DNA from: Neorhizobium vignae
GTDB taxonomy: Bacteria; Pseudomonadota; Alphaproteobacteria; Rhizobiales; Rhizobiaceae
Reading direction: 5' to 3'
Assembly (NCBI RefSeq): GCF_000732195.1
Contig: NZ_JNNU01000003.1
Span: 372,001 to 436,000 of the forward strand
DNA: 64,000 nt
In this document: piece by piece, positions 1 through 64,000 of the stretch
Position numbering within the stretch: the first letter of the stretch is position 1
Layout of the letters: each line of letters begins with the position of its first letter
Notes under the pieces: generated by a model
Databases searched by the model: none
What the model saw: only the letters and a program-made list of their open reading frames with translations
Told to the model about the DNA's origin: nothing
Position numbers and translations under genes: made by a program

Positions 1-363
1 GGGCTGCCCGACAGTAACCTTGTCGCCCTCCTGGACGAGCAATCTGTTCATCACGCCGCCTTCGAAATGGCTGATGGTCTTCCGTTTCGAATCGACGATG
101 ACCGTGCCGTTAGCGACCGTCGCGCTGCTGAGCTCGACCGAAAATCCCCAGGCAAAAAATCCACCGAAGGACACGAGGATCGTGGCGAGCCCCGCAATGA
201 CAAGACCGCGGAGCGGTGAACGGTTGTCAAACTGGTCGAACTCAGGGTTCGCTGGGCCGGCATCCTGCAAGACCGGCTGATATCGCTGGATTTGACGCTC
301 GGAAAGATCGGCGCGGATCGCGAGCGGTTTCTTTTCAATCACGAGGGGTTTCTGCGCGGTCAT
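1..363 (-). CDS. Type I secretion membrane fusion protein (HlyD family), partial
   Basis: This is the N-terminal 121 residues of a HlyD/PrtE-type periplasmic adaptor; the gene runs off the left edge. After a cytoplasmic leader there is one membrane span at about residues 52-72, then the opening of the lipoyl-like hairpin domain (KTISHFEGGV followed by LLVQEGDKV), which is characteristic of the family. The ATG overlaps the stop of the ABC exporter gene in an ATGA junction, so the two are translationally coupled. In type I systems this protein bridges the inner-membrane ABC exporter to a TolC-like outer-membrane channel. In rhizobia such pairs (PrsDE, ExpD1/ExpD2) sit near exopolysaccharide genes and export glycanases or Ca-binding adhesins. 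The cargo gene is not in the window. Confidence 0.88.
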   Translation of the reverse strand, partial: MTAQKPLVIEKKPLAIRADLSERQIQRYQPVLQDAGPANPEFDQFDNRSPLRGLVIAGLATILVSFGGFFAWGFSVELSSATVANGTVIVDSKRKTISHFEGGVMNRLLVQEGDKVTVGQP

Positions 364-2108
364 ATTGCGGTTACCTCGCGGGTTGTTTCGGCGGGAACCA
401 CGGACGTCCGCGGTCCGAACTGGGTGATACGGCCGTTCTCAAGCACGAGCAGCTTGTCGGCGACCTGCATGATGGCCGGCCGGTGAGCGATGATGATGAC
501 GATGGCGCCACTTTCGCGGGCGCGCTCGATCGCGCGGATAAGGGCTCGCTCGCCGATCGCGTCCAGGTTTGCGTTCGGCTCGTCGAGCACGATGAGGCGA
601 GGTTGGTTGTAGAGGCAGCGCGCCAGCGCGATGCGCTGCCTCTGGCCTCCGGAAAGGGTCAGATGTCCGTCGCCGACCGGCGTGTCGTAGCCGAGCGGCA
701 GGCGCCCGACCATTTCATGAATGTCTGCCAGTCGCGCCGCCTCCAATACCTTGTATGGATCGCTGTCAGCCATTCGCCCGATGTTTTCCCGGATGGTGCC
801 TTCCAGAAGCGAGACGGATTGCGGCAGGTATCCGACAACCTGGCCGAACGAACTGCGCTCCCAGAGATAGGTATTGTTTCCGTCGAGGAAGACGCCGCCG
901 GATGTGGGGCGCAGGATGCCGACCAGCAGGCGCGCAAGCGTCGATTTGCCCGCGGCGGACGGGCCGATCACGCCCAAAACCTCGCCCGGAGAGAGGGAGA
1001 AGGAAATGCCCTTGATGATCGGCACATCCAGCCCGGGGGCCGCATAAATGAGCTTGTCGACCACGATATCGCCCGGCGAATGGGGCGTCGGCATCGTCTG
1101 GCGGATCGCGACGTCCGCCGTGAGGATGGCCTCGAGGCGATGCCAGGCCGCTGCCGCCAGCACCCACTGCCGCCAATTGTCGATGAGCGAATCGAGAGGG
1201 ATCAGGAGACGCCCGACCAGGATGCTCGATGCCATCATTGCGCCGGGTGTGATTTCCTGCTCCAGCACCAGAAAGGCACCGGCCGCCAGGGTAATGATCT
1301 GGATGGAATAGCGCAGGCTGCGGGTAATGGAGGACATCGCCTTGCTCCTGCTCCCGCTCGCTTCAAAGGCGCTGAGGGCTTGCAGTTGCAGGGCACGCCA
1401 ACGGGCCGCCAGGGCCGGCAGCATGCCCATTGCCTCGATTGCCTCGGCATGTCGCAGCGATGCGCCAATCTTGGACACCGCCTCGATATTCGTCTGGTTC
1501 GCCTCCTTGGTGAGTTGGCGCGTCAAAATGTCTGTAATCAGTCCTCCGCAGAGGAGCAGAGCGGCGGAAACGGCTCCGATAAGGCCGAAAAGTGGATGCA
1601 AGAGGAAAAGGGCGCCGAGGAAAATCGGTGACCACGCCGCATCGAGGGGCGCAGTGACTGCTGACGACGTCAGGAAGCTTCGCAATTCCGAGATGTCCCG
1701 AAGCGACTGGGTCGCGCGCGACAGGCCCTGGTCGACCGAGGCCTGAACGGCGGCCGCCAGGATGGGCATGTTCAGTCGGCGCACAAGCGCACCTCCCATG
1801 GCCTGGAACGAAAGGGCGCGGATGAATTCCAGAACACCGAGCACGATCAGGGCGCCTATGGCCAGGATGACCAGCATTCCAAGCGTGTCCATGCTCTGAC
1901 TGTTGAGCACCCGGTCATGAACCTGCAGCATGAACAGAGGCATCGTCAGCTGTAATAGATTCAGACACACGCTGAGCGCCGCGGCATAAAGCAACCCCGA
2001 GACAAATACACGCTTTGATTGCGATACCAGCAACCCTGGACTGTCTATTTTTGAACCTCCCCGGATTTGCCTCTTGCTTGTTGTCTCATTTTGAACAGTA
2101 TCGCGCAT
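360..2108 (-). CDS. Type I secretion ABC transporter, permease/ATPase (PrtD/ExpD1 type)
   Basis: This 582-residue half-transporter fuses an N-terminal six-helix membrane domain (about 30-310) to a nucleotide-binding domain. Visible motifs are Walker A GPSAAGKS near 380, signature LSGGQRQR near 485 and Walker B LIVLDEP just after it. There is no N-terminal C39 peptidase domain, so it matches the PrtD/AprD class that exports unprocessed RTX-type proteins rather than bacteriocin exporters. It is the first gene of a two-gene operon with the HlyD protein and is divergent from the MarR regulator. The 195-bp divergent region holds a 19-bp palindrome. The arrangement resembles the expD1/expD2-expG region of S. 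meliloti; orthology is inferred from layout only. Confidence 0.9.
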   Translation of the reverse strand: MRDTVQNETTSKRQIRGGSKIDSPGLLVSQSKRVFVSGLLYAAALSVCLNLLQLTMPLFMLQVHDRVLNSQSMDTLGMLVILAIGALIVLGVLEFIRALSFQAMGGALVRRLNMPILAAAVQASVDQGLSRATQSLRDISELRSFLTSSAVTAPLDAAWSPIFLGALFLLHPLFGLIGAVSAALLLCGGLITDILTRQLTKEANQTNIEAVSKIGASLRHAEAIEAMGMLPALAARWRALQLQALSAFEASGSRSKAMSSITRSLRYSIQIITLAAGAFLVLEQEITPGAMMASSILVGRLLIPLDSLIDNWRQWVLAAAAWHRLEAILTADVAIRQTMPTPHSPGDIVVDKLIYAAPGLDVPIIKGISFSLSPGEVLGVIGPSAAGKSTLARLLVGILRPTSGGVFLDGNNTYLWERSSFGQVVGYLPQSVSLLEGTIRENIGRMADSDPYKVLEAARLADIHEMVGRLPLGYDTPVGDGHLTLSGGQRQRIALARCLYNQPRLIVLDEPNANLDAIGERALIRAIERARESGAIVIIIAHRPAIMQVADKLLVLENGRITQFGPRTSVVPAETTREVTAI

Positions 2109-2262
2109 GGCAATTTGCCTCAGGTTAACGTTAGATCAATCAGTCGGAGGACGTTTTCGTGATAGCTAAACCAAAGGATAGTATTGCTTCCTCCAATCTG
2201 GCACATAACGGAGGGCTTATGCAAGCTCATGGCGATTGGGGGGATTGGGCGTAGTTGAATAT

Positions 2263-2281
2263 TACTTCAAATTTTGAAGTA
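2263..2281. promoter_or_regulatory. 19-bp palindrome, candidate MarR-family operator (site 1)
   Basis: TACTTCAAA-T-TTTGAAGTA is a perfect 9-bp inverted repeat around one central base. It lies in the region shared by the secretion operon (leftward) and the marR gene, whose start is 22 bp to the right. A related copy (7 of 9 pairs) sits at 4182-4200, before the next EPS transcription unit. The likely binder is the adjacent MarR protein, because family members bind palindromes of about this size as dimers. Binding is not demonstrated. Confidence 0.7.
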
Positions 2282-2303
2282 GTTTCCTAAAGCGGAGATT
2301 AGG

Positions 2304-2876
2304 ATGAAAGAAGAAGTCGTGCTTAATTTGCCTGTAGAGCTGAACGGCGAACTAACAGTTCAAATGGGTCAGGCGGCACAGACAGACCCCAAGCATCCTC
2401 AGGATGCCGAGCTTGGGGCCCTCCAGCAGGTTACATATTTCGAACTCGCTCGCCTCATGGAGCGGGCAAGCCGGCGCTTCTCGGGTCTGATCCGTGCGGA
2501 GCTGACCAAGCTTCGGGTCGACGATATCGGGCCAGCACAGGCAATGATCCTGCTGGCAATCGGCGATTCGGAGCTGTCGGTCGCCGAGCTTCTGGATCGG
2601 GGGCATTATGTCGGCTCCAACGTTTCCTACTATCTGAAACAGCTTGGTGATGGTGACTACATCGATCGGGTTGCCTCCCAGCGCGATAAGCGGTCCGCAC
2701 GCATCAAGTTGACGGAGAAGGGGCGGCAGCTCAGGGCAAATCTCCGGGAGGCAGCGATGACCTATGAGCGCGCGGTGAATCGTGGCGACCAGGAGCAGCG
2801 GATGCTTGAAACCGCCTTCCAGACACTGCATCAGCTCGAACTGGCCTGGGGCAGCACCTCACGGTACGGCGTTTGA
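2304..2876 (+). CDS. MarR-family winged-helix regulator (ExpG/LdtR-like)
   Basis: This 190-residue regulator has a dimerisation helix (EL-RLMERASRRFSGLIRAEL) and a winged helix at about 75-145. The recognition-helix stretch GSNVSYYLKQL is followed by the wing QRDKRSARIKL, the DxRSxR type wing of MarR proteins. The GSNVSY motif is seen in the alphaproteobacterial LdtR/ExpG-type branch. The start is supported by GGAG and AGG upstream of the ATG at 2304. Its position beside a type I exporter and EPS glycosyltransferases, with matching palindromes at 2263 and 4182, suggests that it controls both EPS synthesis and secretion. Whether it activates (as ExpG/WggR does) or represses cannot be read from the sequence. 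Confidence 0.85.
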   Translation: MKEEVVLNLPVELNGELTVQMGQAAQTDPKHPQDAELGALQQVTYFELARLMERASRRFSGLIRAELTKLRVDDIGPAQAMILLAIGDSELSVAELLDRGHYVGSNVSYYLKQLGDGDYIDRVASQRDKRSARIKLTEKGRQLRANLREAAMTYERAVNRGDQEQRMLETAFQTLHQLELAWGSTSRYGV

Positions 2877-2920
2877 GTGGTGAGTGAGGCCGCAGCCCTG
2901 ATCGTGGGGGAATAGACGCG

Positions 2921-4177
2921 ATGCACGTGGCGTTTGTTCATCGACGAGGTTTCGGTCAGTTCGCTGCCCTGGCGGCCCAGCTCTCACAGCTGGGCCATGA
3001 GGTCAGCCTCATCACCGAGACCATAGATCAGAAGATCCCTTCCGTTCGCGTCATTCGACATCGAGCGGAAGCAGGCCCGCGTGCGGATCCGCATATGGCC
3101 CGACACATGGCTACTCCCGATCACCATGCGCGAATCGGCCATCGCGTCGCCGAGACGCTCGATGCCATGGTGCGGCAGGGGCTGGTGCCCGATGTCGTGG
3201 TCGGCCATATCGGCTGGGGAAGCATGATGTTCCTGAAGGATGTGCTCCCCCAGGTGCCCGCATTGGGGTATTGCGAGTTCTTCTACCGGTCGGAAGGGGC
3301 GGATATAGGGTTTCCCCCCGACGATCGGCCCGATCTGGAGACCCGCAAGAGACTGCGGCTGCGCAATATCGCGCAACTCCTGTCCCTCGACGCCATCGAG
3401 GCCGGCATCAGTCCCACCCATTGGCAGAGAAGTCTCTATCCGGCCGACGCCCAGGGGCGCATTTCGGTGTGTCACGAAGGGATCGATACGGTGCGGTTTC
3501 GACCCGACCCGACGGCTTCGGTCACGCTTCCGGATGGACGCGTGTTGAGTGCCGATGGTCCCCCCATTGTCACCTTTGTCGCGCGCGATCTCGAGCCGTA
3601 TCGCGGATTTCCCCAGGTTCTGGAGGCTGCTGCCAAGGTGGTGCGCCAGCGCCCCGACGCTCTGTTCGTCTTCGTCGGAGGAGACGGTGTCAGCTATGGC
3701 GTGCCGCCGCCGGGCGGCGGGGCATGGAAGGATCATCTCCTCAAGTCGCTGGATATACCGCGGGAGAATATCGTCTTTCCCGGTGCGGTGCCGCATTCGG
3801 TCTTGCGGCAGATCTACCAGATCTCGTCCGCGCATCTGTACCTGACCTATCCCTTCGTTCTGTCCTGGTCGGTGCTGGAGGCGATGGCTTGCGGCGCGCT
3901 GGTTATCGGATCGGACACCGCCCCCGTTCAGGAGGTCATACGTTCCGGCAAGAACGGCCTTTTGGTGCCGTTCTTCGATACCGACGCACTCGCCGAGGCC
4001 GTTATCGGCGCTCTCGCGAATCCGGAACGTCATTTCGGGATGCGCGCTGCGGCGCGCCGGACAGTCGAGAGGCGTTTCCGGTTGACGGAGTGCCTTAACC
4101 GTCAACAGAATATTATTGAAAAGCTGACTGGAAAGTCGTTTAGAGGTATCCAGAGTCCAGCGTTGGCGGCCTCATAA
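2921..4177 (+). CDS. Glycosyltransferase, GT4 family
   Basis: This 418-residue GT-B fold enzyme starts directly with the N-terminal Rossmann segment (MHVAFVHRRGFGQFAALAAQL). The C-terminal nucleotide-sugar domain contains the typical stretch VLEAMACGALVIGSD followed by PVQEVIRSGKNGLLV, about residues 315-350. The N-terminal half resembles the Glyco_trans_4_3 type. There is no signal peptide or membrane span, so it should act at the cytoplasmic face on a lipid-linked sugar intermediate. A GGGGGA element lies about 9 nt before the ATG. It follows the MarR gene by 44 bp in the same direction and may be cotranscribed. Donor and linkage cannot be predicted. Confidence 0.85.
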   Translation: MHVAFVHRRGFGQFAALAAQLSQLGHEVSLITETIDQKIPSVRVIRHRAEAGPRADPHMARHMATPDHHARIGHRVAETLDAMVRQGLVPDVVVGHIGWGSMMFLKDVLPQVPALGYCEFFYRSEGADIGFPPDDRPDLETRKRLRLRNIAQLLSLDAIEAGISPTHWQRSLYPADAQGRISVCHEGIDTVRFRPDPTASVTLPDGRVLSADGPPIVTFVARDLEPYRGFPQVLEAAAKVVRQRPDALFVFVGGDGVSYGVPPPGGGAWKDHLLKSLDIPRENIVFPGAVPHSVLRQIYQISSAHLYLTYPFVLSWSVLEAMACGALVIGSDTAPVQEVIRSGKNGLLVPFFDTDALAEAVIGALANPERHFGMRAAARRTVERRFRLTECLNRQQNIIEKLTGKSFRGIQSPALAAS

Positions 4178-4181
4178 TTAA

Positions 4182-4200
4182 TACTTCAATTTTTAAAGTA
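4182..4200. promoter_or_regulatory. 19-bp imperfect palindrome, candidate MarR-family operator (site 2)
   Basis: TACTTCAAT-T-TTTAAAGTA matches site 1 (2263-2281) at most positions and keeps 7 of 9 pairs. It begins 4 bp after the stop codon of the GT4 gene, in an AT-rich stretch (4170-4260), and precedes the five-gene EPS unit starting near 4317. It probably puts that operon under the same regulator as the secretion operon. Confidence 0.65.
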
Positions 4201-4316
4201 TATTTGGAATATATTTTTTTATATCGGTTGAATTTTGTTATTGTGCACTGCAATGTTAGTTGTTAGGCTTCTCATAGAAGACGAAGGATGACCTTGAAAA
4301 GTTTCGGTTATCCGGA

Positions 4317-5840
4317 ATGTTTGTTCTTTGTTGCAGGGTAATTCTTCAGGGGCGGTGCGTGCTAAATTTGACGTCTTCCGGCATTGGAAAACAACTGGTG
4401 ACGAGAAAGCTGATCGCGGCATCGGCCCGGGATCGCTCCTGCTTCGAAGGAAGCGATATCGAACATCAGGTCGTTTTCCTCGATGCCGATGGTCTTCCTC
4501 CAGTGACATTGCAGAATGCTTTTCCATTGGTCGCCGTCGCCTATTCGGACGAGGGCGAGGTGGATCTGCAGGCGGGTTTGGCGCTGCTTGGATCATTGGG
4601 GACGGTTCCGGCCGTTCCCATCCGGCGGCTTGATCCCGCAAACAGGCCGGAAAGCCTCCCGCTTCTGCAGGCTCTGACCGAAGGCAGTGTCGGCCGGCTT
4701 GCGCGATACAGCGCCTCGATCACCTCGGAACTTGCGATCCTGCGAAGGGAACGAGAAACGCTGCTGGAAAACTACCGAGCGCTCGAGGATGCGTTTCAGG
4801 CGCGAAACTGGGAGCCGGTTTCGGAGATTTTCTCCCACGATCCCTATGCCGATCCGAAGGACGAGGGGATCGGGCCGTTGCTTGCCGCTGCCTTCATCGA
4901 ACAGCTTCTGCCTGTATCCAGCCTTGGCGTGGCGGGGTTTGCCCTCCACTTCCACTCGGTGCCCAGGATCAGCGGAGAGCTTGTCGTGGCATTGAGCTAT
5001 CTCGAGAGCGGCGAAGGGGTGGCCGAATGGACGGTCCCCTATGCGCAGCTCGTGCCGAACTGGAATTTCTTCTCGCTGCCCCGCGCCTGTGGAGGAGCTG
5101 CGCGTACGTTGCGGCTGCGGATCTCCGCGACCGGGCCGGAAACAGTCGGCCTTTCGCTCGGCTATCCGATCGCCGGCGAGCGTTATTCCGCACGCTCGGA
5201 GCTTCCCCATCCGGATCTCGACCTGCGCCCGCTGGCGTTCAAGGTGTTCACGGGATTGCCCGGGGTCAAGCCCACCAGAACACCCAACATGATAGCGCCG
5301 AGCAGCCTGCTCGAAGGCCAGTACACTGTCGACTACCGCCTGGCGGTTGCGACGCTGAGTCAGATCGCCGACGTTTCGGTCACGCCCATCGTCCCGGAAT
5401 TCCAGACTGTGCGCTTCCTTGAGCATGAGCATGCCATCGTCTGCCATCCGTTGCCGAGCGGCATATCGGCCGGAGCGGTCAGCGGCGCCATCGAGCCCGG
5501 AACGATATCCTTTTCGGTGAGCGCCTTTATCGATCATCCCGAAGGCAAGCCCGCGGCGGTCAGCTTCCTGCTTGCGCCGGCAAATTCGAATGCGCGTTCC
5601 GAAGTGGCCGAGATCGCGCGAAAGGGCACAGCCAGACCGTCGGCATTCTTCAGCGGATGGCGGGAGGTCAGCTCCAGCGAGGTCGTCAACATCAACATTC
5701 AGCTGGACGAGCCGGTACGCGGCCCGATGGATCTGATGATCCTCAGCCGCGCAGTGACGGATTCGGTCGATTTCTCCTGGCTTAAAGTGTCCGGCTTCAG
5801 GATGGTCAAGCAATTTAGGGAGGCCGCCGATGTCCGGTAA
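4317..5840 (+). CDS. Hypothetical protein of EPS locus (possibly DUF6212-like)
   Basis: I do not recognise a characterised function. The 507-residue protein has no signal peptide or clear membrane segment. It has a short coiled-coil-like stretch near 140-165 (SELAILRRERETLLENYRALEDAF), and the rest looks beta-rich with repeated carbohydrate-binding-like strands (for example WTVPYAQLVPNWNFFSLP). Proteins of this look occur in rhizobial EPS clusters. The start is uncertain: the ATG at 4317 has no ribosome site, whereas an in-frame GTG at 4359 follows CAGGGGCG at good spacing and may be the real start. The 3' end overlaps the GT2-GT4 gene by 11 bp, implying coupled translation and a shared pathway. 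Confidence 0.75.
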   Translation: MFVLCCRVILQGRCVLNLTSSGIGKQLVTRKLIAASARDRSCFEGSDIEHQVVFLDADGLPPVTLQNAFPLVAVAYSDEGEVDLQAGLALLGSLGTVPAVPIRRLDPANRPESLPLLQALTEGSVGRLARYSASITSELAILRRERETLLENYRALEDAFQARNWEPVSEIFSHDPYADPKDEGIGPLLAAAFIEQLLPVSSLGVAGFALHFHSVPRISGELVVALSYLESGEGVAEWTVPYAQLVPNWNFFSLPRACGGAARTLRLRISATGPETVGLSLGYPIAGERYSARSELPHPDLDLRPLAFKVFTGLPGVKPTRTPNMIAPSSLLEGQYTVDYRLAVATLSQIADVSVTPIVPEFQTVRFLEHEHAIVCHPLPSGISAGAVSGAIEPGTISFSVSAFIDHPEGKPAAVSFLLAPANSNARSEVAEIARKGTARPSAFFSGWREVSSSEVVNINIQLDEPVRGPMDLMILSRAVTDSVDFSWLKVSGFRMVKQFREAADVR

Positions 5841-8508
5841 CAGGGAGCCAGCGGATCTGATCGCCGTGGCCATGCCTCTCTATGGTCACGCGGCGCTTGC
5901 CCTCGAGGCGATCGAATCGGTGCTTGCCTCGAATCCCGGCAACTGCCGTATTGTCATCGTCGTCTCTGTCGACGGCGATCCGCGGCATGAGACGTTCGAT
6001 CAGCTGCTGCTCTACGCCGCGGCCCATCCTTGCGTCCATGTCATATTCGGCCGGAACGCCGGCCCGGGCGGCGCACGCAATCGCGCCATCGATTTCGTCA
6101 TCGAGCATTTCCCGGAGGCGAAGGCGGTCTATTTCCTCGATGCCGACAACCGCATCCTTCCCGGCACGATCAAGACGCTTTACCAGCAGCTCGTGTCCAG
6201 TGGCTGCGGGTGGGTTTACACGAATATCGACACATTTTCGGTCAGTTGGCGCGCCCATTACGGCAATCGCTATTCGCGGCTGGTGCACTGCATCACCGAC
6301 AATATCTGTGATACGGGATCGATGATCTCGATCGAGGTTTTCAAGGACGGCGTCCGCTTCAATGACGACCGGCAGAACGGTTTCGAGGATTGGGAATTCT
6401 GGCTGTCCTGCATCGAGCACGGTTTCGTCGGCACCCCCTGCCACGACACCGTCTTCGAATACAGGCTGAGGGCGGAAAGCCGCTTCAAGGAGGCGAACCG
6501 CGACCGCGCCACGTCGGTCAGCTTCCTGCGCAAGCGTCACATGCCGTTGTTCCAGCGCCCGATGCTGGTGGATTTCGAGCATGAGGATTGCCCGCGCTAC
6601 CTGTTTGCGCGGACGGAGGATACGGCGATCTCCTTCTTCACCGATCCCACCAAGCCACCGACGATGCTTCGCCTCGACGACATCATCCCGGCCTTCTGGG
6701 GCAATATCGGCGAGCCGGACAATGAACATTTTCCGCCATTCCTGGTCGCCGGAAGCGGCGCGGCACTCGACCTTCTGCGGCGCTCGCGCATGCTGCCGAA
6801 CGTGCTTGCTCATCTCGAGCGCCTGAGCGAGGTGAGCAACGTCGTCTTCGTCCAGCTCGCCAACGATGCCGCCCAGCGCAAGATCGAGCCGGTCATCCAT
6901 GGGCCGGGCGCACAAAAAATCGGCCCGGCCGATCTTGTTTTCCTGTCGACTCGGATCGCCCAGGACGTGGTCCAGAACAATGCCGTGGACTGGTTCGCCT
7001 CGATCGCAAGCCAGCAGGTATGGCCGACATCGGCCGTTCTGAAAGTGCGGTTCCCTTTTCCAAGAAGCCTCCCGCGCCGCTCTCTCATCACGCCTCAGCA
7101 GGTGATGATCAATTGCCTCAACGCGATTGCCTCGAGCCCCCTCCGCGAGACGGCGGGCAGGCGGTGGACCTGGCGCCCCGCACGGCTCGTGCCCTATACC
7201 GATCTCCACAAGGCGCTACGCAAGGAGATCGGAGGATCGCCGGTCCTGCCGCTCGGACATAACGAGGGCAAGCGGACCGTGGCGCTGCTGGTGCCAAACG
7301 CCTCGTTCGGCGGAGCTGAAAAGGTCGTTTATGCTGCGGCCCGGGAGTTGAAGGCGGCCGGTTATGAAACCCACCTCTTCGTGCTCGGCACGTCGAGGAT
7401 GGACGTGATCGACGAATTCGATTCCAGCTTCGACTACATCCATTTCTGGGAGACGGGAATTCCGGCCTGGGGAGGATCCGGTTCCTTCCTGGGGCAGGAC
7501 TTCATCGCCGAGGAGCATTCGGTCGACTGGCAGGCGCTCAAAGGGCAGCTTTCCGGCTTCGACCTGGTCATCAACAACCACGTGATGGCCGTCCATCCCC
7601 TTATCGCGCGACTGCGCTCCGAAGGCACGCGCACGGCCTGTTATCTGCATGTCGTCGACAACACGGCCTTCAAGAGGCCCGCCGGTCAGCCCTTCGCGGC
7701 GATTGCCCACGAGCATTGCTACGATGCCTTCCTGACCTGCTCCGAACAGCTCAAGATCTATCTGCACAGTTACGGTGTCCCGCACGAAAAGGTCTTCGCC
7801 GTAGCGAACGGCGCAAGCTTCTCGGTGCCGCCCAAGGTCTTGGCGGAGGTTCTGGCCGTCAGGCGGATTGAGCGCAAGGATGATCGCTTGCGGATTCTTT
7901 ACATGGGCCGGTTTGACCAACAGAAGGGTATCGACAGGCTGGCGGCAGTGCTCACGGAATTGCGGGCCTCCAACGTCGCCTTTGACGGCCGGGCCATCGG
8001 AGGGGAAATTCTCGCCGATTCCACGGTCTCCTGGAGTGAACGGCTGAAGGACCTCGGCGTCGACGTGCGCCCGCCGGTCTTCGCGAGCAAGGATCTGATC
8101 AAGGCGCTGGGCTGGGCCGATGTTCTCCTCATGCCGTCACGCTGGGAGGGCGCGCCGCTGATGATCGCCGAGGCACAGCAACTCGGCTGCGTGCCCATCG
8201 CGACCGCGGTTGGCGCGGTGGACGAGCTCATTTGCGACGGCGAGGACGGCATACTCATCGACGCGGCTTCCGATCCTCAGATGGTAAGGGAGATGGCCCG
8301 AATTATTGAAGAGGTTGCGCGCAATCGCGGAAGACTTGCGCCGCTCATGGAGGGCTGCATCAGAACCGCCGCGCACCGGTCATGGACTTCCTCCTTCTCC
8401 GATTTCATCTCGTGGAGCGATCGGTCCGTGAAAAATTCGTCACTGTCCCGTGCCGCGATCTTTCGCGAGCAGGCGGCGGCAAACCCCGTGGTCGCGGCAG
8501 CTGGCTGA
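5830..8508 (+). CDS. Bifunctional glycosyltransferase (GT2-GT4 fusion)
   Basis: This 892-residue protein fuses two glycosyltransferases. Residues about 10-240 form a GT2 GT-A domain: AVAMPLYGHAALALEAIESV at the start, the NAGPGGARNRAI loop and YFLDADNR as the DxD-like metal site. Residues about 480-880 form a GT4 GT-B domain: LLVPNASFGGAEKVVYAAAREL, RILYMGRFDQQKGIDRL and WADVLLMPSRWEGAPLMIAEAQ. The middle segment is probably a linker. A single chain with two folds suggests successive addition of two sugars in one repeat unit. It overlaps the upstream gene by 11 bp and precedes the pyruvyl transferases by 39 bp. Confidence 0.88.
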   Translation: MSGNREPADLIAVAMPLYGHAALALEAIESVLASNPGNCRIVIVVSVDGDPRHETFDQLLLYAAAHPCVHVIFGRNAGPGGARNRAIDFVIEHFPEAKAVYFLDADNRILPGTIKTLYQQLVSSGCGWVYTNIDTFSVSWRAHYGNRYSRLVHCITDNICDTGSMISIEVFKDGVRFNDDRQNGFEDWEFWLSCIEHGFVGTPCHDTVFEYRLRAESRFKEANRDRATSVSFLRKRHMPLFQRPMLVDFEHEDCPRYLFARTEDTAISFFTDPTKPPTMLRLDDIIPAFWGNIGEPDNEHFPPFLVAGSGAALDLLRRSRMLPNVLAHLERLSEVSNVVFVQLANDAAQRKIEPVIHGPGAQKIGPADLVFLSTRIAQDVVQNNAVDWFASIASQQVWPTSAVLKVRFPFPRSLPRRSLITPQQVMINCLNAIASSPLRETAGRRWTWRPARLVPYTDLHKALRKEIGGSPVLPLGHNEGKRTVALLVPNASFGGAEKVVYAAARELKAAGYETHLFVLGTSRMDVIDEFDSSFDYIHFWETGIPAWGGSGSFLGQDFIAEEHSVDWQALKGQLSGFDLVINNHVMAVHPLIARLRSEGTRTACYLHVVDNTAFKRPAGQPFAAIAHEHCYDAFLTCSEQLKIYLHSYGVPHEKVFAVANGASFSVPPKVLAEVLAVRRIERKDDRLRILYMGRFDQQKGIDRLAAVLTELRASNVAFDGRAIGGEILADSTVSWSERLKDLGVDVRPPVFASKDLIKALGWADVLLMPSRWEGAPLMIAEAQQLGCVPIATAVGAVDELICDGEDGILIDAASDPQMVREMARIIEEVARNRGRLAPLMEGCIRTAAHRSWTSSFSDFISWSDRSVKNSSLSRAAIFREQAAANPVVAAAG

Positions 8509-8547
8509 TCGCCGAGCCGCTTCTTTGAAACAGAAAGGTCTAGTCGA

Positions 8548-9726
8548 ATGCGTCCGCGAATTCTCGTGACGGGTATTCCTGGTCACTACACGCGCCTTGC
8601 CAATGGCGCCCATGGTTCGTCTGTCTCCTATTCGGAGCGGCAGAAGCAGCCGGAAACGAAAGAGGAGTTCCTGCAAGAGCTGAGCAACATCAGCAATACG
8701 GGGAACTACCTCATCGGCGAGGGTGCCCTGCGGGCGCTTGCGCCGCATGCCAAGCAGGTTCCCTTCTGGCATCTCTACAATTTGAGCAAGAACGGCAGCG
8801 GGTTCGATGAATTCAACGCCAATTTCGATATCTGCGTCTTCACCTGCGCGAACCTGTTGCGCAAGGGGCTTTCGGCGGATGCCGAGGCGGATGTCCTCAG
8901 CCGGCTTAACATGCCAATCGTCATGCTGGGCATCGGATTGCAGAACCGCAAGGACCTGGAGAACAATCTTCCGGAAGGAACGAAGCGGCTTCTGGCCGTC
9001 CTGAAGGAGCGGGAACACTATTTCCTGACACGCGGCTACGAGTCCGCGGGCTTCCTGAAGGATCAGGGTTTCTCCTTCGTGCGCCCGACCGGCTGCCCTT
9101 CCGTCTATTTCATGCCGGACAACATGCGCCGGTCGATGAGGAAGCTGTCGAGCGTTAAGATCGGCAAGGCGAAGACCATTTTTTCCGGCTATCTCGGCGG
9201 CAATCAGGATGCGATCCTGGACGCGAACGCGCTCGCCCCGCAGGATAGCGTACCGCCATACGTTGTGCAGGACGAGTTCCTTCACTTCGATATGAAGGTG
9301 GAGCCCAATGACGAGGGACGTGTCTATGATTCCGCGTCGGGCCGGATGATCGGCGATCTGACCTATCCCGGCACTGAACGGGAGAAACAGCGGTTCGAGG
9401 TTCGCACCTTCTTCGACAACAACCAGTGGCGCGGCTGGGCCTCCTCGATGGATTTCAATTTCGGCCGGCGTTTCCACGGTTCGATCATCGCCATGCAGGC
9501 GGCAGTGCCGAGCCTGATGGTGGCGGTGGACGACCGCATGCGCGAGATGCTCGGTTTCACCGGCCTGCCGGCCGTCGATATCACCGAGGTCGACAAGGCG
9601 GAAAACCGTGCCGAGTTCGTGGCCGACCATCTGGCGCAGATCAACACGAGCGAACTCGTCGATCGGTATTCCGATCGCGAGAGCGCCTTCCGCACCACGC
9701 TTCGCGAAATCGGCATCGGTCTTTAG
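8548..9726 (+). CDS. Polysaccharide pyruvyl transferase family protein (copy 1)
   Basis: This 392-residue protein fits the polysaccharide pyruvyl transferase (PS_pyruv_trans) family, which transfers pyruvate from PEP to form ketals on polysaccharide sugars. Visible landmarks are GNYLIGEGAL (about 52-61), PIVMLGIG, the RPTGCPS turn and the C-terminal FGRRFHGSIIAMQAAVPSLMVAVDDRMREM, where the RxHG motif is the best-known family signature. It has no membrane segments, so it is probably cytosolic. It is clearly paralogous to the next gene and lies 39 bp after the bifunctional transferase in the same operon. Pyruvylation is a hallmark of succinoglycan and galactoglucan. Confidence 0.88.
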   Translation: MRPRILVTGIPGHYTRLANGAHGSSVSYSERQKQPETKEEFLQELSNISNTGNYLIGEGALRALAPHAKQVPFWHLYNLSKNGSGFDEFNANFDICVFTCANLLRKGLSADAEADVLSRLNMPIVMLGIGLQNRKDLENNLPEGTKRLLAVLKEREHYFLTRGYESAGFLKDQGFSFVRPTGCPSVYFMPDNMRRSMRKLSSVKIGKAKTIFSGYLGGNQDAILDANALAPQDSVPPYVVQDEFLHFDMKVEPNDEGRVYDSASGRMIGDLTYPGTEREKQRFEVRTFFDNNQWRGWASSMDFNFGRRFHGSIIAMQAAVPSLMVAVDDRMREMLGFTGLPAVDITEVDKAENRAEFVADHLAQINTSELVDRYSDRESAFRTTLREIGIGL

Positions 9727-9778
9727 CGGGCCTATCCAGGGCCCCGCGGGCCTTCACCCTTCGGTTTAGAGGACAGTC

Positions 9779-10951
9779 ATGCGTATCTTGCTTACGGGCA
9801 TTCCCTCCTATCTGCAGCGAACGATTGCGGACGTCTCCGGCACGACCGTTATCCATCGGCCCTATTTCGACGAGACGAGGAAAAAAAAGGATCTGATCTC
9901 GCAGGTCAGGAAGATCGCCAATACCGGCAACTACCTGATCGGCGAGGGAGCGGCCGAGAGCCTGCGCGGTCATAACGTCACCTATCTGCCGTTCTGGCAT
10001 CTGGCCAACAATCGGGACTCGAACGAGGTTTTCGAACAGGTGAACCGCGAGTTCGATCTGTGCGTCTTCGCCTCCGCCAATCTGCTGCGCCCGGGCTATT
10101 CCGCCGATCTCGAGGCGGAAATCTTCGCGAAGCTGAAGATGCCGGTCGTCGTGATGGGCATCGGCATCCAGCGCAAGGAGGGCCTCAAGGATCAACTGCC
10201 GGCCGGTACGCTCAAGTTCCTGGAAGTGTTGCGGAACAAGGAAAGTTTCTTCCTCACGCGCGGTTACTTCACCGCCGAATTCCTGAGGGAGCAGGGGATG
10301 AAGTTCGTCAAGCCGACCGGCTGCCCGTCGCTCTATTTCTCGCCGAACGATATGAAACGTTCGCTAACCGCGCTCGCCAACCCGGCGCTGGCGGAAGCCC
10401 AGAAGATCGCTTTCGGCGGCTATCTTGGGAGCGTTGCCGATACGATCGTCGACGCCCACGCACTGCTCAAGCCCGACAGTGTCGCAAGCTATGTCGTCCA
10501 AGACGAACTTGTTGCCTATAACCTTTCCCTGACCGGCGATGACAATGACATCGCCTATGACCGGTCGAGTGCGCGCATCACCGGGGGCACGGAATACAAG
10601 CATTCGGAGAAATGGCAGCGGAAATACGAGTTGCTGGTCTACTTCGATACGAACCAGTGGCGCGGTGCGATGTCCGAGCGCGATCTCTGCTTCGGCCGCC
10701 GCTTCCATGGATGCATCATCGGCATGCAGGCCGGCACGCCCGCCCTGATGATCGCCGTCGACGACCGGATGCGGGAGATGCTGGAATTCATCGGCTTCCC
10801 TTATATCGAGGCTTCCACCTGGAACAGAGAGACGGACAAGCGCGCCTATCTCGCCAACTTCCTCGGCAAGATTGACACGCAGGCCGTGATCGACCGTTAT
10901 TCCGCTTGCGAGGCGAATTTCCGCAGTGCGCTGGGGCAGATCGGACTTTGA
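9779..10951 (+). CDS. Polysaccharide pyruvyl transferase family protein (copy 2)
   Basis: This 390-residue tandem paralogue of the preceding gene aligns end to end with it by eye: both have GNYLIGEGA, FHGCIIGMQ or FHGSIIAMQ, and a shared ..VDDRMREMLxFxGxP stretch. The RRFHG motif is intact in both, so neither looks like a decayed copy. Two enzymes could act on two different residues or two positions in the repeat unit, or form a heteromer. The ATG at 9779 follows an AGAGGACAGTC element. The gene ends 4 bp before the likely start of the glycosidase-like gene. Confidence 0.88.
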   Translation: MRILLTGIPSYLQRTIADVSGTTVIHRPYFDETRKKKDLISQVRKIANTGNYLIGEGAAESLRGHNVTYLPFWHLANNRDSNEVFEQVNREFDLCVFASANLLRPGYSADLEAEIFAKLKMPVVVMGIGIQRKEGLKDQLPAGTLKFLEVLRNKESFFLTRGYFTAEFLREQGMKFVKPTGCPSLYFSPNDMKRSLTALANPALAEAQKIAFGGYLGSVADTIVDAHALLKPDSVASYVVQDELVAYNLSLTGDDNDIAYDRSSARITGGTEYKHSEKWQRKYELLVYFDTNQWRGAMSERDLCFGRRFHGCIIGMQAGTPALMIAVDDRMREMLEFIGFPYIEASTWNRETDKRAYLANFLGKIDTQAVIDRYSACEANFRSALGQIGL

Positions 10952-10955
10952 GCGG

Positions 10956-12080
10956 ATGAATGTGGCGGTGCGGATGCAGGCGATCCTCGCCTTTGCGCTG
11001 GCGGTGTTCTGGGCGTTTGCTCCGGTACCGCCGGCGGGCGCGGGCGATGTGCCTACCGATCGCATCGGCGTCAACCGGGTAAACCTCGCCTGGCTTTCGC
11101 GTACCGACCAGGAACGCATACTGAAGGAAATCGCAGCGAGCGGCATCACCCATGTCCGGCTTTCGCTGTCGATGCCGGTGGACAGGAGCATCGACGCGCT
11201 CGAAATCGCAGACCGGCTTGGACTGAAGGTTCTTCTCGAGATCCAGCTCGGCAACAAGGATTATTATCCCCCGGGGGCGCGTCCCCGCACCGGTTTCGGC
11301 CGTATCTGGGATGTTCAGCGGCTTTCGGATCTCGATCTCGGTCTTTACCGGTCGCACTTGCGCTCGGCCCTTCGCCGCATCGACGGCATGGGCATCCGCA
11401 TCGACGCCGTCGAGCCAGGAAACGAGATAAATTATAGCGCCTATAACGGTGACCTCGTCGTCTATGAAAAGCCCGGACGACCGACACCGCGCAACGTTTC
11501 GGAACTCGCAGACCGCTCGGCCTTCGGGCGGGGGCTGGACGCCTATGTCGGTGCCGTCCGTATCACGCGGGAGGAGTTGCGGGCGACGGTTCATAGCCGC
11601 GATGCGCTTTTGATTTCGGCCGGTCTGTCCGATGTCGGCACAAGGGAGGCCGACAGCCGGGGCATGGAACGGCTCGACCCCGGCGAATTCATTTCACTCC
11701 TGCGAGAGCGGGGTATCGATGCGCTGGTCGATGGCTATGGAATTCATCTCTATCCGGGGCGCAAGGATGACGCGGGACTTGCGAGTTATGTAACGACGCT
11801 TCTCGGCTTTTGCCGGCCCGAAGGGGAGGGCAAGCCGTGCTGGGTGACCGAATGGGGCATTGCCAACACCGCACTTTCGTGCCCGGTCGACGATCGCGAG
11901 CGGGAAGTGGCGGTTCGTGCCGTGCGCCGCAGCTTCGAAAAGCTGATGGATGAAGGAAGACTGAGAGCGGCCTTCTATTATGACTGGGACACCCAGGCGG
12001 TCTATAGCGTCTGGCGTTGCGGCGCCTTAAGCCCGGCCGGCGTCGCAGCTACGAAAACGGGAAAGGTTGACGCGAACTAG
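10956..12080 (+). CDS. Secreted glycoside hydrolase-like TIM-barrel protein
   Basis: This is a 374-residue protein from the ATG at 10956; another ATG at 10974 would also give a good signal peptide. The leader MQAILAFALAVFWAF...PPAGAG is a Sec signal. The mature part looks like a clan GH-A barrel: AVEPGNEINY near residue 155 has the Asn-Glu acid/base signature, and CWVTEWGIA near residue 300 supplies a likely nucleophile Glu on strand 7. That pattern is shared by GH5, GH39 and GH53-type enzymes; I cannot pick one. Being the last gene of the EPS operon, it may trim or depolymerise the exported polysaccharide in the periplasm or outside. Confidence 0.75.
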   Translation: MNVAVRMQAILAFALAVFWAFAPVPPAGAGDVPTDRIGVNRVNLAWLSRTDQERILKEIAASGITHVRLSLSMPVDRSIDALEIADRLGLKVLLEIQLGNKDYYPPGARPRTGFGRIWDVQRLSDLDLGLYRSHLRSALRRIDGMGIRIDAVEPGNEINYSAYNGDLVVYEKPGRPTPRNVSELADRSAFGRGLDAYVGAVRITREELRATVHSRDALLISAGLSDVGTREADSRGMERLDPGEFISLLRERGIDALVDGYGIHLYPGRKDDAGLASYVTTLLGFCRPEGEGKPCWVTEWGIANTALSCPVDDREREVAVRAVRRSFEKLMDEGRLRAAFYYDWDTQAVYSVWRCGALSPAGVAATKTGKVDAN

Positions 12081-12143
12081 GAAAAGCCACGATCTCAGGG
12101 TCGCAAAGACCGAAAATGCGCGGCAGACGCTAGAGTTTCCCGT

Positions 12144-12902
12144 TCAAGAGAACCGCTCCCGGAATATGGGCGAGCCAGCTTCCTCCTCCGCGATGGCAGC
12201 GCGATTGGCAGCCTCGCGCAGCGCCTGAAAGTCGGCCTGGTGCTCGACCCTGGTACCGCCAAGCCGCACCGTCACCAATATCTGGTGCTCCTGCCCGGCT
12301 GTGAATGTGGTCTCCTTTACCTGCATGCGGATGCGCTCGCAGATGGTGCCGGCATTTTCCATTGTCGTGCCGGGCAGATAGATGCCAAGTTCGTCTAAGG
12401 CAAGACGGGCGACAAGGTCACTATGGCGCACGGAAGAATAGACGATCCGGACCATCGATTGAAGCAGCGTATCAGCCCATTGTGGACCGTATCGACGATC
12501 GATCGCATCGAAATCATCGATCTTGAGAACGAGCAAGACGCCATCGGAGCTTTCCGTGCTGCTTGTGCGCCTGCGTTCTATCGCATGTTCGACCGAATTC
12601 GCAAATTCGCCGGCGCGCATTGTGCCTGTGACGGGAATGCGACTGAGCGCGTGCCGAAGCTCTTCTTGGATATCACGCAGCGCTTCGTTCCGCAGACAAA
12701 GCGCCAAATGAAGCGGAAATGTAACAGCGAGCGCTATCAACGCCACCACTGTCAATTCCACCCAGAACGGACGTTGGGGAACAAGCAGGCTTAGTAGCCA
12801 AGCAATCGCGATCGCTCCAATCGCAGTGGCGAGGGCGCGAAGTATGGCCATCTTGATATGCGGTACGACTACCGCCCGGCGAAAACGAAAATGCAGGGTC
12901 AT
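12144..12902 (-). CDS. Membrane-anchored degenerate GGDEF-domain protein
   Basis: This is a 252-residue protein with two N-terminal membrane segments (about 18-40 and 45-68) and a C-terminal domain with a diguanylate-cyclase fold (VLLVLKIDDFDAIDRRYGPQWAD, then VRHSDLVARLALDELGIYLPG). Where active enzymes have GG(D/E)EF this has LALDELG, and the inhibitory RxxD site is absent. Cyclase activity is therefore unlikely; a c-di-GMP/GTP-sensing or scaffolding role is possible. It converges with the EPS operon, 63 bp downstream of it. Its neighbourhood suggests a link with polysaccharide control, but no direct evidence exists. Confidence 0.75.
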   Translation of the reverse strand: MTLHFRFRRAVVVPHIKMAILRALATAIGAIAIAWLLSLLVPQRPFWVELTVVALIALAVTFPLHLALCLRNEALRDIQEELRHALSRIPVTGTMRAGEFANSVEHAIERRRTSSTESSDGVLLVLKIDDFDAIDRRYGPQWADTLLQSMVRIVYSSVRHSDLVARLALDELGIYLPGTTMENAGTICERIRMQVKETTFTAGQEHQILVTVRLGGTRVEHQADFQALREAANRAAIAEEEAGSPIFRERFS

Positions 12903-13151
12903 CGGTTGAGAGAGCTTTTGCGGTGGCCTCTATCTTTGAGATATTCCGTGAAAATACCACGTGAATAAACCCTTTGGTATTTTAACGACAGGCACGAAGA
13001 ATTTGATCGTCAGGATCAACCAGATCACAGCCTTGTCAGGTCTATCGCCAACCCCATCGACGCAGAACATGACGGATGCCGCAAATGCTGCCGTTCTGCT
13101 TCAGCGCGTGGCAAGATTTCTCTCGGCACAAAAGCAGAGAGACCCTTCGCA

Positions 13152-14528
13152 TTACCGCTTCATCTCACCCAGCTTCGTCAGGAGCGCCGCCCCCGTCTTG
13201 ATGCCTGCAATGAACAGATCCAGCTTGAGGTTCTCGTTCGGCGCATGGTTCGCCTCATCCGCATTGGCGTAAGGCACGACGAACGCAGGTTTCTTCAGGA
13301 TCTTCGTGAACACGTAATCCGGGAGTGATCCACCAACGGTTGGGTAGAGCAGCGGCTCGACACCACGGGCGGTGAAGATCGCGTCCTGGATGACCGGTGC
13401 GAATGGGCTGTCCATCGGCGTCTTCGACGGCAGCATGGCGTTGAGTGGGACAAACTCCACGTCCGGCGCGTGGGCCGCGACGTGTGCCCGCACTCTCTCG
13501 AACACGTAATCCGGCGTCAGGCTTTCCACGAGGCGGATATCGCACTTGGCAAATGCCTCGCAGGGCAGGACCGTTTTCTGGCCCGGGCCGCCATAACCGC
13601 CATGCAGGCCGTTGATCGTCAGTGTCGGGTGGAACATCAGCCGGTCGAAATAGCCGCGGTCGACCGGCGCGTCGAGTTCCTTGATGCCGAGGTCGGCCTT
13701 GATCGCATCGAGATCGAGCGGCAGCTTGCTGACTGCCTCACGCTCCATATTGGTCGGCGGGACGACGACGTCGTGCAGGCCGTCGATGGTGATCTCGCCC
13801 TTGTCGTTCTTCATCGTGGCGAGCAGATGCACCAGCTTCCAGATCGCGTTCGGCATCACGCCGCCGAAATTGCCGGAATGCGCATCGCGGTTGGCGGTCT
13901 TGGCGCGCAGTTCGAAGGACGCGACGCCGCGTACGCCAAACGTGATGATCGGCGTGTCGCTTTCATGCAGCGGGCCGTCGGAGGTGACGACCAGATCGGC
14001 GGCATTCAGCTTGTCGGCATGTTCGGCGACGAATTCGGCGATATGCGGGCTGCCGATTTCCTCCTCGCCTTCCAGGAGGAAGATGACGTTGCAGGGCAGT
14101 TCCCCGGTCACCTTCAAATGCGATTCCAGCGCCATCAACTGGGCGAAATGCTGGCCCTTGTTGTCGCCGATGCCGCGCGCATAGATGCGGCCGTTGCGGA
14201 TCGTCGGCTCGAACGGCGGGCTATCCCAGAGTTCGTAAGGCTCCGGGGGCTGTACGTCGTAATGGCCGTAGAGAAGCACAGTCGGCCTGCCGGGCTGCTT
14301 TTCCATGCGACCGAGAACCATCGGGTGGTTCTTGGTCGGGATGGTGATCGCCTCCATGCCCATGCCGTTCAGCATGTCGACAAGGATAGCCGCCACTTCC
14401 GCGATGCCCTGGTTCTGCGCGCTGATCGAGGGATGGCGGACATAATCCATCACCCGTTCGATGAAGCTTTCGCGGTTTTCCTCGATATGTGCGAAGACGC
14501 GGTCGAGATCGGTCTGGGCTTCCGTCAT
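13152..14528 (-). CDS. M20-family metallopeptidase (dipeptidase/ArgE-DapE type)
   Basis: This is a 458-residue zinc exopeptidase. Metal ligands are visible in order: YGHYDVQPPE (His89, Asp91), GIGDNKGQ (Asp122), LLEGEEEIGSP (catalytic Glu and ligand Glu around 155-157) and TSDGPL. A dimerisation (lid) domain fills about 185-300. The start chosen (14528) has AGGA at good spacing; a start at 14537 would overlap the upstream hyuA stop. It is the last gene of the operon that includes HyuA, HyuB, an oxidoreductase and a peptide-type ABC importer. It probably hydrolyses imported di- or tripeptides or carbamoyl/acyl amino acids released by the HyuAB step. Confidence 0.88.
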   Translation of the reverse strand: MTEAQTDLDRVFAHIEENRESFIERVMDYVRHPSISAQNQGIAEVAAILVDMLNGMGMEAITIPTKNHPMVLGRMEKQPGRPTVLLYGHYDVQPPEPYELWDSPPFEPTIRNGRIYARGIGDNKGQHFAQLMALESHLKVTGELPCNVIFLLEGEEEIGSPHIAEFVAEHADKLNAADLVVTSDGPLHESDTPIITFGVRGVASFELRAKTANRDAHSGNFGGVMPNAIWKLVHLLATMKNDKGEITIDGLHDVVVPPTNMEREAVSKLPLDLDAIKADLGIKELDAPVDRGYFDRLMFHPTLTINGLHGGYGGPGQKTVLPCEAFAKCDIRLVESLTPDYVFERVRAHVAAHAPDVEFVPLNAMLPSKTPMDSPFAPVIQDAIFTARGVEPLLYPTVGGSLPDYVFTKILKKPAFVVPYANADEANHAPNENLKLDLFIAGIKTGAALLTKLGEMKR

Positions 14529-14529
14529 G

Positions 14530-16578
14530 TCATGCATCCTGCTTGCGGGTGAGAAGAACGGCACCGGAGCCGTGTACCGTGCCGGTCCAGCCGGGCGAGA
14601 CCAATGTCGTCGTGTCGAGCTGGGTAAGGATCATCGGCCCCTGGAACGTGGCGCCGGCACCGAGCGTCGAACGATCGACGACCGGAACGCTCGCCACGCC
14701 GCTTTCGAAATGCACCGGCACATGGTCGAACGGGGTGACATCGAAGCCCTTCTCCAGAACAGCCGGCGGCGGTTCGATCGTCATGCCGGCGGCTTCGACG
14801 CGCAGGGTCACCAGTTCGATGGCGGCTTCCAGCGCAAAACCGTAGAGCGCCTTGTGCTCGGCGGCGAAGGCGGCTTCCACAGCCTCGCGGGTCTCGCCCC
14901 AGGTCACGGCAAGCTCGCCGCCCTGGCCGTGATAGCGCAACAGCGCGACGGTCGCGATGCGGCGGTCCTTTTCGGCCACGTTCTCCATGTCGAACCAGGC
15001 GGATGCCTGCGCCTTGAGTTCGCCGACGATGCCGTTGGCGGTGGCTACATCAATGGCGCCGGCCTTCGGCAGCGTGCGGCTGAACTCGGCCTTGAGGTCG
15101 GCGGCCAGCAGACCGTCGGCGCAAAGGATGCCCGGAGCCGGCGCGATCATGATGCGGGAAATGCCGAGCAGTTCGGCAAGCGCGCAGCCATGCAGCGGAC
15201 CGGCACCACCGAAGGGCACCAGCGTGAAGTCGCGCGGATCATGGCCACGCTCGACCGAGACGACGCGCACGGCGCCGACCATGTGGTTGTCGACGATCGC
15301 CAGGATACCGCGCGCGGCCGTTGCCGTCGAAAGGCCGAGCGGCGTCGCCACCTTGCCGTCGACCGCCTTGCGGGCGGCATCGGCGTCGAGCGCCATGCGG
15401 CCCCCGAGCAGGCGGGCCGGCAGATGGCCGAGCACGACATGCGCGTCGGTCACCGTCGGGTTCTCGCCACCATGGCCATAGGCTGCGGGGCCCGGACGGG
15501 CGCCGGCGCTCTGCGGGCCGACGGTCAGCGTGCCATCCGCCACCTTGGCGATCGAACCGCCACCGGCGCCGATCGTCACCATGTCGACCATCGGCAGCGG
15601 CAGCGGCCATTCGCCCACCTTCCCGTGCTGGGTGAGGCCGATCTTGCCGTCCTTGATCAGGCAGATGTCTGCGCTGGTGCCGCCGATATCGACGGTGATG
15701 ATATCCTTGATGCCGCAGGCGGCGGCAACCGAACGCGCACCGACCACGCCGGCCGCCGGACCGGACAGCGCCGTCAGCGCCGGCGCCTGGCGGATGGTGG
15801 CAGCACCGGCGACGCCGCCGTTCGACTGCATCAACAGCAGCGGGGCCGCCACCTTCTCGTCCTCCAGCCGCTTTTCGAGGCGTCCCACATAGGTTGTAAC
15901 GCCCGGCATGACGGTGGCATTGAGCACGGTCGTCAGCGTCCGTTCGAATTCGCGCACCACAGGCAGAACGTCGGTCGAGGTGGTAACAGCGAGATGCGGC
16001 AGTTCCTCGCGGAGGATTTCGGCAGCGCGCTTCTCGTGCACCGGATTGGCAAAGGCATGCAGCAGACAGACGGCAACTGCCTCCACATCCATGCCGCGGA
16101 TCGCTTCGGCGGCATGCCGCACGCTATCCTCGTCCAGCGCATCGAGAACCGCGCCGCCGGCGGCGATGCGTTCGTCGATCTCGACGATGCGCGAGGCGGG
16201 TACAGGTCGCGCCGGCTTCACCCAGGTATAGAGGTTCGCCTTGCGGGGAATGTCCTGGCGGCCGATAGCGAGCACATGGCGGAAACCCTTGGTGGTGACC
16301 AGCGCCGTGCGGGCGCCCTTGTCTTCGAGGATCATGTTGGTCGCGACCGTCGTACCGTGCAGCACCTGCCCCAGCGAGGACGCCTCGCGGCCGGCGTCGG
16401 TGAGCGCCAGGCGAATGCCGTTGAGGAAGGCTTCCGAAGGATCGGAGGGCACGCTCGGCGTCTTGGCACGCCAGACCTTGCCGGTGGCACGGTCGAGAAG
16501 CGCGACGTCGGTGAAGGTGCCGCCGATATCGACTGCGACGGAAAGGGACGTACCGATAAAGGTCTCAGGCGAGGACAT
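14530..16578 (-). CDS. hyuA: Hydantoinase/oxoprolinase subunit A (HyuA family)
   Basis: This 682-residue protein contains the ASKHA-type phosphate loop of this family at the N-terminus (AVDIGGTFTDVAL), a second loop TVDIGGTSADICL and the GGAGPLHG stretch in the C-terminal half. HyuA proteins use ATP to open cyclic amides such as hydantoins, 5-oxoproline or caprolactam, working with HyuB. The start at 16578 follows AGGAG with 7-nt spacing and overlaps the hyuB stop by 14 bp. The protein is 25 residues shorter than the longest open frame. The exact substrate cannot be told. With peptidases on both sides of the importer, N-terminal pyroglutamate or a cyclic dipeptide-like compound is a reasonable guess. 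Confidence 0.88.
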   Translation of the reverse strand: MSSPETFIGTSLSVAVDIGGTFTDVALLDRATGKVWRAKTPSVPSDPSEAFLNGIRLALTDAGREASSLGQVLHGTTVATNMILEDKGARTALVTTKGFRHVLAIGRQDIPRKANLYTWVKPARPVPASRIVEIDERIAAGGAVLDALDEDSVRHAAEAIRGMDVEAVAVCLLHAFANPVHEKRAAEILREELPHLAVTTSTDVLPVVREFERTLTTVLNATVMPGVTTYVGRLEKRLEDEKVAAPLLLMQSNGGVAGAATIRQAPALTALSGPAAGVVGARSVAAACGIKDIITVDIGGTSADICLIKDGKIGLTQHGKVGEWPLPLPMVDMVTIGAGGGSIAKVADGTLTVGPQSAGARPGPAAYGHGGENPTVTDAHVVLGHLPARLLGGRMALDADAARKAVDGKVATPLGLSTATAARGILAIVDNHMVGAVRVVSVERGHDPRDFTLVPFGGAGPLHGCALAELLGISRIMIAPAPGILCADGLLAADLKAEFSRTLPKAGAIDVATANGIVGELKAQASAWFDMENVAEKDRRIATVALLRYHGQGGELAVTWGETREAVEAAFAAEHKALYGFALEAAIELVTLRVEAAGMTIEPPPAVLEKGFDVTPFDHVPVHFESGVASVPVVDRSTLGAGATFQGPMILTQLDTTTLVSPGWTGTVHGSGAVLLTRKQDA

Positions 16579-18451
16579 CGACATACTCCTGACGATGGAA
16601 TGCACGGGTAGAGGGGCGGTTGGCGCGAAGTGCGGCCGTAGCCGCCTGGTCAACCTTGGTGCCCTTCACGACGACACCATAGAGGCGCTCTGCGGATTCG
16701 GGGCTGACGAAGCCGCCGAGCACGTCTTCGAGGACGGCATCGAGATCGCGGTCGAACGGATGGCCGTAGCCCCCGCCCCCTCCGGTCTCCATGCGCAGCA
16801 CGTCACCCTTGACGAGCTTGTTGCCGTCCGAAAGCGGCGGCACGATGCGCTGGTCGGGCCGCCCCGGATTGATGGTGACGCGGCCGGTGCCGCCGCCCAT
16901 GCCGCCATTGATGCCCCAGGGCGGGTTCTTGACGCTGTCGATGCGCACCGCAAGCATCATGTCTTCCGCGAGGATTTCGTATTCGCGGATGATGCCGCAG
17001 CCGCCGCGGAATTTGCCGGCCCCGCCGGAATCCCTGACGATGCCATAGGTGCGCAGGCGCACCGGATAACCGACCTCGAGGAACTCGACCGGATAGTTCT
17101 CCTGCGCCACGAAATAGACCGCGTCGATACCGTCCGAATCCGGCCGTGCGCCGTAACCGACGCCGATGCCGTCGGCGAGCAGGAAGCGCTTCAGGTCGCC
17201 TGCGTCATCCTTGTAGTTGCCGCGCATGATGGTGATGACATAGGCCGAGTTGGAGGCCGGCGCCTTGCCGCCCGCCGTGTTGACGAGGCCGTTCAGAGCC
17301 GACAGCACGCGCATCATGGTCAGGCCGCGCATGCCGAGTGCCGCGGGGAAGTTCGGCTGCAGGAAGGAGCCCTGGCGCAGGTTCACGGCGTCAAGCGCCT
17401 GCGGGCCGCCGGCATTGCAGACCTGGCCCGGATCGCCGCCGAGATAGAAGAGACCGAGCGCCATGCCCGGCACGCCGCGGTTCATCAGGAAATTGATCGG
17501 ACCGGGCGCCTGATCGTCGGATTCGGTCGCATCGAAGGTGAACTTGTCCTCGCCATTCGCTAGCTTTTCGCGCGTCAGCGAGAGGCGCATCTTGAACGGG
17601 CCGTTGCCATGGCCGTCGCTGTCGATCGCATCGGTGAATTTGTGCGTGCCGTAGTCGAAGGTCTCCGCGAGCCTGGAGCGCACCAGCTTGCGGGTGCGGG
17701 TCAGCAGCTGCGCCAGCGCATCTTCAACAACGTCGGAGCCGAAGCGGTCGAGGATTTCGCCGATGCGCTTCACGCCCACATCGACGCTCGCCATCAGCGC
17801 GCGCATGTCGCCGATGCTCTGTTCGGGAAAGCGGGAATTGCGGTGGAAGATATCAAGCGTCGCCTCGTTGGTGGCGCCCTGGTCCATCAGCTTGGTGACC
17901 GGAATGATGATGCCTTCCTGGTAGATATCGGTCGCGTCCGGACTGATCGATCCCGGCCGCATGCCGCCGATATCGGCGAAATGCGCCCAGCTCATCACGA
18001 AGGCGCAACGCTTGCCGTCTTTGAACACCGGCGCCAGCAGGACCTGGTCGTTGGAATGCGAAACCGCGCCGCGCGAGCCGTAGCAGTCATTGTACCAATA
18101 GAGATCGCCGGGCTTCATCGTGTCGGCCGGGAACTTGTCGAAGACCGGGCCGGTCATGTCGCCGAAGACCGGCACCATGGAACCGACCGCCATCACGCCT
18201 TCGCTATCGAACAATGCGGTATAAAAGTCTTTCTTCTCGCGGATGAAGGCGGAGATGGCGGTGCGCTCGAGAAGCGCTTCCATTTCCGACTGGGCGGCGG
18301 CGATCGCGCCGCGGATGATTTCGAGCGAAACGGGATCGCAGACGGATCCTTCCGGTTTTACCGCCTTCGTGGGCGTGCCTTCGCTTTCCTTGGGATTGTA
18401 CATCTCGGAATCCTCGTTGGATGCTGTGGAATGGATCGATCGGGTGCTCAT
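16565..18451 (-). CDS. hyuB: Hydantoinase/oxoprolinase subunit B (HyuB family)
   Basis: This is a 628-residue partner of HyuA. The family landmarks are near the start (CDPVSLEIIRGAIAAAQSEM), followed by FIREKKDFYTALFD, NDCYGSRGAVSHSNDQ and VMSWAHFADIGGMRPGS, which hold the metal-binding His/Asp residues. The C-terminal GGGGYGHPFDRD is also typical. Its start overlaps the stop of the oxidoreductase gene in ATGA, and its stop overlaps hyuA, so the three are translationally coupled. The first 35 residues before the conserved domain are probably disordered. It acts with HyuA as an ATP-dependent cyclic amide hydrolase in the cytoplasm. Confidence 0.9.
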   Translation of the reverse strand: MSTRSIHSTASNEDSEMYNPKESEGTPTKAVKPEGSVCDPVSLEIIRGAIAAAQSEMEALLERTAISAFIREKKDFYTALFDSEGVMAVGSMVPVFGDMTGPVFDKFPADTMKPGDLYWYNDCYGSRGAVSHSNDQVLLAPVFKDGKRCAFVMSWAHFADIGGMRPGSISPDATDIYQEGIIIPVTKLMDQGATNEATLDIFHRNSRFPEQSIGDMRALMASVDVGVKRIGEILDRFGSDVVEDALAQLLTRTRKLVRSRLAETFDYGTHKFTDAIDSDGHGNGPFKMRLSLTREKLANGEDKFTFDATESDDQAPGPINFLMNRGVPGMALGLFYLGGDPGQVCNAGGPQALDAVNLRQGSFLQPNFPAALGMRGLTMMRVLSALNGLVNTAGGKAPASNSAYVITIMRGNYKDDAGDLKRFLLADGIGVGYGARPDSDGIDAVYFVAQENYPVEFLEVGYPVRLRTYGIVRDSGGAGKFRGGCGIIREYEILAEDMMLAVRIDSVKNPPWGINGGMGGGTGRVTINPGRPDQRIVPPLSDGNKLVKGDVLRMETGGGGGYGHPFDRDLDAVLEDVLGGFVSPESAERLYGVVVKGTKVDQAATAALRANRPSTRAFHRQEYVDVLA

Positions 18452-19455
18452 TGGGCACCTCCGATCAGAACGACGACGTTGCCGAGACTTCCGCGCTCTA
18501 CGCGCTCATGGGCCTTGGCGATATCGTGGAGCGGGAATGTCGCGCCGATGGCGACCTTGAGCCTGCCGGCATCGGCAAGCTCGGCGATCATCTTTTCGCC
18601 CGCCAGCCGCTGATCCTCCGGGATCAGGAAACCCTGAATGAAGCGCAGGTTGGCGCCCTTGGCCGCGAAGGCGTAGTAGGGGAGCACAGGCGTCGGATTG
18701 CTGCTCGACGAGTAGGAGGCGACGGTACCGTTGCGTTTCAGCACGGCCGCGTCGAGTTCCAGGTTCGCCCCGAAATCGACCTCGACGACGCGGTCGACAC
18801 CTTCTCCGTTGGTCAGTTGGAGGATACGGGCCGATACGTCTTCCGTCTTGCGGTCGATCGTTGCGAAGGCACCGGCTTCCTTCACATGCGCCGCAGCCTC
18901 CGCCGTGCTGACAGTGCCGATCACCCGCGCACCGCCGGCAACCGCCATCTGCACCGCGAAATGGCCAACTGCGCCGGCCGCGCCGTTCACGAATATCGTC
19001 TGACCGGTCACCGGGCCATCGGCGAAAACCGCGCGATAGGCGGTCATCGCCGGCACGCCGAGATTGGCGCCATCGGCAAAACTCAAGGCATCGGCAAGTT
19101 TCACAGCCTGAGGCGATGCAATGGCGATGAATTCGGCAGCGGTTCCGAAGGCGCGGCCTGCCTCGCCGTAACCGCCTTGCGCATTCCACATCCAGACCCG
19201 TTGCCCGATGCGCGCCGGATCGACGCCCGCGCCGACATCGGCGATCTCGCCGGCACCGTCCGTATGCGGGATGATCAGCTTGTGATCCATGCCCATGCCG
19301 CGCCAGCCGCCGCGGCGTTTCACATCGGCCGGATTGATGCCGGACGCGTGCACGCGCACCAGCACCTCGCCGGGGCCGGCGACCGGCGCAGCCATCTCAG
19401 CCACGGAGAGAACTTCCGTGGCGGGACCGGTGCGTGTGTAGGAAGCGGCGAGCAT
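18448..19455 (-). CDS. Zinc-independent alcohol dehydrogenase / quinone oxidoreductase (MDR superfamily)
   Basis: This is a 335-residue medium-chain reductase. The GroES-like N-terminal half contains GEVLVRVHASGINPADVKRR, and the Rossmann half has IFVNGAAGAVGHFAVQMA (about 143-160), the quinone-reductase version of the NADPH-binding loop. The usual structural and catalytic Zn cysteines are absent, which fits NADPH:quinone reductases (QOR). The ATG at 19455 is preceded by GGAG with 6-nt spacing. It lies between the importer ATPases and hyuB in one operon. Its redox role there is unknown; it may handle an aldehyde or unsaturated product of the imported compound. Confidence 0.85.
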   Translation of the reverse strand: MLAASYTRTGPATEVLSVAEMAAPVAGPGEVLVRVHASGINPADVKRRGGWRGMGMDHKLIIPHTDGAGEIADVGAGVDPARIGQRVWMWNAQGGYGEAGRAFGTAAEFIAIASPQAVKLADALSFADGANLGVPAMTAYRAVFADGPVTGQTIFVNGAAGAVGHFAVQMAVAGGARVIGTVSTAEAAAHVKEAGAFATIDRKTEDVSARILQLTNGEGVDRVVEVDFGANLELDAAVLKRNGTVASYSSSSNPTPVLPYYAFAAKGANLRFIQGFLIPEDQRLAGEKMIAELADAGRLKVAIGATFPLHDIAKAHERVERGSLGNVVVLIGGAQ

Positions 19456-19470
19456 CGATAACTCCAATCA

Positions 19471-20490
19471 TCAGTACAGATGGCAGGCGACAGTGCGGGT
19501 GCCGACCGGCTTCGGCAGAGGTATTTCGGATGCGCAGCGCGCATGAGCTGCCGGACAGCGGTCACGAAACACGCAGCCGGAGGGCGGATTGCGCGGGTCC
19601 GGCGCGCCGCGGCCGATCGGCAGCGGATCATGGCTCTGGTCCGGGTTCGGCACCGGAACGGCAGCGACCAGCGCCTTGGTATAGGGATGCAGCGGTTCGC
19701 GGACGATATCCTCGGTCGGCCCGTCTTCCATGATCCGGCCGAGATACATGACGATCGTCCGCTCGCAGACGTAACGCACCAGCGCCAGGTCGTGGCTGAT
19801 ATAGATGGCGGTGAGGCCCAGCCGGTCGCGGACGTCCCGGAAGACGTTGAGCACGCCGGCACGCACCGACACGTCGAGCATCGAGACCGGCTCGTCGGCC
19901 ACCACGAATTCCGGCTGCAGGATCAGCGCCCGCGCCATGACCACGCGCTGCAACTGGCCGCCGGAGAGTTGGTGGGGATAACGGTCGAGGAACTGCGCCG
20001 GCTCGGGCAGCTTCACCAGTTCGAGCGCGGTAATGATCCGGCCCTCGCGTTCGCGCCTCGGGATAGCTGCATTCTCCAGCGGCTCGGACAGCGTCCGACG
20101 GATGGTGAAGCGCGGATTGATCGCATCGAACGGGTTCTGGAAGATCAGCTGTGCCTTGGAGCGGAATTTCTTCAGCCCGCTGCCCCGGACGGCCCCGATC
20201 TCCTCGCCGTCGAAATGGATCGTACCGCCGGTCTTCTCTTCAAGCTTCAACAGCAGCCGGCCCATCGAGGTCTTGCCGCAGCCCGATTCACCCAGAAGGC
20301 CGACGCTTTCGCCCCGCCGGATATCGAAGCTGACGCCATCGACGGCTTTCACCACCGTCGACTTGCCGCGCATCGCCGCGAATGCACCACCCACGGCATA
20401 ATGCAGCTTGGCATCGAAGACCGAGACCAGGACAGCCGGTTTCTTGGTGACGGTTTTTTCGGTGGCGGGGTTCATGCCGGGGCCATCCAT
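19471..20490 (-). CDS. Oligopeptide/dipeptide ABC importer ATP-binding protein (DppF/OppF type)
   Basis: This is a 339-residue ATPase with Walker A GESGCGKT, signature [15 protein letters not shown], Walker [13 protein letters not shown] and a switch His in YISHDLALV. The C-terminus carries the oligo_HPY-type extension with the cysteine pattern [14 protein letters not shown], found in DppF/OppF proteins and in some homologues binding a 4Fe-4S cluster. It overlaps the DppD-type gene by 19 bp. It powers the permeases encoded upstream in the same operon. Confidence 0.92.
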
Positions 20491-21509
20491 GTCTCCGTCT
20501 TGGCGGATTCGATACGCAAGGCAGCACTTTCATGGGCGCGGTGGCAGAGCACCGGATGATCCGGCGCGACCTCGATGACCGGCGGCTCGGTGCCGCAGAT
20601 GTCGAGTGCGAAAGGACAGCGCGGCTTGAACCGGCAGCCCGCCGGCGGCGAAGCAAGGTTCGGCGGCGCGCCTTCGATCGGGGTCAGGATGCCGGAGGCG
20701 GCCCCCTGCAGATCCGGAAAGGCATTGCGCAGGCCCATCGTGTAGGGATGCGACGGCGCGGTCAGCGCCGCCTGCATGGTGCCGGATTCGGCCACCTTGC
20801 CTGCATACATGACGACGGTGCGGTCGCAGATATAGGCGACGACCGAGATGTCGTGGGTCACGAGGATGACCGAGACGCCGAGCCGCGTCTGCAGCTCCTT
20901 GAGCTGGTCGAGGATCTGCCGCTGCACGATGACATCCAGCGCCGTCACCGGCTCGTCGGCGATGATCAGCTTCGGGTCGAGGGCGAGTGCCAAGGCGATC
21001 GCGACGCGCTGGCGCATGCCGCCTGAGAACTGGTGCGGATAGTCGTTCAGGCGGTTCGCATCGATGCCGACCATCTCGAACAGTTCTTCGGAACGGGCAC
21101 GGGACTGTTTGCGGTTCAGGCCGCCGCGGCGGCGCAGCACTTCGTCGAGCTGGTATTCGACCGTATAGACCGGATCGAGCGAGTTCATGGCGCTCTGGGG
21201 AATGAAGGCGATGTCGCGCCAGCGCAGCGCATTCATCTCCTTTTCGGGGATCTTTGCGAGATCCTTGCCGTCAAACAGGATCTGTCCGCCGGTGATCGCG
21301 GCATTTTCGGCGATCACCCGCGTCAGGGCACGGGCAATGGTCGTCTTGCCGCAGCCGGATTCGCCGACGAGGCCGGTAATCGAGCCGCGCGGGATGTCGA
21401 AGCTCGCGCCATCCACGGCATGGACGAAATTGCGCCCCACCTGATAGCTGACCCGCAAATCCCTGACGGAAAGAAGGGGGTCTCGAACGGAGAGAAGGGG
21501 TTCGCTCAT
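20472..21509 (-). CDS. Oligopeptide/dipeptide ABC importer ATP-binding protein (DppD/OppD type)
   Basis: This is a 345-residue ATPase. It has Walker A GESGCGKT near residue 53, Q-loop FIPQSAMNSLDPVYTV, signature FSGGMRQRVAIALAL, Walker B LIIADEPVTALD and the C-terminal cysteine motif CRFKPRCPFALDIC. The two Walker-type subunits form a heterodimer at the membrane. The N-terminus begins with a duplicated SVRDPLLSVRDL segment, so translation could start at either copy; the annotated ATG overlaps the DppC stop in ATGA. It is part of the five-gene importer 19471-25163. Confidence 0.92.
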   Translation of the reverse strand: MSEPLLSVRDPLLSVRDLRVSYQVGRNFVHAVDGASFDIPRGSITGLVGESGCGKTTIARALTRVIAENAAITGGQILFDGKDLAKIPEKEMNALRWRDIAFIPQSAMNSLDPVYTVEYQLDEVLRRRGGLNRKQSRARSEELFEMVGIDANRLNDYPHQFSGGMRQRVAIALALALDPKLIIADEPVTALDVIVQRQILDQLKELQTRLGVSVILVTHDISVVAYICDRTVVMYAGKVAESGTMQAALTAPSHPYTMGLRNAFPDLQGAASGILTPIEGAPPNLASPPAGCRFKPRCPFALDICGTEPPVIEVAPDHPVLCHRAHESAALRIESAKTETWMAPA

Positions 21510-22420
21510 CGGCTCAACTTCGGGAAGAGGATGTTTTCATAACCACGGGTGATGAAGAAGCCCGCGCTGACGACGAGGATGATGCAGATGCCCGGAGGCA
21601 CGAACCAGTAATAGGCCTGCTTGGCGAGCGCCTGGCTGGCAAATGCATCCTGAAGCATGTAGCCCCAGCTGATCGAGTTGGGGTCGCCGAAACCCAGGAA
21701 ACTGATCGACGCTTCGGTCAGGATCGCCCAGCCGATCGCGATCGATCCGTAGAGGAAGGAGAGCGGCAGGATGTTCGGCGCGATATGGCGCAGGATGATC
21801 TTGAAATCGGAAGACCCCGCCACCCGCGCTGCCTCGACATAACCGCGGGTCCGAAGCGTCAGCACCTGGCTGCGGATGACGCGGGCGGTATCGCGCCACA
21901 GGACCAGCGCCATGGCGATGACGACGTTCCAGATCGACGGCTTCAGGAAGGCCGCAAGCACGATGACGAAGGGCAGGAAGGGAATGCCGAAGGCGATATC
22001 TGCAAGCCGCATCAGGATGGCATCCACCCAGCGGCCGAAATAACCGGCGACGAGACCTATGACAGAGCCGATCAGCGCCACCATGAAGGCGGCAGTGATG
22101 CCGATCAGCAGCGCCGAGCGGCTGCCGTAAACGAGCTGCGAGAAGATATCCCGGCCGAGGCTGGTGGTTCCCATGATGAAACCGTCCTCCCCCGGCCGGA
22201 GGTCCGCCGCGAGATCGTAGGCTGGCGTATAAAGAATTTCGGTCGGGTCATGCGTGGCGATCTGATCGGCAAACACCGCAACGACGATGAACACCAGATA
22301 GATGAGGAGACCGGCGACCGCGAACGGGTCGTTCATCGGCAGTCTCAGCGCGCGGAACATCCGGGCAAGGATATGGGGGCGCCTCGGCTTGATGATGGCG
22401 GGTGCTGCGATCTCAGGCAT
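21506..22420 (-). CDS. Oligopeptide/dipeptide ABC importer permease (DppC type)
   Basis: This is a 304-residue inner-membrane permease. It has an N-terminal cytoplasmic stretch and one span (about 33-53), a periplasmic loop with the DppC signature GTTSLGRDIFSQLVYGSRSAL, then five more spans. The EAA cytoplasmic loop (AARVAGSSDFKIILRHIAPN) contacts the ATPases. The ATG at 22420 follows AAGGA by 6 nt and overlaps the DppB stop by 8 bp; a longer frame upstream lacks a ribosome site. It pairs with the DppB-type subunit. Confidence 0.92.
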   Translation of the reverse strand: MPEIAAPAIIKPRRPHILARMFRALRLPMNDPFAVAGLLIYLVFIVVAVFADQIATHDPTEILYTPAYDLAADLRPGEDGFIMGTTSLGRDIFSQLVYGSRSALLIGITAAFMVALIGSVIGLVAGYFGRWVDAILMRLADIAFGIPFLPFVIVLAAFLKPSIWNVVIAMALVLWRDTARVIRSQVLTLRTRGYVEAARVAGSSDFKIILRHIAPNILPLSFLYGSIAIGWAILTEASISFLGFGDPNSISWGYMLQDAFASQALAKQAYYWFVPPGICIILVVSAGFFITRGYENILFPKLSR

Positions 22421-23390
22421 GGGAAATCCTTGGATCGAGGAAAGCATAAAGCAGGTCGGCGAGTAGGTTCATGAAGATCACCACCAGCGCGATCATCAGG
22501 AAGGCGCCCTGCGCCAGCGGATAGTCGGAAGCCGCGACCGCGTTGACCAGTTCGCGGCCGAGGCCGGGCCAGGAGAACACCGATTCCACCACGACATTGC
22601 CCTGCAGCTGATAGCCGACGGCAATCGCGAACGAGGTCATGACCGGCAGCAGCGCGTTGCGGGCGGCATGACGCACCACCACCGTCCAGTTGGACAGTCC
22701 CTTGATGCGGGCCATGGTGACGAAGTCCTCCTTCATCACGTCGAGCATGTTGGAGCGCATCAGGAGAAGCGGCAGGCCCTGGCTGTAGATCGCCAGCGTC
22801 GCCGCCGGCAGCGCCAGATGGGCGAGGAAGTCGCGCGAGGTATAGAGGTCGAGAAAGCCGGAATATTCATTGCCGGGAGCACGCGTGCCGCCCGCCGGCA
22901 GCCAGCCGAGCGAAAACGAGAAGATCGCCAGCATCACCATGCCGAGCCAGAATTCCGGCATGGCGCGGGTGGTGAGTACCAGTGGAATGGCCGCCTGCTC
23001 CACCCAGCTGCCGCGGCGCCAGGCGAGGTAGGCACCGGCCAGAATGCCGAAGACATAAGCGACGATCAGCGAGGAGAAGGTGAGGATCAGCGTGTTCGGC
23101 AGCAGGATCCAGATCCGCTGCCCAACCGGCTCGCGATAGCGAAAACTCTGGCCGAGCTCGCCCTGCAGAAGATTGCCGAGATAGATCAGGTACTGCTGCC
23201 AGAGCGGCTTGTCGAGGCCGAACTGGGCCATCAACTGCTGCTGCTGCTCGAGCGTAAAGGTCGGGTCGATATAGGCGGCCATCGGATTGCCCGGCATCAG
23301 CCGGAACATCAGAAACAGGATGGTCACCACCGCCCATAAAACAAGAGCGAGCTGCAGCAACCTGCTGCCCACAGCCTTGAAATTCTTCAT
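22413..23390 (-). CDS. Oligopeptide/dipeptide ABC importer permease (DppB type)
   Basis: This is a 325-residue permease with six predicted spans. The family opening (LVLWAVVTILFLMFRLMPGNPM) is followed by the periplasmic QQLMAQFGLDKPLWQQYLIYLGNLLQGELG and the EAA loop (ARIKGLSNWTVVVRHAARNALLPV). The ATG at 23390 is preceded by AAGGA about 10 nt away. It is separated from the binding-protein gene by 120 bp holding a terminator-like hairpin, so it may be expressed at a lower level than the binding protein. Confidence 0.92.
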   Translation of the reverse strand: MKNFKAVGSRLLQLALVLWAVVTILFLMFRLMPGNPMAAYIDPTFTLEQQQQLMAQFGLDKPLWQQYLIYLGNLLQGELGQSFRYREPVGQRIWILLPNTLILTFSSLIVAYVFGILAGAYLAWRRGSWVEQAAIPLVLTTRAMPEFWLGMVMLAIFSFSLGWLPAGGTRAPGNEYSGFLDLYTSRDFLAHLALPAATLAIYSQGLPLLLMRSNMLDVMKEDFVTMARIKGLSNWTVVVRHAARNALLPVMTSFAIAVGYQLQGNVVVESVFSWPGLGRELVNAVAASDYPLAQGAFLMIALVVIFMNLLADLLYAFLDPRISHA

Positions 23391-23465
23391 CTGAAAAAAT
23401 TCCTTCTCTTGGCTCGGCGCTCCCTTCGGGAGGAAAGGCGAGGCTACCGATGTCAAGCGTCAGGC

Positions 23466-23503
23466 AAAAAGGGGAGGCGGCGTCGCGACAGCCCGCCGCC
23501 TCC
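23466..23503 (-). terminator. Hairpin plus T run between binding-protein and permease genes
   Basis: On the minus strand a 9-bp perfect stem (GGAGGCGGC with GCCGCCTCC, 13-nt loop) is followed by CCTTTTT. It lies 7 bp after the stop of the solute-binding protein gene and 75 bp before the DppB start. Such intercistronic hairpins commonly cause partial termination or protect the upstream message, giving more binding protein than permease. Confidence 0.7.
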
Positions 23504-23510
23504 GCGAGGA

Positions 23511-25163
23511 TTACTTGGCGGCGATGGTTTCCTTGGTATCGCCCGGATAGCGAAGCTTGCCGCCCTCCAGCGTGTAGCCGGCATCCTTCAGGGTCTTGGC
23601 CGCAACGGCCTGTCCGGCCTTGAAGCTGTCGACGACCGACTTATCATGCCAGTATTCGAGCGCCGGAGAGACGATGGAGTTCGAGGCGACCGCGAAACCG
23701 CGATACGCAGCCTTGACGATCAGCTGGCGATCGACCGCTTCGGAAAGCGCGCGACGGAAAGCCGGGTCGTTGAAGGGCGGGCGGCGTTCGTTGAAGGCGA
23801 TGTAGCGGAAGCCCATGTCGACGGTGGAAACCACTTCCAGGTCGCCGTCCTTCTTGGCGGCATCGATCAGCACCTGCGGATCGCCGGTGAACTCGCCCAT
23901 GAAGTTGATCTCACCCGAGCGCAGCATCCCGAGTGCGGCTTCCGCGTTCGGCACGATACGCAGAATCCAGCGATCGACCTTCGGCGCGGCGAAGTGGTCC
24001 TTGTTGGCGGCAAGCGTGACGGACTCGTTCTTGGCCCAGCTGGTAAACTTGAACGGACCGGAGCCGATCGGCATCTGCTCCTGATAGCTTTCCGCAGTCT
24101 CCGGCTTGGTGGCGAGATCCTTGAGGATCGGCTCCCAGATATGCTTCGGGATCAGGTTGACCTTGGCAAGGCTGGACGTCACGAAGGAGGCGGCCGGCTT
24201 CTTCAGCTTGAAGGTGATGACATCGCCGTTGATGGTGATGGCATCGATATTCGTCGCAAAAGGCTTGTACATCGGGGCTTCGCCGCCGACGGCCGCTTCG
24301 AACGAGAACTTGACGTCCTCCGGCGTGACCGGCTTGCCGTCATGCCACTTCATGCCGGATTTCAGCTTCACGTCGACCGTGGTGCCGTCCTTCCAGGTGA
24401 AGCTTTCGGCGGCCCATGCCTTCGGCAGGCCGTCCGGGCCGACGCGCAACAGGCGGTCCCAGACGAGTTCGGTGATCCAGCTGTCGACGCTGCCCGAGAT
24501 ATAAAGCGGATTGATCGCCTTGATATTGTCAGACGAGTTGATGATCAGGTCCTTCTTGGGTCCAGCCGGCTCGATGCCGAGGAAGGTCCAGGTGTTGCGG
24601 ATGCCGATGCCACTCTGGTTGACGACCGATTCCGGCTTCCAGACGGTCTTATCGAAAGCGAAAGTCGACTTCGGATGCACCAGCATCATGTAGGGCTGAT
24701 CTTTCGACAGGATCTCCTGCGCCTTGAAGACGAGCGCCTTGCGCTTGGCCGGATCGATCTCGCCGCGCTGGGCTTCGGCGGTCGCATCGTAATCCTTGTT
24801 CAGGTAGCCCGCGAAATTGTAGCCATCCTTGGCGGTCGAGGAATGGAAGAGGTTGAAGATAAGCTCGTCCGGATCGGAGCGCTCGGGCCGGCCGACCATC
24901 TGCCAGGCGGTCGAGTCCCACTGGTCGCGCTTGTACCAGACTTCGTCGGACATCTGTTCCCAGGGGATCGCCCGGACTTCGACATCGAGGCCGAGCTTGC
25001 GCCACTCCTGGGCGATCAGCTGGACGGACTGGAATTCCGCCTGCTGGCCGGCCTGCGGACGAGACAGGATGGTGATCTTGCGGATCGGATCGCCGGCCCA
25101 GGCAGGCAGAGCGATGGCTGTCACAACAAGAGCTGCGAATGCACTTCTCAAAACGGACTTCAT
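23511..25163 (-). CDS. Periplasmic solute-binding protein, family 5 (DppA/OppA type)
   Basis: This is a 550-residue extracytoplasmic binding protein with a clear Sec signal (MKSVLRSAFAALVVTAIALPAWA, cleavage near 23). The SBP_bac_5 core is evident: GLPKAWAAESFTWKDGTTVDVKLKSGMKWHDGKPVTPEDVKFSFEA and later AFNERRPPFNDPAFRRALSEAVDR. It is the first gene of the importer-HyuAB-M20 operon (minus strand) and is divergent from iclR. The ligand is unknown; dipeptides, pyroglutamyl peptides or hydantoin-like amides are plausible from the neighbours. Confidence 0.92.
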   Translation of the reverse strand: MKSVLRSAFAALVVTAIALPAWAGDPIRKITILSRPQAGQQAEFQSVQLIAQEWRKLGLDVEVRAIPWEQMSDEVWYKRDQWDSTAWQMVGRPERSDPDELIFNLFHSSTAKDGYNFAGYLNKDYDATAEAQRGEIDPAKRKALVFKAQEILSKDQPYMMLVHPKSTFAFDKTVWKPESVVNQSGIGIRNTWTFLGIEPAGPKKDLIINSSDNIKAINPLYISGSVDSWITELVWDRLLRVGPDGLPKAWAAESFTWKDGTTVDVKLKSGMKWHDGKPVTPEDVKFSFEAAVGGEAPMYKPFATNIDAITINGDVITFKLKKPAASFVTSSLAKVNLIPKHIWEPILKDLATKPETAESYQEQMPIGSGPFKFTSWAKNESVTLAANKDHFAAPKVDRWILRIVPNAEAALGMLRSGEINFMGEFTGDPQVLIDAAKKDGDLEVVSTVDMGFRYIAFNERRPPFNDPAFRRALSEAVDRQLIVKAAYRGFAVASNSIVSPALEYWHDKSVVDSFKAGQAVAAKTLKDAGYTLEGGKLRYPGDTKETIAAK

Positions 25164-25347
25164 GGTCGTTCTCCTCTGAATAGCTTGACTATTCTCTTAT
25201 TTGGCAAGGGGTTTTCTCCCCTCGCATCGCAAATCCGAAATCGGCCGTCGAACACGTTTCCCGCGCATTCAAGACCGATGCTCAATCCACAGAATTCTCA
25301 AGGAGTGCCGTCGAAGGGTTTGCAACCCGGCCCTCGATGTTTTATTG

Positions 25348-25366
25348 TGTGAAACATCGTTTCGCA
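25348..25366. promoter_or_regulatory. Candidate IclR-family operator, divergent promoter copy
   Basis: TGTGAAAC-ATC-GTTTCGCA is an inverted repeat, 7 of 9 pairs around the central T. It lies between the leftward importer operon (start 25163) and the iclR start at 25448. A cleaner copy of the same motif is at 26382-26398, before the M28 peptidase gene. The adjacent IclR regulator is the obvious candidate. Because this copy lies upstream of 25448, it also argues against the longer iclR frame beginning at 25337. Confidence 0.7.
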
Positions 25367-25447
25367 TTGATGGCGAGTAAAACACATTCCAAGAAGATTG
25401 CAAGAAGCTTCAAGCAATCCAAAACAGATGCCGGAGGAGACCATCCG

Positions 25448-26248
25448 ATGACCGAACCAAAAGACTACAAGATCGCGGCGGTGGACCGGGCGCTCGCCCT
25501 TCTGGAAGCCCTTGCCGACCGTCCGGACCAAGGTGTGACATCGCTTGCAAAATCGCTGGGGATGACCAAATCGCTGGTTTTCCGCCTGCTCCACACCCTG
25601 GAGGAACGCGGCTTCGTATCGCGCGATCCGGAACGCGCCGAATACGCGCTCGGCTACCGCATCGGCGTGCTTGGCGAGCGCCTCGGCAAGGACGGCGCCC
25701 TGCTTTATGCCGCCCGGCCGGTCATGGATGCGCTCCGCGACCAGACATCCGAGAACGTCAATCTCGTGGTGCGGGAGGGCCTGAAGACCTACGTTCTGGC
25801 GACCCGCGCTGGCCGCCATTCGATCCGGCTTTTTGCCCAGGCCGGACGCAATGGCCCCTTGCATGCGGGCGGCGGATCGCTGCTTCTGCTGGCTTACGCG
25901 GATCCGTCGGTCATCGATGCGGCACTCTCCCAGCCGCTCGAAGCCTTCACGCCCTATACGATCACCGACCGGGCGAAACTGCGCCAGGCCCTCGAACGCA
26001 TCCGCGCCAACGGCTACAATATCGTCCTCAACGATCTCGATGAAGGCGCCTTCTCCGTCGCCGCCCCGATCACCGGTGCCGACGGCACGATCATCGCCTC
26101 GATCTCGGTCGCCGGGGCTGTCGCCCGTTTCGACGAGGAGCGCCGTGAAAGCCATTTGAAGGCCGCCCTCGACGCCGCTGCGGAAATATCCGAGCGCCTC
26201 TCGATCCACGGCCCCGGCGAAAACGGTCGCGTGAAATCAAGGGCTTGA
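25448..26248 (+). CDS. IclR-family transcriptional regulator
   Basis: This 266-residue regulator has an N-terminal winged helix (about 8-70: IAAVDRALALLEALAD, then GVTSLAKSLGMTKSLVFRLLHTLEERGFVSRD) and a C-terminal IclR effector domain (about 85-255) with GYNIVLNDLDEGAFSVAAPI near its ligand pocket. The start at 25448 is supported by GGAGGAG 8 nt upstream. It is divergent from the importer/HyuAB operon and 179 bp upstream of the M28 gene, and both promoters hold the TGAAAC-ATC-GTTTC motif. It therefore probably controls the whole scavenging block and its own gene. The effector is likely the imported compound or a breakdown product. Confidence 0.9.
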   Translation: MTEPKDYKIAAVDRALALLEALADRPDQGVTSLAKSLGMTKSLVFRLLHTLEERGFVSRDPERAEYALGYRIGVLGERLGKDGALLYAARPVMDALRDQTSENVNLVVREGLKTYVLATRAGRHSIRLFAQAGRNGPLHAGGGSLLLLAYADPSVIDAALSQPLEAFTPYTITDRAKLRQALERIRANGYNIVLNDLDEGAFSVAAPITGADGTIIASISVAGAVARFDEERRESHLKAALDAAAEISERLSIHGPGENGRVKSRA

Positions 26249-26286
26249 GGCCCGATCAGGCCGATCTCCAATCCACCGGAAAATCG

Positions 26287-26308
26287 CGGGCGCCTTGGCG
26301 CCCGTTTT
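26287..26308 (+). terminator. Intrinsic terminator of iclR
   Basis: CGGGCGCC-TT-GGCGCCCG forms an 8-bp stem with a two-base loop, followed by TTTT. It lies 38 bp after the iclR stop and before the M28 peptidase promoter, making that gene a separate transcription unit. Confidence 0.75.
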
Positions 26309-26381
26309 CGTCGGTGCGATTTCTAGCCCTTCGAAGCCGCTTGCGGGGTCCCCAAACCTCTGTTAGCGTTTTCATGTTTTT

Positions 26382-26398
26382 ATGAAACATCGTTTCAT
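26382..26398. promoter_or_regulatory. Candidate IclR-family operator before M28 peptidase gene
   Basis: ATGAAAC-ATC-GTTTCAT has perfect 7-bp arms around a 3-nt centre. It repeats the motif at 25348-25366 and sits 30 bp upstream of the M28 peptidase ATG, overlapping where a core promoter would be. This position would suit repression. Confidence 0.75.
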
Positions 26399-26427
26399 CA
26401 GATAAAACAAATTGGGGAGTATCGGAT

Positions 26428-28149
26428 ATGAACGAGATCGAATCCGCCGTTCTGGGAGCGGTGACGCTGGATGAACCCTGGGCTCTGGTGGAGAGCTTTG
26501 CGACCTACAAGCGCGAGCATCCGACCGATGTGAACCGCGCCATGGACGAGGTCGCGGCCCGGCTCGCCAAGCACGATGTCGAGGTCAAGATGCACGAGGC
26601 AGACCTGTTTCTCAGCCTTCCGGGCCTTGCCCATGTCGAAGCCGGGGGCAAAACCTTCCGCGCCAAGCCGCCGTCCTATTCGCTGGATGCATCGAAGGGC
26701 GTGAAGGGCGAGATCGTTTATATCGCCAGCCTCCAGCCGAAAGCGATCTCGACCATGTTCGAGAAAACCGTCGATGGCACCGGCGAACTCGCCGCCCGGG
26801 TCCGCGGCAAGGTGGTTCTCTCGGAAGGGTTCGCCAATCCGGGCCTCGTTTCGCAGTTCACCGAGCTCGGCGCAGTCGGCGTCATCGCCATCAATCCCGG
26901 CGTCGACATCCACTGGGGCACCTGCACCACCGTCTGGGGCACGCCCGATCTCGACGACCTGCCACGCAAGCCGTCGATCCCGGCCGTTGCCGTCAATCGC
27001 GAAAGCGGCGATGCGCTGATCGAGCTTGCCAAGACCGGTGCTGAAGTCACCATCTTCGCGGATATGGAAGAAGGCTGGTTCAAGTCGAAGCTGCCGGAAG
27101 TCTTCATCAAGGGCACCGAGGAACCCGACAAATACGTCTTCCTGCACGGCCATCTCGACAGCTGGGATGTCGGCGTCGGCGACAATGCGACCGGTGATGC
27201 GACGCTGCTCGAAATCGCCCGCGTTCTCTGGGCCAACCGCGACAAGTTGAAACGCTCGATCCGCATCTGCTGGTGGCCCGGCCACTCGACTGGTCGTTAT
27301 GCCGGCTCCACCTGGTTCTCCGACAATTTTGCGCTCGACCTCGACGAAAACTGCGTCGCCTCGGTCAACTGCGACAGCCCCGGCTGCCGCTGGGCAACCG
27401 AATTCATCAACCTCTGCATGATGACCGAAACGGAAGCTTTCCTCTCCGACGTCATCGAGGAAGTGGCCGGCAAGAAAGCCGAAGCCGAACGCCCGCACCG
27501 CGCCGGCGACTATTCCTTCAACAATATCGGTCTTTCAAGCTACCTGATGCTGTCCTCGACCATGACGGAACGGGACCGCGAGGAAAAGGGCTACTACACG
27601 GTCGGCGGCTGCGGCGCCAACATCGCCTGGCACACCGAAAACGACACGCTCGAGATCGCCGACAAGGACATCATGTTGCGCGACATCAAGGTCTATCTGC
27701 TCGCCGTGCTGCGCAATGCCAATGCAAAAATCCTGCCCTTCGACTGGCGCGCGACGGCACGAGAGTTCCTCCACACGGTCGACACCTACCAGAAGAAGGC
27801 CGGCAACCGCTTCGACCTTTCGCCGAGCCGCAAGGCGGTCGAGTCCTTGGCCGAAGCACTTGCCGCATTCTACGCCGGGATCGACAGCGGCAATATCGAG
27901 CCGAAGGCCGCCAACCATGTAATCCAGAGGCTCGCCCGCATCCTGGTGCCGCTCAACTACACCCGCGAGCAGCGCTTCCGCCACGACCCGGCCCTGCCGA
28001 TCCCGGAACTGCCGGCCATCTCGACGGCCGCCGATCTCGACAAGCTCGGCCCTGAAAAGCTCGGTTTCGCCAGAACCCAGCTCGTGCGCGGCCAGAACCG
28101 CGTAATCTCGGCGTTGCGTCAGGCCGAACAGCTGGTTCGCGCTGCCTGA
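26428..28149 (+). CDS. M28-family metallopeptidase with PA-like insertion
   Basis: This is a 573-residue protein. A protease-associated (PA)-like domain occupies about 70-230 (VRGKVVLSEGFANPGLVSQFTELGAVGVIAI). The M28 zinc peptidase core follows: FLHGHLDSWDVGVGDNATGDAT (His242, Asp244 and the bridging Asp), then a region where Glu ligands would be expected, and EADRPHRAGDYSFNNIG-like late motifs with a final His in WHTENDTLEI. I see no signal peptide, so it is probably cytosolic and works on imported peptides. An IclR-type operator precedes it, and it should be coregulated with the importer. Confidence 0.85.
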   Translation: MNEIESAVLGAVTLDEPWALVESFATYKREHPTDVNRAMDEVAARLAKHDVEVKMHEADLFLSLPGLAHVEAGGKTFRAKPPSYSLDASKGVKGEIVYIASLQPKAISTMFEKTVDGTGELAARVRGKVVLSEGFANPGLVSQFTELGAVGVIAINPGVDIHWGTCTTVWGTPDLDDLPRKPSIPAVAVNRESGDALIELAKTGAEVTIFADMEEGWFKSKLPEVFIKGTEEPDKYVFLHGHLDSWDVGVGDNATGDATLLEIARVLWANRDKLKRSIRICWWPGHSTGRYAGSTWFSDNFALDLDENCVASVNCDSPGCRWATEFINLCMMTETEAFLSDVIEEVAGKKAEAERPHRAGDYSFNNIGLSSYLMLSSTMTERDREEKGYYTVGGCGANIAWHTENDTLEIADKDIMLRDIKVYLLAVLRNANAKILPFDWRATAREFLHTVDTYQKKAGNRFDLSPSRKAVESLAEALAAFYAGIDSGNIEPKAANHVIQRLARILVPLNYTREQRFRHDPALPIPELPAISTAADLDKLGPEKLGFARTQLVRGQNRVISALRQAEQLVRAA

Positions 28150-28167
28150 TTGTCAAAACCTGGACAG

Positions 28168-28200
28168 GCCCGCGCCGGGAGACTGGCGCGGGCTTTTTTT
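28168..28200 (+). terminator. Intrinsic terminator after M28 peptidase gene
   Basis: GCCCGCGCC and GGCGCGGGC form a 9-bp GC-rich stem with an 8-nt loop, followed by seven T residues. It lies 18 bp after the stop codon and isolates the scavenging block from the next region. From here to 28483 I see no gene. Confidence 0.9.
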
Positions 28201-28483
28201 CTCACGGCTTCACGTCGACGCCCGGGTATCTGTCATTCTCTCCTCATGGCCGTGCCCAAAATACCCTGGCGGATTTAGCCTGACATCACCTGCCAGCGAG
28301 ATCGGCAGGTGATTTCCGAGGAAACAGACGTGTTTCAGGACCGCGAGCCCTTTTGGCCATAACGACGTGGCCGCCGCAGATAGTGTCCAGATTATTCGCA
28401 AAGTTCGACGTCTCGGGTCAGCGCAGTGATTCCCGAGCGAGAAATGCGAGATACCGCTTCGGCCCAACTCGTTGCCCCCCGAC

Positions 28484-28512
28484 TTTAACGCTGTTTTGAC
28501 GCTGCTTTGACA
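28484..28512 (+). promoter_or_regulatory. Triple 11-bp-spaced direct repeat, SARP-type operator (site A)
   Basis: Heptamers TTTAACG, TTTGACG and TTTGACA start at 28484, 28495 and 28506, exactly 11 bp apart, so all lie on one face of the helix. Tandem heptamers at 11-bp steps are the known binding pattern of SARP and other OmpR-fold activators. The site is 44 bp upstream of the probable start of the SARP-like regulator gene, suggesting autoregulation. Sites B (33386) and C (37221) have the same spacing. Confidence 0.75.
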
Positions 28513-28555
28513 GCGGCGCGCTAGGGCAGGTTTGCGGTTTCCAAGGATGCTTTTT

Positions 28556-30508
28556 ATGCTTCAATTCGTCGATGGCCACAACGCTGACATGCGCTGCCGA
28601 ATCCCAGGCGCGCCTGTCGCGCTCTTGTCAAGGGCCACTTTTGTGTCAGACTGTCTGCTGGACGGGCAGCCCAGGTTCGATGAGATGATCGAGAGGGGCA
28701 CAATACGAGTTGGGCCAATGGATCGCATGGATGCAAAACATGCAGTGTTCCGGATGTACCTGCTTGGCCCGTTCAGTCTCGTTGACAGCAAGGGGAAATC
28801 TGCCACACCCCGGTCCCAGAAGGCCCAGGCAATTCTTGCGATGCTTGCTCTCTCTGCGCGGGGATCTCGCTCGCGGGTTTGGCTGAGAGACAAATTGTGG
28901 AGCGACCGGTCCGAGGATCAGGCGGCTGCCAGCCTAAGGCAGGCCCTGCTGGATATTCACAAAGCCCTGGGTTCGTCCCGCGATCTCATCATCGCCGATA
29001 AGAACACCGTGTGGCTGGACATGGACCGCATCGCGCTCGACACCGATGAGATGCTCCGCAGCGAGCGCGTGGTCGATCAGATCACCGACGAGCTGCTCGA
29101 AGGCATGGATATCCGCGATCCTGAATTCGAGGACTGGCTGACGGTCGAGAGACAGAACTGGTACCGACGCATCGAAGAAGGGCGCGTCGACGATGTGTTC
29201 GAACCTCGGCAGCAACCTCGCCGCGACGTCAGCACGCTATCGGCGCTCCTGCCTTTGACAGGCCTGCCTGACCAGCGCCCGACCAATATTCCCTCGGCAG
29301 CTGTGGGTGGTGATCCGGATAAGCCGCCGTCGCCGGACAATATTCAGTGGACCATCGCTCTCCAGCCGCCGATTGTCATCGGCGCCGGAGATGGGGGGCA
29401 GATCGCCGCATTGCAGTTTCAAAACCTGCTCGCCAAGGCGATCTTCGACGGATTGGGCCTCGGCATTACCGATCTTTCCTTCGATCCGCACCTTGGACAA
29501 CCAGATCGAAAGATGGGCCTTCCACTGTGCCTTCAACTGCGGCTGACCTTCGACGGCAGTCAGGTGCTGGTGGAACTGGCGATCAAGCATCTGCTCGACA
29601 ACCGGATCATGTGGCTTGGCAGCCGTATGATCGGGCGCACCCAGATGGAGCGGTCCGAATACGGGATCGCCGCGGCTCTGATCAGCCAGGCAATCGACCA
29701 GTTGTCGCTGTTTCAGGAGATGAGCGCCGGCGACGGTCGGCTGACCCGCGATGGTCTTTTCATCGATGCGGTCAATGCGATCTTCCGGCTTTCGAGAGGG
29801 GATCTCGAAAAAGCGGAAAAGCGGCTGCAGGAGCAGGTTCAATATCAGCCGCGAGCGTCTGCCTTCGCCTGGCTGTCCTTCATCCGCACATTCCAGGTCG
29901 GCCAGCGCTTTAGCGCGCTGGATGCGCATCTGATCGAAGAGGCCCAGGCCTATGCGCGAAAGGCTCTTGAACTCGATCCGAATAATTCCGTCTCCCTGGC
30001 GCTGGTCGGACATGTCCACTCTTTCCTGTTCCGGGAGTACGATTACGCCGCCGGTCTGTTCGAAAAGTCGATCCGTTTGAACCCGGCCTTGCCGCTGGGG
30101 TGGGATCTCTATGCCATGTTGCACTGCTATGCGGGGCAGCCGGAAAAGGCCAGTGCAATGGCGCGGTGGGTTCAGGAACTCGGCGTCTACAGCCCTCATA
30201 AATATTACTTCGATACGACGAAATGCATCAGCGCCGGGCTGGCGGGAGACCACGTGGCGGCAATAGCGGCAGGCGAGGATGCCCTGCATTCCCGGCCGAA
30301 CTTCAATAGCCTGTTGCGCTATCTCGCTTCCAGCCACGCTCACACGGGCAATTTGGAGGCCGCACGGCAATATGTGGAACGGCTTGATAAGGTTGAGAAC
30401 GGGTTTTCCATAACGTCGTTTCGCGGCACGGGTTATCCGTTGCTCAGTACGGGCGGTGGAAAGCTGTTGCTCGACGGCCTGATCAAGGCCGGCGCCAGAA
30501 TTCGCTAA
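28556..30508 (+). CDS. SARP-like transcriptional regulator (winged helix, BTAD-like and TPR regions)
   Basis: This is a 650-residue protein from the ATG at 28556, which has AAGGA 8 nt upstream; ATGs at 28718 and 28727 nearer the conserved domain lack a ribosome site. An OmpR/SARP-type winged helix spans about 67-137 (MYLLGPFSLVDSKGKS, LRDKLWSDRSEDQAAASLRQALLDIHKAL). A bacterial-activator-like helical part follows (EDWLTVERQNWYRR). After a proline-rich linker, the C-terminal half contains TPR-like repeats (AQAYARKALELDPNNSVSLALVGH, AGLFEKSIRLNPALPLGWDLY). SARP-type proteins activate secondary-metabolite or secretion loci. The 11-bp-period repeats at 28484, 33386 and 37221 fit its expected operator, so it probably drives this whole region. 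Confidence 0.82.
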   Translation: MLQFVDGHNADMRCRIPGAPVALLSRATFVSDCLLDGQPRFDEMIERGTIRVGPMDRMDAKHAVFRMYLLGPFSLVDSKGKSATPRSQKAQAILAMLALSARGSRSRVWLRDKLWSDRSEDQAAASLRQALLDIHKALGSSRDLIIADKNTVWLDMDRIALDTDEMLRSERVVDQITDELLEGMDIRDPEFEDWLTVERQNWYRRIEEGRVDDVFEPRQQPRRDVSTLSALLPLTGLPDQRPTNIPSAAVGGDPDKPPSPDNIQWTIALQPPIVIGAGDGGQIAALQFQNLLAKAIFDGLGLGITDLSFDPHLGQPDRKMGLPLCLQLRLTFDGSQVLVELAIKHLLDNRIMWLGSRMIGRTQMERSEYGIAAALISQAIDQLSLFQEMSAGDGRLTRDGLFIDAVNAIFRLSRGDLEKAEKRLQEQVQYQPRASAFAWLSFIRTFQVGQRFSALDAHLIEEAQAYARKALELDPNNSVSLALVGHVHSFLFREYDYAAGLFEKSIRLNPALPLGWDLYAMLHCYAGQPEKASAMARWVQELGVYSPHKYYFDTTKCISAGLAGDHVAAIAAGEDALHSRPNFNSLLRYLASSHAHTGNLEAARQYVERLDKVENGFSITSFRGTGYPLLSTGGGKLLLDGLIKAGARIR

Positions 30509-30547
30509 GGCAACGTTCACGATGATCTCATTTGGGGAGGCTGGGGC

Positions 30548-31570
30548 ATGGTAGGGGAAGCAAATTTGGGTCTGCAATCAAAGATTGTGCATTTTTTGAA
30601 TTCTTATAGATTTAGAGTTGAGCCTGATACGGTTCTCCCTTGCGAACCGAGGCCTGTCGAGGTGATTCCGGAGGTGGTGGAGCCGCCTCCCTCCGTTCCA
30701 CCTGCGCCTGCCCCTTTGTCCGAGGAAGGCCTATCCATAGACGAGCCTCCTTTGATGATGGCGACAATGGCAGCTGCCTCGGTCCTCAACAAGGGCGTTG
30801 CAAACAAGTCTGTGCTCAACAAGGCCACGCTGAACAAGAACAAGAATAAAAACAAAAATAAGAATAAGAACAAAAACAAGTCGACGATGGACGGCGCGAG
30901 TCTCGGCGTATCGCAGCTCATTCCGGCGTTCGAATTGCGCCGATTGCACCAGCAGCCATCGCGCAACGCGTTCACGGCCGCGCGCCGCTTTACGTGGGAA
31001 ATGCTCGACATCTCGCCACCACCCGGACCGGACTATACCCGACTGGAAGCGGCGGTGCTGCTTTCCATGCAGCGGCGCGATCGTGAGCGGGCGAGGCGAT
31101 TGCCTGATATCCAGGCCGAGGCGACCATTTCCGTGTCGGAATTTACCCGCGCCTTGTATATCGAGGACATTGGCGGATACGAACAGACCGAGGGCTTGTT
31201 TCAGGCGATTTTGACCGCCTGCGAATATGTCGGGCTTCTCTACAAGAGCCAGTTCAACAGGCTTCGGCCGAACCAGTTCGAATCCCTGTTGCGACCGCTC
31301 CTGCCCGTGCCGGTCCACGAATCCTATCCCAGCAACCATGCCTTCCAGTGCTTTTCGATCGTATTCGCTTTTTCGACGATCCTGCCCGAACATCCGGCAA
31401 CGGACGAACTCGCCCGTATCGCGCAGAACGTCGCTGAAAATCGCGAATGGGCAGGCCTGCATTATCCGAGCGATACGCAAGCTGGCCGGGACCTGGCACG
31501 GCGTTTCGCTCCGTACCTCCATGACGCGTTCGGGCCGCTTTTCCAGGCGGTCCACGACGAATGGGTTTGA
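30548..31570 (+). CDS. Vanadium haloperoxidase/PAP2-fold protein with proline-rich and (Asn-Lys)n N-terminus
   Basis: This is a 340-residue protein. The C-terminal half keeps the three motifs of the vanadate/phosphate-binding PAP2-haloperoxidase fold: KX6RP starting at Lys233 (KSQFNRLRP), PSNH ending at His264 (canonical PSGH), and NRX5HX3D with Arg299, His305 and Asp309 (canonical SRX5HX3D). The active site therefore looks intact. There is no signal peptide or membrane-helix set, so a soluble haloperoxidase or acid phosphatase is likelier than a membrane lipid phosphatase. The first 115 residues are unusual: a proline/glutamate-rich stretch, then xLNK-type repeats ending in eight Asn-Lys pairs (96-111). 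It follows the SARP-like gene by 39 bp and precedes the subtilase by 33 bp. Confidence 0.8.
   Translation: MVGEANLGLQSKIVHFLNSYRFRVEPDTVLPCEPRPVEVIPEVVEPPPSVPPAPAPLSEEGLSIDEPPLMMATMAAASVLNKGVANKSVLNKATLNKNKNKNKNKNKNKNKSTMDGASLGVSQLIPAFELRRLHQQPSRNAFTAARRFTWEMLDISPPPGPDYTRLEAAVLLSMQRRDRERARRLPDIQAEATISVSEFTRALYIEDIGGYEQTEGLFQAILTACEYVGLLYKSQFNRLRPNQFESLLRPLLPVPVHESYPSNHAFQCFSIVFAFSTILPEHPATDELARIAQNVAENREWAGLHYPSDTQAGRDLARRFAPYLHDAFGPLFQAVHDEWV
30833..30880 (+). repeat. In-frame (AAY AAR)8 repeat encoding eight Asn-Lys pairs
   Basis: Forty-eight bases consist only of AAC/AAT and AAG/AAA codons, giving eight consecutive Asn-Lys pairs. It follows looser five-residue repeats carrying NK (VLNKG, VANKS, VLNKA, TLNK). 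Codon choice varies between units, so this is not a recent perfect slippage product, yet the six-base unit could still expand or contract in frame. It is far more AT-rich than its surroundings. Confidence 0.95.
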
Positions 31571-31603
31571 GGCCGATTTTATTCTTTGAGGAGAACGAAA
31601 ATC

Positions 31604-33301
31604 ATGACGTCCGCCGACATGGAAGCGCCGCAAGCCGCACCGATGAACTACTACTATCTCTGGCATCTGACGGCATTGGGCGTCATCGACGCCGACTACG
31701 GTTCGCCGCCGATCGTGCCGCCATCCCAGAACGAGACTGCGGCGCGTCCCGTCCCTGACCCGGAGATCGCGGGAAGTGTCTGGGATACCATTAAGGCTGC
31801 CGGTTCTATCCATCCCGCCCGCGTGGCGCTGATCGATGTCGGGATAGCGCCCGATCATCCGAATTTGGCGACCCGGCTTGACCGTGAAGCCTCGATCGAC
31901 CTTACGAGCCATCGCTACGGTTCGCGCGTCGCCGAAATCCTCGATGGGACCACATCCTTCGACCGTGAAGAAAAGCAGGCGTTCTTCGCGGGGCTTGATA
32001 TCGCGCCGTTGGGAAATCTCGGCCTATCCAACGATGATCGGGAATATCTCGACGACATTGTCGCGGAATACGCGGCTTCACAGGGCGTCGTCCGACGGCT
32101 GTTCCACCCGGAGTCGCTTTTTGCATCCCATGGCACGTGCTGTGCCGGCCTGATTGCCGGCGAACCGGCCGTGGCGACCCAGGACGGAGGTCCCTCGGCT
32201 CTCCCCGAGGGCGCATTCTATGGTGAGGACGGCACGCCTTGCCCGAGCTCCAATCGCAACGTTCTTCCCTATTTCGGTGTCGATCCCTTCTCCCGGGTGA
32301 TCTCGATCAGGACGTCTTTCGAGGATGATGTCCTGCAGTTCATCGCCGCATTTCTCTACGCCTATCATCAGCGCGTCGATGTAATCGTCCTGCCACGCGG
32401 CTTGCCGGACCCGAAGCGCAGCCGGGTCATTCCGAAGAACGAATTGAAGGCCGATCTCGAACGCTGGAAAAACCAAATCGCCGCCGATCTGTTCGCCCGT
32501 ATTTCGTTGGCGGAGCAGGGGGGCGCCGAGCTGGAGCCAAAAGCCCCGCAAAAGGGATCAAACCCCGATAGGGCGTGGCATATCCTCAAACAGCTCATCG
32601 TCGCCATCAGCCATCATATTCCAATCGTTTGTGCCGCGGGAAACAGCGGCGAAAGCCAGCTGATCTATCCGGCCAACCTCGCTGCCGATGACAACGGGAT
32701 AATTGCTGTCGGAGCGGTCACGGTCGAGGGTTACCGCTCGGGATACAGCAATTACGGAGAGGGGCTCACGGTCGTCTCGCCATCCGATGACGGCGAAGTC
32801 TTCAATCGTCATCAGTTGCGCGTCGACCGCCTGTCTCCTTTCGCCGCGCAACATGACCATGAGGCATTCGGGCTGCGGGAATATAGATATTCTCACTTCT
32901 CACTGCTGACGACAGACCTTCCCGGCGCATTCGGTTACGACCGGGGGGCGGATCCATGGTCGTCCATGGTGCCGTCCGCAGCCAATCCCGGCATTGGGGG
33001 AGGTTACTACACCACGTTCGGCGGCACGTCGGGCGCCTCCGCACAGGTGGGCGGCATATGCGCGTTGATCCAGCGGGCACATAAGACTCGGAACGGTGGC
33101 GATGCACGGCTCTCCGGCCCTTCGGTCAAGTCAATCCTCCAGTCCACCGCCCGGCTGGATGCGATGGTAGCGCCTGGAATACGCGCACTGACCGCCGACT
33201 GCATGAATGCGGATGGCGAAGACGCTCTCGATATGAGCTATTTCTTCGGGTTCGGCCTGCCCGATGTCCCGGCAGCTATCGCCGCCGTATTGTCTCCGTG
33301 A
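31604..33301 (+). CDS. Cytoplasmic subtilisin-like serine protease (S8 family)
   Basis: This is a 565-residue S8 protease with an intact triad: Asp78 in RVALIDVGI, His176 in SHGTCCAGLIAG and Ser476 in FGGTSGASAQVGG, plus the oxyanion Asn347 in AAGNSGE. There is no signal peptide or obvious propeptide, so it should act in the cytoplasm, like processing proteases of peptide-modification clusters such as cyanobactin PatA/PatG. Two inserts (about 95-165 and 405-455) are longer than in secreted subtilisins. The ATG at 31604 follows GAGGAG. It sits after the haloperoxidase-like gene and is followed 30 bp later by a strong terminator. Confidence 0.9.
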   Translation: MTSADMEAPQAAPMNYYYLWHLTALGVIDADYGSPPIVPPSQNETAARPVPDPEIAGSVWDTIKAAGSIHPARVALIDVGIAPDHPNLATRLDREASIDLTSHRYGSRVAEILDGTTSFDREEKQAFFAGLDIAPLGNLGLSNDDREYLDDIVAEYAASQGVVRRLFHPESLFASHGTCCAGLIAGEPAVATQDGGPSALPEGAFYGEDGTPCPSSNRNVLPYFGVDPFSRVISIRTSFEDDVLQFIAAFLYAYHQRVDVIVLPRGLPDPKRSRVIPKNELKADLERWKNQIAADLFARISLAEQGGAELEPKAPQKGSNPDRAWHILKQLIVAISHHIPIVCAAGNSGESQLIYPANLAADDNGIIAVGAVTVEGYRSGYSNYGEGLTVVSPSDDGEVFNRHQLRVDRLSPFAAQHDHEAFGLREYRYSHFSLLTTDLPGAFGYDRGADPWSSMVPSAANPGIGGGYYTTFGGTSGASAQVGGICALIQRAHKTRNGGDARLSGPSVKSILQSTARLDAMVAPGIRALTADCMNADGEDALDMSYFFGFGLPDVPAAIAAVLSP

Positions 33302-33331
33302 GCCGATCTTCGGCGAGGATCACCAGGATTG

Positions 33332-33359
33332 AAGCCCCCTCAAAAAAGGGGGCTTTTTT
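33332..33359 (+). terminator. Intrinsic terminator after subtilase gene
   Basis: AAGCCCCCT and AGGGGGCTT form a 9-bp stem with a 6-nt loop, and the stem runs into TTTTTT. It closes the SARP-haloperoxidase-subtilase unit. The next unit begins with the direct-repeat site at 33386. Confidence 0.92.
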
Positions 33360-33385
33360 GTTGCAAAGCTTCCTTTTCACGGAAG

Positions 33386-33414
33386 TTTAACGCGGTGCTG
33401 GCGTGCCGATGACG
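33386..33414 (+). promoter_or_regulatory. Triple 11-bp-spaced direct repeat, SARP-type operator (site B)
   Basis: Heptamers TTTAACG, GCTGGCG and GATGACG start at 33386, 33397 and 33408, exactly 11 bp apart. They share the core T(A/G)(A/G)CG with sites A and C. The flank ACGGAAG just upstream is nearly identical to that of site C. It lies between a terminator and the 33569 gene, leaving a leader of about 150 nt. It should drive the three-gene operon 33569-36704. Confidence 0.75.
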
Positions 33415-33568
33415 GGTCCACAAGAAGCTCCTCTCAACGGAAGACTAGACGAGATCGTGGTTTCAAGCCGGAGGGCCGTCGGTACGGCCGGTCTGGCGGC
33501 AACTAATCTTCCCTGAAGTGGCGCACCTCATGACGAGGTTCGAAGCGTCCGGGTGAGGAGAGCTTAAG

Positions 33569-35017
33569 ATGTCTGCTTATCAGAGCGAGCCGTTGGCGGA
33601 TCAGGCGAGAGCTTTGCTCCAGCGCAATCCGCTTTTGTCAAAGTCCGGTTTCGTGAATGCGGCCGCGACGGGCAATATGCTGAAACAGCGACCCCGTTAT
33701 GCCCGAATTCTTGCCGCCGCTTCCGAGCTGCCGGGTTGCGGAGAAAGGGTCGAGGCGTTGGCCCGTTATTTCCCGGGCCTTGCGGATGGCGGATATCATG
33801 ATGCCGACGCGTTCCTGCCCACCGCAGCCTTCCTGCCCGTGCGAAGCGACCCCTACCGGTCTCCCGCGCTGGCGGCTTGGATGGATGAGCTTCAGCGGGG
33901 GCTGGAAAGCTACATCGACGGCGCCAGTTCTGACGTTGTGGACTACAGCCTTCAGCCTGATCTTGTGGCTGAAGACCTTGCGCTCGAACGCCGTCCTGCC
34001 CGCCGGCTTGCCTGTGGTATCGGTCTCGTCCTGATCGACAGTCTGGAAGCGAGCCGTACCATGCGCAAGCGCATCGCTCCTTGCCTCCCGTCCGATCCCG
34101 GCTTCGAACAGGCCCAGATGAGCGATCACGACCTGGACCGGATCGACGATCATCTCACCAAGGCAATCGAATTCATTTCGACCGTCGATCCCGGTGGCTA
34201 TCAACGGCTCACTGCAGCCCTTCACACACTTTATGTCGGAACCCGGCCCGGCGCGATAAGCTCGTTCTCCAGTTCCGGCGACCTGCCGGGGAGTGCCGTC
34301 GTGGTCCTGTCCCAGGAAAAGCTTGACGCCGAAGACTATCCGGCGACTGCCGCTGAGCTTCTGCGCGAAGTGGGGCAGGTCCTGCTGCGGCTGTATATGG
34401 CGGCTGCGCCGTTATCGCTGCCCGCCGAGGCGCGATACCTATCGCCATACACACACAGTTTACAGACGCTCGAAAGCATCCTGCATACGGCCTACGCCAT
34501 TCCCTGGGAGTGCGCCGTCCGCATCGCATGCTTGCCTTTCAGAGCACCGCATGAGCACCGCGCGCGGGAAGCAGCTTTTGTCATTGCGTATGCTGCCCGC
34601 CTAATTCCGCTCATCGATATCGCCCGCGAGGGGATCGAGCGTCTGGGCGGCGATGTTCTTCTCGACCTCCGGGACATCGCCGTCATTCCATCCTGGGGCG
34701 CCGCAATCCTGGCGCTCATCGACCGGCTTCTGGAATGCGAGCCGCCGGCTCGGCGCAAGGCCTATTATGCCCAGCGCCTGTGTGTTGTGGATCGTCAGGC
34801 CTGGGATCTCGGGCAGATGCTTCTGCGGGGGGAGCAGCCCATCGACCCGAGATTGGGCCGCCCGATGCTGCAGGGCAGCGGCGATGGTCTGAGCCTCTGG
34901 TACGATGGCCGGCTCCATATGATCCGCAAAGCCGCCAGACAGCCTCCCGATGAGCTTTTCATCCAAGATGTCGCGCTGGCGGGAACGTCAAGTTCGACGG
35001 TGATGGAGCATGCGTGA
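33569..35017 (+). CDS. HExxH-type peptide hydroxylase-like protein with degenerate metal motif
   Basis: This 482-residue protein has no signal peptide or membrane span. The segment 230-320 matches by eye the architecture of the HExxH-motif family of putative peptide-modifying enzymes (TIGR04267 type): SSFSSSGDLPGSAVVVL, then LLREVGQVLLRLYMAAAPL, then YLSPYTHSLQTLESILHTAYAI, where family members read like SFSxxLPG, HExxHxKL and YxPWRxDPRPxxGxLHxxY. Here the HExxH position reads REVGQ (266-270): Glu is kept but both metal-binding His are lost. It may be a pseudoenzyme or substrate-binding scaffold, or use other ligands. GAGGAG precedes the ATG by 8 nt. It is the first gene of the operon with ThiF and methyltransferase genes. 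The family assignment is my pattern reading, not a search. Confidence 0.6.
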   Translation: MSAYQSEPLADQARALLQRNPLLSKSGFVNAAATGNMLKQRPRYARILAAASELPGCGERVEALARYFPGLADGGYHDADAFLPTAAFLPVRSDPYRSPALAAWMDELQRGLESYIDGASSDVVDYSLQPDLVAEDLALERRPARRLACGIGLVLIDSLEASRTMRKRIAPCLPSDPGFEQAQMSDHDLDRIDDHLTKAIEFISTVDPGGYQRLTAALHTLYVGTRPGAISSFSSSGDLPGSAVVVLSQEKLDAEDYPATAAELLREVGQVLLRLYMAAAPLSLPAEARYLSPYTHSLQTLESILHTAYAIPWECAVRIACLPFRAPHEHRAREAAFVIAYAARLIPLIDIAREGIERLGGDVLLDLRDIAVIPSWGAAILALIDRLLECEPPARRKAYYAQRLCVVDRQAWDLGQMLLRGEQPIDPRLGRPMLQGSGDGLSLWYDGRLHMIRKAARQPPDELFIQDVALAGTSSSTVMEHA

Positions 35018-35079
35018 TGGGTGCGCGGTTCCTGTGAATTCTCAGCAGTTCCCGACCGGTTCAAGCAAGGTAAACGATC

Positions 35080-35796
35080 ATGAGAGCCTTCGAATATCAT
35101 GCCGATCTGTTTGATGTCATTCACGACACGGATTTCATAATTCTCGGATGCGGAGGCCTCGGCTCCCAGATCGCCTCCCAGCTTGCAGCGCTTGGGGCTC
35201 GCAATTTCTTCCTGGTGGATGGTGACCGCATCGAAGAAAGCAGCCAAAAACGGATGACCTCGGCGACGGCGGAGGATATCGGTCGATTAAAGGGCGACCG
35301 GTTGGCAACTTATCTCGCCTCCCGCTTTTCTGCTGCGGTCGCAATCATGACCCAGTTCGCCGATGGGGCGGAAGCCGCCCGGCTCATTCTGGCCCGGACA
35401 CGGAAGCCTTTCCTGATACTTGCGGAGGACGATGTCTCCCTGGCCCGCCAATTCCTGGCGGAATATCACGCGACGGCGCCAGAGCCTCCGCCTTACCTGC
35501 ATGTCGGCCAGATCGGGCCGTTTTCGGTCGCCGGGCCCCTGGTGGCGCAGCCGGACGATGCCTGCCCTTTCTGCTGCTCGACATTGCCAGCATCGGTCGA
35601 CGCAGAGATCGCAGCGACGCCTTCGCCGGCCGATAACGCCCTGATTGCTTGTTTTGCGGTTTCGCAGATCGCCATCGAACGCCTTACCCGCCGCAGTTCA
35701 TTGCGCGGCCATCGCTGGCTCTTCAATCCGGCCATGGGCCACGCCTCACTCCACCCGGTTTCCAGAAGCCTCGATTGCAAGGTGTGTCAGCCATGA
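35080..35796 (+). CDS. ThiF/MoeB-type E1-like adenylating enzyme
   Basis: This is a 238-residue E1-like protein. GCGGLG (23-28) is the nucleotide loop. VDGDRIEESSQKR continues as the usual acidic strand and Arg-finger region, and DIGRLKGDR holds the conserved Asp-Ile-Gly...Lys. Cys162-Pro-Phe-Cys165 and Cys233-Lys-Val-Cys236 form a MoeB-like Cys4 zinc site. I see no E2, JAB or ubiquitin-like gene nearby, so it differs from known E1-containing defence systems. In ribosomal peptide pathways such enzymes adenylate a peptide C-terminus (MccB) or act as cyclodehydratase partners. Its stop overlaps the methyltransferase ATG (ATGA), so the two are coupled. Confidence 0.85.
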   Translation: MRAFEYHADLFDVIHDTDFIILGCGGLGSQIASQLAALGARNFFLVDGDRIEESSQKRMTSATAEDIGRLKGDRLATYLASRFSAAVAIMTQFADGAEAARLILARTRKPFLILAEDDVSLARQFLAEYHATAPEPPPYLHVGQIGPFSVAGPLVAQPDDACPFCCSTLPASVDAEIAATPSPADNALIACFAVSQIAIERLTRRSSLRGHRWLFNPAMGHASLHPVSRSLDCKVCQP

Positions 35797-36704
35797 AGAA
35801 CCTCTCTTCCCAGGACTACTATTTCTCGATCGTCGCAGCTTTGAAACAGAAGAACGTGCCGCCTGGCGGGGAAGCAATGATGGAGGCGATTTTTGCCGCC
35901 TTTCCCGGTGGCGCGCGCAAGATTGTCGACTTCGGCTGCAATACCGGCTGGATCAGCCGCAGGGTTGCCCGGGCTTTTCCGCGAGCCGAAGTGATCGGCG
36001 TGGACAAAAATCCGGCGATAATCGAGGTCGCGCGAGAAGTCGCACGGCTGGAGGACTCGACGGCAGTATTTTCCTGCGTCGACATTGCCGCGCTCCCAGG
36101 CCTCATATCGGAGGCAGATGTCATTATCTGCGGAGGAAGTGCTGCCTTTTTCGAGTGGCCGCTGGATCTTTATCTCATGGTTGCGAGGTGCCTGAGGCCC
36201 GGCGGTCTCCTGATGGATTGCCACTATGTCTACGACGCCGATGCACCTCCTTCTCTTCGCCAGGAGGAGAAAGAAACGTTCGGCCTGGGGTGGATGCCTG
36301 ACGGGCTGAACGACATCGTGTCCGTTCACGAAGATGCGGGATTGAGCGTCGCGAAGATCAAGCGGCTGCCTCGGTTCCATTTCGAAGACAGCGCTGCCGC
36401 CCGGTTGGCGCGCGATATCCTGCACACGGTTCCAAAGATGCAGGAACTGGCGGAAGCGATGGCGAAACGCCGCCGGTTGATCAGCAAACTGGCGCATCAC
36501 CGACACCCCTATCTGCTGGTAGCGCGCGCCGGCGAACAGACCGTCGCGGAAGGCGTGACGCACCGCAAACGCTCAGAAGTCCCGATGGCGTTCGAAGCGG
36601 TCACGTCCAATCGCCATGCTTCCGTTCGCCGTCCGACCGTGATCGGATGCAGCTTTTGGAGCGAGGCCGCAAAGGCGGTCGGCCTGCGAAGCGCATATTC
36701 ATAA
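35793..36704 (+). CDS. Class I SAM-dependent methyltransferase
   Basis: This is a 303-residue protein with a Rossmann methyltransferase domain: motif I VDFGCNTG (45-52), acidic residue after strand 2 in EVIGVDKNP, motif near VFSCVDIA, and motif III in ARCLRPGGLLMDCHYV. About 60 residues at the C-terminus are outside the usual fold and look variable. The ATG overlaps the ThiF stop by 4 bp; a longer in-frame ORF from 35649 would run through the ThiF gene and is rejected. It probably methylates a product or intermediate made by the ThiF/HExxH-like pair. The substrate is unknown. Confidence 0.82.
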   Translation: MKNLSSQDYYFSIVAALKQKNVPPGGEAMMEAIFAAFPGGARKIVDFGCNTGWISRRVARAFPRAEVIGVDKNPAIIEVAREVARLEDSTAVFSCVDIAALPGLISEADVIICGGSAAFFEWPLDLYLMVARCLRPGGLLMDCHYVYDADAPPSLRQEEKETFGLGWMPDGLNDIVSVHEDAGLSVAKIKRLPRFHFEDSAAARLARDILHTVPKMQELAEAMAKRRRLISKLAHHRHPYLLVARAGEQTVAEGVTHRKRSEVPMAFEAVTSNRHASVRRPTVIGCSFWSEAAKAVGLRSAYS

Positions 36705-37220
36705 AACCGGGATCATCTCCCACGCATTCCAGAAGACAGCAGGGGCGCTCAGACAATGTCCGCTCGAGAGAGCCAAGCTTTTACGACCGAAATGTTGCGA
36801 TAAAATTCTCGATCTTTGGCCACGGTTGCTCCGTTAGTCACGTCGGAAGAGCCTTCGATCGAAGGTCCGGTGCGCGTTCCAATTCAGTTGTAGCGACGGA
36901 TTTCCCATAACATCCGGCTCTCCGGCACCACCTGACACAATCCCAATATCAAACGCCTCACATTCTGCACGAGATAGTCTCGGGAAGCCTTTAGGCATCA
37001 CGAGAGATCCGGGCGTTATCTGTAGGTATAATCTAAAGTGATCTGAGTTGATGTTATATTTACGATAATAGTATTGAAATCTTTCGACGAAAATCTTTCG
37101 GTAATATATGCAAAATTTGCGATATCTTGTCAGAATATCTTGTTTCACTCCAGGGTGCACGAAATTCTAGTTGGTGACCGCTCTCCATTGTCTTCTCGCC
37201 ACCGCAATTTTTTACGGAAA
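36705..37220. other. Gene-poor AT-rich interval
   Basis: Between the methyltransferase gene and site C I find no convincing gene. The portion 36960-37160 is markedly AT-rich against the surrounding GC-rich DNA and contains TATAAT at 37031-37036. A minus-strand frame at 36834-37160 has no ribosome site and a composition rich in Tyr/Arg/Phe that looks accidental. The stretch could hold an RNA, a recombination scar or imported DNA. I see no insertion-sequence ends, integrase or tRNA remnant. Confidence 0.5.
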
Positions 37221-37249
37221 TTTAACGCCGCGCTGGCGGGGCGATGACG
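37221..37249 (+). promoter_or_regulatory. Triple 11-bp-spaced direct repeat, SARP-type operator (site C)
   Basis: Heptamers TTTAACG, GCTGGCG and GATGACG start at 37221, 37232 and 37243. All three heptamers are identical to site B (33386-33414), and the ACGGAA flank is shared too, while the 4-nt spacers differ. That is the pattern expected of protein-contact sites. It lies 319 bp before the first of two small secreted-protein genes, with no other gene between. Confidence 0.75.
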
Positions 37250-37567
37250 GGTTCGAGAGATAGTCTCATCACGAAAGACGGTGGAGCACACGGTCCGGCT
37301 GGCTGGCATTGGTCGTCCCCGGCAGCACTCAACCGATCGGCAGGGAATATCCGCTCACAACGCTTCAAGCCGGCGGGGCAGATCCTCATGCCTACTTTCG
37401 TTTCCGAAGGACGAAGAGCTCACGGGAGCTTCGGCAACACCGTTCAAGGGGCCGAGAGGAGATCCTCCAGTCATTTGGAAAATCGATGACAGCGACTGCT
37501 GTCTCGCAGACTTAAAATCAAACACGACGTCCGCGGAAGCGGGTTTCGCCAAACAATGGAGTGAAAA

Positions 37568-37804
37568 ATGACTGTGCCTATAGAGAAGATTGCGTTCCTC
37601 GTCGCCGCGGCGTGCATGGCCTCCTTTGCCGGACACGTTCTGGCCTATGACGGCCAGCGGTTGACTTCGGGAAACGAGGTTTCGTTCGCCGTCCCGGCGG
37701 ATGCCGCCAAAACCGAGGCAAAGGCCGATACCACGCGTGACGTGGCGCAGGTCCGTTCCCCGACCCGTCGCGACAACCGTCTTACCGGCGACGAACGGCA
37801 GTAG
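37568..37804 (+). CDS. Small secreted protein of unknown function (78 aa)
   Basis: The N-terminus is a clear Sec signal (MTVPIEKIAFLVAAACMASF...GHVLA, cleavage before YDGQ at about 26). The mature peptide of about 52 residues is charged and polar, ending RRDNRLTGDERQ, with no cysteines and no recognised domain. GGAG lies 6 nt before the ATG. It is the first gene downstream of operator-like site C, so it is probably switched on with the modification genes. It could be a secreted product, a substrate or an accessory factor. Confidence 0.65.
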   Translation: MTVPIEKIAFLVAAACMASFAGHVLAYDGQRLTSGNEVSFAVPADAAKTEAKADTTRDVAQVRSPTRRDNRLTGDERQ

Positions 37805-37894
37805 AGCCCAGAAGCAAGCATCCACAGCTCATTCAAGACATCGATCGGTTGGGTCGCACCAGAAGCCGATCAGGCAAAACAAGGAACAACGACT

Positions 37895-38161
37895 ATGAAA
37901 AACTCTGTCATCTCCACCATCCTCGCCACCCTGATGGCATCCACCTTTGCAGGCGGCAGTGCCTTTGCGCAGGAAGGCGAATATTATGAGGGCGCCTCTC
38001 CCGACTCCGGCCATCTGGCGGTCACGGCGGATTCACTCGGCATCCCCTCGGTCACCCGTTATGGCTATCCGCAGCCGAAGCGCGATCGGCGTGTCGATAT
38101 TCCGGCGTCTCAGACGATCGACAGCGGTGACTATTACGACGGCCTAATGCGCGCCCGCTAA
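37895..38161 (+). CDS. Small secreted protein with EYYEG/DYYDG motifs (88 aa)
   Basis: There is a Sec signal (cleavage after AFA, about residue 25, leaving QEGEYYEG). The mature 63-residue part starts with EYYEGASPDSG and ends with SGDYYDGLMRAR, so related acidic Tyr-Tyr motifs flank a Pro/Arg-rich centre (RYGYPQPKRDRR). There are no cysteines. AAGGA lies 9 nt upstream. It follows the other small secreted gene by 90 bp and is closed by a terminator, so the two likely share a transcript. The function is unknown. Confidence 0.7.
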   Translation: MKNSVISTILATLMASTFAGGSAFAQEGEYYEGASPDSGHLAVTADSLGIPSVTRYGYPQPKRDRRVDIPASQTIDSGDYYDGLMRAR

Positions 38162-38194
38162 TACCGAAGGTTCGAATATAAGGTCCGATTATAG

Positions 38195-38219
38195 AGCGCC
38201 GGGATTCCCCGGCGCTTTT
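38195..38219 (+). terminator. Intrinsic terminator after small secreted-protein genes
   Basis: AGCGCCGGG and CCCGGCGCT form a perfect 9-bp stem with a 4-nt loop, followed by TTTT. It ends the unit that starts at site C and marks the right edge of the modification-like region. Confidence 0.88.
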
Positions 38220-38356
38220 CCTGTGGCTTCGCTACCCTATAAGGCCGCAGAATTGCTCACTTGGAAGCGTTCGCCTATCTCGGTGACCTTCGATGAAGTC
38301 CCTCCGTCTCGCGCTCCGGTCGCTGAAAACCAATGATATTGATTTTCACGCCCAAT

Positions 38357-38386
38357 GGTAATACCTTTGATGCGTCCGGTATTACA
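38357..38386. promoter_or_regulatory. Inverted repeat before toxin-antitoxin operon
   Basis: GGTAATACC (38357-38365) and GGTATTACA (38378-38386) are inverted copies matching at 8 of 9 positions. They end 12 bp before the antitoxin ATG. AbrB-type antitoxins usually autorepress by binding paired repeats overlapping their promoter, so this is the likely operator. Confidence 0.6.
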
Positions 38387-38398
38387 AGGTCACGGAAA

Positions 38399-38632
38399 AT
38401 GACGACAACGGTCACAGCAAAAGGGCAAGTCACGATTCCGAAGGCGGTTCGAGACCTGCTCGGGATCGTTCCCGGCAGCAAGGTCGATTTCCATCGAGCT
38501 GCCGATGGGAGCGTTGTTCTGACGAGGGCTGACAAGAAGCAGCCGGCGAGCCGTTTCGAAAGACTTCGTGGCCATGCCGGGGAAGGCCTTGATACCGATG
38601 CCATCATGGCGATGACACGTGGCGAAGCGTGA
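38399..38632 (+). CDS. vapB: AbrB/VapB-type antitoxin
   Basis: This is a 77-residue protein. Residues 1-45 are a swapped-hairpin AbrB/SpoVT DNA-binding domain (TTTVTAKGQVTIPKAVRDLLGI, then GSKVDFHRAADGSVVL). The C-terminal tail (RFERLRGHAGEGLDTDAIMAMTRGE) is the usual toxin-wrapping segment. The ATG at 38399 directly opens the conserved domain; an in-frame start at 38333 would add an unrelated N-terminus. It overlaps the toxin gene by 4 bp (GTGA). Confidence 0.9.
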   Translation: MTTTVTAKGQVTIPKAVRDLLGIVPGSKVDFHRAADGSVVLTRADKKQPASRFERLRGHAGEGLDTDAIMAMTRGEA

Positions 38633-39033
38633 CGCTCGTTGACACAAATGTACTGCTCGATCTTGTAACCAATGATCCGATCTGGGCTGACTGGTCCGTA
38701 GCGCAGCTGGAAGCTGCCAGCCTCGCAGGGCCGTTGTTGATCAACGATGTAATCTATGCAGAACTCGCTGTTCGTTATGGACGCATCGAAGAACTTGATG
38801 CGTTTATCGAAGAAGCCGGCTTAGAGCTTACTTCGTTGCCGCGCGCGGCCCTGTTTCTCGCCGGAAAAGTATTCGGGCAATACCGCGGGGCCGGCGGTTC
38901 GCGCACGGGTGTGTTACCGGACTTTTTCATAGGTGCGCATGCAGCCGTGTGGAAACTGCCCTTGCTGACGCGAGACATCGGCCGTTATCGGACCTACTTC
39001 CCGACAGTTGAGCTGATCACGCCGGATTCGTGA
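38629..39033 (+). CDS. vapC: PIN-domain ribonuclease toxin (VapC type)
   Basis: This is a 134-residue PIN nuclease. Acidic metal ligands are visible in VDTNVLLD (Asp near 5), in DVIYAELAVRY (Glu near 45) and in LPDFFIGAHAA followed by LLTRDIGRYRTYFP (Asp near 99 and 117). It starts at GTG 38629, overlapping the antitoxin stop, as in most VapBC operons. VapC toxins cut tRNA or rRNA when freed from the antitoxin. This pair may stabilise the replicon or region. Confidence 0.9.
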   Translation: MTLVDTNVLLDLVTNDPIWADWSVAQLEAASLAGPLLINDVIYAELAVRYGRIEELDAFIEEAGLELTSLPRAALFLAGKVFGQYRGAGGSRTGVLPDFFIGAHAAVWKLPLLTRDIGRYRTYFPTVELITPDS

Positions 39034-39177
39034 TGTCATATGAGGCACGAGAAATTCCTGCTTTGGTTATAGGATCGCAGCCTTGGTGCGGTTCACACAC
39101 TGAACCTGCCGCGCCGGTGCCAGGCGCGAGCCGAGCGATCTTCCTGTCCGAGAGGCCGCCGGTTCGCAGTGGATGGG

Positions 39178-39915
39178 CTACAAGAAGCTAGCCTCGAACA
39201 GCTCGCGGGAATAGCTCGCGTGGGTCACGCCCGCCTGCAGATCCTGCCTGGTGAGTTCGTCGACAAATACGCCATTCTGCATGACGAGGACCCGATCACA
39301 CATGTGGGAGATAACGGACAGATCGTGACTGACAAGGATGAACGTCAGATTGCGCTCCTCCCGCTGGTCTGCCAGGAGATTGAGAACCTCCGCCTGGATC
39401 GAGACATCGAGCGCCGAGGTCGGCTCGTCGAGAAGCAGGATCGGCGGCGACAGGATCAGCGCGCGTGCGATCGCTACGCGCTGACGCTGGCCGCCGGAAA
39501 GTTCATGCGGGAAACGGCTGGCGAAATGCGCGGGCAAGCCGACCTGTTGCAGTGCCTCGGCGACCCTTGTCCAACCGTCACCAGCCCCCATCGACCTGAT
39601 CGGTTCGGCGAGGGCGGTTCCGATGCGGTGGCGCGGATGCAGCGAACCATAAGGGTCCTGGAACACCATCTGGGCAAGCTTCAACTCGTCGCGCGTCCGC
39701 ACCTTACCGACCGGCTTGCCGTCAAACGATATCGATCCTGTCCAAGCGCCCTCGAGGCCGGCAAGCGAGCGCAGCACCGTCGATTTGCCGCAACCGGATT
39801 CACCGACGATACCAAGCGTTTCGCCACGGCTCACGGCGAAGCTGACGCCGCGTACCACATGATTGCTTTTATCCTTGGAGCCATAGACGACATCGAGGTT
39901 TTCGACCTTGATCAT
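39178..39915 (-). CDS. ABC importer ATP-binding protein (short DppF type), importer 2
   Basis: This is a 245-residue ATPase with Walker A GESGCGKS, signature LSGGQRQRVAIARAL, Walker B LLLDEPTSALD and switch His in VSHDLSVI. It lacks the C-terminal Cys-containing extension of typical DppF proteins (about 330 residues), as in the NikE-like short form. It overlaps the DppD-type gene in ATGA and is the last gene of the second importer operon (39178-44290). Confidence 0.9.
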   Translation of the reverse strand: MIKVENLDVVYGSKDKSNHVVRGVSFAVSRGETLGIVGESGCGKSTVLRSLAGLEGAWTGSISFDGKPVGKVRTRDELKLAQMVFQDPYGSLHPRHRIGTALAEPIRSMGAGDGWTRVAEALQQVGLPAHFASRFPHELSGGQRQRVAIARALILSPPILLLDEPTSALDVSIQAEVLNLLADQREERNLTFILVSHDLSVISHMCDRVLVMQNGVFVDELTRQDLQAGVTHASYSRELFEASFL

Positions 39916-40757
39916 GGATTGGTCTCCACTTCGATGGATTTGCGGTCGAGGACTTTCAGACGCCTGACGGGATGTTTGGGATCCGGCATCGCGGCTATCA
40001 GGCCTCGGGTATAGGGATGCGCCGCATCTTCGAGCCTGCTCAGCGTTTCGACGACGCGACCGTTATACATGACCAGAATGCGCTCGCAAAAAGCTGCGAC
40101 CATGCGGATGTCGTGGCTGATGAGGATCAGGCCGGAATTGTTCTCCCGCACCAGTTCATCAAGCAGCATCAGAACGTCCTTGCGTACGCTGACGTCGAGC
40201 GCGGAAGTCGGTTCATCGGCGATCACGAGCTTCGGGCGAGCCAGAAGCATCATCGCAATCATCACGCGCTGGCCCATGCCGCCGGATATCTGGTGGGGGT
40301 AAAGAGACAGGACGCGATCGGGGTCGTTGATGCGCACTCTCGCCAGCATGTCGCGGGCGCGCGCCACGGCATCCTTGCCACCGACGCCAAGATGCAGCTT
40401 TGCAGCCTCGGCAACCTGCTTTCCGATGGTCAGGACGGGGTTCAGCGAATAACGCGGATCCTGCATGATCAGGGCGATGTCTTTGCCGCGAAGGCCTCCC
40501 ATCTGCCGTTCGGTCTTTTCCAGCAACGGGCTGCCGAGGAAATCCATCCGCTCGGCGGTTACGCCGGCGCGTTGCGGCAGGAGCCGCATGATGGCGCGGC
40601 CGGTTGTCGATTTGCCCGACCCGGATTCCCCAACGATGCCGATGCGCTCCCGTCCCACGTCAAAGCTGACATTGCAGACCGCCGGAATGGAGTTTCGGCC
40701 GAAGCGGACATTCAGGTCGCGAACGGAGAGGACGGGCGTTTGATCAAGATCTGGCAT
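39912..40757 (-). CDS. ABC importer ATP-binding protein (DppD type), importer 2
   Basis: This is a 281-residue ATPase. It has Walker A GESGSGKS, Q-loop IMQDPRYSLNP, signature ISGGMGQRVMIAMML, Walker B LVIADEPTSALD and switch ISHDIRMV. Like its partner it lacks the Cys-rich C-terminal extension. The start at 40757 overlaps the permease stop by 14 bp; a longer frame to 40808 lies inside the permease gene. It is the second ATPase of the heterodimer. Confidence 0.9.
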   Translation of the reverse strand: MPDLDQTPVLSVRDLNVRFGRNSIPAVCNVSFDVGRERIGIVGESGSGKSTTGRAIMRLLPQRAGVTAERMDFLGSPLLEKTERQMGGLRGKDIALIMQDPRYSLNPVLTIGKQVAEAAKLHLGVGGKDAVARARDMLARVRINDPDRVLSLYPHQISGGMGQRVMIAMMLLARPKLVIADEPTSALDVSVRKDVLMLLDELVRENNSGLILISHDIRMVAAFCERILVMYNGRVVETLSRLEDAAHPYTRGLIAAMPDPKHPVRRLKVLDRKSIEVETNP

Positions 40758-41646
40758 GGCGCGGGTCCAATAGATCACGAAGCGTGTCTCCGGCGATGTT
40801 GAAGGCAAGGCTGGTCAACAGAATTGCAAGGCCTGGCATCACCGCGACCCACCAATAATCGAGCATGAATTTTCGCCCGCTGGAAATCATCGCGCCCCAT
40901 TCCGGCAGCGGCGGCTGCGCGCCGAGGCCGAGGAAGCCGAGGGAAGCTGCCGTCAGGATGATGCCTGCCATGTTGAGGGTCAGCCGCACGATCACAGACG
41001 GAATACACATCGGCGCAATATAGAGAAACAGGATGCGCAAGGGTGAGGCGCCATAAAGCCGGGCCGCCGCGACGTAATCCGCATTGCGCACGACGAGCGC
41101 TTCCGCGCGTGCGAGCCGGGCGATCGGCGGCCAGGCCGTCAGCGAAATGGCAACGATCGCGGTTCCCAAACCTGCCCCGAGAGCGGCGGCGAAGGCAAGC
41201 GCCAGGATCAACGACGGAAACGACAGGACTATATCGGTGGCACGCATCAGTATGGCATCGGTGCGTCCGCCGAAAAAGCCTGCGACAACCCCGATCACCA
41301 GGCCGATCGGCCCGACAATCACTGAGACGGACAGGACCGTTTGGATCGTGATGCGCGTGCCGTGGACGAGGCGGCTGAAGATATCGCGCCCGAATTCGTC
41401 CGTGCCGGCAAGATGTGCGAAGCTCGGAGGCTGAAGCGCGTCACTCAATGTCTGGGCCGCGGGGTCGTAAGGCGCGATCAGCGGGGCAAAGATCGCGACC
41501 ACAACCAGGATGGCGAGGATGATGAAACCCATCATGCCAAGAGGTTCGTCGGCGAGCTTGTGCAGAATGCGGGAGGTCGAATTCCATATCCTGGTACCGA
41601 TTGCCGGCGGCCGGATGATGGCGTCGTCCTGGGCGATATTGCTCAT
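40744..41646 (-). CDS. ABC importer permease (DppC type), importer 2
   Basis: This is a 300-residue permease with six spans. The family loop GTDEFGRDIFSRLVHGTRITI and the EAA loop AARLYGASPLRILFLYIAPMCIPSVIVR are clear. It ends LLDPRHARS. It overlaps the DppB-type gene upstream in ATGA and the ATPase gene downstream, so all subunits are translated together. Confidence 0.92.
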   Translation of the reverse strand: MSNIAQDDAIIRPPAIGTRIWNSTSRILHKLADEPLGMMGFIILAILVVVAIFAPLIAPYDPAAQTLSDALQPPSFAHLAGTDEFGRDIFSRLVHGTRITIQTVLSVSVIVGPIGLVIGVVAGFFGGRTDAILMRATDIVLSFPSLILALAFAAALGAGLGTAIVAISLTAWPPIARLARAEALVVRNADYVAAARLYGASPLRILFLYIAPMCIPSVIVRLTLNMAGIILTAASLGFLGLGAQPPLPEWGAMISSGRKFMLDYWWVAVMPGLAILLTSLAFNIAGDTLRDLLDPRHARS

Positions 41647-42671
41647 CGTGCGGCCTCCCGAGTGCGCGGATCAAGAAGCGCGTAGGCAATGTCTGCAACG
41701 AAGTTCAGCAGCATGAAGACGAATCCAACAATGATGGTCGCCGCGAGGATCGCGTTCATGTCGCCGATCATCAGGGCATTGGTCATGTACTGACCGATGC
41801 CCGGCCATGAAAATACGATCTCCGTCACCACGGCGCCTTCGAGCAGGTTGCCGTAGGAGATCGCGAGCACCGTGATCAGCTGAACGGCGATGTTGGGCAG
41901 GACGTGGCTGATGACGGTGCGCACCGGACCGACGCCCTTGGCGCGCGCGGCGATGACATAGTCCTGGTTGAGCTGCTCCAGCGTGAACGCGCGGGTCATG
42001 CGCGTAATATAGGCCATGGCCATATAGGCAAGGATGCAGGCCGGCAGGATGATGTGCGACAGGGCGTTCCAGAATATGTCCGTCTCGCCTTCGAGCAGGG
42101 TGTCCACGAGCATCAGCCCCGTGGTCGGCTCGATCAGGCCTTCGTAGAAGACATCGACGCGACCCGGCCCGCCGACCAGATTGAGGCCGGCATAAAAGAT
42201 GACCAACCCCACGATACCGAACCAGAAGACCGGGATCGAATGTCCGACCAGCGCGAAGACTCGGGCGAACTTGTCGATCGCGCTGTCCCTGAAAAGACCG
42301 GCCGCCAAGCCGAGAGGAACGCCGACCAGAGTGGAAATCAACACCGCGAGCGTCGCAAGTTCCAGTGTAGCCGGGAATGCCTGGGACAGGTCCTTGGTGA
42401 CCGCGTTGCCGGTCAGGATGGCCGTGCCCATGTCGCCGTGCAGCAGTCCCCAGACATAGACGAAGAATTGCTGGTAGAGCGGCAAGTCGAGGCCAAGCCT
42501 GACGCGCATGGCCTCGTAGGCTTTCGGATCGGCGAGTTCACCGACAATGGCCCCGACCGGATCGGTCGGCATGACGCGGCCGATCACGAAGGTGACGCAC
42601 AACAGGATGAACAGGCTGACGATCAGATGGAGAAGTCGTCGTCCCAGCTCGCCTAACGAAAGTTCCTTCAT
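41643..42671 (-). CDS. ABC importer permease (DppB type), importer 2
   Basis: This is a 342-residue permease. Its opening (LLHLIVSLFILLCVTFVIGRVMPTDPV), the periplasmic loop with RLGLDLPLYQQFFVYVWGLLHGDMG, and the EAA loop ARAKGVGPVRTVISHVLPNIAVQL are typical. A periplasmic insert near 180-225 (GPGRVDVFYEGLIEPTTGLM) is longer than in the first importer and may reflect a different, larger ligand. It starts 26 bp after the binding-protein stop. Confidence 0.92.
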   Translation of the reverse strand: MKELSLGELGRRLLHLIVSLFILLCVTFVIGRVMPTDPVGAIVGELADPKAYEAMRVRLGLDLPLYQQFFVYVWGLLHGDMGTAILTGNAVTKDLSQAFPATLELATLAVLISTLVGVPLGLAAGLFRDSAIDKFARVFALVGHSIPVFWFGIVGLVIFYAGLNLVGGPGRVDVFYEGLIEPTTGLMLVDTLLEGETDIFWNALSHIILPACILAYMAMAYITRMTRAFTLEQLNQDYVIAARAKGVGPVRTVISHVLPNIAVQLITVLAISYGNLLEGAVVTEIVFSWPGIGQYMTNALMIGDMNAILAATIIVGFVFMLLNFVADIAYALLDPRTREAAR

Positions 42672-42697
42672 GATCGGCTGCCTGACCTGACGTTAAG

Positions 42698-44290
42698 TTA
42701 CTTATCGGTCTTCGTGACACCTTCCAGACGTGTCGTCTGGCTCGGATGCCCGACATAGCCCTGCACACGGCTCGTCAGGACGATCGGTTCGTAGCGTTCG
42801 AAAAGCGGCAGAACAGCAGGCTTCTGGGCAACGAACATTTCCTGCATCTGAACGTAAAGCGCTCCGCGCTTCTTCGCGTCCGGCTCCAGCGCAGCCTTGG
42901 CCGTGATCGCTGTCAACTCGGGAATGTCCCAGCTGGAACGCCATACGAAGTTGCCGGCATTGTTGGCCTTCAGCGAATTGTCGGGATTGCTCGAGAATTG
43001 CTCCATCGCGCCCAGGACATTCGGCATATAGGCCCCGGTTTGCGGGATCAGGAGATCGAAATCACGCGCTCGGTGCGCGGCGATGATATCCGCACCATTG
43101 CCCTGCATGATATTGATCTTCACACCGATCTGGCCGAGCGACGCCTGGATCGCGGTCGCAAGATCGATGCGCGGCGTCTGGGCAATCGTCTTGAGGTTCA
43201 GCGTAAAGCCGTCCTTGTACCCGGCTTCTGCAAGCAAGGCCTTTGCCTTTGCCACGTCCAGCTTCCAATCCGGGCTCGGAATGGCATATTCGAAATTTTC
43301 CGGAACGGGAACCGTGCGTGCCCGGCCGTATGGCCCCATGATCGCCTTTTCCATGCCCTTGTAGTCGATGCCGTAGGCAATCGCTTCGCGGACCTTCGGA
43401 TTGGAGAGCGGTTCCTTGCCGGCATTCATCGACAGGACATAGAACCCCCCTGTCGGGACGCGCTGGATTTCATAACCCTGCTTGCCGCTAAATGTTGCAA
43501 GGTCGGTCGCGGTCAGTGCGCTCGCGATGTCGATATCGCCACGCTCGAGCATCAGCCGCTCGACCTGGCTTTCAGGCACATGCCGAACGACGACGCGGCG
43601 CATCTTCGGCTGTCCGGCGACATAATTCTTGTTCGCGTCGAGGATGACGATCTCGTTCGGCGTCCACTTGTTCAGCGTGAAAGGGCCTGAGCCCGCCGAA
43701 TTGGTGCGTAGCCATGCATTGCCCCAATCGTCGTTGACGACATGGCTCTTCAGTTCCTTGCTGTCGACAACGCTCGCGATGACCATCGCCAGACGATAGA
43801 GCAGGAGTTCCGACGTGACCTCGCCGGAAAGGTCTATGCGCACGGTCTTCTCGTCCGGCGCCGTGACCAGCTTTTCAACGTTGCCGCCGTTGTAGCCGAC
43901 ACGCTTGAGATTGGCGGCCGCGGCCTGGTCGAGTTTCAGGAGGCGGGTGATCGAGTATACCACGTCCGCGGAGGTGACCGGGTTGCCCGAAGCGAATTCC
44001 GCCTTGCGCAGATGGAATGTGATCCCCTTGTCATCGATCTCCCACTTTTCGGCAAGTTGCGGGGAAATCTTTCCAGAACCGTCGGTCGAAACCAGGCGAT
44101 CGTAGAGGTTTGCCATGATCTCGTTGGCCTTGGCTTCCGTCGCCTGATGAGGATCCAGCGAAAGAACCTGGGCAAGCGAGGTCGCAATGACGAGCTGGTT
44201 GGCCGGCGTCTCGGCAAAAGCTGCCGGCGTGCCGAAAGACATGACGGCAAAAGCCGCGCCGACAAGCAATCGGGCGCAAAGGTATTTCAT
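42698..44290 (-). CDS. Periplasmic solute-binding protein, family 5, importer 2
   Basis: This is a 530-residue binding protein from the ATG at 44290, preceded by GGGAGGAG; the longer frame to 44377 lacks that and would bury the signal. The Sec signal is MKYLCARLLVGAAFAVMSF...AAFA. The SBP_bac_5 body includes AEKWEIDDKGITFHLRKAEFASGNPVTSADVVYSITR and NPKVREAIAYGIDYKGMEKAI. It is the first gene of importer 2 and is divergent from the mannonate dehydratase gene. Family-5 importers also carry uronate-containing oligosaccharides, which fits that neighbour better than peptides. This is inference. Confidence 0.92.
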   Translation of the reverse strand: MKYLCARLLVGAAFAVMSFGTPAAFAETPANQLVIATSLAQVLSLDPHQATEAKANEIMANLYDRLVSTDGSGKISPQLAEKWEIDDKGITFHLRKAEFASGNPVTSADVVYSITRLLKLDQAAAANLKRVGYNGGNVEKLVTAPDEKTVRIDLSGEVTSELLLYRLAMVIASVVDSKELKSHVVNDDWGNAWLRTNSAGSGPFTLNKWTPNEIVILDANKNYVAGQPKMRRVVVRHVPESQVERLMLERGDIDIASALTATDLATFSGKQGYEIQRVPTGGFYVLSMNAGKEPLSNPKVREAIAYGIDYKGMEKAIMGPYGRARTVPVPENFEYAIPSPDWKLDVAKAKALLAEAGYKDGFTLNLKTIAQTPRIDLATAIQASLGQIGVKINIMQGNGADIIAAHRARDFDLLIPQTGAYMPNVLGAMEQFSSNPDNSLKANNAGNFVWRSSWDIPELTAITAKAALEPDAKKRGALYVQMQEMFVAQKPAVLPLFERYEPIVLTSRVQGYVGHPSQTTRLEGVTKTDK

Positions 44291-44339
44291 TGTAACTCCT
44301 CCCAGAGTGGACCTAAGACATAACGGGGTTGTCCAGATG

Positions 44340-44348
44340 TTGTATGAT
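44340..44348. promoter_or_regulatory. TTGTATGAT half-site, possible GntR-type operator
   Basis: TTGTATGAT lies 50 bp upstream of the importer-2 binding-protein start. It resembles the left half of the repeat at 44594-44609 on the other side of this divergent region (44291-44627), where GTATGATATGATAC is found. FadR-type GntR regulators of uronate genes bind repeats of this appearance. No regulator gene is present here, so this call is weak. Confidence 0.35.
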
Positions 44349-44444
44349 GACTTAGCCAACTTTTTCAGGGATGGCAAGCTTGCCGCACGAGCCTTCCGCG
44401 AGCCTTCATTTTACAGAGCTTGGGGAGTGAACGATAAATCTCTA

Positions 44445-44462
44445 TGATAATACGCATTATCA
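44445..44462. promoter_or_regulatory. Palindrome TGATAAT-ACGC-ATTATCA in divergent region
   Basis: It has perfect 7-bp arms around a 4-nt spacer, in the middle of the 337-bp region between the leftward importer 2 operon and the rightward mannonate dehydratase gene. A transcription-factor site is likely from symmetry and place; no binder can be named. Confidence 0.5.
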
Positions 44463-44593
44463 GCCGATTTCATGCTGATTTCTCAGGAGGAAGAGGCAAT
44501 GGAAAGCCAGTTGTTCAGGTCTGGTTTCGCCCACCAGATCTCCACGTTTGCCGCACGAAGATACTCGACAGCCGCTAAGAAATCATATTAGGT

Positions 44594-44609
44594 CGTATGA
44601 TATGATACG
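44594..44609. promoter_or_regulatory. Inverted repeat CGTAT-GATATG-ATACG before mannonate dehydratase gene
   Basis: Five-bp arms around a 6-nt spacer end 18 bp before the ATG at 44628 and just before its AGGGAGGA ribosome site. The wider segment also contains ATCATAT (44582-44588) inverted to ATATGAT (44600-44606). An operator here could block transcription start. It is similar to the TTGTATGAT at 44340. Confidence 0.5.
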
Positions 44610-44627
44610 CTTAGGGAGGATGTTGAA

Positions 44628-45599
44628 ATGTATGTGGGCACCCAAGTTGGCGCGAGAGACGATGACGACTACCGCGTTTTCGCTCAGTTGGGATTGAAAC
44701 ACATCTGTGCAGATCCGCCCGGCGCGCCGTCGAGCTGGAAACTGGAAGATCTCGAACGTCATCGCGACAAGATTGAAAGCTTCGGGCTCATCCTCGACAT
44801 GATCCAGCTTCCGCTTCCGTCGCAGCCCATCGAGAAGGCCTCCTATCCGGATATCCTCCTCAAGGGTCCCGATCGCGACCGGCAGATCGACGCGGTGTGC
44901 AGGCTGATCGAGGAAACGGCCAAGGCCGGGATACCGTCGGTGAAATACAATCTCAACCTGATCGGCATCCCACGTACGGAGATGGAACCCGGGCGGGGCG
45001 GGTCGCTCAACGAGGCCTTTAGATGGGACAAGGCCGACCAGCAGGCTCAGCCAGGCCTGGCGGGCGTGCTGTCCGAGGACGAAAACTGGGAGCGGATCGA
45101 CTATTTTCTGGAACGCGTGGTGCCCGTTGCGGAAAGCAACAAGGTGCGGCTTGCCTGCCATCCCCATGATCCTTACACCCCGCCCGGCTACAAGGGCGTT
45201 ACTCGCGTGCTCGGCACCGTCGAGGGTCTGAAGAGGTTCGTGCTGATGCGCGAGAGCCCCTATCACGGTCTCAATTTTTGCCAGGGCTCGATCGGTGAAA
45301 TGCTGGACAATCCCGGGCAGGAAATCGACGATATCATTCGCTGGTTCGGGACGCGCGGCAAGATCTTTAATGTCCACTTCCGCAATATCGCGGGCGGAAA
45401 GCTCTCCTTCATGGAGACCTTCCCGGACGAGGGCGACATGGACATGGTACGCTCTCTCAAAATTTATAAGGAGGTCGGCTATCGCTACATGATCATGCCG
45501 GACCACGTTCCCACGATAAGCGGCCGCGACCCTACAGGCGTAGCCTTTGCGTTTTGCTACGGCTATATAACGGCCTTGCTCGAAGCAATGAAAGACTGA
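44628..45599 (+). CDS. uxuA: Mannonate dehydratase (UxuA family)
   Basis: This is a 323-residue TIM-barrel enzyme. Family landmarks include VKYNLNLIG, RLACHPHDPYTPPGYKGV (metal His), LNFCQGSIGEM (the Cys-containing metal strand), KIFNVHFRNI and YRYMIMPDHVPTISG. UxuA removes water from D-mannonate to give 2-keto-3-deoxygluconate in glucuronate breakdown. It is shorter than the E. coli enzyme (about 394) but matches the shorter rhizobial-type members. AGGGAGGA lies 8 nt before the ATG. It stands alone, divergent from importer 2, and no other uronate gene is in the window. Confidence 0.85.
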   Translation: MYVGTQVGARDDDDYRVFAQLGLKHICADPPGAPSSWKLEDLERHRDKIESFGLILDMIQLPLPSQPIEKASYPDILLKGPDRDRQIDAVCRLIEETAKAGIPSVKYNLNLIGIPRTEMEPGRGGSLNEAFRWDKADQQAQPGLAGVLSEDENWERIDYFLERVVPVAESNKVRLACHPHDPYTPPGYKGVTRVLGTVEGLKRFVLMRESPYHGLNFCQGSIGEMLDNPGQEIDDIIRWFGTRGKIFNVHFRNIAGGKLSFMETFPDEGDMDMVRSLKIYKEVGYRYMIMPDHVPTISGRDPTGVAFAFCYGYITALLEAMKD

Positions 45600-45707
45600 C
45601 TTTGACGGTCGCTCATATGCCACGTCGTTGATCGAAGCTGCCGGCTCGGCAGCTCCCTTCCCGAAGCGATGCAGGAGGGCTCCGTCCTTGATCTTGCTGC
45701 CACGTCG

Positions 45708-47279
45708 TCATGGCCCCGTCGCGGGAGCGATCTGCATCTGGACGGGCACGAGCTTGTCCGGTTGGCCGGAAAGCGGCTCCTGACCGGTCAGGCGTTCGTC
45801 GGCTGAAGCGGGAGGCGGCGCGGGGGGCGTCGTCGACGCGGTGATTTCCGTTCCGATACCGGATACTCCGGCGGGAAGCCTGTCGCTTTTCGCGGGCGAT
45901 GACAGTTGCTGATTGACCGACACCTGGTCCGTACCGATCGGCTGGGGCGTGACGCGACCGTCGGATGAAGCAACGCGCCAGACGGTATTGCCGGCGTCAT
46001 CGGCAACAAGCAGCGCTCCCGTCCCATCGATCCCGACGCCGACCGGCCGTCCTTTCGCATGGTCGCCCAGGATAAAGCCCGTGACGACATCCTGCGCCTT
46101 GCCAGATGGCTTGCCATTCTGGAACGGGACGAAGATGACCTTGTAGCCATTGAAGCTGTCCCGATTCCAGCTGCCGTGCTCGCCAATGAAGGCGCCGTTT
46201 GCATATGCGGCTGGCAGGGCGGAATTCATCGAGAAAGTCAGTCCGAGCGCGGCGACATGGCTGGACAGGGCGTAGTCCGGCTGGACTGCCTTTTTGACCA
46301 TGTCGGGACGGGGCGGATGAACGCGAGCGTCGACGTGGTTGCCGTAGTAGCTCCACGGCCAGCCGTAGAAGGCACCGTCCTCCACCGAAGTCATGTAATC
46401 AGGAACGAGGTCCGGGCCGAGCTCGTCGCGCTCGTTGACGACGGTCCAGAGCGCACCCGTTTCGGGATTGAAGGTGAGGCCGTTCGGGTTGCGCAGGCCC
46501 GAAGCGAAAACGCGGGCGGCGCCGGTCTGCCGATCGACCTGCCAGATCGCAGCACGGCCTTTTTCTGCTTCGAGCCCGTTCTCGACGATGTTGGAGTTCG
46601 ATCCGACCGAAACATAGAGCGTCCGGCCGTCAGGACTGAGGGCAAGATCTTTTGTCCAATGATGATTGATCGGACCGCCGGGCAGTGGTGTCAGCGTTTT
46701 CGGCGGCCCGGTGATTTCGTTCTGGCCGAGTCCGTAGGGGTAGGCAAGGATGGCGCTCGTCGTGGCGACATAAAGCGTGTTGTCGATCCAGGCGAGGCCG
46801 AAGGGAGAATCGAGCTTCTTCAGGAGGTCGTGGCGTTCATCGACCGTGCCGTCGCGATTGGTGTCACGCAGCAGGGTGACGATATTGCTTTCTTTCTGTT
46901 CACCGCCACCGCCGTGGGCGATCGACATGATCCAGTCGCGGATGAAATCCTTCGGCCGCGACGTCGGCTCGCCAGCCGGACCGCGGGACTGGACGACGAG
47001 TACATCGCCATTCGGCAGAGTATGGACGTTGCGGGGATTGGCAAGGTCCTTGGCATAGGCAGAAACCTTCAGGCCATCGGGAACGGCAGGCGTCTCGCCG
47101 TCCTTCCAGCCGATCACTTCCGCGACCTTCAGATCAGGTATCAGGGAAGGAGAAGGGTCAGGCAGGACCGGGTTCGGGCCGATCTGCTGGGACAGATCGA
47201 ATTTGGCTTCCTGCGCCGACGCGCCGAGCCCGAGGGAAATCGACAGAACCGAAGTGCCGAGAATAAGGAACCTCATCAT
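45708..47279 (-). CDS. PQQ-dependent sugar dehydrogenase-like protein (GSDH/sorbosone dehydrogenase family)
   Basis: This is a 523-residue periplasmic protein. A signal peptide is at the start (MRFLILGTSVLSISLGLGASAQ). A six-bladed beta-propeller of the soluble glucose/sorbosone dehydrogenase type follows, with LANPRNVHTLPNGDVLVVQSR, HHWTKDLALSPDGRTLYVSVGSNSN, GLRNPNGLTFNPETGALWTVVNERDELG and FIGEHGSWNRDSFNGYKV. There is no CxxCH haem motif. The Pro-rich C-terminal tail is probably disordered. The start sits on the tandem ATGs that overlap the DUF2231 stop; the second or third gives good GGAGG spacing. The sugar substrate is unknown. Confidence 0.85.
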   Translation of the reverse strand: MMRFLILGTSVLSISLGLGASAQEAKFDLSQQIGPNPVLPDPSPSLIPDLKVAEVIGWKDGETPAVPDGLKVSAYAKDLANPRNVHTLPNGDVLVVQSRGPAGEPTSRPKDFIRDWIMSIAHGGGGEQKESNIVTLLRDTNRDGTVDERHDLLKKLDSPFGLAWIDNTLYVATTSAILAYPYGLGQNEITGPPKTLTPLPGGPINHHWTKDLALSPDGRTLYVSVGSNSNIVENGLEAEKGRAAIWQVDRQTGAARVFASGLRNPNGLTFNPETGALWTVVNERDELGPDLVPDYMTSVEDGAFYGWPWSYYGNHVDARVHPPRPDMVKKAVQPDYALSSHVAALGLTFSMNSALPAAYANGAFIGEHGSWNRDSFNGYKVIFVPFQNGKPSGKAQDVVTGFILGDHAKGRPVGVGIDGTGALLVADDAGNTVWRVASSDGRVTPQPIGTDQVSVNQQLSSPAKSDRLPAGVSGIGTEITASTTPPAPPPASADERLTGQEPLSGQPDKLVPVQMQIAPATGP

Positions 47280-47716
47280 CATATCCTCCAGGCCAATCTG
47301 GCATATTTGCGGGCGGAAACAGCCGCTGCCGCCAGGCAAAGCACAAAGGTCAAGGCAGAGAGCGTCAGTCCATAAGGGACCACGGCGGTCCATCCGTCAC
47401 CGGCATGGACGAGGCTGTTCAGGACGGCAAGGGCGAGGATGACCAGGTAGAGAAACGCGGCTGGGAAAGCCGGCCGGAGTGGACGGGTGCGGGGCCGCAC
47501 GAGGTCTATGAGACCAGCCAGGATCGCAACCACGCCGAACATCAGGCCAGCTAACAACAGCCATGCGGAGAAGTTCTGCCACATGAGGTTGTTTGTCTGC
47601 CAGAAGGCGATATCGGTCGCGAGCGCAAGTGTGAAGCAGACGAAAGGGAACGGGACGAAAAGCGACTGTATCGGATAGGCGGCCGCGTCTCGATTATTGG
47701 AGGAAAGTACAGCCAT
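47279..47716 (-). CDS. DUF2231-family membrane protein
   Basis: This is a 145-residue inner-membrane protein with four hydrophobic segments (about 18-38, 48-70, 82-102 and 112-132). It matches the DUF2231 pattern: a Pro/Phe-rich first helix (AAYPIQSLFVPFPFVCFTLALATDIAF) and a loop WQNFSAWLLLAGLMFGVVAILAGLIDL. The start at 47716 has GGGAG 6 nt upstream. Its stop overlaps the PQQ dehydrogenase start. DUF2231 proteins often pair with periplasmic dehydrogenases or cytochromes and may accept electrons or anchor the enzyme; here that is only inference. Confidence 0.82.
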   Translation of the reverse strand: MAVLSSNNRDAAAYPIQSLFVPFPFVCFTLALATDIAFWQTNNLMWQNFSAWLLLAGLMFGVVAILAGLIDLVRPRTRPLRPAFPAAFLYLVILALAVLNSLVHAGDGWTAVVPYGLTLSALTFVLCLAAAAVSARKYARLAWRI

Positions 47717-48049
47717 GGCATGCTCCCAGAGGCAAGAGCGCGAAACATGCCATCCAACCCGCAGAAGCAGGGGATGGTTCCGTTCCAGTGTTGCGCCCAT
47801 GAATCGGAAGTATTTTTCGTCTGCAGAGTCCCGTCACCCGGTGTGGCAAGGCAGGATCAATGGCTTGCGTCGGCAAGCGGCAACCTCCGCCGGCGGAGCC
47901 GCCCTCAATTGAATGGAACTTTCAGGATTTGACTTGGTTCGGGGGACTTAGCGCGATGTTCCAGCCAAAGCCGGCACTCGGCATGTCGCGCCGTCATACC
48001 CAAGGAAACAAGCCAGTCCATCAGCGAGAAAACTGGAATGGAGGTTCAG
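47717..48049. other. Interval without a supported gene
   Basis: This is the divergent region between the DUF2231 gene and the lipoprotein gene. Several short open frames cross it but none has both a ribosome site and a sensible protein. It should hold both promoters. I see no clear palindrome or terminator. Confidence 0.5.
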
Positions 48050-48301
48050 ATGAAAAAGTTTATTGTCATTGGATGTGTCGGGTTGTGCCTCACAGCTTGC
48101 ACGTCGACTGAACGAGGGGCGGGAATCGGCGCCGCCACCGGTGCCGTCGTCGGCGGTGTGGCAACGGGCAACGTTCGCGGGGCCGCGGTTGGTGCGGCCG
48201 TGGGTGGCGTGACCGGCGCTTTGATCGGGAATGTCGCGGGGCAGCCCGGCCGCTGTTACTACCGTGACCGCGATGGGAACCGCTACGTCGATCGATGCTG
48301 A
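48050..48301 (+). CDS. Glycine-zipper lipoprotein
   Basis: This is an 83-residue small envelope protein. Its lipobox is LTAC with Cys at about 17, so it is an outer- or inner-membrane lipoprotein. The middle is a glycine-zipper segment (GAGIGAATGAVVGGVATGNVR and a second similar run, to about 65), and the tail GRCYYRDRDGNRYVDRC has two Cys. GGAGG precedes the ATG by 5 nt. Such proteins are often induced by envelope stress. It converges on the FhuB gene 13 bp away. Confidence 0.85.
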   Translation: MKKFIVIGCVGLCLTACTSTERGAGIGAATGAVVGGVATGNVRGAAVGAAVGGVTGALIGNVAGQPGRCYYRDRDGNRYVDRC

Positions 48302-48314
48302 GGTCTCTCGGCCA

Positions 48315-50315
48315 TTACGAGGAACGTTCCTTCAACCCAAGCAGCCAGAGAAGATAAGGCCCGCCGATCAGCGCCGCAAAGAGGCCGACCGGCACCTGAT
48401 AGGGATAGATGACGACGCGCGACAGCCAGTCGGCCATCATGAGCACGCCAGCGCCGATCAGGATTGCCGCGGCAAGTTGGTGATGCAGCTTCTGGAGGCC
48501 GATCAGCCGAGCGAGATGCGGCGCGATCAGTCCGGTCAGGCTCAACGGGCCAACGAGGAAAGACGAGATCGCCGTCATCAATGCCGCAAGGACGGCGAGT
48601 ACAAGGCGGGACGGCAGGACGCGAAGGCCGATGCTGCGGGAAAGGCCTGTGCCGAGCGGCAGGATGGTGAGCCAGCGGATCATCAGGAATAGCGGCGCGG
48701 TCAACACGATGAGCGTGATTATCGCGGTCCAGGCTTCGAAGGCGCCGGCGCGACTGGTCGATCCGGCCATCCAGGTGAGCAGGATATAGCTGCGCATGTC
48801 ACCCTGGGCGAGCACCATGCTGACGATCGCCATGCAGAAGGCGCTGATGGCGATGCCGGCGAGCAGCAGCCGTTCGGCCGAAAACCCGGAGCGGCCGGCA
48901 ATCGCAATCATCACCAGGAGGGCGGCAAACGAGCCGAGCGCCATGCCGAGAAGCATGATGGCAGGCGATGGGACGCTGAACAGGAAGAGAGCAGCCGTCA
49001 GCCCGGCACCGCCGCCGCTCGAGACACCGAGTACTTCGGGACTGGCGATCGGATTGCCGGTCACGCGTTGCATGATGAAGCCGGCTGCTCCGAGCATGGC
49101 GCCGGCACCGCCGGCAGCCAGGATACGCGGCAGGCGGAAGGGCAGAAGCTCGGAAAAGAGCGGGCCGGTTGCAACGCTCCAGCCTTGATCCCTCGGACTT
49201 AGCCCGAGTGCGAGGGCGAAGATGATGGCAAGCGCCAAGGCAAGCAGCGCCAGCGTGACCGCAGGCTTTCGAACCTGCCGAGAGGCGGCATCGGCCGTTG
49301 CGGTTACGGCCGAAAAACCGTGGACGCGCGGCAGGAGCATGAGAAGCAGCGGTCCGCCGAGCAGAGCGGTTGCGGCACCTGTCGGCACGAGATCGGAAAA
49401 ACCCGGCCCGAGCAATTGCGTCAGGCAATCGGTCAGGAAAAGCACCGCGGAGCCCGTCAGAGGAGCGGTCATCATCACCTGTCCGGTTGTGCGTGCACCG
49501 CAGAACCTGGCCATGGTGGGCGCCGCAAGGCCCAGGAAGCCGATAATGCCGACGGTTGCCGTGACCGAGGCGGATAGCCAGACCGCGAGGACGAGGATCG
49601 AAAACCGCACCCCATGCAGCGCGACGCCGAGGCTTCTGGCACTGGAATCGTCAAGCGCCAGGACATTCAGCGGCCGTAGAAGGAGTGCCGCGGCGAGGAT
49701 GCCCGCCGCGAGCCGCGGCGCCAGCGAGATGACACCACTCCAGTCCTGCTGGTTGAGCCCGCCCGCCCCCCAGACATGGATCGACATGGCGTATTCGCCG
49801 CGCGCCAGAACCAGGGTCACGCTGAGCGAAGCCGCGATCAGGCTGACGATCATGCCGGAGATCGCCACAGTGACCGGATCGAGCCCGCGCCGCCAGCTCA
49901 GCACCAGCACGATTGCCACCGCGGCGAAACCGCCGGCAAAGGCAATCAGTTCGCGGGAGATGCCGGTGAGAAGCGGCAGAAAGCCGAGGCCGAGTGTCAG
50001 CGCCAGTTGCGCCCCTGAAGCAATGCCGAGGGTCGAGGCATCTGCAATCGGATTGCGCAGCACCCGTTGCAGCAGCGCGCCGGCAAGACCGAGTGCTGCG
50101 CCGGCGATCAAGGCGATCGCAGCGCGGGGCAGAAGGCTGTCCCACAGCAGGATTGCGTCGAGCACCGCGGCAGTCGCCGCCTCTCCGGGAACGTGCGGGC
50201 GAAAAGTTAGAAGCAGGATGAACGACGTAACGCAGGCGATGCCCAGCACGGCGGCAGGGAGAAGATGGGGCAGGCCGTTGCGCATGGGCATTGGGAGACT
50301 AGCCGTTCCGGACAC
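48315..50315 (-). CDS. fhuB: Iron-siderophore ABC permease, double-length (FhuB type)
   Basis: This is a 666-residue permease made of two FecCD-like halves in one chain, as in E. coli FhuB (about 660). The repeat is visible: first half AGAALGLAGALLQRVLRNPIADASTLGIASGA, second half AGGAGAMLGAAGFIMQRVTGNPIASPEVLGVSSGG. About 18-20 spans are expected. The GTG at 50315 has AAGGGA upstream and overlaps the binding-protein gene; ATGs at 50291 and 50285 are alternatives. It imports the iron-hydroxamate delivered by the binding protein. Confidence 0.9.
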   Translation of the reverse strand: MSGTASLPMPMRNGLPHLLPAAVLGIACVTSFILLLTFRPHVPGEAATAAVLDAILLWDSLLPRAAIALIAGAALGLAGALLQRVLRNPIADASTLGIASGAQLALTLGLGFLPLLTGISRELIAFAGGFAAVAIVLVLSWRRGLDPVTVAISGMIVSLIAASLSVTLVLARGEYAMSIHVWGAGGLNQQDWSGVISLAPRLAAGILAAALLLRPLNVLALDDSSARSLGVALHGVRFSILVLAVWLSASVTATVGIIGFLGLAAPTMARFCGARTTGQVMMTAPLTGSAVLFLTDCLTQLLGPGFSDLVPTGAATALLGGPLLLMLLPRVHGFSAVTATADAASRQVRKPAVTLALLALALAIIFALALGLSPRDQGWSVATGPLFSELLPFRLPRILAAGGAGAMLGAAGFIMQRVTGNPIASPEVLGVSSGGGAGLTAALFLFSVPSPAIMLLGMALGSFAALLVMIAIAGRSGFSAERLLLAGIAISAFCMAIVSMVLAQGDMRSYILLTWMAGSTSRAGAFEAWTAIITLIVLTAPLFLMIRWLTILPLGTGLSRSIGLRVLPSRLVLAVLAALMTAISSFLVGPLSLTGLIAPHLARLIGLQKLHHQLAAAILIGAGVLMMADWLSRVVIYPYQVPVGLFAALIGGPYLLWLLGLKERSS

Positions 50316-51174
50316 GGGATATCCCTTCCGCCAGGAGATTCGCAAAGCGGCTCGCGGCCGGCAGTGCCCCATAGGGATTGATCGATCCGACCGTCAGCAC
50401 TCGGTTTTCACGCACTGCGGGCAAGGCCTTCCAGAAAGCACTTTCGGTCAGCGTCGCAAAAGCGTCTTCCGGATGCGGAGGAATGAGGACGATCCAGGCG
50501 TCGGGCATGGAAGCCAACGTCTCGATACCCATCGGCGCCATGGCCGAATAGCTGGTCGCGCCTGTCCACGCGTTGGCCAGCCCGAGGCGTTTCAAGACCT
50601 CGCCGAACATGCTGTCGGAACCGAAGACCCGGTAGTGGCGCGCATCGCCGAGATTGATCGGCAGGACGGGGCGGCCGTCACCCCTGGCGAAGAGGCCCCT
50701 GTAGCGATCGAGCCGGGCAGCGAGCTCCTCGACCATCCCGCGGGCCGCAGGTCGCCGCAAGCGCTCGCCGATCGCCAGCGTTGCCTGTTCTGCAAGGATA
50801 TACGGGCTTTCGCCCGGTTTGTAGATCGAATGGGTTTCTACCGGTGCGATCCGGCTCATCAGCGGATTGGCCCAGGCATAGAAATTCGAGTTGAGGATCA
50901 GGTCCGGGCCGGCAAAGCGCAGCACCTCGAAATTCGGCGTGCCGCGCAGGCCGAGGTCGGTAACGCCTTCCGGGACATCGGGCTCGATCGCAACCTGTCG
51001 GAACTGGCGAAGCTCGGTCGCCGCCACGACATTGGCGCCGATCGCGAGCAGCGTTTCGAGAAGGGCCCAGTCGAGCGTTGCAACCCGCGGCCCCGCTTCC
51101 TGGGCCCGCAGAGTACGCGCCGCCGCCAAGGCGGCTGCGGCTGTAAGCATGGTTCTACGGGTCAATTGCTGCAC
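50299..51174 (-). CDS. fhuD: Iron-siderophore binding protein (FhuD type), Tat-exported
   Basis: This is a 291-residue class III binding protein. The N-terminus has the twin-arginine pattern TRRTMLTAAAALAAART, so export by Tat is likely, as for E. coli FhuD. The body shows the FhuD-like LDWALLETLLAIGANVVAATEL opening, DLILNSNFYA, the helical backbone and a C-terminal NPYGALPAASRFANLLAEGI. It lies between the TonB receptor and FhuB genes. It delivers a ferric hydroxamate-like siderophore to FhuB. Confidence 0.88.
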   Translation of the reverse strand: MQQLTRRTMLTAAAALAAARTLRAQEAGPRVATLDWALLETLLAIGANVVAATELRQFRQVAIEPDVPEGVTDLGLRGTPNFEVLRFAGPDLILNSNFYAWANPLMSRIAPVETHSIYKPGESPYILAEQATLAIGERLRRPAARGMVEELAARLDRYRGLFARGDGRPVLPINLGDARHYRVFGSDSMFGEVLKRLGLANAWTGATSYSAMAPMGIETLASMPDAWIVLIPPHPEDAFATLTESAFWKALPAVRENRVLTVGSINPYGALPAASRFANLLAEGISRVRNG

Positions 51175-51247
51175 TATTGGCCTGTCTCCAAACGCACAGG
51201 AAGGCCCGAGCCAGGCCTTCCTGCAGAACCTGTGTCAGATCGTCAAA

Positions 51248-53401
51248 CTACCAGACCTTGCTGATCTTGAAGTTGACGGTGCGGGCCTCGCCGTAGCCGC
51301 AGAAATACTGCGTGTTGCAGCCTGCAACATAGCTCTTGTCGAACAGGTTGGTGACGTTAAGAGATGCTTTCCAGTCGTTCTTCTCGTAGCGGATCGCCGC
51401 GTCGAAGACGGTCGCATCCGGAACGCGCAAGGTGTTCTCATTGTCCGCCCAGGACTTGCCGCGATAGCGGACGCCGGCGCCGAAACCGAGCCCTTCCAAC
51501 GGCCCTGCCGTAACGGTGTAGTCGAGCCAGAGCGAACCAAGAACGTCGGGCACGACGTTGGGTGTCCTTCCGATCAGCGTCGGATTGTCCTTGGTGATCT
51601 CGATGTCCGTATACGACGCTGCGGCGATGACCTTCCAGTTTTCGTCCAGATTGAACTTGCCTTCCACTTCGACGCCCCTTGAGCGGACTTCGCCGAGCTG
51701 GCTGGTTACCCCGCCGGTGGTGATCGTGTAATTCTGTTTCGTGATGTCGAAGACGGAGGCCGTCAGGCTGCCGTCGAGCCAGGTCGGCTCGTACTTGACG
51801 CCTGCCTCGAACTGGTAGCCTTCCTCGGGCTTTGGCGCCGCGCCGCCCGTCAGGCCGACGATCGGGCTGAAGAAGGTAGCGGCGCTGACATAGGGCGTCA
51901 GGCCGTTGTCGAACTCGTAGGCCAGACCCGCGCGGCCGCTCCAGGCACGGTCGTTGCTAGAATAGTTCGCCGTTCCTCCCGGCAAAAGGTCATCGATCTC
52001 GTTGTGGACATAGTCGTAGCGGCCGTTGAACGTGGCGATCCAGCCGTCGCCGAACTTGATCTGGTCCTGCGCGTAAACGCCGACCTGATTGATCGTGTAG
52101 ACCTGGTTCAGGTTGCGGCTAATTGTAACGGGCGTGGCGCCGTATATGGGGTTATTCGGGTCAAAGTTGGAATCGAATGGGAAAGACGTCCCAAATTGAT
52201 CTGTATGCAGGCGATAGTAGCGGTAATCGAGACCAACCATGACCTTATGGCTGGCGCCGCCGAGATCGAAGTCGTTTTCCAATCTGTTATCGACGTTAAA
52301 GGCATCGCCCTTGGATGTTATATCTTCCCCATAACGTCCAACGAAGGCATCGGTCTGGTTAAAATCGAAGGGGTAGATATACTTTTCACGCTTATCGAGG
52401 TTGGCATAACGCAGGTTCTGCGTGAATTTCCATCCACCTTCGAATTCGTGCTCGAACTCATAACCGATCATTTTCTGTACGACACGGCCGTGGTCAAAGC
52501 CGGGCTCGCCGAGGAACTGGTCACGCGGGATCTTGCCGTAGCCGGCGTCGACGACCGTGCCGCCGTAGGGCAGCAGGCCGTTGGTCGTGTGGACCTGGTC
52601 GAGGCCGCTGATATAGGCCCAGACCGTCAGGCTGGTGCCCGCGTCCGGCGAGAAGGTGAACTGCGGCATGATAAAGCCGCGCAGGTCCTCGCTGTAGTCG
52701 GTGTAGTTGTCGCCACCGGCGATCTTGCCGGTCAGGCGATAGCTGAAGGTGCCGTCCGGGGTGATCTTGTCGGAGACATCGAAACCGAAGTAGGCGTTGC
52801 CGTTCGTGTTGATGCCGGTCTCGGTGTAGTAGTAGGGCTCGTCGGTCGGACGCTTGCGGATCAGGTTGACGACGCCGCCGGCATTGGCGCCGCCGAGCAG
52901 GACGGAGGCCGGCCCCTTGAGGACCTCGACGCGCTCCAGCATGAACGGATCGAGCTGGAAGCCGCCATAGGCGTGGCTGGTGAGCGCGAGGCTGTCGAAG
53001 AACACCCCCGTCTGCGAAGCATTGAATCCGCGAACATAGATCCAGTCGGTGTCAGGGTCCGAGCCGTAGGGCTGGCCGAACACGCCGGGCGTATAGAGGA
53101 GCACCTGGTCGATCTTGCTGACGGCGCCGCGGTCGTCCATTTCTTTCCGGCCGATGACCGATACGGACTGCGGAATTTCCTTGAGCGGCGTATCGGTCTT
53201 GGAACCGGTCGTCGACTGCCTCGCGACATAACCTTTGACCGGGCCGGTTCCGTCGCCTTCGCCCTCGCCACGAATGACGATCGGCGCCAACGTCGTATCG
53301 GCATCCTGGGCATGAGCCGCCCACGCGCTGCAAACGGCAATAAACGCCACACCCGCACCCAGGCCGAGCCTTGCCCCCAACGCTGTTTTTCTCTTGTCCA
53401 T
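51248..53401 (-). CDS. TonB-dependent ferric siderophore receptor
   Basis: This is a 717-residue outer-membrane receptor. After the signal peptide comes a short N-terminal segment, the plug domain (TGSKTDTPLKEIPQSVSVIGRKEMDDRGA, ERVEVLKGPASVLLGGANAGGVVNLIRKRP) and the 22-strand barrel ending in GEARTVNFKISKVW with a terminal aromatic Trp. There is no N-terminal signalling domain, so regulation is by AraC rather than an ECF sigma. It belongs to the FhuA/ferrichrome-type siderophore receptors; the exact ligand is open. The start at 53401 has GGGG at 6-nt spacing. Confidence 0.92.
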   Translation of the reverse strand: MDKRKTALGARLGLGAGVAFIAVCSAWAAHAQDADTTLAPIVIRGEGEGDGTGPVKGYVARQSTTGSKTDTPLKEIPQSVSVIGRKEMDDRGAVSKIDQVLLYTPGVFGQPYGSDPDTDWIYVRGFNASQTGVFFDSLALTSHAYGGFQLDPFMLERVEVLKGPASVLLGGANAGGVVNLIRKRPTDEPYYYTETGINTNGNAYFGFDVSDKITPDGTFSYRLTGKIAGGDNYTDYSEDLRGFIMPQFTFSPDAGTSLTVWAYISGLDQVHTTNGLLPYGGTVVDAGYGKIPRDQFLGEPGFDHGRVVQKMIGYEFEHEFEGGWKFTQNLRYANLDKREKYIYPFDFNQTDAFVGRYGEDITSKGDAFNVDNRLENDFDLGGASHKVMVGLDYRYYRLHTDQFGTSFPFDSNFDPNNPIYGATPVTISRNLNQVYTINQVGVYAQDQIKFGDGWIATFNGRYDYVHNEIDDLLPGGTANYSSNDRAWSGRAGLAYEFDNGLTPYVSAATFFSPIVGLTGGAAPKPEEGYQFEAGVKYEPTWLDGSLTASVFDITKQNYTITTGGVTSQLGEVRSRGVEVEGKFNLDENWKVIAAASYTDIEITKDNPTLIGRTPNVVPDVLGSLWLDYTVTAGPLEGLGFGAGVRYRGKSWADNENTLRVPDATVFDAAIRYEKNDWKASLNVTNLFDKSYVAGCNTQYFCGYGEARTVNFKISKVW

Positions 53402-53562
53402 TCTATGCCCCACTCACACGAACTTTTCGCCGCTCGCAGGCAGCGGCATTTCATAAGGTGAGCAGTTAACTCATATTTAAAGTTTCGGCTTGGTTCGATC
53501 GGCGACAATTGAATGCTTTTGGGCAAATTCAGAAGGAGTGAGCAAATATTTGCGGAAATGCA

Positions 53563-54447
53563 TCACTGCTGCCTAGCCTTACGCCAGCGGGCCGGAGTGG
53601 TCCCCACATGTTTGCGGAAGACCCTGGTGAAATGCGCCTGGTCCGAGAAGCCGGTTTCGGCGGCAACTTCGGTTAACGCATAGACCTCCGACATCAGCAA
53701 AGCTTTCGCGCGTTCCAGCCGGGCATTGATCTGCCAGTCATGGGGCGCCATTCCGGTCGATGCCTTGAACGAATGGCTGAAATGCGATGGCGACAGGCCC
53801 GTCAGGTCAGCGAGTTCCTGCAGGCGGATATTGCGCATGCAGTTTTCGGTGATGAAATCCGTAGCGCGCCGCAGTTGTGCTACTGCCAGCGTTCCTCGCC
53901 GCCGGGGTGGTACCTTTAGCATCTTCAGGACATCGATGACGAGCGCCAGGGCGAGCCCGTCCCCATAGAGATCATGCAACGGCTCCGGATTGGAAATCTC
54001 GGCGGCGATCAGTCCGGCCAGCGCCATGACACGCTGGTCGGAGAACAGCAACTGGGGGTCTTTGAGCTTTTTTGGGTTGATGTCTTCCATCAAACGGCGG
54101 CCGAGGATGTCCGCGTCGAAGTGGATATCGAGGTGGCGCACATACTGTACGTCGGCAATGTCCAGCCAAAGCTCCATGTCGGCGGGAATATAGGAGATCG
54201 GGCTCTGACTGCTGTCCTGTGGCGCGCCGCGGGATTTCGGGGAAAGCTTTACTACAGGGCGTCCGCGGCCGCGCTGGTCGAGCAGGATGAACAGTCGCGG
54301 ATCCCGTGCCACGTAGTGGCCGCCCGCATAGGCGGCGCATTCCACGTCCCACAGGTCGGCGGTGATGCCGTTCCAGTAACGGCGCCTCAGCCCCCCGATG
54401 ACCGAAAAACCCTCGATCCTGTTCTGCATCCGCGGTTGAAAAATCAT
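53563..54447 (-). CDS. AraC-family transcriptional regulator of siderophore locus
   Basis: This is a 294-residue regulator. The C-terminal 100 residues hold two HTH motifs (RLQELADLTGLSPSHFSHSFKASTG, LTEVAAETGFSDQAHFTRVFRKHVGTTPARW). The N-terminal domain is the variable effector region and may sense the siderophore. It sits between the divergent ATPase gene and the receptor, all but the ATPase being on the same strand, so it likely activates the receptor, transporter and ATPase genes when siderophore is present. The 197-bp region 54448-54644 is the shared promoter area; I see no convincing iron box in it. Confidence 0.88.
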   Translation of the reverse strand: MIFQPRMQNRIEGFSVIGGLRRRYWNGITADLWDVECAAYAGGHYVARDPRLFILLDQRGRGRPVVKLSPKSRGAPQDSSQSPISYIPADMELWLDIADVQYVRHLDIHFDADILGRRLMEDINPKKLKDPQLLFSDQRVMALAGLIAAEISNPEPLHDLYGDGLALALVIDVLKMLKVPPRRRGTLAVAQLRRATDFITENCMRNIRLQELADLTGLSPSHFSHSFKASTGMAPHDWQINARLERAKALLMSEVYALTEVAAETGFSDQAHFTRVFRKHVGTTPARWRKARQQ

Positions 54448-54644
54448 GCAGCTACCCGAATAAATAAAACTTGCATATTTTTATCAACTTTAATCCACTG
54501 TATCAATCCCGCGGGCGTTGCAGATGCCGCATCCTCCCGATCTGCGCGGCACGCGGGTGCAAATACACATAGTGACAGGCCGGCAACGTGACCAACGGCA
54601 CGATAAAGGACGTCGGTTGACCGGAACGTCCGATTCGAAGAAAC

Positions 54645-55505
54645 ATGAGTCTAGTTTCCGGTTTGAAAGACGACGGACGGATGGTAACCATGCCGCTGAA
54701 CCCAAATGAGCGTGAGATCGCCAAGGCAAATCTCCCTCTCCTGTCATTGAAGGAGGCGAGCTTTGCAATCGAAGGCCGCGTCCTCTTACATCCGCTGACG
54801 CTCGATCTTCGGGCAGGCAGGTCGATTGCTCTGATCGGTCACAATGGCTCCGGCAAATCGACAATGTTGAAATTGATCGGCCGGCAGCAGGCGCTGAGCG
54901 CGGGTACTGTCCAGTTCGAGGGCAAGCCCCTTGAAGACTGGAGTGCGCGGGAATTCGCCCGCCGGCTCGCCTATCTGCCGCAGCGGACGCCAGCCGCGCC
55001 CGGCATGCTGGTCAAGGAACTTGTGGCGCTCGGGCGTTATCCATGGCACGGCGCGCTCGGCCGGTTCAGCGCCATCGACAAGCAGAAGGTGGAGGAGGCA
55101 ATCGAGCTCACCGGTATCGGCTCTTTTGCAGAACGCATGGTGGACAGCCTGTCGGGCGGTGAACGCCAGCGTGCCTGGCTTGCCATGCTCGTGGCACAGG
55201 ATGCCACCTGCCTTCTGCTCGACGAACCCATCTCCGCGCTCGATATCGGCCATCAGTTGGAAGTCCTGTCCTTGACGCACGACCTTTGCCGCGAAAAGGG
55301 CATCACCGTCATCACCGTGCTGCACGACGTCAACATGGCCGCCCGCTTCTGCGATGAGATCGTCGCTCTGCATTCCGGCCGGTTGATTGCCCATGGCACC
55401 CCGCAAGAGGTCATGACGACCGAGGAACTCGTTCGCATCTACGACGTCCGGATGGATATCCTATGCCAACCCTCAAGCGGCCGGCTGGTGGCGTTGGCGC
55501 AGTAA
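54645..55505 (+). CDS. fhuC: Iron-siderophore ABC ATP-binding protein (FhuC type)
   Basis: This is a 286-residue ATPase. It has Walker A GHNGSGKS, signature SLSGGERQRAWLAMLVAQ, Walker B CLLLDEPISALD and switch VLHDVNMAARFCDEIV, matching FhuC/FecE proteins. ATGs at 54681 and 54690 are plausible alternative starts, as the conserved domain begins near residue 33. It is divergent from the AraC, receptor, binding protein and permease genes and completes that importer. Confidence 0.9.
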   Translation: MSLVSGLKDDGRMVTMPLNPNEREIAKANLPLLSLKEASFAIEGRVLLHPLTLDLRAGRSIALIGHNGSGKSTMLKLIGRQQALSAGTVQFEGKPLEDWSAREFARRLAYLPQRTPAAPGMLVKELVALGRYPWHGALGRFSAIDKQKVEEAIELTGIGSFAERMVDSLSGGERQRAWLAMLVAQDATCLLLDEPISALDIGHQLEVLSLTHDLCREKGITVITVLHDVNMAARFCDEIVALHSGRLIAHGTPQEVMTTEELVRIYDVRMDILCQPSSGRLVALAQ

Positions 55506-55643
55506 TTTCAAGTATGCAAGTCGGGCCCGCTGGAGATTGCCGTTGGACCGTAACCATAAGAAGACGGCGCACATGATCCGTCATGATGACATGGATGCGG
55601 AATAGCGGCAGCCGTCACGCTGCCGCACGATCTCACTCGTTTT

Positions 55644-56567
55644 TTAGAACCTGTATCCTACTCCCAGCATTGCGAAGGGTTGAACATCGTCCTTGACGAT
55701 CGGGCTGTCCTTGGCATCGCCGAGCACGAAGCCGGCGCCACCGGCCCCCGTGACGCTCCAGTTCTCTGTCATCATGTAGGTGATGGAGCCCTTGAGATCG
55801 ACGCGCTTGACGCCCGCCTTCGCTTCGTATTCTGCCAGGCCGGACTGAGCTGACTGGATCGAAGTCACCCCGAAATACGACTCCATGTGCTTGTCGTCGG
55901 CCCATGTGCCGGACACATCGGCGGAGAAGATGAACCGTTCGTAGCGATGGGAAACTTTCGCGCCGAAAGTGCCCGTTAGTCCCGCGCTGCCGCCTATCGT
56001 CTTGTCCAACTTGGCGTAGACGCCAAATGGACCGACGTCATAGCTGACGATCCCTCCGATGACCCCGCCCATGTCGATGTCGCCCAGACCTCGCAGATAG
56101 TCCGAGTCGTCCTCCTTGCGTCCCATTTCGACGCCACCGGTAACGCCAACCCTGAAGCCGTTTGTTTCGAAAAGATCGATAGTGAGGCCACCGGTATCGA
56201 GATGCACGCGCTCCCCAAACTGGGCGGAGACGAGCGGAAACGGCTGCACCTCGAATTCGTCGGATCCTTCGTATTCGGGCAGGTAAACCGCCCCGACGCC
56301 GATCGTCACCTTCCAATCATGCAGTTTGCCGCGAATGCCGCCGTAGCGTGCCGTATCGAACTGTTGCGGAGGGGCAATCGCCGCATCGGTCGCTTCAAGG
56401 TCGGCCGCGAGTGCCGTGACCGGGAAGAGTGCCGAGGCTGCGGCCAATGCCGTGATCGAGATTTTTATCGTCCACCGTCGCTGAATGATGTCGGAAGCCC
56501 CAACTCCGCTTAAGACCGTATTGCGGTGCCGGTCTTCCGGATGATGCTGATCGTGCTGGCTCACCAA
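55644..56567 (-). CDS. mipA: MipA/OmpV family outer-membrane protein
   Basis: This is a 307-residue protein. A hydrophobic export signal lies at about 35-54 (ITALAAASALFPVTALAA), preceded by an unusual 35-residue polar N-terminus with no internal start codon in frame. The mature part is the MipA/OmpV beta-barrel: DWKVTIGVGAVYLPEYEGSDEFEVQPFPLVSAQFGERVHLD at the start and AMLGVGYRF with a terminal Phe. Family members bind a lytic transglycosylase scaffold or influence antibiotic and metal tolerance. The 16-bp GTAATGCTGC box 67 bp upstream ties it to the two-component system at 57885-59893. Confidence 0.85.
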   Translation of the reverse strand: MVSQHDQHHPEDRHRNTVLSGVGASDIIQRRWTIKISITALAAASALFPVTALAADLEATDAAIAPPQQFDTARYGGIRGKLHDWKVTIGVGAVYLPEYEGSDEFEVQPFPLVSAQFGERVHLDTGGLTIDLFETNGFRVGVTGGVEMGRKEDDSDYLRGLGDIDMGGVIGGIVSYDVGPFGVYAKLDKTIGGSAGLTGTFGAKVSHRYERFIFSADVSGTWADDKHMESYFGVTSIQSAQSGLAEYEAKAGVKRVDLKGSITYMMTENWSVTGAGGAGFVLGDAKDSPIVKDDVQPFAMLGVGYRF

Positions 56568-56634
56568 ATTAACTCCTGATTATAAAGGCTAAAGAAACCG
56601 GGGCATGGTTTCGGGGAGAAGTTGCGGCTGAAGA

Positions 56635-56650
56635 ATTGCCGCAGCATTAC
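56635..56650 (-). promoter_or_regulatory. Response-regulator box 1 (mipA promoter)
   Basis: On the minus strand it reads GTAATGCTGCGGCAAT, 67 bp upstream of mipA. The same 16-mer with one variable base occurs before three other nearby units (57833, 59935, 59972), always in the same orientation relative to the gene. The rest of the interval 56568-56894 shows no gene. Confidence 0.8.
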
Positions 56651-56894
56651 AAGTCGAGATGAAAACCAGCCGGCAATGTCGGTGCGGCAGGGCGAAGCGA
56701 TGGCGGCCAATCCTATTGCCAATGCCGGCGAGCAGCGGACGAACGGAGCAAGGCTTTTGGGGGTGCCGGCCAGTGCTCCGTCCGTCCATGCCGCCTTACG
56801 GGGTCAGGTGGTCGCTGGAGGGTCCGACCGCCGTTCTTCCGTAAAAAGTGCAACGGCTTCGCTGACGCGCATGCCGGTCCTCTCGGGTGAGATG

Positions 56895-57782
56895 TCAGTG
56901 CGTAATGGCCGGTTTCGGCTTCTTGTCGGTCCATTCCGGCGGCGCGCCGTACTTGGCCGCCACGGCTCCCACCAACCCAGGCGCCCGCCCGAAGGCGTCG
57001 CAAGCCGGGTATTTCGGTTTTCCGCCGAGCCAGGACCGCATCCGCTGCCCTGAAGGAAGGGAGATGTTCAATCCTTTCGGCTCCTTGCCGGAAATGAGCA
57101 TTCGCGAAAAGTCGGACGCGAACTTGGAGGCGAGGCCATATGCGTCCCCGACTTCGGAAACGCGGGGTTTGTCCTGGATCGAATTTGCGCCGCGGGCCCA
57201 CACCATTGCCGCGCTCTGAATGCCGCCGCCGTTGACAGCCTCCGCTTCGACCGCCAATCCGCCGAGGCCGAAGGGCAATCGCGGCACGCTGACGGGCAGG
57301 ACAAAGCCGGTACCGACGGTGACGGCGGTTGCGACCCCGGCCACGGCCCTGTTTGTCGGTACGATATCGGTGACGACGGATCGTATTGTCAGATCTGCCG
57401 GTTGGCCGGCCGGGACCATTTGATACTTGTCGCTGAGCGCGACGCAGAGCGCCCGGTCCAATGCGTTCGACACCAGCGAGCGGTCGGCTTCCGTTTTGAT
57501 CCGGGATTCGGCGCTGAAAGAGAAAGTTGTCGGCACGATGCTGACCGTCTTGACCGTGGTCAGATGTCGCCCATCGACGTAAAGGCGTTTCTTGGCCAGC
57601 GTTCCCTTTGGCGTGCCAAGATTGCTGTAGGAAGTCAGTGTGCCTGCCTCCTTCAGTGGCACCGAGGTGCATCCCGTTACCGCCAGGGTCAGGGGCAAAG
57701 CGAAACATAGAGATCTGAAAGCTGATTTGGATGGAGATCCGGCAACTCGGAAAAATGGTTCAATGGATGGATTGCTGCGCAC
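56895..57782 (-). CDS. DUF3313-like lipoprotein
   Basis: This is a 295-residue envelope lipoprotein. The leader ends in a lipobox AVTGC with Cys at about 38. The sequence after it (LKEAGTLTSYSNLGTPKGTLAKKRLYVDG) resembles DUF3313 proteins. A Gly/Val-rich, possibly membrane-touching segment spans about 145-180 (TNRAVAGVATAVTVGTGFVLP). The start is a GTG at 57782 with GAAGG nearby. A response-regulator box sits 50 bp upstream. In other bacteria DUF3313 proteins sit near efflux or envelope-stress systems; function unknown. Confidence 0.75.
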   Translation of the reverse strand: MRSNPSIEPFFRVAGSPSKSAFRSLCFALPLTLAVTGCTSVPLKEAGTLTSYSNLGTPKGTLAKKRLYVDGRHLTTVKTVSIVPTTFSFSAESRIKTEADRSLVSNALDRALCVALSDKYQMVPAGQPADLTIRSVVTDIVPTNRAVAGVATAVTVGTGFVLPVSVPRLPFGLGGLAVEAEAVNGGGIQSAAMVWARGANSIQDKPRVSEVGDAYGLASKFASDFSRMLISGKEPKGLNISLPSGQRMRSWLGGKPKYPACDAFGRAPGLVGAVAAKYGAPPEWTDKKPKPAITH

Positions 57783-57832
57783 GCCTTCGGGCCTCCGTCA
57801 CGGATGTACTGGGGTGACAGTGCGGGGCAAGG

Positions 57833-57848
57833 ATTGCCGCAGCATTAC
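57833..57848 (-). promoter_or_regulatory. Response-regulator box 2 (DUF3313 promoter)
   Basis: GTAATGCTGCGGCAAT on the minus strand is identical to box 1 over all 16 bases, and lies 50 bp before the GTG start of the DUF3313-like lipoprotein. Confidence 0.8.
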
Positions 57849-57884
57849 AGAGGATCGGTCACGGGGTGGACCCGGTGCCGTCTG

Positions 57885-59225
57885 TCAGAGTTCGATTGCA
57901 ACCTGCGTTCCGGTCGAGCCGCTTTGGAGACTGACTTGCCCCCGGTGGTTTGCGACGATCTGTTTCACCAGGCTCAAACCAAGGCCCGCGCCTCTGCTTT
58001 TGGGGGTGACGCGATAGAAGGGCTCGAAAACCAGCTCCTGATGTTCGGCCGGTATGCCTGACCCTTCGTCGGCCACGGTGATCCGCCCGCCGGCCAAGAC
58101 CGAAATGGTAATCATTCCCCTATCGCCACCGTGGTCGATCGCATTGCGAACCAGATTGCTGATCGCTCTTGGCAGAGCGGAAGGGCTGCCGCGCCGTTCG
58201 AGGCTTTCCACCTCGCTTTGAAAAGAGATCTGGTAGCCGGCGGCGATCGCCTGAGGCGCCAGGTCGGCGACTACTGTCCGTGCGATCTCGACGAGATCGA
58301 CCGCTTCATGGAGCTCGGTCGCCTGGTCGTTTCGCTCAAAATCGAGGAGCTGTTCGGCGGTCTCGGCCAAACGCGCAACGTCGTTCAACAATCGCCTGCG
58401 TTCCTGGCCCTCGGGCGTCCCATCGATCCGGGTCTGCATGATGGCGATCGGTGTTCTGAGCTCATGCGCCGCGTCGATTAGGAAGCGCTGGCGTTTCTTC
58501 AATTCGTTCTCAAGCCGCTCAAGCGTACCGTTGAATGCAATCACCAGCGGAGCAACTTCTTTGGGAATACCTTCCACCGGCAGGCGTGCTCCATGCTGGC
58601 GCGGTTGGATCTGCGATGCTTTGTCAGCGACATCACTCACCCTTGCAAGCGCGCGGCCGACGATTCGCGGGACGGTAAGGAAGATCGCTGGCAGAGCGAC
58701 GGCAAGCAGAGAGACATAGATCGGGTAGGCCCTGGTCAAAAGAGCGAATGCTGGCCAACCTTTGCCAGCCACTCCACCAAAAAGAATCCGTACCTCGCCG
58801 AAAGCTGTTTCGGCACTATCGATCGTCGCGACCTCTTTTGTCGTAGCCGACCCCCGTATGTCTGCATCGTCGAACAGATGGACCAGATGCGCGAGATCCC
58901 GATAGGGTGGGGGGATGGTGCCATAGGACACGGATACACCATCTATCGTAGCCACCACATACCAAAGCGCACTGTTCTGCTCCTTGAGCGCCTTTAGCTC
59001 CAGCGTTTCTCGCAACGCCAAATGTCCTTGGTTGTCGCGTGACGTGGCCGCAGCTATCGCTGAACCAACTGTCTCTTCCATGGCGATGTTGGGCGACATG
59101 ATCGTCGCTGCCCATACGCAAAGCCCGATGATCACCGCGGCAACCACGGCGACGATAACAAGGCTGAGCTGCCAGCTGAGCTTCCACCAAAGGGACGGGT
59201 TGGATCGGTTCGAAGGGCGCATCAT
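57885..59225 (-). CDS. Sensor histidine kinase
   Basis: This is a 446-residue membrane kinase. TM1 is at about 17-41 and TM2 at about 167-187, flanking a periplasmic sensor of about 125 residues. A HAMP-like region follows, then the HisKA box DAAHELRTP with His254, the N box LVRNAIDHG, G1 VADEGSGIP and G2 GAGLGLSLVKQ. It overlaps the response regulator gene by 4 bp. The periplasmic domain has no metal-binding clusters, so the signal is unclear. The regulon (RND pump, MipA, lipoprotein) suggests an envelope or antimicrobial stress signal. Confidence 0.92.
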   Translation of the reverse strand: MMRPSNRSNPSLWWKLSWQLSLVIVAVVAAVIIGLCVWAATIMSPNIAMEETVGSAIAAATSRDNQGHLALRETLELKALKEQNSALWYVVATIDGVSVSYGTIPPPYRDLAHLVHLFDDADIRGSATTKEVATIDSAETAFGEVRILFGGVAGKGWPAFALLTRAYPIYVSLLAVALPAIFLTVPRIVGRALARVSDVADKASQIQPRQHGARLPVEGIPKEVAPLVIAFNGTLERLENELKKRQRFLIDAAHELRTPIAIMQTRIDGTPEGQERRRLLNDVARLAETAEQLLDFERNDQATELHEAVDLVEIARTVVADLAPQAIAAGYQISFQSEVESLERRGSPSALPRAISNLVRNAIDHGGDRGMITISVLAGGRITVADEGSGIPAEHQELVFEPFYRVTPKSRGAGLGLSLVKQIVANHRGQVSLQSGSTGTQVAIEL

Positions 59226-59893
59226 TCTTCCTTCAGGAGATATCCGACGCCTCGGATGTTATGGACCGCGACGCCGGCGCCGGCATCCAGCAGTCGTTTG
59301 CGCAGTCTTGAAATATGCGCATCGAGCGCATTCGACTGGATTTCTTCTTCATAGTTGTAGACTGCCGCCTCAAGTGTCGATCGAAGGACGGTTTTGTCTT
59401 TCCGTTTGGCCAGCGCCGCCAGAACGAGAAGTTCGCGCCTGGGCAGGTCGAGCGGGGTCGATTCGACGGTCACACTCAAATGCAGGGGATCGATCACCAT
59501 CCGGCCGACAGTAATCTGAAGTTCCGTCAGGCTTGGCGGTCGTCGCAGAACCGCCCGCAATCGCGCCATCAGCTCGTCCACAAGAAACGGCTTGCCCAGA
59601 TAGTCGTCCGCGCCGACATCCAGCCCTTCGACCCGCTCCAACGGCTCATTGCGCGCCGTCAGCACAATGACCGGCGTGTCGGTGCCCGTCCGCCTCAGCA
59701 TCGGAATGAAGGTCAGGCCTTCGCCGTCAGGCAGGCGTCGATCCAGAAGAATCGCGTCGTAGCTATTCTGGCGCGTCAATTCGAAAGCGTCCGCAAGATG
59801 CGTGGTGTGATCGGTGACGATGCCGTGTTTGCTCAGCGCCCTTGAAAGAGCGTCAGCCAGCTCTCTCTCGTCCTCTATCAATAGAAGTCTCAT
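59222..59893 (-). CDS. OmpR/PhoB-family response regulator
   Basis: This is a 223-residue regulator from the ATG at 59893; the longer frame to 60013 runs through the operator region. The receiver domain has the acidic pair ED (7-8), phosphoacceptor Asp51 in LLDRRLPDG, Thr79 and Lys101 in GKPF. The effector is a winged helix (about 128-222) ending NIRGVGYLL. It is transcribed with its kinase gene and is divergent from the RND operon. The 16-bp boxes before all four units are its probable targets, including its own promoter. Confidence 0.92.
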   Translation of the reverse strand: MRLLLIEDERELADALSRALSKHGIVTDHTTHLADAFELTRQNSYDAILLDRRLPDGEGLTFIPMLRRTGTDTPVIVLTARNEPLERVEGLDVGADDYLGKPFLVDELMARLRAVLRRPPSLTELQITVGRMVIDPLHLSVTVESTPLDLPRRELLVLAALAKRKDKTVLRSTLEAAVYNYEEEIQSNALDAHISRLRKRLLDAGAGVAVHNIRGVGYLLKEE

Positions 59894-59934
59894 CGTCCCT
59901 TGGCTCTCCTGTCCCGTCCTTCTCCGCCGCGAAG

Positions 59935-59950
59935 ATTGCGGCAGCATTAC
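59935..59950 (-). promoter_or_regulatory. Response-regulator box 3 (two-component operon promoter)
   Basis: It reads GTAATGCTGCCGCAAT on the minus strand, 41 bp upstream of the response regulator start. With box 4 it forms an inverted pair whose inner edges are 21 bp apart in the divergent region, matching at 15 of 16 positions. Confidence 0.8.
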
Positions 59951-59971
59951 GGGGGACAAAAGAACCATCAG

Positions 59972-59987
59972 GTAATGCTGCTGCAAT
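59972..59987 (+). promoter_or_regulatory. Response-regulator box 4 (RND operon promoter)
   Basis: It reads GTAATGCTGCTGCAAT on the plus strand, 89 bp before the RND adaptor start. The variable base is the eleventh (G, G, C, T in boxes 1-4). Confidence 0.8.
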
Positions 59988-60076
59988 TGTCGAAGCCTAG
60001 CAACCGGAGCCATCCAGTCGCGAAAACGCGAGGCGCCGCCGCAGGTGGCCGTGCATTAAATCCAAGGAATGTCGCT

Positions 60077-61234
60077 ATGGCTTTGAAATGGACGATGAGA
60101 TTGACCAAGGCAGGAATGCTCCTGGGGGGCGTCTACCTCGCTGTCGTGTTTATCGATCCCGCACGCGGAACGGTTGATGCAAATGAGCGGGTGAAAGAGG
60201 TCGTCGCCGCGGTCGCGGGGAACCAGCTCGATAGACCGCTGGAACTGGAACCTTCGGAGATCGCTGACATCCGGCCCACGTCGATGGCGGAACGGGTGAG
60301 CGTCAGCGGCGACCTCGAGCCGATCAACCGCGCCGTCCTGCACGCCAAGGATGGAGGAAAGATCATCGAGGTTCGCGCCGTTGCGGGACAGGCCGTCAAG
60401 GCAGGGGACGTGCTGGCACGTTTTGAGACGGATGATCTCCAATCGATCCTCAAGCAGCGTGAAGGGGATCGCGATGTCGCGGCGGCGGAGATGCTGCTCG
60501 CCACGCAGTCACTCAACAGGATCGAACAACTCGCGGATAAGAACATTGCAAGCCAGGAGCAACTCGATAAGGCACGAAGCCAGGTTGCCGCCGCGACCGC
60601 CAGACTGAAAGGCCTTTCAGCACAGGCGGATATCGCACGCACCGCTTTGCGGGACGCCGAAGTTCGGGCGCCGTTCGATGGGGCGATCTCAAATCGGGCG
60701 ATCAATCAGGGCTCCCGCGTCGGCGCCGGCGCAGAACTTTTCACGATCGTCGATACGCGCATTCTGGAAGCAAAAGTCCTGGTCTCCACGCGCGACGTTC
60801 ACCGTATTGCCATCGCCCAACGGGCAGAACTGCACATCGACGGGCTTGACGGGCAAACGGTCATCGGACGGGTGGATCGTATCAGTCCGGTCGCCGACCG
60901 CGGCACGCGCTTCATCCCGGTCTATATCCGGCTCTCCAACAGTGGCGCCCATCTGAGGGGCGGATCGTTCGCGACAGGCTCGATCGTGGTCCGGCAAAAC
61001 GAAGACGCGATCATCATACCGGCGATCTCGCTTCGCAAGGACGAGACGGGAGACTATGTCCTCAAGCTGAAAAAAGGCCGTCTTGTCCGCCAGCCCGTGA
61101 CCGTGGGATCGGGATGGGGCGGGAGTGACAGCCTGGAGGTTTCCGAAGGCCTGGCTTACGGCGACACGATCGTGACCGCACCGCTGCCCGAGCTGCGACC
61201 GGACGTCACCGTCACGATTTCGAAGGCGAGCTGA
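60077..61234 (+). CDS. RND efflux periplasmic adaptor (membrane fusion protein)
   Basis: This is a 385-residue adaptor from the ATG at 60077, preceded by AAGGA. The N-terminal anchor segment is at about 8-28. The lipoyl half-motifs AKDGGKIIEVRAVAGQAVKAGDVLARF (about 92) and RDAEVRAPFDGAISNRAINQGSRVGAG (about 195) flank an alpha-hairpin. The beta-barrel and membrane-proximal domains follow. There is no lipobox, so it is anchored by the uncleaved or signal helix. It lies one base before the RND pump gene. No outer-membrane TolC-type gene is visible before the window ends. Confidence 0.9.
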   Translation: MALKWTMRLTKAGMLLGGVYLAVVFIDPARGTVDANERVKEVVAAVAGNQLDRPLELEPSEIADIRPTSMAERVSVSGDLEPINRAVLHAKDGGKIIEVRAVAGQAVKAGDVLARFETDDLQSILKQREGDRDVAAAEMLLATQSLNRIEQLADKNIASQEQLDKARSQVAAATARLKGLSAQADIARTALRDAEVRAPFDGAISNRAINQGSRVGAGAELFTIVDTRILEAKVLVSTRDVHRIAIAQRAELHIDGLDGQTVIGRVDRISPVADRGTRFIPVYIRLSNSGAHLRGGSFATGSIVVRQNEDAIIIPAISLRKDETGDYVLKLKKGRLVRQPVTVGSGWGGSDSLEVSEGLAYGDTIVTAPLPELRPDVTVTISKAS

Positions 61235-61235
61235 C

Positions 61236-64000
61236 ATGTTCCTCACCCGCATTTCCATCGGTCATCCCGTTTTCGCCACCATGATGATGGTGCTGCTGCT
61301 TGTGCTTGGCGGGTTTTCCTACGAGCGCCTCGGCGTCGACCAGTTTCCGAATGTCGACGTTCCGGTTGTCGTGGTCACAACGACCTACCCGGGTGCCACG
61401 CCCGAAACCGTCGAGACGGAGGTGACCAGGCCCATCGAGGAGGCGCTCAATACGATCAGCGGCCTCGACGAGATCACGTCGACGTCCTACGAAGGACGGT
61501 CGGTCGTCATCGCCCAGTTCAAGCTGGAGGTGGAGAGCACGACCGCAGCGCAGGACGTCCGCGACAAGATAGCGGCCCTTGAAGCAGACCTTCCCGAGGA
61601 AGCCGCCAAACCGGTCGTGGCCCGGTTCAATCCATTGGACGAACCGATACTTTCGGTGGCAATTAGTTCGCCCTCTCTCGAAATGCCGGAACTTACAACG
61701 ATCGCCGACCAGCGCGTATTGCGCCAGCTGACGACGATAGCCGGGGTAGGGCAGGCGACGCTGATCGGCGGTCAGAAACGGCAGGTCGACATCAGCATCG
61801 ACGAGACGCGGATGCGCGCATTGGGCATCGGCGTCGACGAGGTCATCGAGGCCCTCCGGACCACCAACCAGAACAGGCCCGCCGGAAGCGTGACCAGCGG
61901 TATCACCGACCGCACCATTCAGGTGCAGGGACAGATTGCGGAGCCGAAGGACCTTCTGGATGTGATCGTTGCCCGCCGCGGCGACGGGGATGTCTATCTC
62001 CGCGATGTTGCCAACGTAAGGGATGGCGCAGCGGATCCGGAAAGCCGCGCGATCTATAACGGCGAAACAGCGCTCGCCGTGGCCATCGTCAAGGTCCAGG
62101 ATGCGAATACCGTGCAGGTGGTGAGCGATGTGCGAAAGCGGCTCGATCAGCTGAACGTCGAACTGGGCGCCCAAAACGTTCGGCTTCAAATCATCACGGA
62201 TGCCTCGGCCCCCATTCAGGAATCGCTCGGCGAGGTGCAATCGACACTAATCGAGGGAGCGGCATTGGCGGTCGCCATCGTCTTCCTGTTCCTCAACTCA
62301 TGGCGAAGCACGGTGATCACCGGGCTGACGCTTCCGATCGCCATGATCGGCACGCTCGCCGTCATCGATTTTCTCGGCTTCACGCTCAATATGCTCAGCC
62401 TGCTGGCGTTGACGCTCTCGATCGGCATCCTTGTCGATGACGCGATCGTGGTGCGCGAGAACATCATGCGCCATCTGCACATGGGCAAGTCGCATTTGAA
62501 GGCCGCTCTCGATGGCACCAACGAAATCGGACTCGCTGTGACTGCGACGACGGCCACGATCGTCGCAGTCTTCCTGCCCGTAGCATTCATGGAAGGCATG
62601 GTTGGCCGTTTCTTCTACGAATTCGGCGTCACAGTTTCCGCTGCCGTGCTGATCTCGCTGTTCGTCGCCTTCACCCTCGACCCGATGCTTTCCAGCGTCT
62701 GGCATGATCCCGATGCTGAGCCCGACGCACGGCGCGGACCGGTCGGACGGCTGATTGCGCGTTTCGATGACGGGTTCGAAAGGCTCGCCGAGCGCTATCG
62801 AGAGATCATCCGCTGGACGCTGCGACATCGTTTGGTCACGCTCGGCCTGACTGGCGGCATCCTCGTCGGCAGCATTCTGATGGTTCCTCTGGTGGGCGTC
62901 GAATTCGTTCCCAATGCGGACGAAGGTCGATTCCAGATCAACGTGACGACGCCGGCAGGCTCTTCGTTGGACTATACGCGCACCAAGGTTGGGCAGATCG
63001 AGAAGGCGCTGCATGAGTTTCCGGAAGTTGCTTCGATCTACTCGACGATCAATACCGGCAGCGCCATCGGCAAACACAAAGCCGCCATTCTCGTCAGCCT
63101 CGTGCCGCTGGAGCGGCGCAAACAGGCGCCCGCCACCATTGCGGGTCCCATCCGCGAGCGTCTTTCCGTCATACCGGGCGTCAAGATCGCCATCATCCAG
63201 GAGGGCCTGGGCGGAGGCGCCAGTCCGATCCAACTGAGCGTCCTGGGTGACGATCAGCGGGTACTGGAAAAGATCGCCGCGGATCTGACCAAGGGCATGC
63301 GCGGGATGCCCGGCATGGTGGATATCAATTCAAGCGCTGGCGAGGAAAATTCCATCCTTTCCGTCCGGCTCAAGCGCGAGCAGGCGAGTGATCTTGGCAT
63401 CGGTATCTCCGAGCTGGCCGGAATGCTCTCGCCGCTGATCGGCGGTGAAGACGTTTCCAGCTGGACCGATAGGCGCGGAGAAACCTACGACGTTGTCGTC
63501 CGGCTTCCCCGCGACCAGCGCGCCAACGCCGCCGCCCTCGGGGAGTTGATGATCAAAGTCCCGGGCAATGACGCAAGCGGCAGCCCGCACATGGTCCGGC
63601 TGGATCAGGTCGCGGACATCGCAGTCGTCCCGGCGGCTTCCGAGATCCGTCGTCTCGACATGTCCAGAGAGATCCTGATTTCGGCGGATGTATTTGGCCG
63701 AGCCGCGGGGGATGTCACAGCCGAACTGGAGGCCATGGTAGCCAAGCAAGATTTGCCGACTGGCTACCGGATAAAATTCGGCGGGGATTCCGAGGACATT
63801 CAGGAAGCGACAGGCGGCATGTTCAAGGCGCTGACGATGGCGGTGATCTTCATCTATGTCGTGTTGGCTTCGCAGTTTGGAAGCTTCACCCAACCGATCG
63901 CCATCATGGCTGCACTTCCCCTGTCGCTGATCGGCGTGCTCCTCGGCCTCATGGTCGCGGGAAGTACCATCAACATGTTCTCGATGATCGGCTTCATCAT
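61236..64000 (+). CDS. RND efflux transporter (AcrB/MexB superfamily), partial
   Basis: An open frame starts at ATG 61236 and runs off the right edge after 921 residues; family members have about 1030-1060. TM1 (about 10-30) opens as MFLTRISIGHPVFATMMMVLLLVLGG. QFPNVDVPVVVVTTTYPGATPETVE is the canonical porter entry. The proton-relay pair Asp401-Asp402 lies in LSIGILVDDAIVVREN, and GRFFYEFGVTVSAAVLISLFVAFTLDPML is TM5/6. It looks like the HAE-1 branch that exports hydrophobic or amphiphilic compounds. Sequence to the end is free of stops, so the truncation is only the window border. Confidence 0.9.
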   Translation, partial: MFLTRISIGHPVFATMMMVLLLVLGGFSYERLGVDQFPNVDVPVVVVTTTYPGATPETVETEVTRPIEEALNTISGLDEITSTSYEGRSVVIAQFKLEVESTTAAQDVRDKIAALEADLPEEAAKPVVARFNPLDEPILSVAISSPSLEMPELTTIADQRVLRQLTTIAGVGQATLIGGQKRQVDISIDETRMRALGIGVDEVIEALRTTNQNRPAGSVTSGITDRTIQVQGQIAEPKDLLDVIVARRGDGDVYLRDVANVRDGAADPESRAIYNGETALAVAIVKVQDANTVQVVSDVRKRLDQLNVELGAQNVRLQIITDASAPIQESLGEVQSTLIEGAALAVAIVFLFLNSWRSTVITGLTLPIAMIGTLAVIDFLGFTLNMLSLLALTLSIGILVDDAIVVRENIMRHLHMGKSHLKAALDGTNEIGLAVTATTATIVAVFLPVAFMEGMVGRFFYEFGVTVSAAVLISLFVAFTLDPMLSSVWHDPDAEPDARRGPVGRLIARFDDGFERLAERYREIIRWTLRHRLVTLGLTGGILVGSILMVPLVGVEFVPNADEGRFQINVTTPAGSSLDYTRTKVGQIEKALHEFPEVASIYSTINTGSAIGKHKAAILVSLVPLERRKQAPATIAGPIRERLSVIPGVKIAIIQEGLGGGASPIQLSVLGDDQRVLEKIAADLTKGMRGMPGMVDINSSAGEENSILSVRLKREQASDLGIGISELAGMLSPLIGGEDVSSWTDRRGETYDVVVRLPRDQRANAAALGELMIKVPGNDASGSPHMVRLDQVADIAVVPAASEIRRLDMSREILISADVFGRAAGDVTAELEAMVAKQDLPTGYRIKFGGDSEDIQEATGGMFKALTMAVIFIYVVLASQFGSFTQPIAIMAALPLSLIGVLLGLMVAGSTINMFSMIGFI

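Follow-up and report, generated by a model that had tools for sequence, protein, structure and literature searches.

Six intact ORFs read in the same direction in Neorhizobium vignae encode a TPR/SARP-like regulator, a PAP2 protein, an S8 subtilase, a HExxH-family protein (HEx), a ThiF protein and a methyltransferase (Table 1), and the combination raises the question of whether the set modifies a peptide or protein, as a sequence-only reading of the window (the whole 64,000-nucleotide stretch of DNA analysed here) had proposed. The observations in that reading are largely right, but its interpretation needs change. Its six genes and three operators stand, as do two small ORFs (sm1 and sm2) 3' of the methyltransferase gene, with N-termini that look by eye like signal peptides. 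Three strong terminators had also been claimed. A terminator scan gave two, one at 28166-28195 behind the gene upstream of the cassette and one behind the S8 gene; no third one came out of the scan near 38196, where a hairpin with four Ts only can be seen, and terminator-like sites in the region (12, versus 9.8, sd 3.3, in shuffles) are not in excess.

Table 1. Features of the cassette in window coordinates, with the evidence for each.
Feature	Position	Strand	Evidence or remark
Source: Neorhizobium vignae, GCF_000732195.1, contig NZ_JNNU01000003.1	372,001-436,000 of contig; cassette at window 28484-38219	forward	
Operator 1, three 11-bp-phased TTTNACG repeats, 5' of SARP-like gene	28484..28511	+	pattern scan
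SARP-like/TPR regulator	28547..30508	+	annotation of three orthologues; start codon 28547 or 28556 uncertain
Soluble PAP2-fold protein, Asn-Lys repeat linker	30548..31570	+	PF01569, E 5e-7
S8 subtilase, no evident signal peptide	31604..33301	+	PF00082, E 9e-20
Intrinsic terminator 3' of S8 gene	33331..33356	+	terminator scan
Operator 2, four 11-bp-phased repeats, 5' of HEx	33375..33414	+	pattern scan
HEx, member of aKG-HExxH peptide hydroxylase profile	33569..35017	+	TIGR04267, 44.6 bits
Deletion scar, start of BK602 MT2-type gene fused in frame to ThiF core	35080..35125	+	DNA match to locus L011
ThiF/E1-like core	35080..35796	+	PF00899, E 1.5e-14
Class I SAM methyltransferase	35793..36704	+	matches first half only of BK602 double methyltransferase
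Operator 3, four 11-bp-phased repeats, 5' of sm1 and sm2	37210..37249	+	pattern scan
sm1, small secreted-looking orphan protein	37568..37804	+	omega 0.302
sm2, small secreted-looking orphan protein	37895..38161	+	omega 0.326

The proposal that the cassette is one unit with three matching operators of 11-bp period is borne out. The four-repeat pattern has two exact matches in the window and none in 100 shuffles, and these two are the only matches in the 6.34-Mb genome with up to three mismatches allowed; the three-repeat pattern of the SARP promoter has a single genome-wide match (at most one mismatch) and a single window match (at most two mismatches, at which 3 of 100 shuffles had a match). 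A looser three-unit pattern also matched the minus strand at window position 8444 and was treated as chance. The operator patterns are conserved in related genera: TTTGACGCTGCTTTGAC also lies 5' of the SARP gene in the four Rhizobium/Sinorhizobium loci inspected, a site of the operator 2 type is found 5' of the radical SAM gene of Rhizobium sp. BK602, and all 21 loci scanned, BK602 included, have an operator at the promoter of HEx or of the radical SAM gene. TTTGACGCTGCTTTGAC is absent 5' of the SARP gene in L110, a locus of another genus, and no operator of this type is seen in L109 or L110, so the core module may be regulated otherwise there. The genes are not scattered in other genomes: S8, HEx and ThiF are linked in 26/26 Rhizobium loci other than BK602, and because this linkage holds, the system interpretation survives on this point.

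The regulator itself had been called SARP-like, and for this the evidence is divided. Three orthologues are annotated 'SARP family transcriptional regulator' (a fourth is a 'hypothetical protein') and phased 11-bp direct repeats stand at the presumed target promoters, but no DNA-binding or BTAD Pfam domain is detected at E values up to 10, and window bases 28700-29150 within the gene give only chance-level matches to the PDB (E 0.68). The putative SARP label thus rests on the three annotations and the operators. Streptomyces SARP regulons (AfsR and others), for which PMC10936776 describes direct repeats 11 bp apart before target promoters, share that spacing with the cassette, whereas here the host is an alphaproteobacterium, the repeats are of TTTNACG type in three to five copies and no Pfam SARP domain is found. 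For an alphaproteobacterium, the operators form a SARP-type system of unusual clarity.

The regulator, PAP2 and S8 genes are strongly constrained in Neorhizobium (omega 0.061, 0.088 and 0.086, respectively). The PAP2 protein had been taken for a haloperoxidase, an identity that sequence comparison does not support: its five distinct matches among solved structures are all acid phosphatases, and no solved haloperoxidase is matched at E values up to 0.1. The best match is to a class A acid phosphatase (7f18, 107 residues, E 6e-11), from which the window protein differs in having no evident signal peptide and a long Asn-Lys repeat linker. These repeats, noted earlier, are confirmed, with variable length, in all nine aligned sequences (window and eight relatives) and also in L110. 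The subtilase carries a Peptidase_S8 domain, with D, H and S triad motifs read by eye. L110 has SARP, PAP2 and S8 without HEx or ThiF, and HEx has no match in its genome in the sample; the same three-gene core is present on many rhizobial plasmids, and no study of its function was found in the literature searched.

HEx scores 44.6 bits against TIGR04267, and its BK602 relative 60.3, both above the curated cut-off of 40 bits, so the earlier assignment to an HExxH-like family stands as to family; the motif itself is replaced by REVGQ (in LREVGQ), with both His ligands lost, and the metal site would therefore be gone. HEx thus shares a profile with the aKG-HExxH peptide hydroxylases (TIGR04267/IPR026337; PflC, PosC, BpmH and the radical-SAM-fused type), but differs from them in the REVGQ sequence, in having no precursor in view and no MNIO among the matched families, and in the company of SARP, PAP2 and subtilase. 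No full-length Neorhizobium copy (0/10) has an intact HExxH, the first His being absent from every one, and the motif is broken in 20 of 27 Rhizobium copies, the substitutions differing among copies (H1 to R, E to Q or A, H2 to N or Q). In Neorhizobium the median omega of HEx, 0.207, is two to three times that of the core (0.06-0.09); pN/pS within the genus is 0.24 for HEx as a whole and falls to 0.06 in its best-conserved stretch of 40 codons. None of the ten full-length copies of the genus sample has an internal stop; in a simple model of neutral decay, a gene of this length at 0.2 substitutions per site kept its frame open in 0.2% of 500 runs. These comparisons show that HEx has lost its predicted iron ligands yet remains under purifying selection, and it is probably a pseudoenzyme. 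Such retained selection on disarmed genes points to a new job for the cassette.

The ThiF protein is likewise altered. E1-like ThiF proteins of TOMM/ocin type feature an N-terminal leader-binding region. The window protein has the ThiF adenylation domain and, like the TOMM E1-like partners (TIGR03882), a weak match at its C-terminus that stays under the cut-off (E 0.011) and paired cysteines seen by eye, but it lacks, through a deletion, about 100 N-terminal residues present in the BK602 protein, and no YcaO is among the matched families. Window bases 35090-35125 are 86% identical to 8488-8523 of locus L011, and the next match falls at 10002-10124 of that locus. The joint is present in 18/21 Neorhizobium loci versus 0/35 Rhizobium/Sinorhizobium loci. 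The alignments show that in Neorhizobium one deletion placed the ThiF core directly behind the beginning of a methyltransferase gene; by itself the scar proves only that the Neorhizobium ancestor had the MT2 gene. The omega of ThiF, likewise two to three times the core values, has a median of 0.18 in Neorhizobium and reaches 0.45 in Rhizobium; such values for HEx and ThiF would also suit a slow decay.

The kind of cluster from which these enzymes probably descend is seen in BK602, where a radical SAM/SPASM protein, two NHLP-like precursors, a HEAGH enzyme, a SpeD-like protein, a methyltransferase, a long ThiF, a double methyltransferase and a GNAT form what looks, from its gene content, like a complete RiPP cluster. 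It is likened to the pfl cluster, in which, according to PMC12636437, an aKG-HExxH hydroxylase occurs with NHLP-like precursors and a GNAT, as the intact HEAGH enzyme does here. The BK602 precursors are recognised by position and by a weak match to NF038399 (Os1348/NHLP clan; E 0.0013 and 0.018, neither reaching the cut-off of 40 bits). Neither they nor the radical SAM gene have relatives in the window's cluster, the precursors have none in the other Rhizobium loci searched, and no RiPP precursor was recognised in the window's cluster, which could possibly hold one unrelated to the BK602 type. The genome's sole radical SAM match is weak (E 5e-5) and on another contig, and the second BK602 precursor has no match in the genome at E 0.1. 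The proposed peptide modification is therefore supported as to ribosomal-peptide origin, by BK602, and not as to present activity in this genome, where BK602-type precursor and radical SAM genes are missing from the cluster and HEx has lost both His; the remark that no such system was described is only partly right, since known families of RiPP enzymes account for the HExxH, NHLP-like and radical SAM parts.

From motif loss, the BK602 cluster and the ThiF scar we infer that the window cassette is a reduced, disarmed descendant of a BK602-like RiPP cluster. On balance we think it probable that a regulator-phosphatase-protease module took in RiPP enzymes, of which it still has two, one being HEx, now probably a pseudoenzyme. 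SARP-PAP2-S8 would be the older core, and the SARP-like activator would bind the 11-bp-phased repeats and turn on three promoters, those of the core operon, of the tailoring operon HEx-ThiF-methyltransferase and, in Neorhizobium, of sm1 and sm2. The tailoring operon would derive from a BK602-like cluster from which Neorhizobium lost the radical SAM enzyme and the precursors; HEx and ThiF would no longer modify a cognate peptide, and HEx (non-catalytic) and ThiF (possibly still adenylating) may bind a protein on which the cytoplasmic subtilase and the PAP2 phosphatase act. A wider claim, that rhizobia repeatedly made a RiPP hydroxylase a selected pseudoenzyme acting alongside an E1-like protein in a SARP-controlled subtilase/PAP2 pathway without a peptide product, is put forward tentatively.

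The cassette might instead be a RiPP operon without present function, slowly lost in Neorhizobium and Rhizobium while carried behind a useful SARP-PAP2-S8 core. This would account for the omega of HEx, ThiF and methyltransferase above that of the core, for the methyltransferase undetected in L009 and L010, for Neorhizobium sp. EC2-8, in which most of HEx is gone and SARP, PAP2 and S8 each align in two pieces, for the ThiF of R. johnstonii 3841, which in the alignment has no second cysteine pair, for G772, in which a fragment is all that is left, and for the broken frames of the VafX2 copy. We regard it as unlikely, however, given the low pN/pS of HEx despite loss of the first His, the stop-free full-length copies, the operator kept before HEx and the finding that, among 148 Rhizobium genomes, S8 and HEx share one set of 27. 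That the cassette actively modifies sm1/sm2 or the Asn-Lys repeats of PAP2, through HEx with another metal arrangement or through ThiF and methyltransferase only, is rather improbable: sm1 and sm2 do lie behind operator 3 and go with the cassette in Neorhizobium (five plasmid records each, all of this genus), and HExxH is intact in 7/27 Rhizobium copies, BK602 included, but the two proteins are unmatched in Rhizobium loci, have signal-like rather than NHLP-like N-termini and persist in EC2-8 without most of HEx, while the repeats occur in L110 without HEx and REVGQ offers neither His ligand.

The order of events could also be reversed, with SARP-PAP2-S8-HEx-ThiF ancestral and BK602 the recipient of radical SAM and precursor genes together with the rest of its RiPP set. 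As the full cluster is found in BK602 alone, one of 27 HEx-bearing Rhizobium genomes, its radical SAM and precursor genes could be such gains, and the second precursor is unmatched in the plasmid sequence set, while a search of 40 Neorhizobium genomes gives it only two weak matches, one each in two genomes (E 0.0096 and 0.0985). Against this, the Neorhizobium scar holds an MT2 start, Neorhizobium has in common with BK602 the first of the two halves of the double methyltransferase, and when the S8 tree is rooted on L110 its split separates Neorhizobium from BK602, so genes common to both would be ancestral; we consider the reversed order very improbable. Capture followed by disarming, as preferred here, implies a natural series, from the apparently complete cluster of BK602 through motif-intact cassettes without known substrate to disarmed, selected versions, in which the fate of RiPP enzymes after precursor loss becomes directly testable. 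The intermediate kind is represented by six Rhizobium copies, of the 26 outside BK602, that keep HExxH with nothing related to the BK602 precursors in their neighbourhood, and some of these may therefore act on another substrate.

The eight genes of the cassette encode a TPR protein, three orthologues of which are annotated as SARP family, followed by a PAP2 protein, an S8 subtilase, a TIGR04267 protein (aKG-HExxH peptide hydroxylase profile, HEx hereafter), a ThiF protein, a class I methyltransferase (MT) and two small proteins, sm1 and sm2, for which no Pfam or NCBIfam family was found at E up to 1. The sequence-only reading was right about this unit and its enzyme families, as linked genes, family matches and shared operators were found, but peptide modification, which it proposed for the set, is unsupported for this genome, given a HEx motif of REVGQ and no remnant of BK602-type precursors by blastn in the two gaps searched. 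The cassette is probably RiPP-derived and controlled through SARP operators, with HEx a probable pseudoenzyme maintained by selection. Among the papers listed by searches on SARP, PAP2 or subtilase in Rhizobium, on Neorhizobium with RiPP, and on HEXXH hydroxylases, in literature covering few subscription journals, none dealt with the cassette as judged by title and start of abstract, and the terms 'Rhizobi' and 'degenerate' are absent from the main text of PMC12636437. PADLOC gave general matches alone, namely E1-E2 models with ThiF, a 'mad2' model with the methyltransferase and a weak match to the subtilase, and an anti-phage reading was dropped on that ground.

Features of the cassette in the window
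Feature	Position	Strand	Remark
Six ORFs	28547-36704	+	
Two small ORFs	37568-38161		Signal-peptide-like starts; after the six ORFs
Operator 1	28484		5' of SARP gene
Operator 2	33375		5' of HEx
Operator 3	37210		5' of sm1/sm2

Operators 2 and 3 conform to TTTNACG-4-TTTNACG-4-NCTGGCG-4-GATGACG, and operator 1, in the SARP promoter, repeats TTTNACG three times, also with an 11-bp period. The four-repeat pattern has no match in 100 shuffles and, with up to three mismatches allowed, only these two sites in the whole 6.34 Mb genome; the three-repeat pattern, allowing one mismatch, finds the SARP promoter site alone. The HEx-promoter operator is present in all 21 loci scanned in Neorhizobium, Rhizobium and Sinorhizobium (in Rhizobium sp. 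BK602 it lies 5' of a radical SAM gene) and in six further Rhizobium regions. According to PMC10936776, the repeats of SARP sites are spaced by 11 or 22 bp, the last of them lying 8 bp from the -10 element. By eye, a GATAGT/AATAGT-like hexamer stands about 9 bp 3' of the last repeat in BK602, nine Rhizobium/Sinorhizobium loci and operator 3, and the corresponding position 5' of HEx in Neorhizobium reads GAAGCT.

The BK602 locus, which as retrieved starts inside the SARP gene, looks from its gene content like a complete RiPP cluster. It holds SARP, PAP2, S8, a radical SAM/SPASM protein, two precursor-like proteins (110 and 107 aa) that match NHLP weakly, and a TIGR04267 protein whose motif is HEAGH. 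Also present are a SpeD-like protein, a methyltransferase whose nearest model is a RiPP methyltransferase (104 bits against a cut-off of 175), two more small ORFs, a ThiF of 327 aa, a double methyltransferase and a GNAT protein. The best five NCBIfam models for the radical SAM/SPASM protein describe peptide maturases; of the 25 models listed, none reaches its cut-off. With this protein as query the order sample gave matches at E 0.001 in 151 of its 297 genomes, the best at 33% identity, and we read these as general radical SAM relatives. The two further small ORFs (9190-9670 of the BK602 locus) have a common C-terminal sequence, IGDLVAN, with 50% identity over 42 residues, and could be additional precursors or partner peptides.

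The window ThiF opens with MRAFEYHADLFDVIH, which resembles the VNALEYRADLYDVIH that begins the BK602 methyltransferase, and then runs on into the ThiF core. In the DNA, window 35090-35125 matches 8488-8523 of the BK602 locus and 35120-35242 matches 10002-10124. Of 21 Neorhizobium loci, including some from the same strains, 18 share this methyltransferase-ThiF joint and the other three (L003, L010 and L035) match in the ThiF part only; none of 35 Rhizobium/Sinorhizobium loci has it. These matches indicate that the Neorhizobium ancestor had a BK602-type methyltransferase gene and that a deletion of about 1.5 kb occurred at the joint; we infer the same ancestral presence for the radical SAM and precursor genes. 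By blastn no remnant of either was found in window 33301-33570 or 36500-37560, the operator excepted; a weak opposite-strand match inside the BK602 HEx gene (E 0.003) was taken as chance.

HEx occurs in three of the 199 genomes sampled across the family, all three from the window's genus and one of them its own genome. Within that genus 11 of 57 genomes have it, in one case as a fragment only, and in the BK602 genus 27 of 148 do, G754 with a partial match only. S8 at E 1e-60 is found in the identical 27 genomes and in five of the 199, two of which belong to a further genus. There SARP-PAP2-S8 (L110), or PAP2-S8 with no SARP match (L109), occurs without HEx or ThiF, and the operator was seen in neither locus. 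Plasmid records hold HEx in 68 cases (62 Rhizobium, 5 Neorhizobium, 1 Sinorhizobium), S8 at E 1e-40 in 70, and sm1 and sm2 in five each, all Neorhizobium. PAP2 relatives at E 1e-20 extend to three genomes of other families among 297. S8, HEx and ThiF adjoin in all 26 Rhizobium loci apart from BK602, and SARP and PAP2 were found in 15 of 16 Rhizobium/Sinorhizobium loci searched, the exception being R. leguminosarum Gr12/7 (L034), where SARP gave no match and PAP2 matched in its second half only. The genes next to the cassette differ among Neorhizobium, R. leguminosarum, Sinorhizobium B11 and strain Gr12/7, which suggests that it travelled as one block. In Gr12/7 it lies near conjugation genes (TraA).

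The other nine full-length HEx copies of the window's genus sample read REAGH or REVGH at the HExxH position. Rhizobium copies show HEAGN (11), HEAGH (6, BK602 included), HQAGH (5), HEAAN (2) and, once each, HAAGN, HEMGH and REASH. Fitch parsimony gives two changes between intact and broken motif; a losses-only reading of the drawn tree, from topology alone, gives at least four losses (first His to Arg in Neorhizobium and again in L076, Glu to Gln, second His to Asn). Median Nei-Gojobori omega in Neorhizobium (10 loci, MT 8) is 0.061 for SARP, 0.088 for PAP2 and 0.086 for S8, then 0.207 for HEx, 0.182 for ThiF and 0.207 for MT, and 0.302 and 0.326 for sm1 and sm2. The Rhizobium/Sinorhizobium values (9 loci, SARP and PAP2 8) are SARP 0.145, PAP2 0.123, S8 0.090, HEx 0.264 and ThiF 0.447. 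Along HEx pN/pS in eight loci runs from 0.06 to 0.46, with 0.49 in a two-codon tail and 0.24 overall. Since all Neorhizobium copies seen lack the first His, their divergence postdates that loss if it is common to all, and these ratios suggest that HEx is under selection despite lacking the classical metal site, though less strongly so than the core genes. No solved structure matched a HEx profile at E up to 1, and AlphaFold2 models were unusable (mean pLDDT 46.5 for HEx, 34.8 for PAP2).

Several results count against a selected pseudoenzyme. Neorhizobium sp. EC2-8 (L035) lacks most of HEx yet keeps the operators, ThiF, sm1 and sm2, its SARP, PAP2 and S8 each aligning in two pieces. Of the 26 Rhizobium copies outside BK602, six keep HExxH, and ThiF in Rhizobium is, judged by sequence, under relaxed selection. 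No BK602-type precursor was found in the wider regions examined (L037, L112-L116). In N. galegae VafX2 (L036), whose HEx is frameshifted (motif GEAGH), several reading frames are broken, that of SARP among them, perhaps through sequencing error.

Directly 3' of ThiF several Rhizobium loci (L033 17397-17618 and relatives) carry a conserved 73-aa ORF with the core LTITEALRDPLIAIVMRADGV, followed by a DUF982 gene; considered as a precursor in R. leguminosarum, it matched no family at an E-value below 0.14. The Asn-Lys dipeptide repeats of PAP2 (window 30833-30880; L110 8612-9580) differ in copy number among species, are also present in L110, from a genus without HEx, and are possibly a slippage-prone linker. 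Directly 3' of the cassette, at 38333-39033, an AbrB/MazE-like small protein and a PIN-like 134-aa protein resemble, by eye, a VapBC-type toxin-antitoxin pair.
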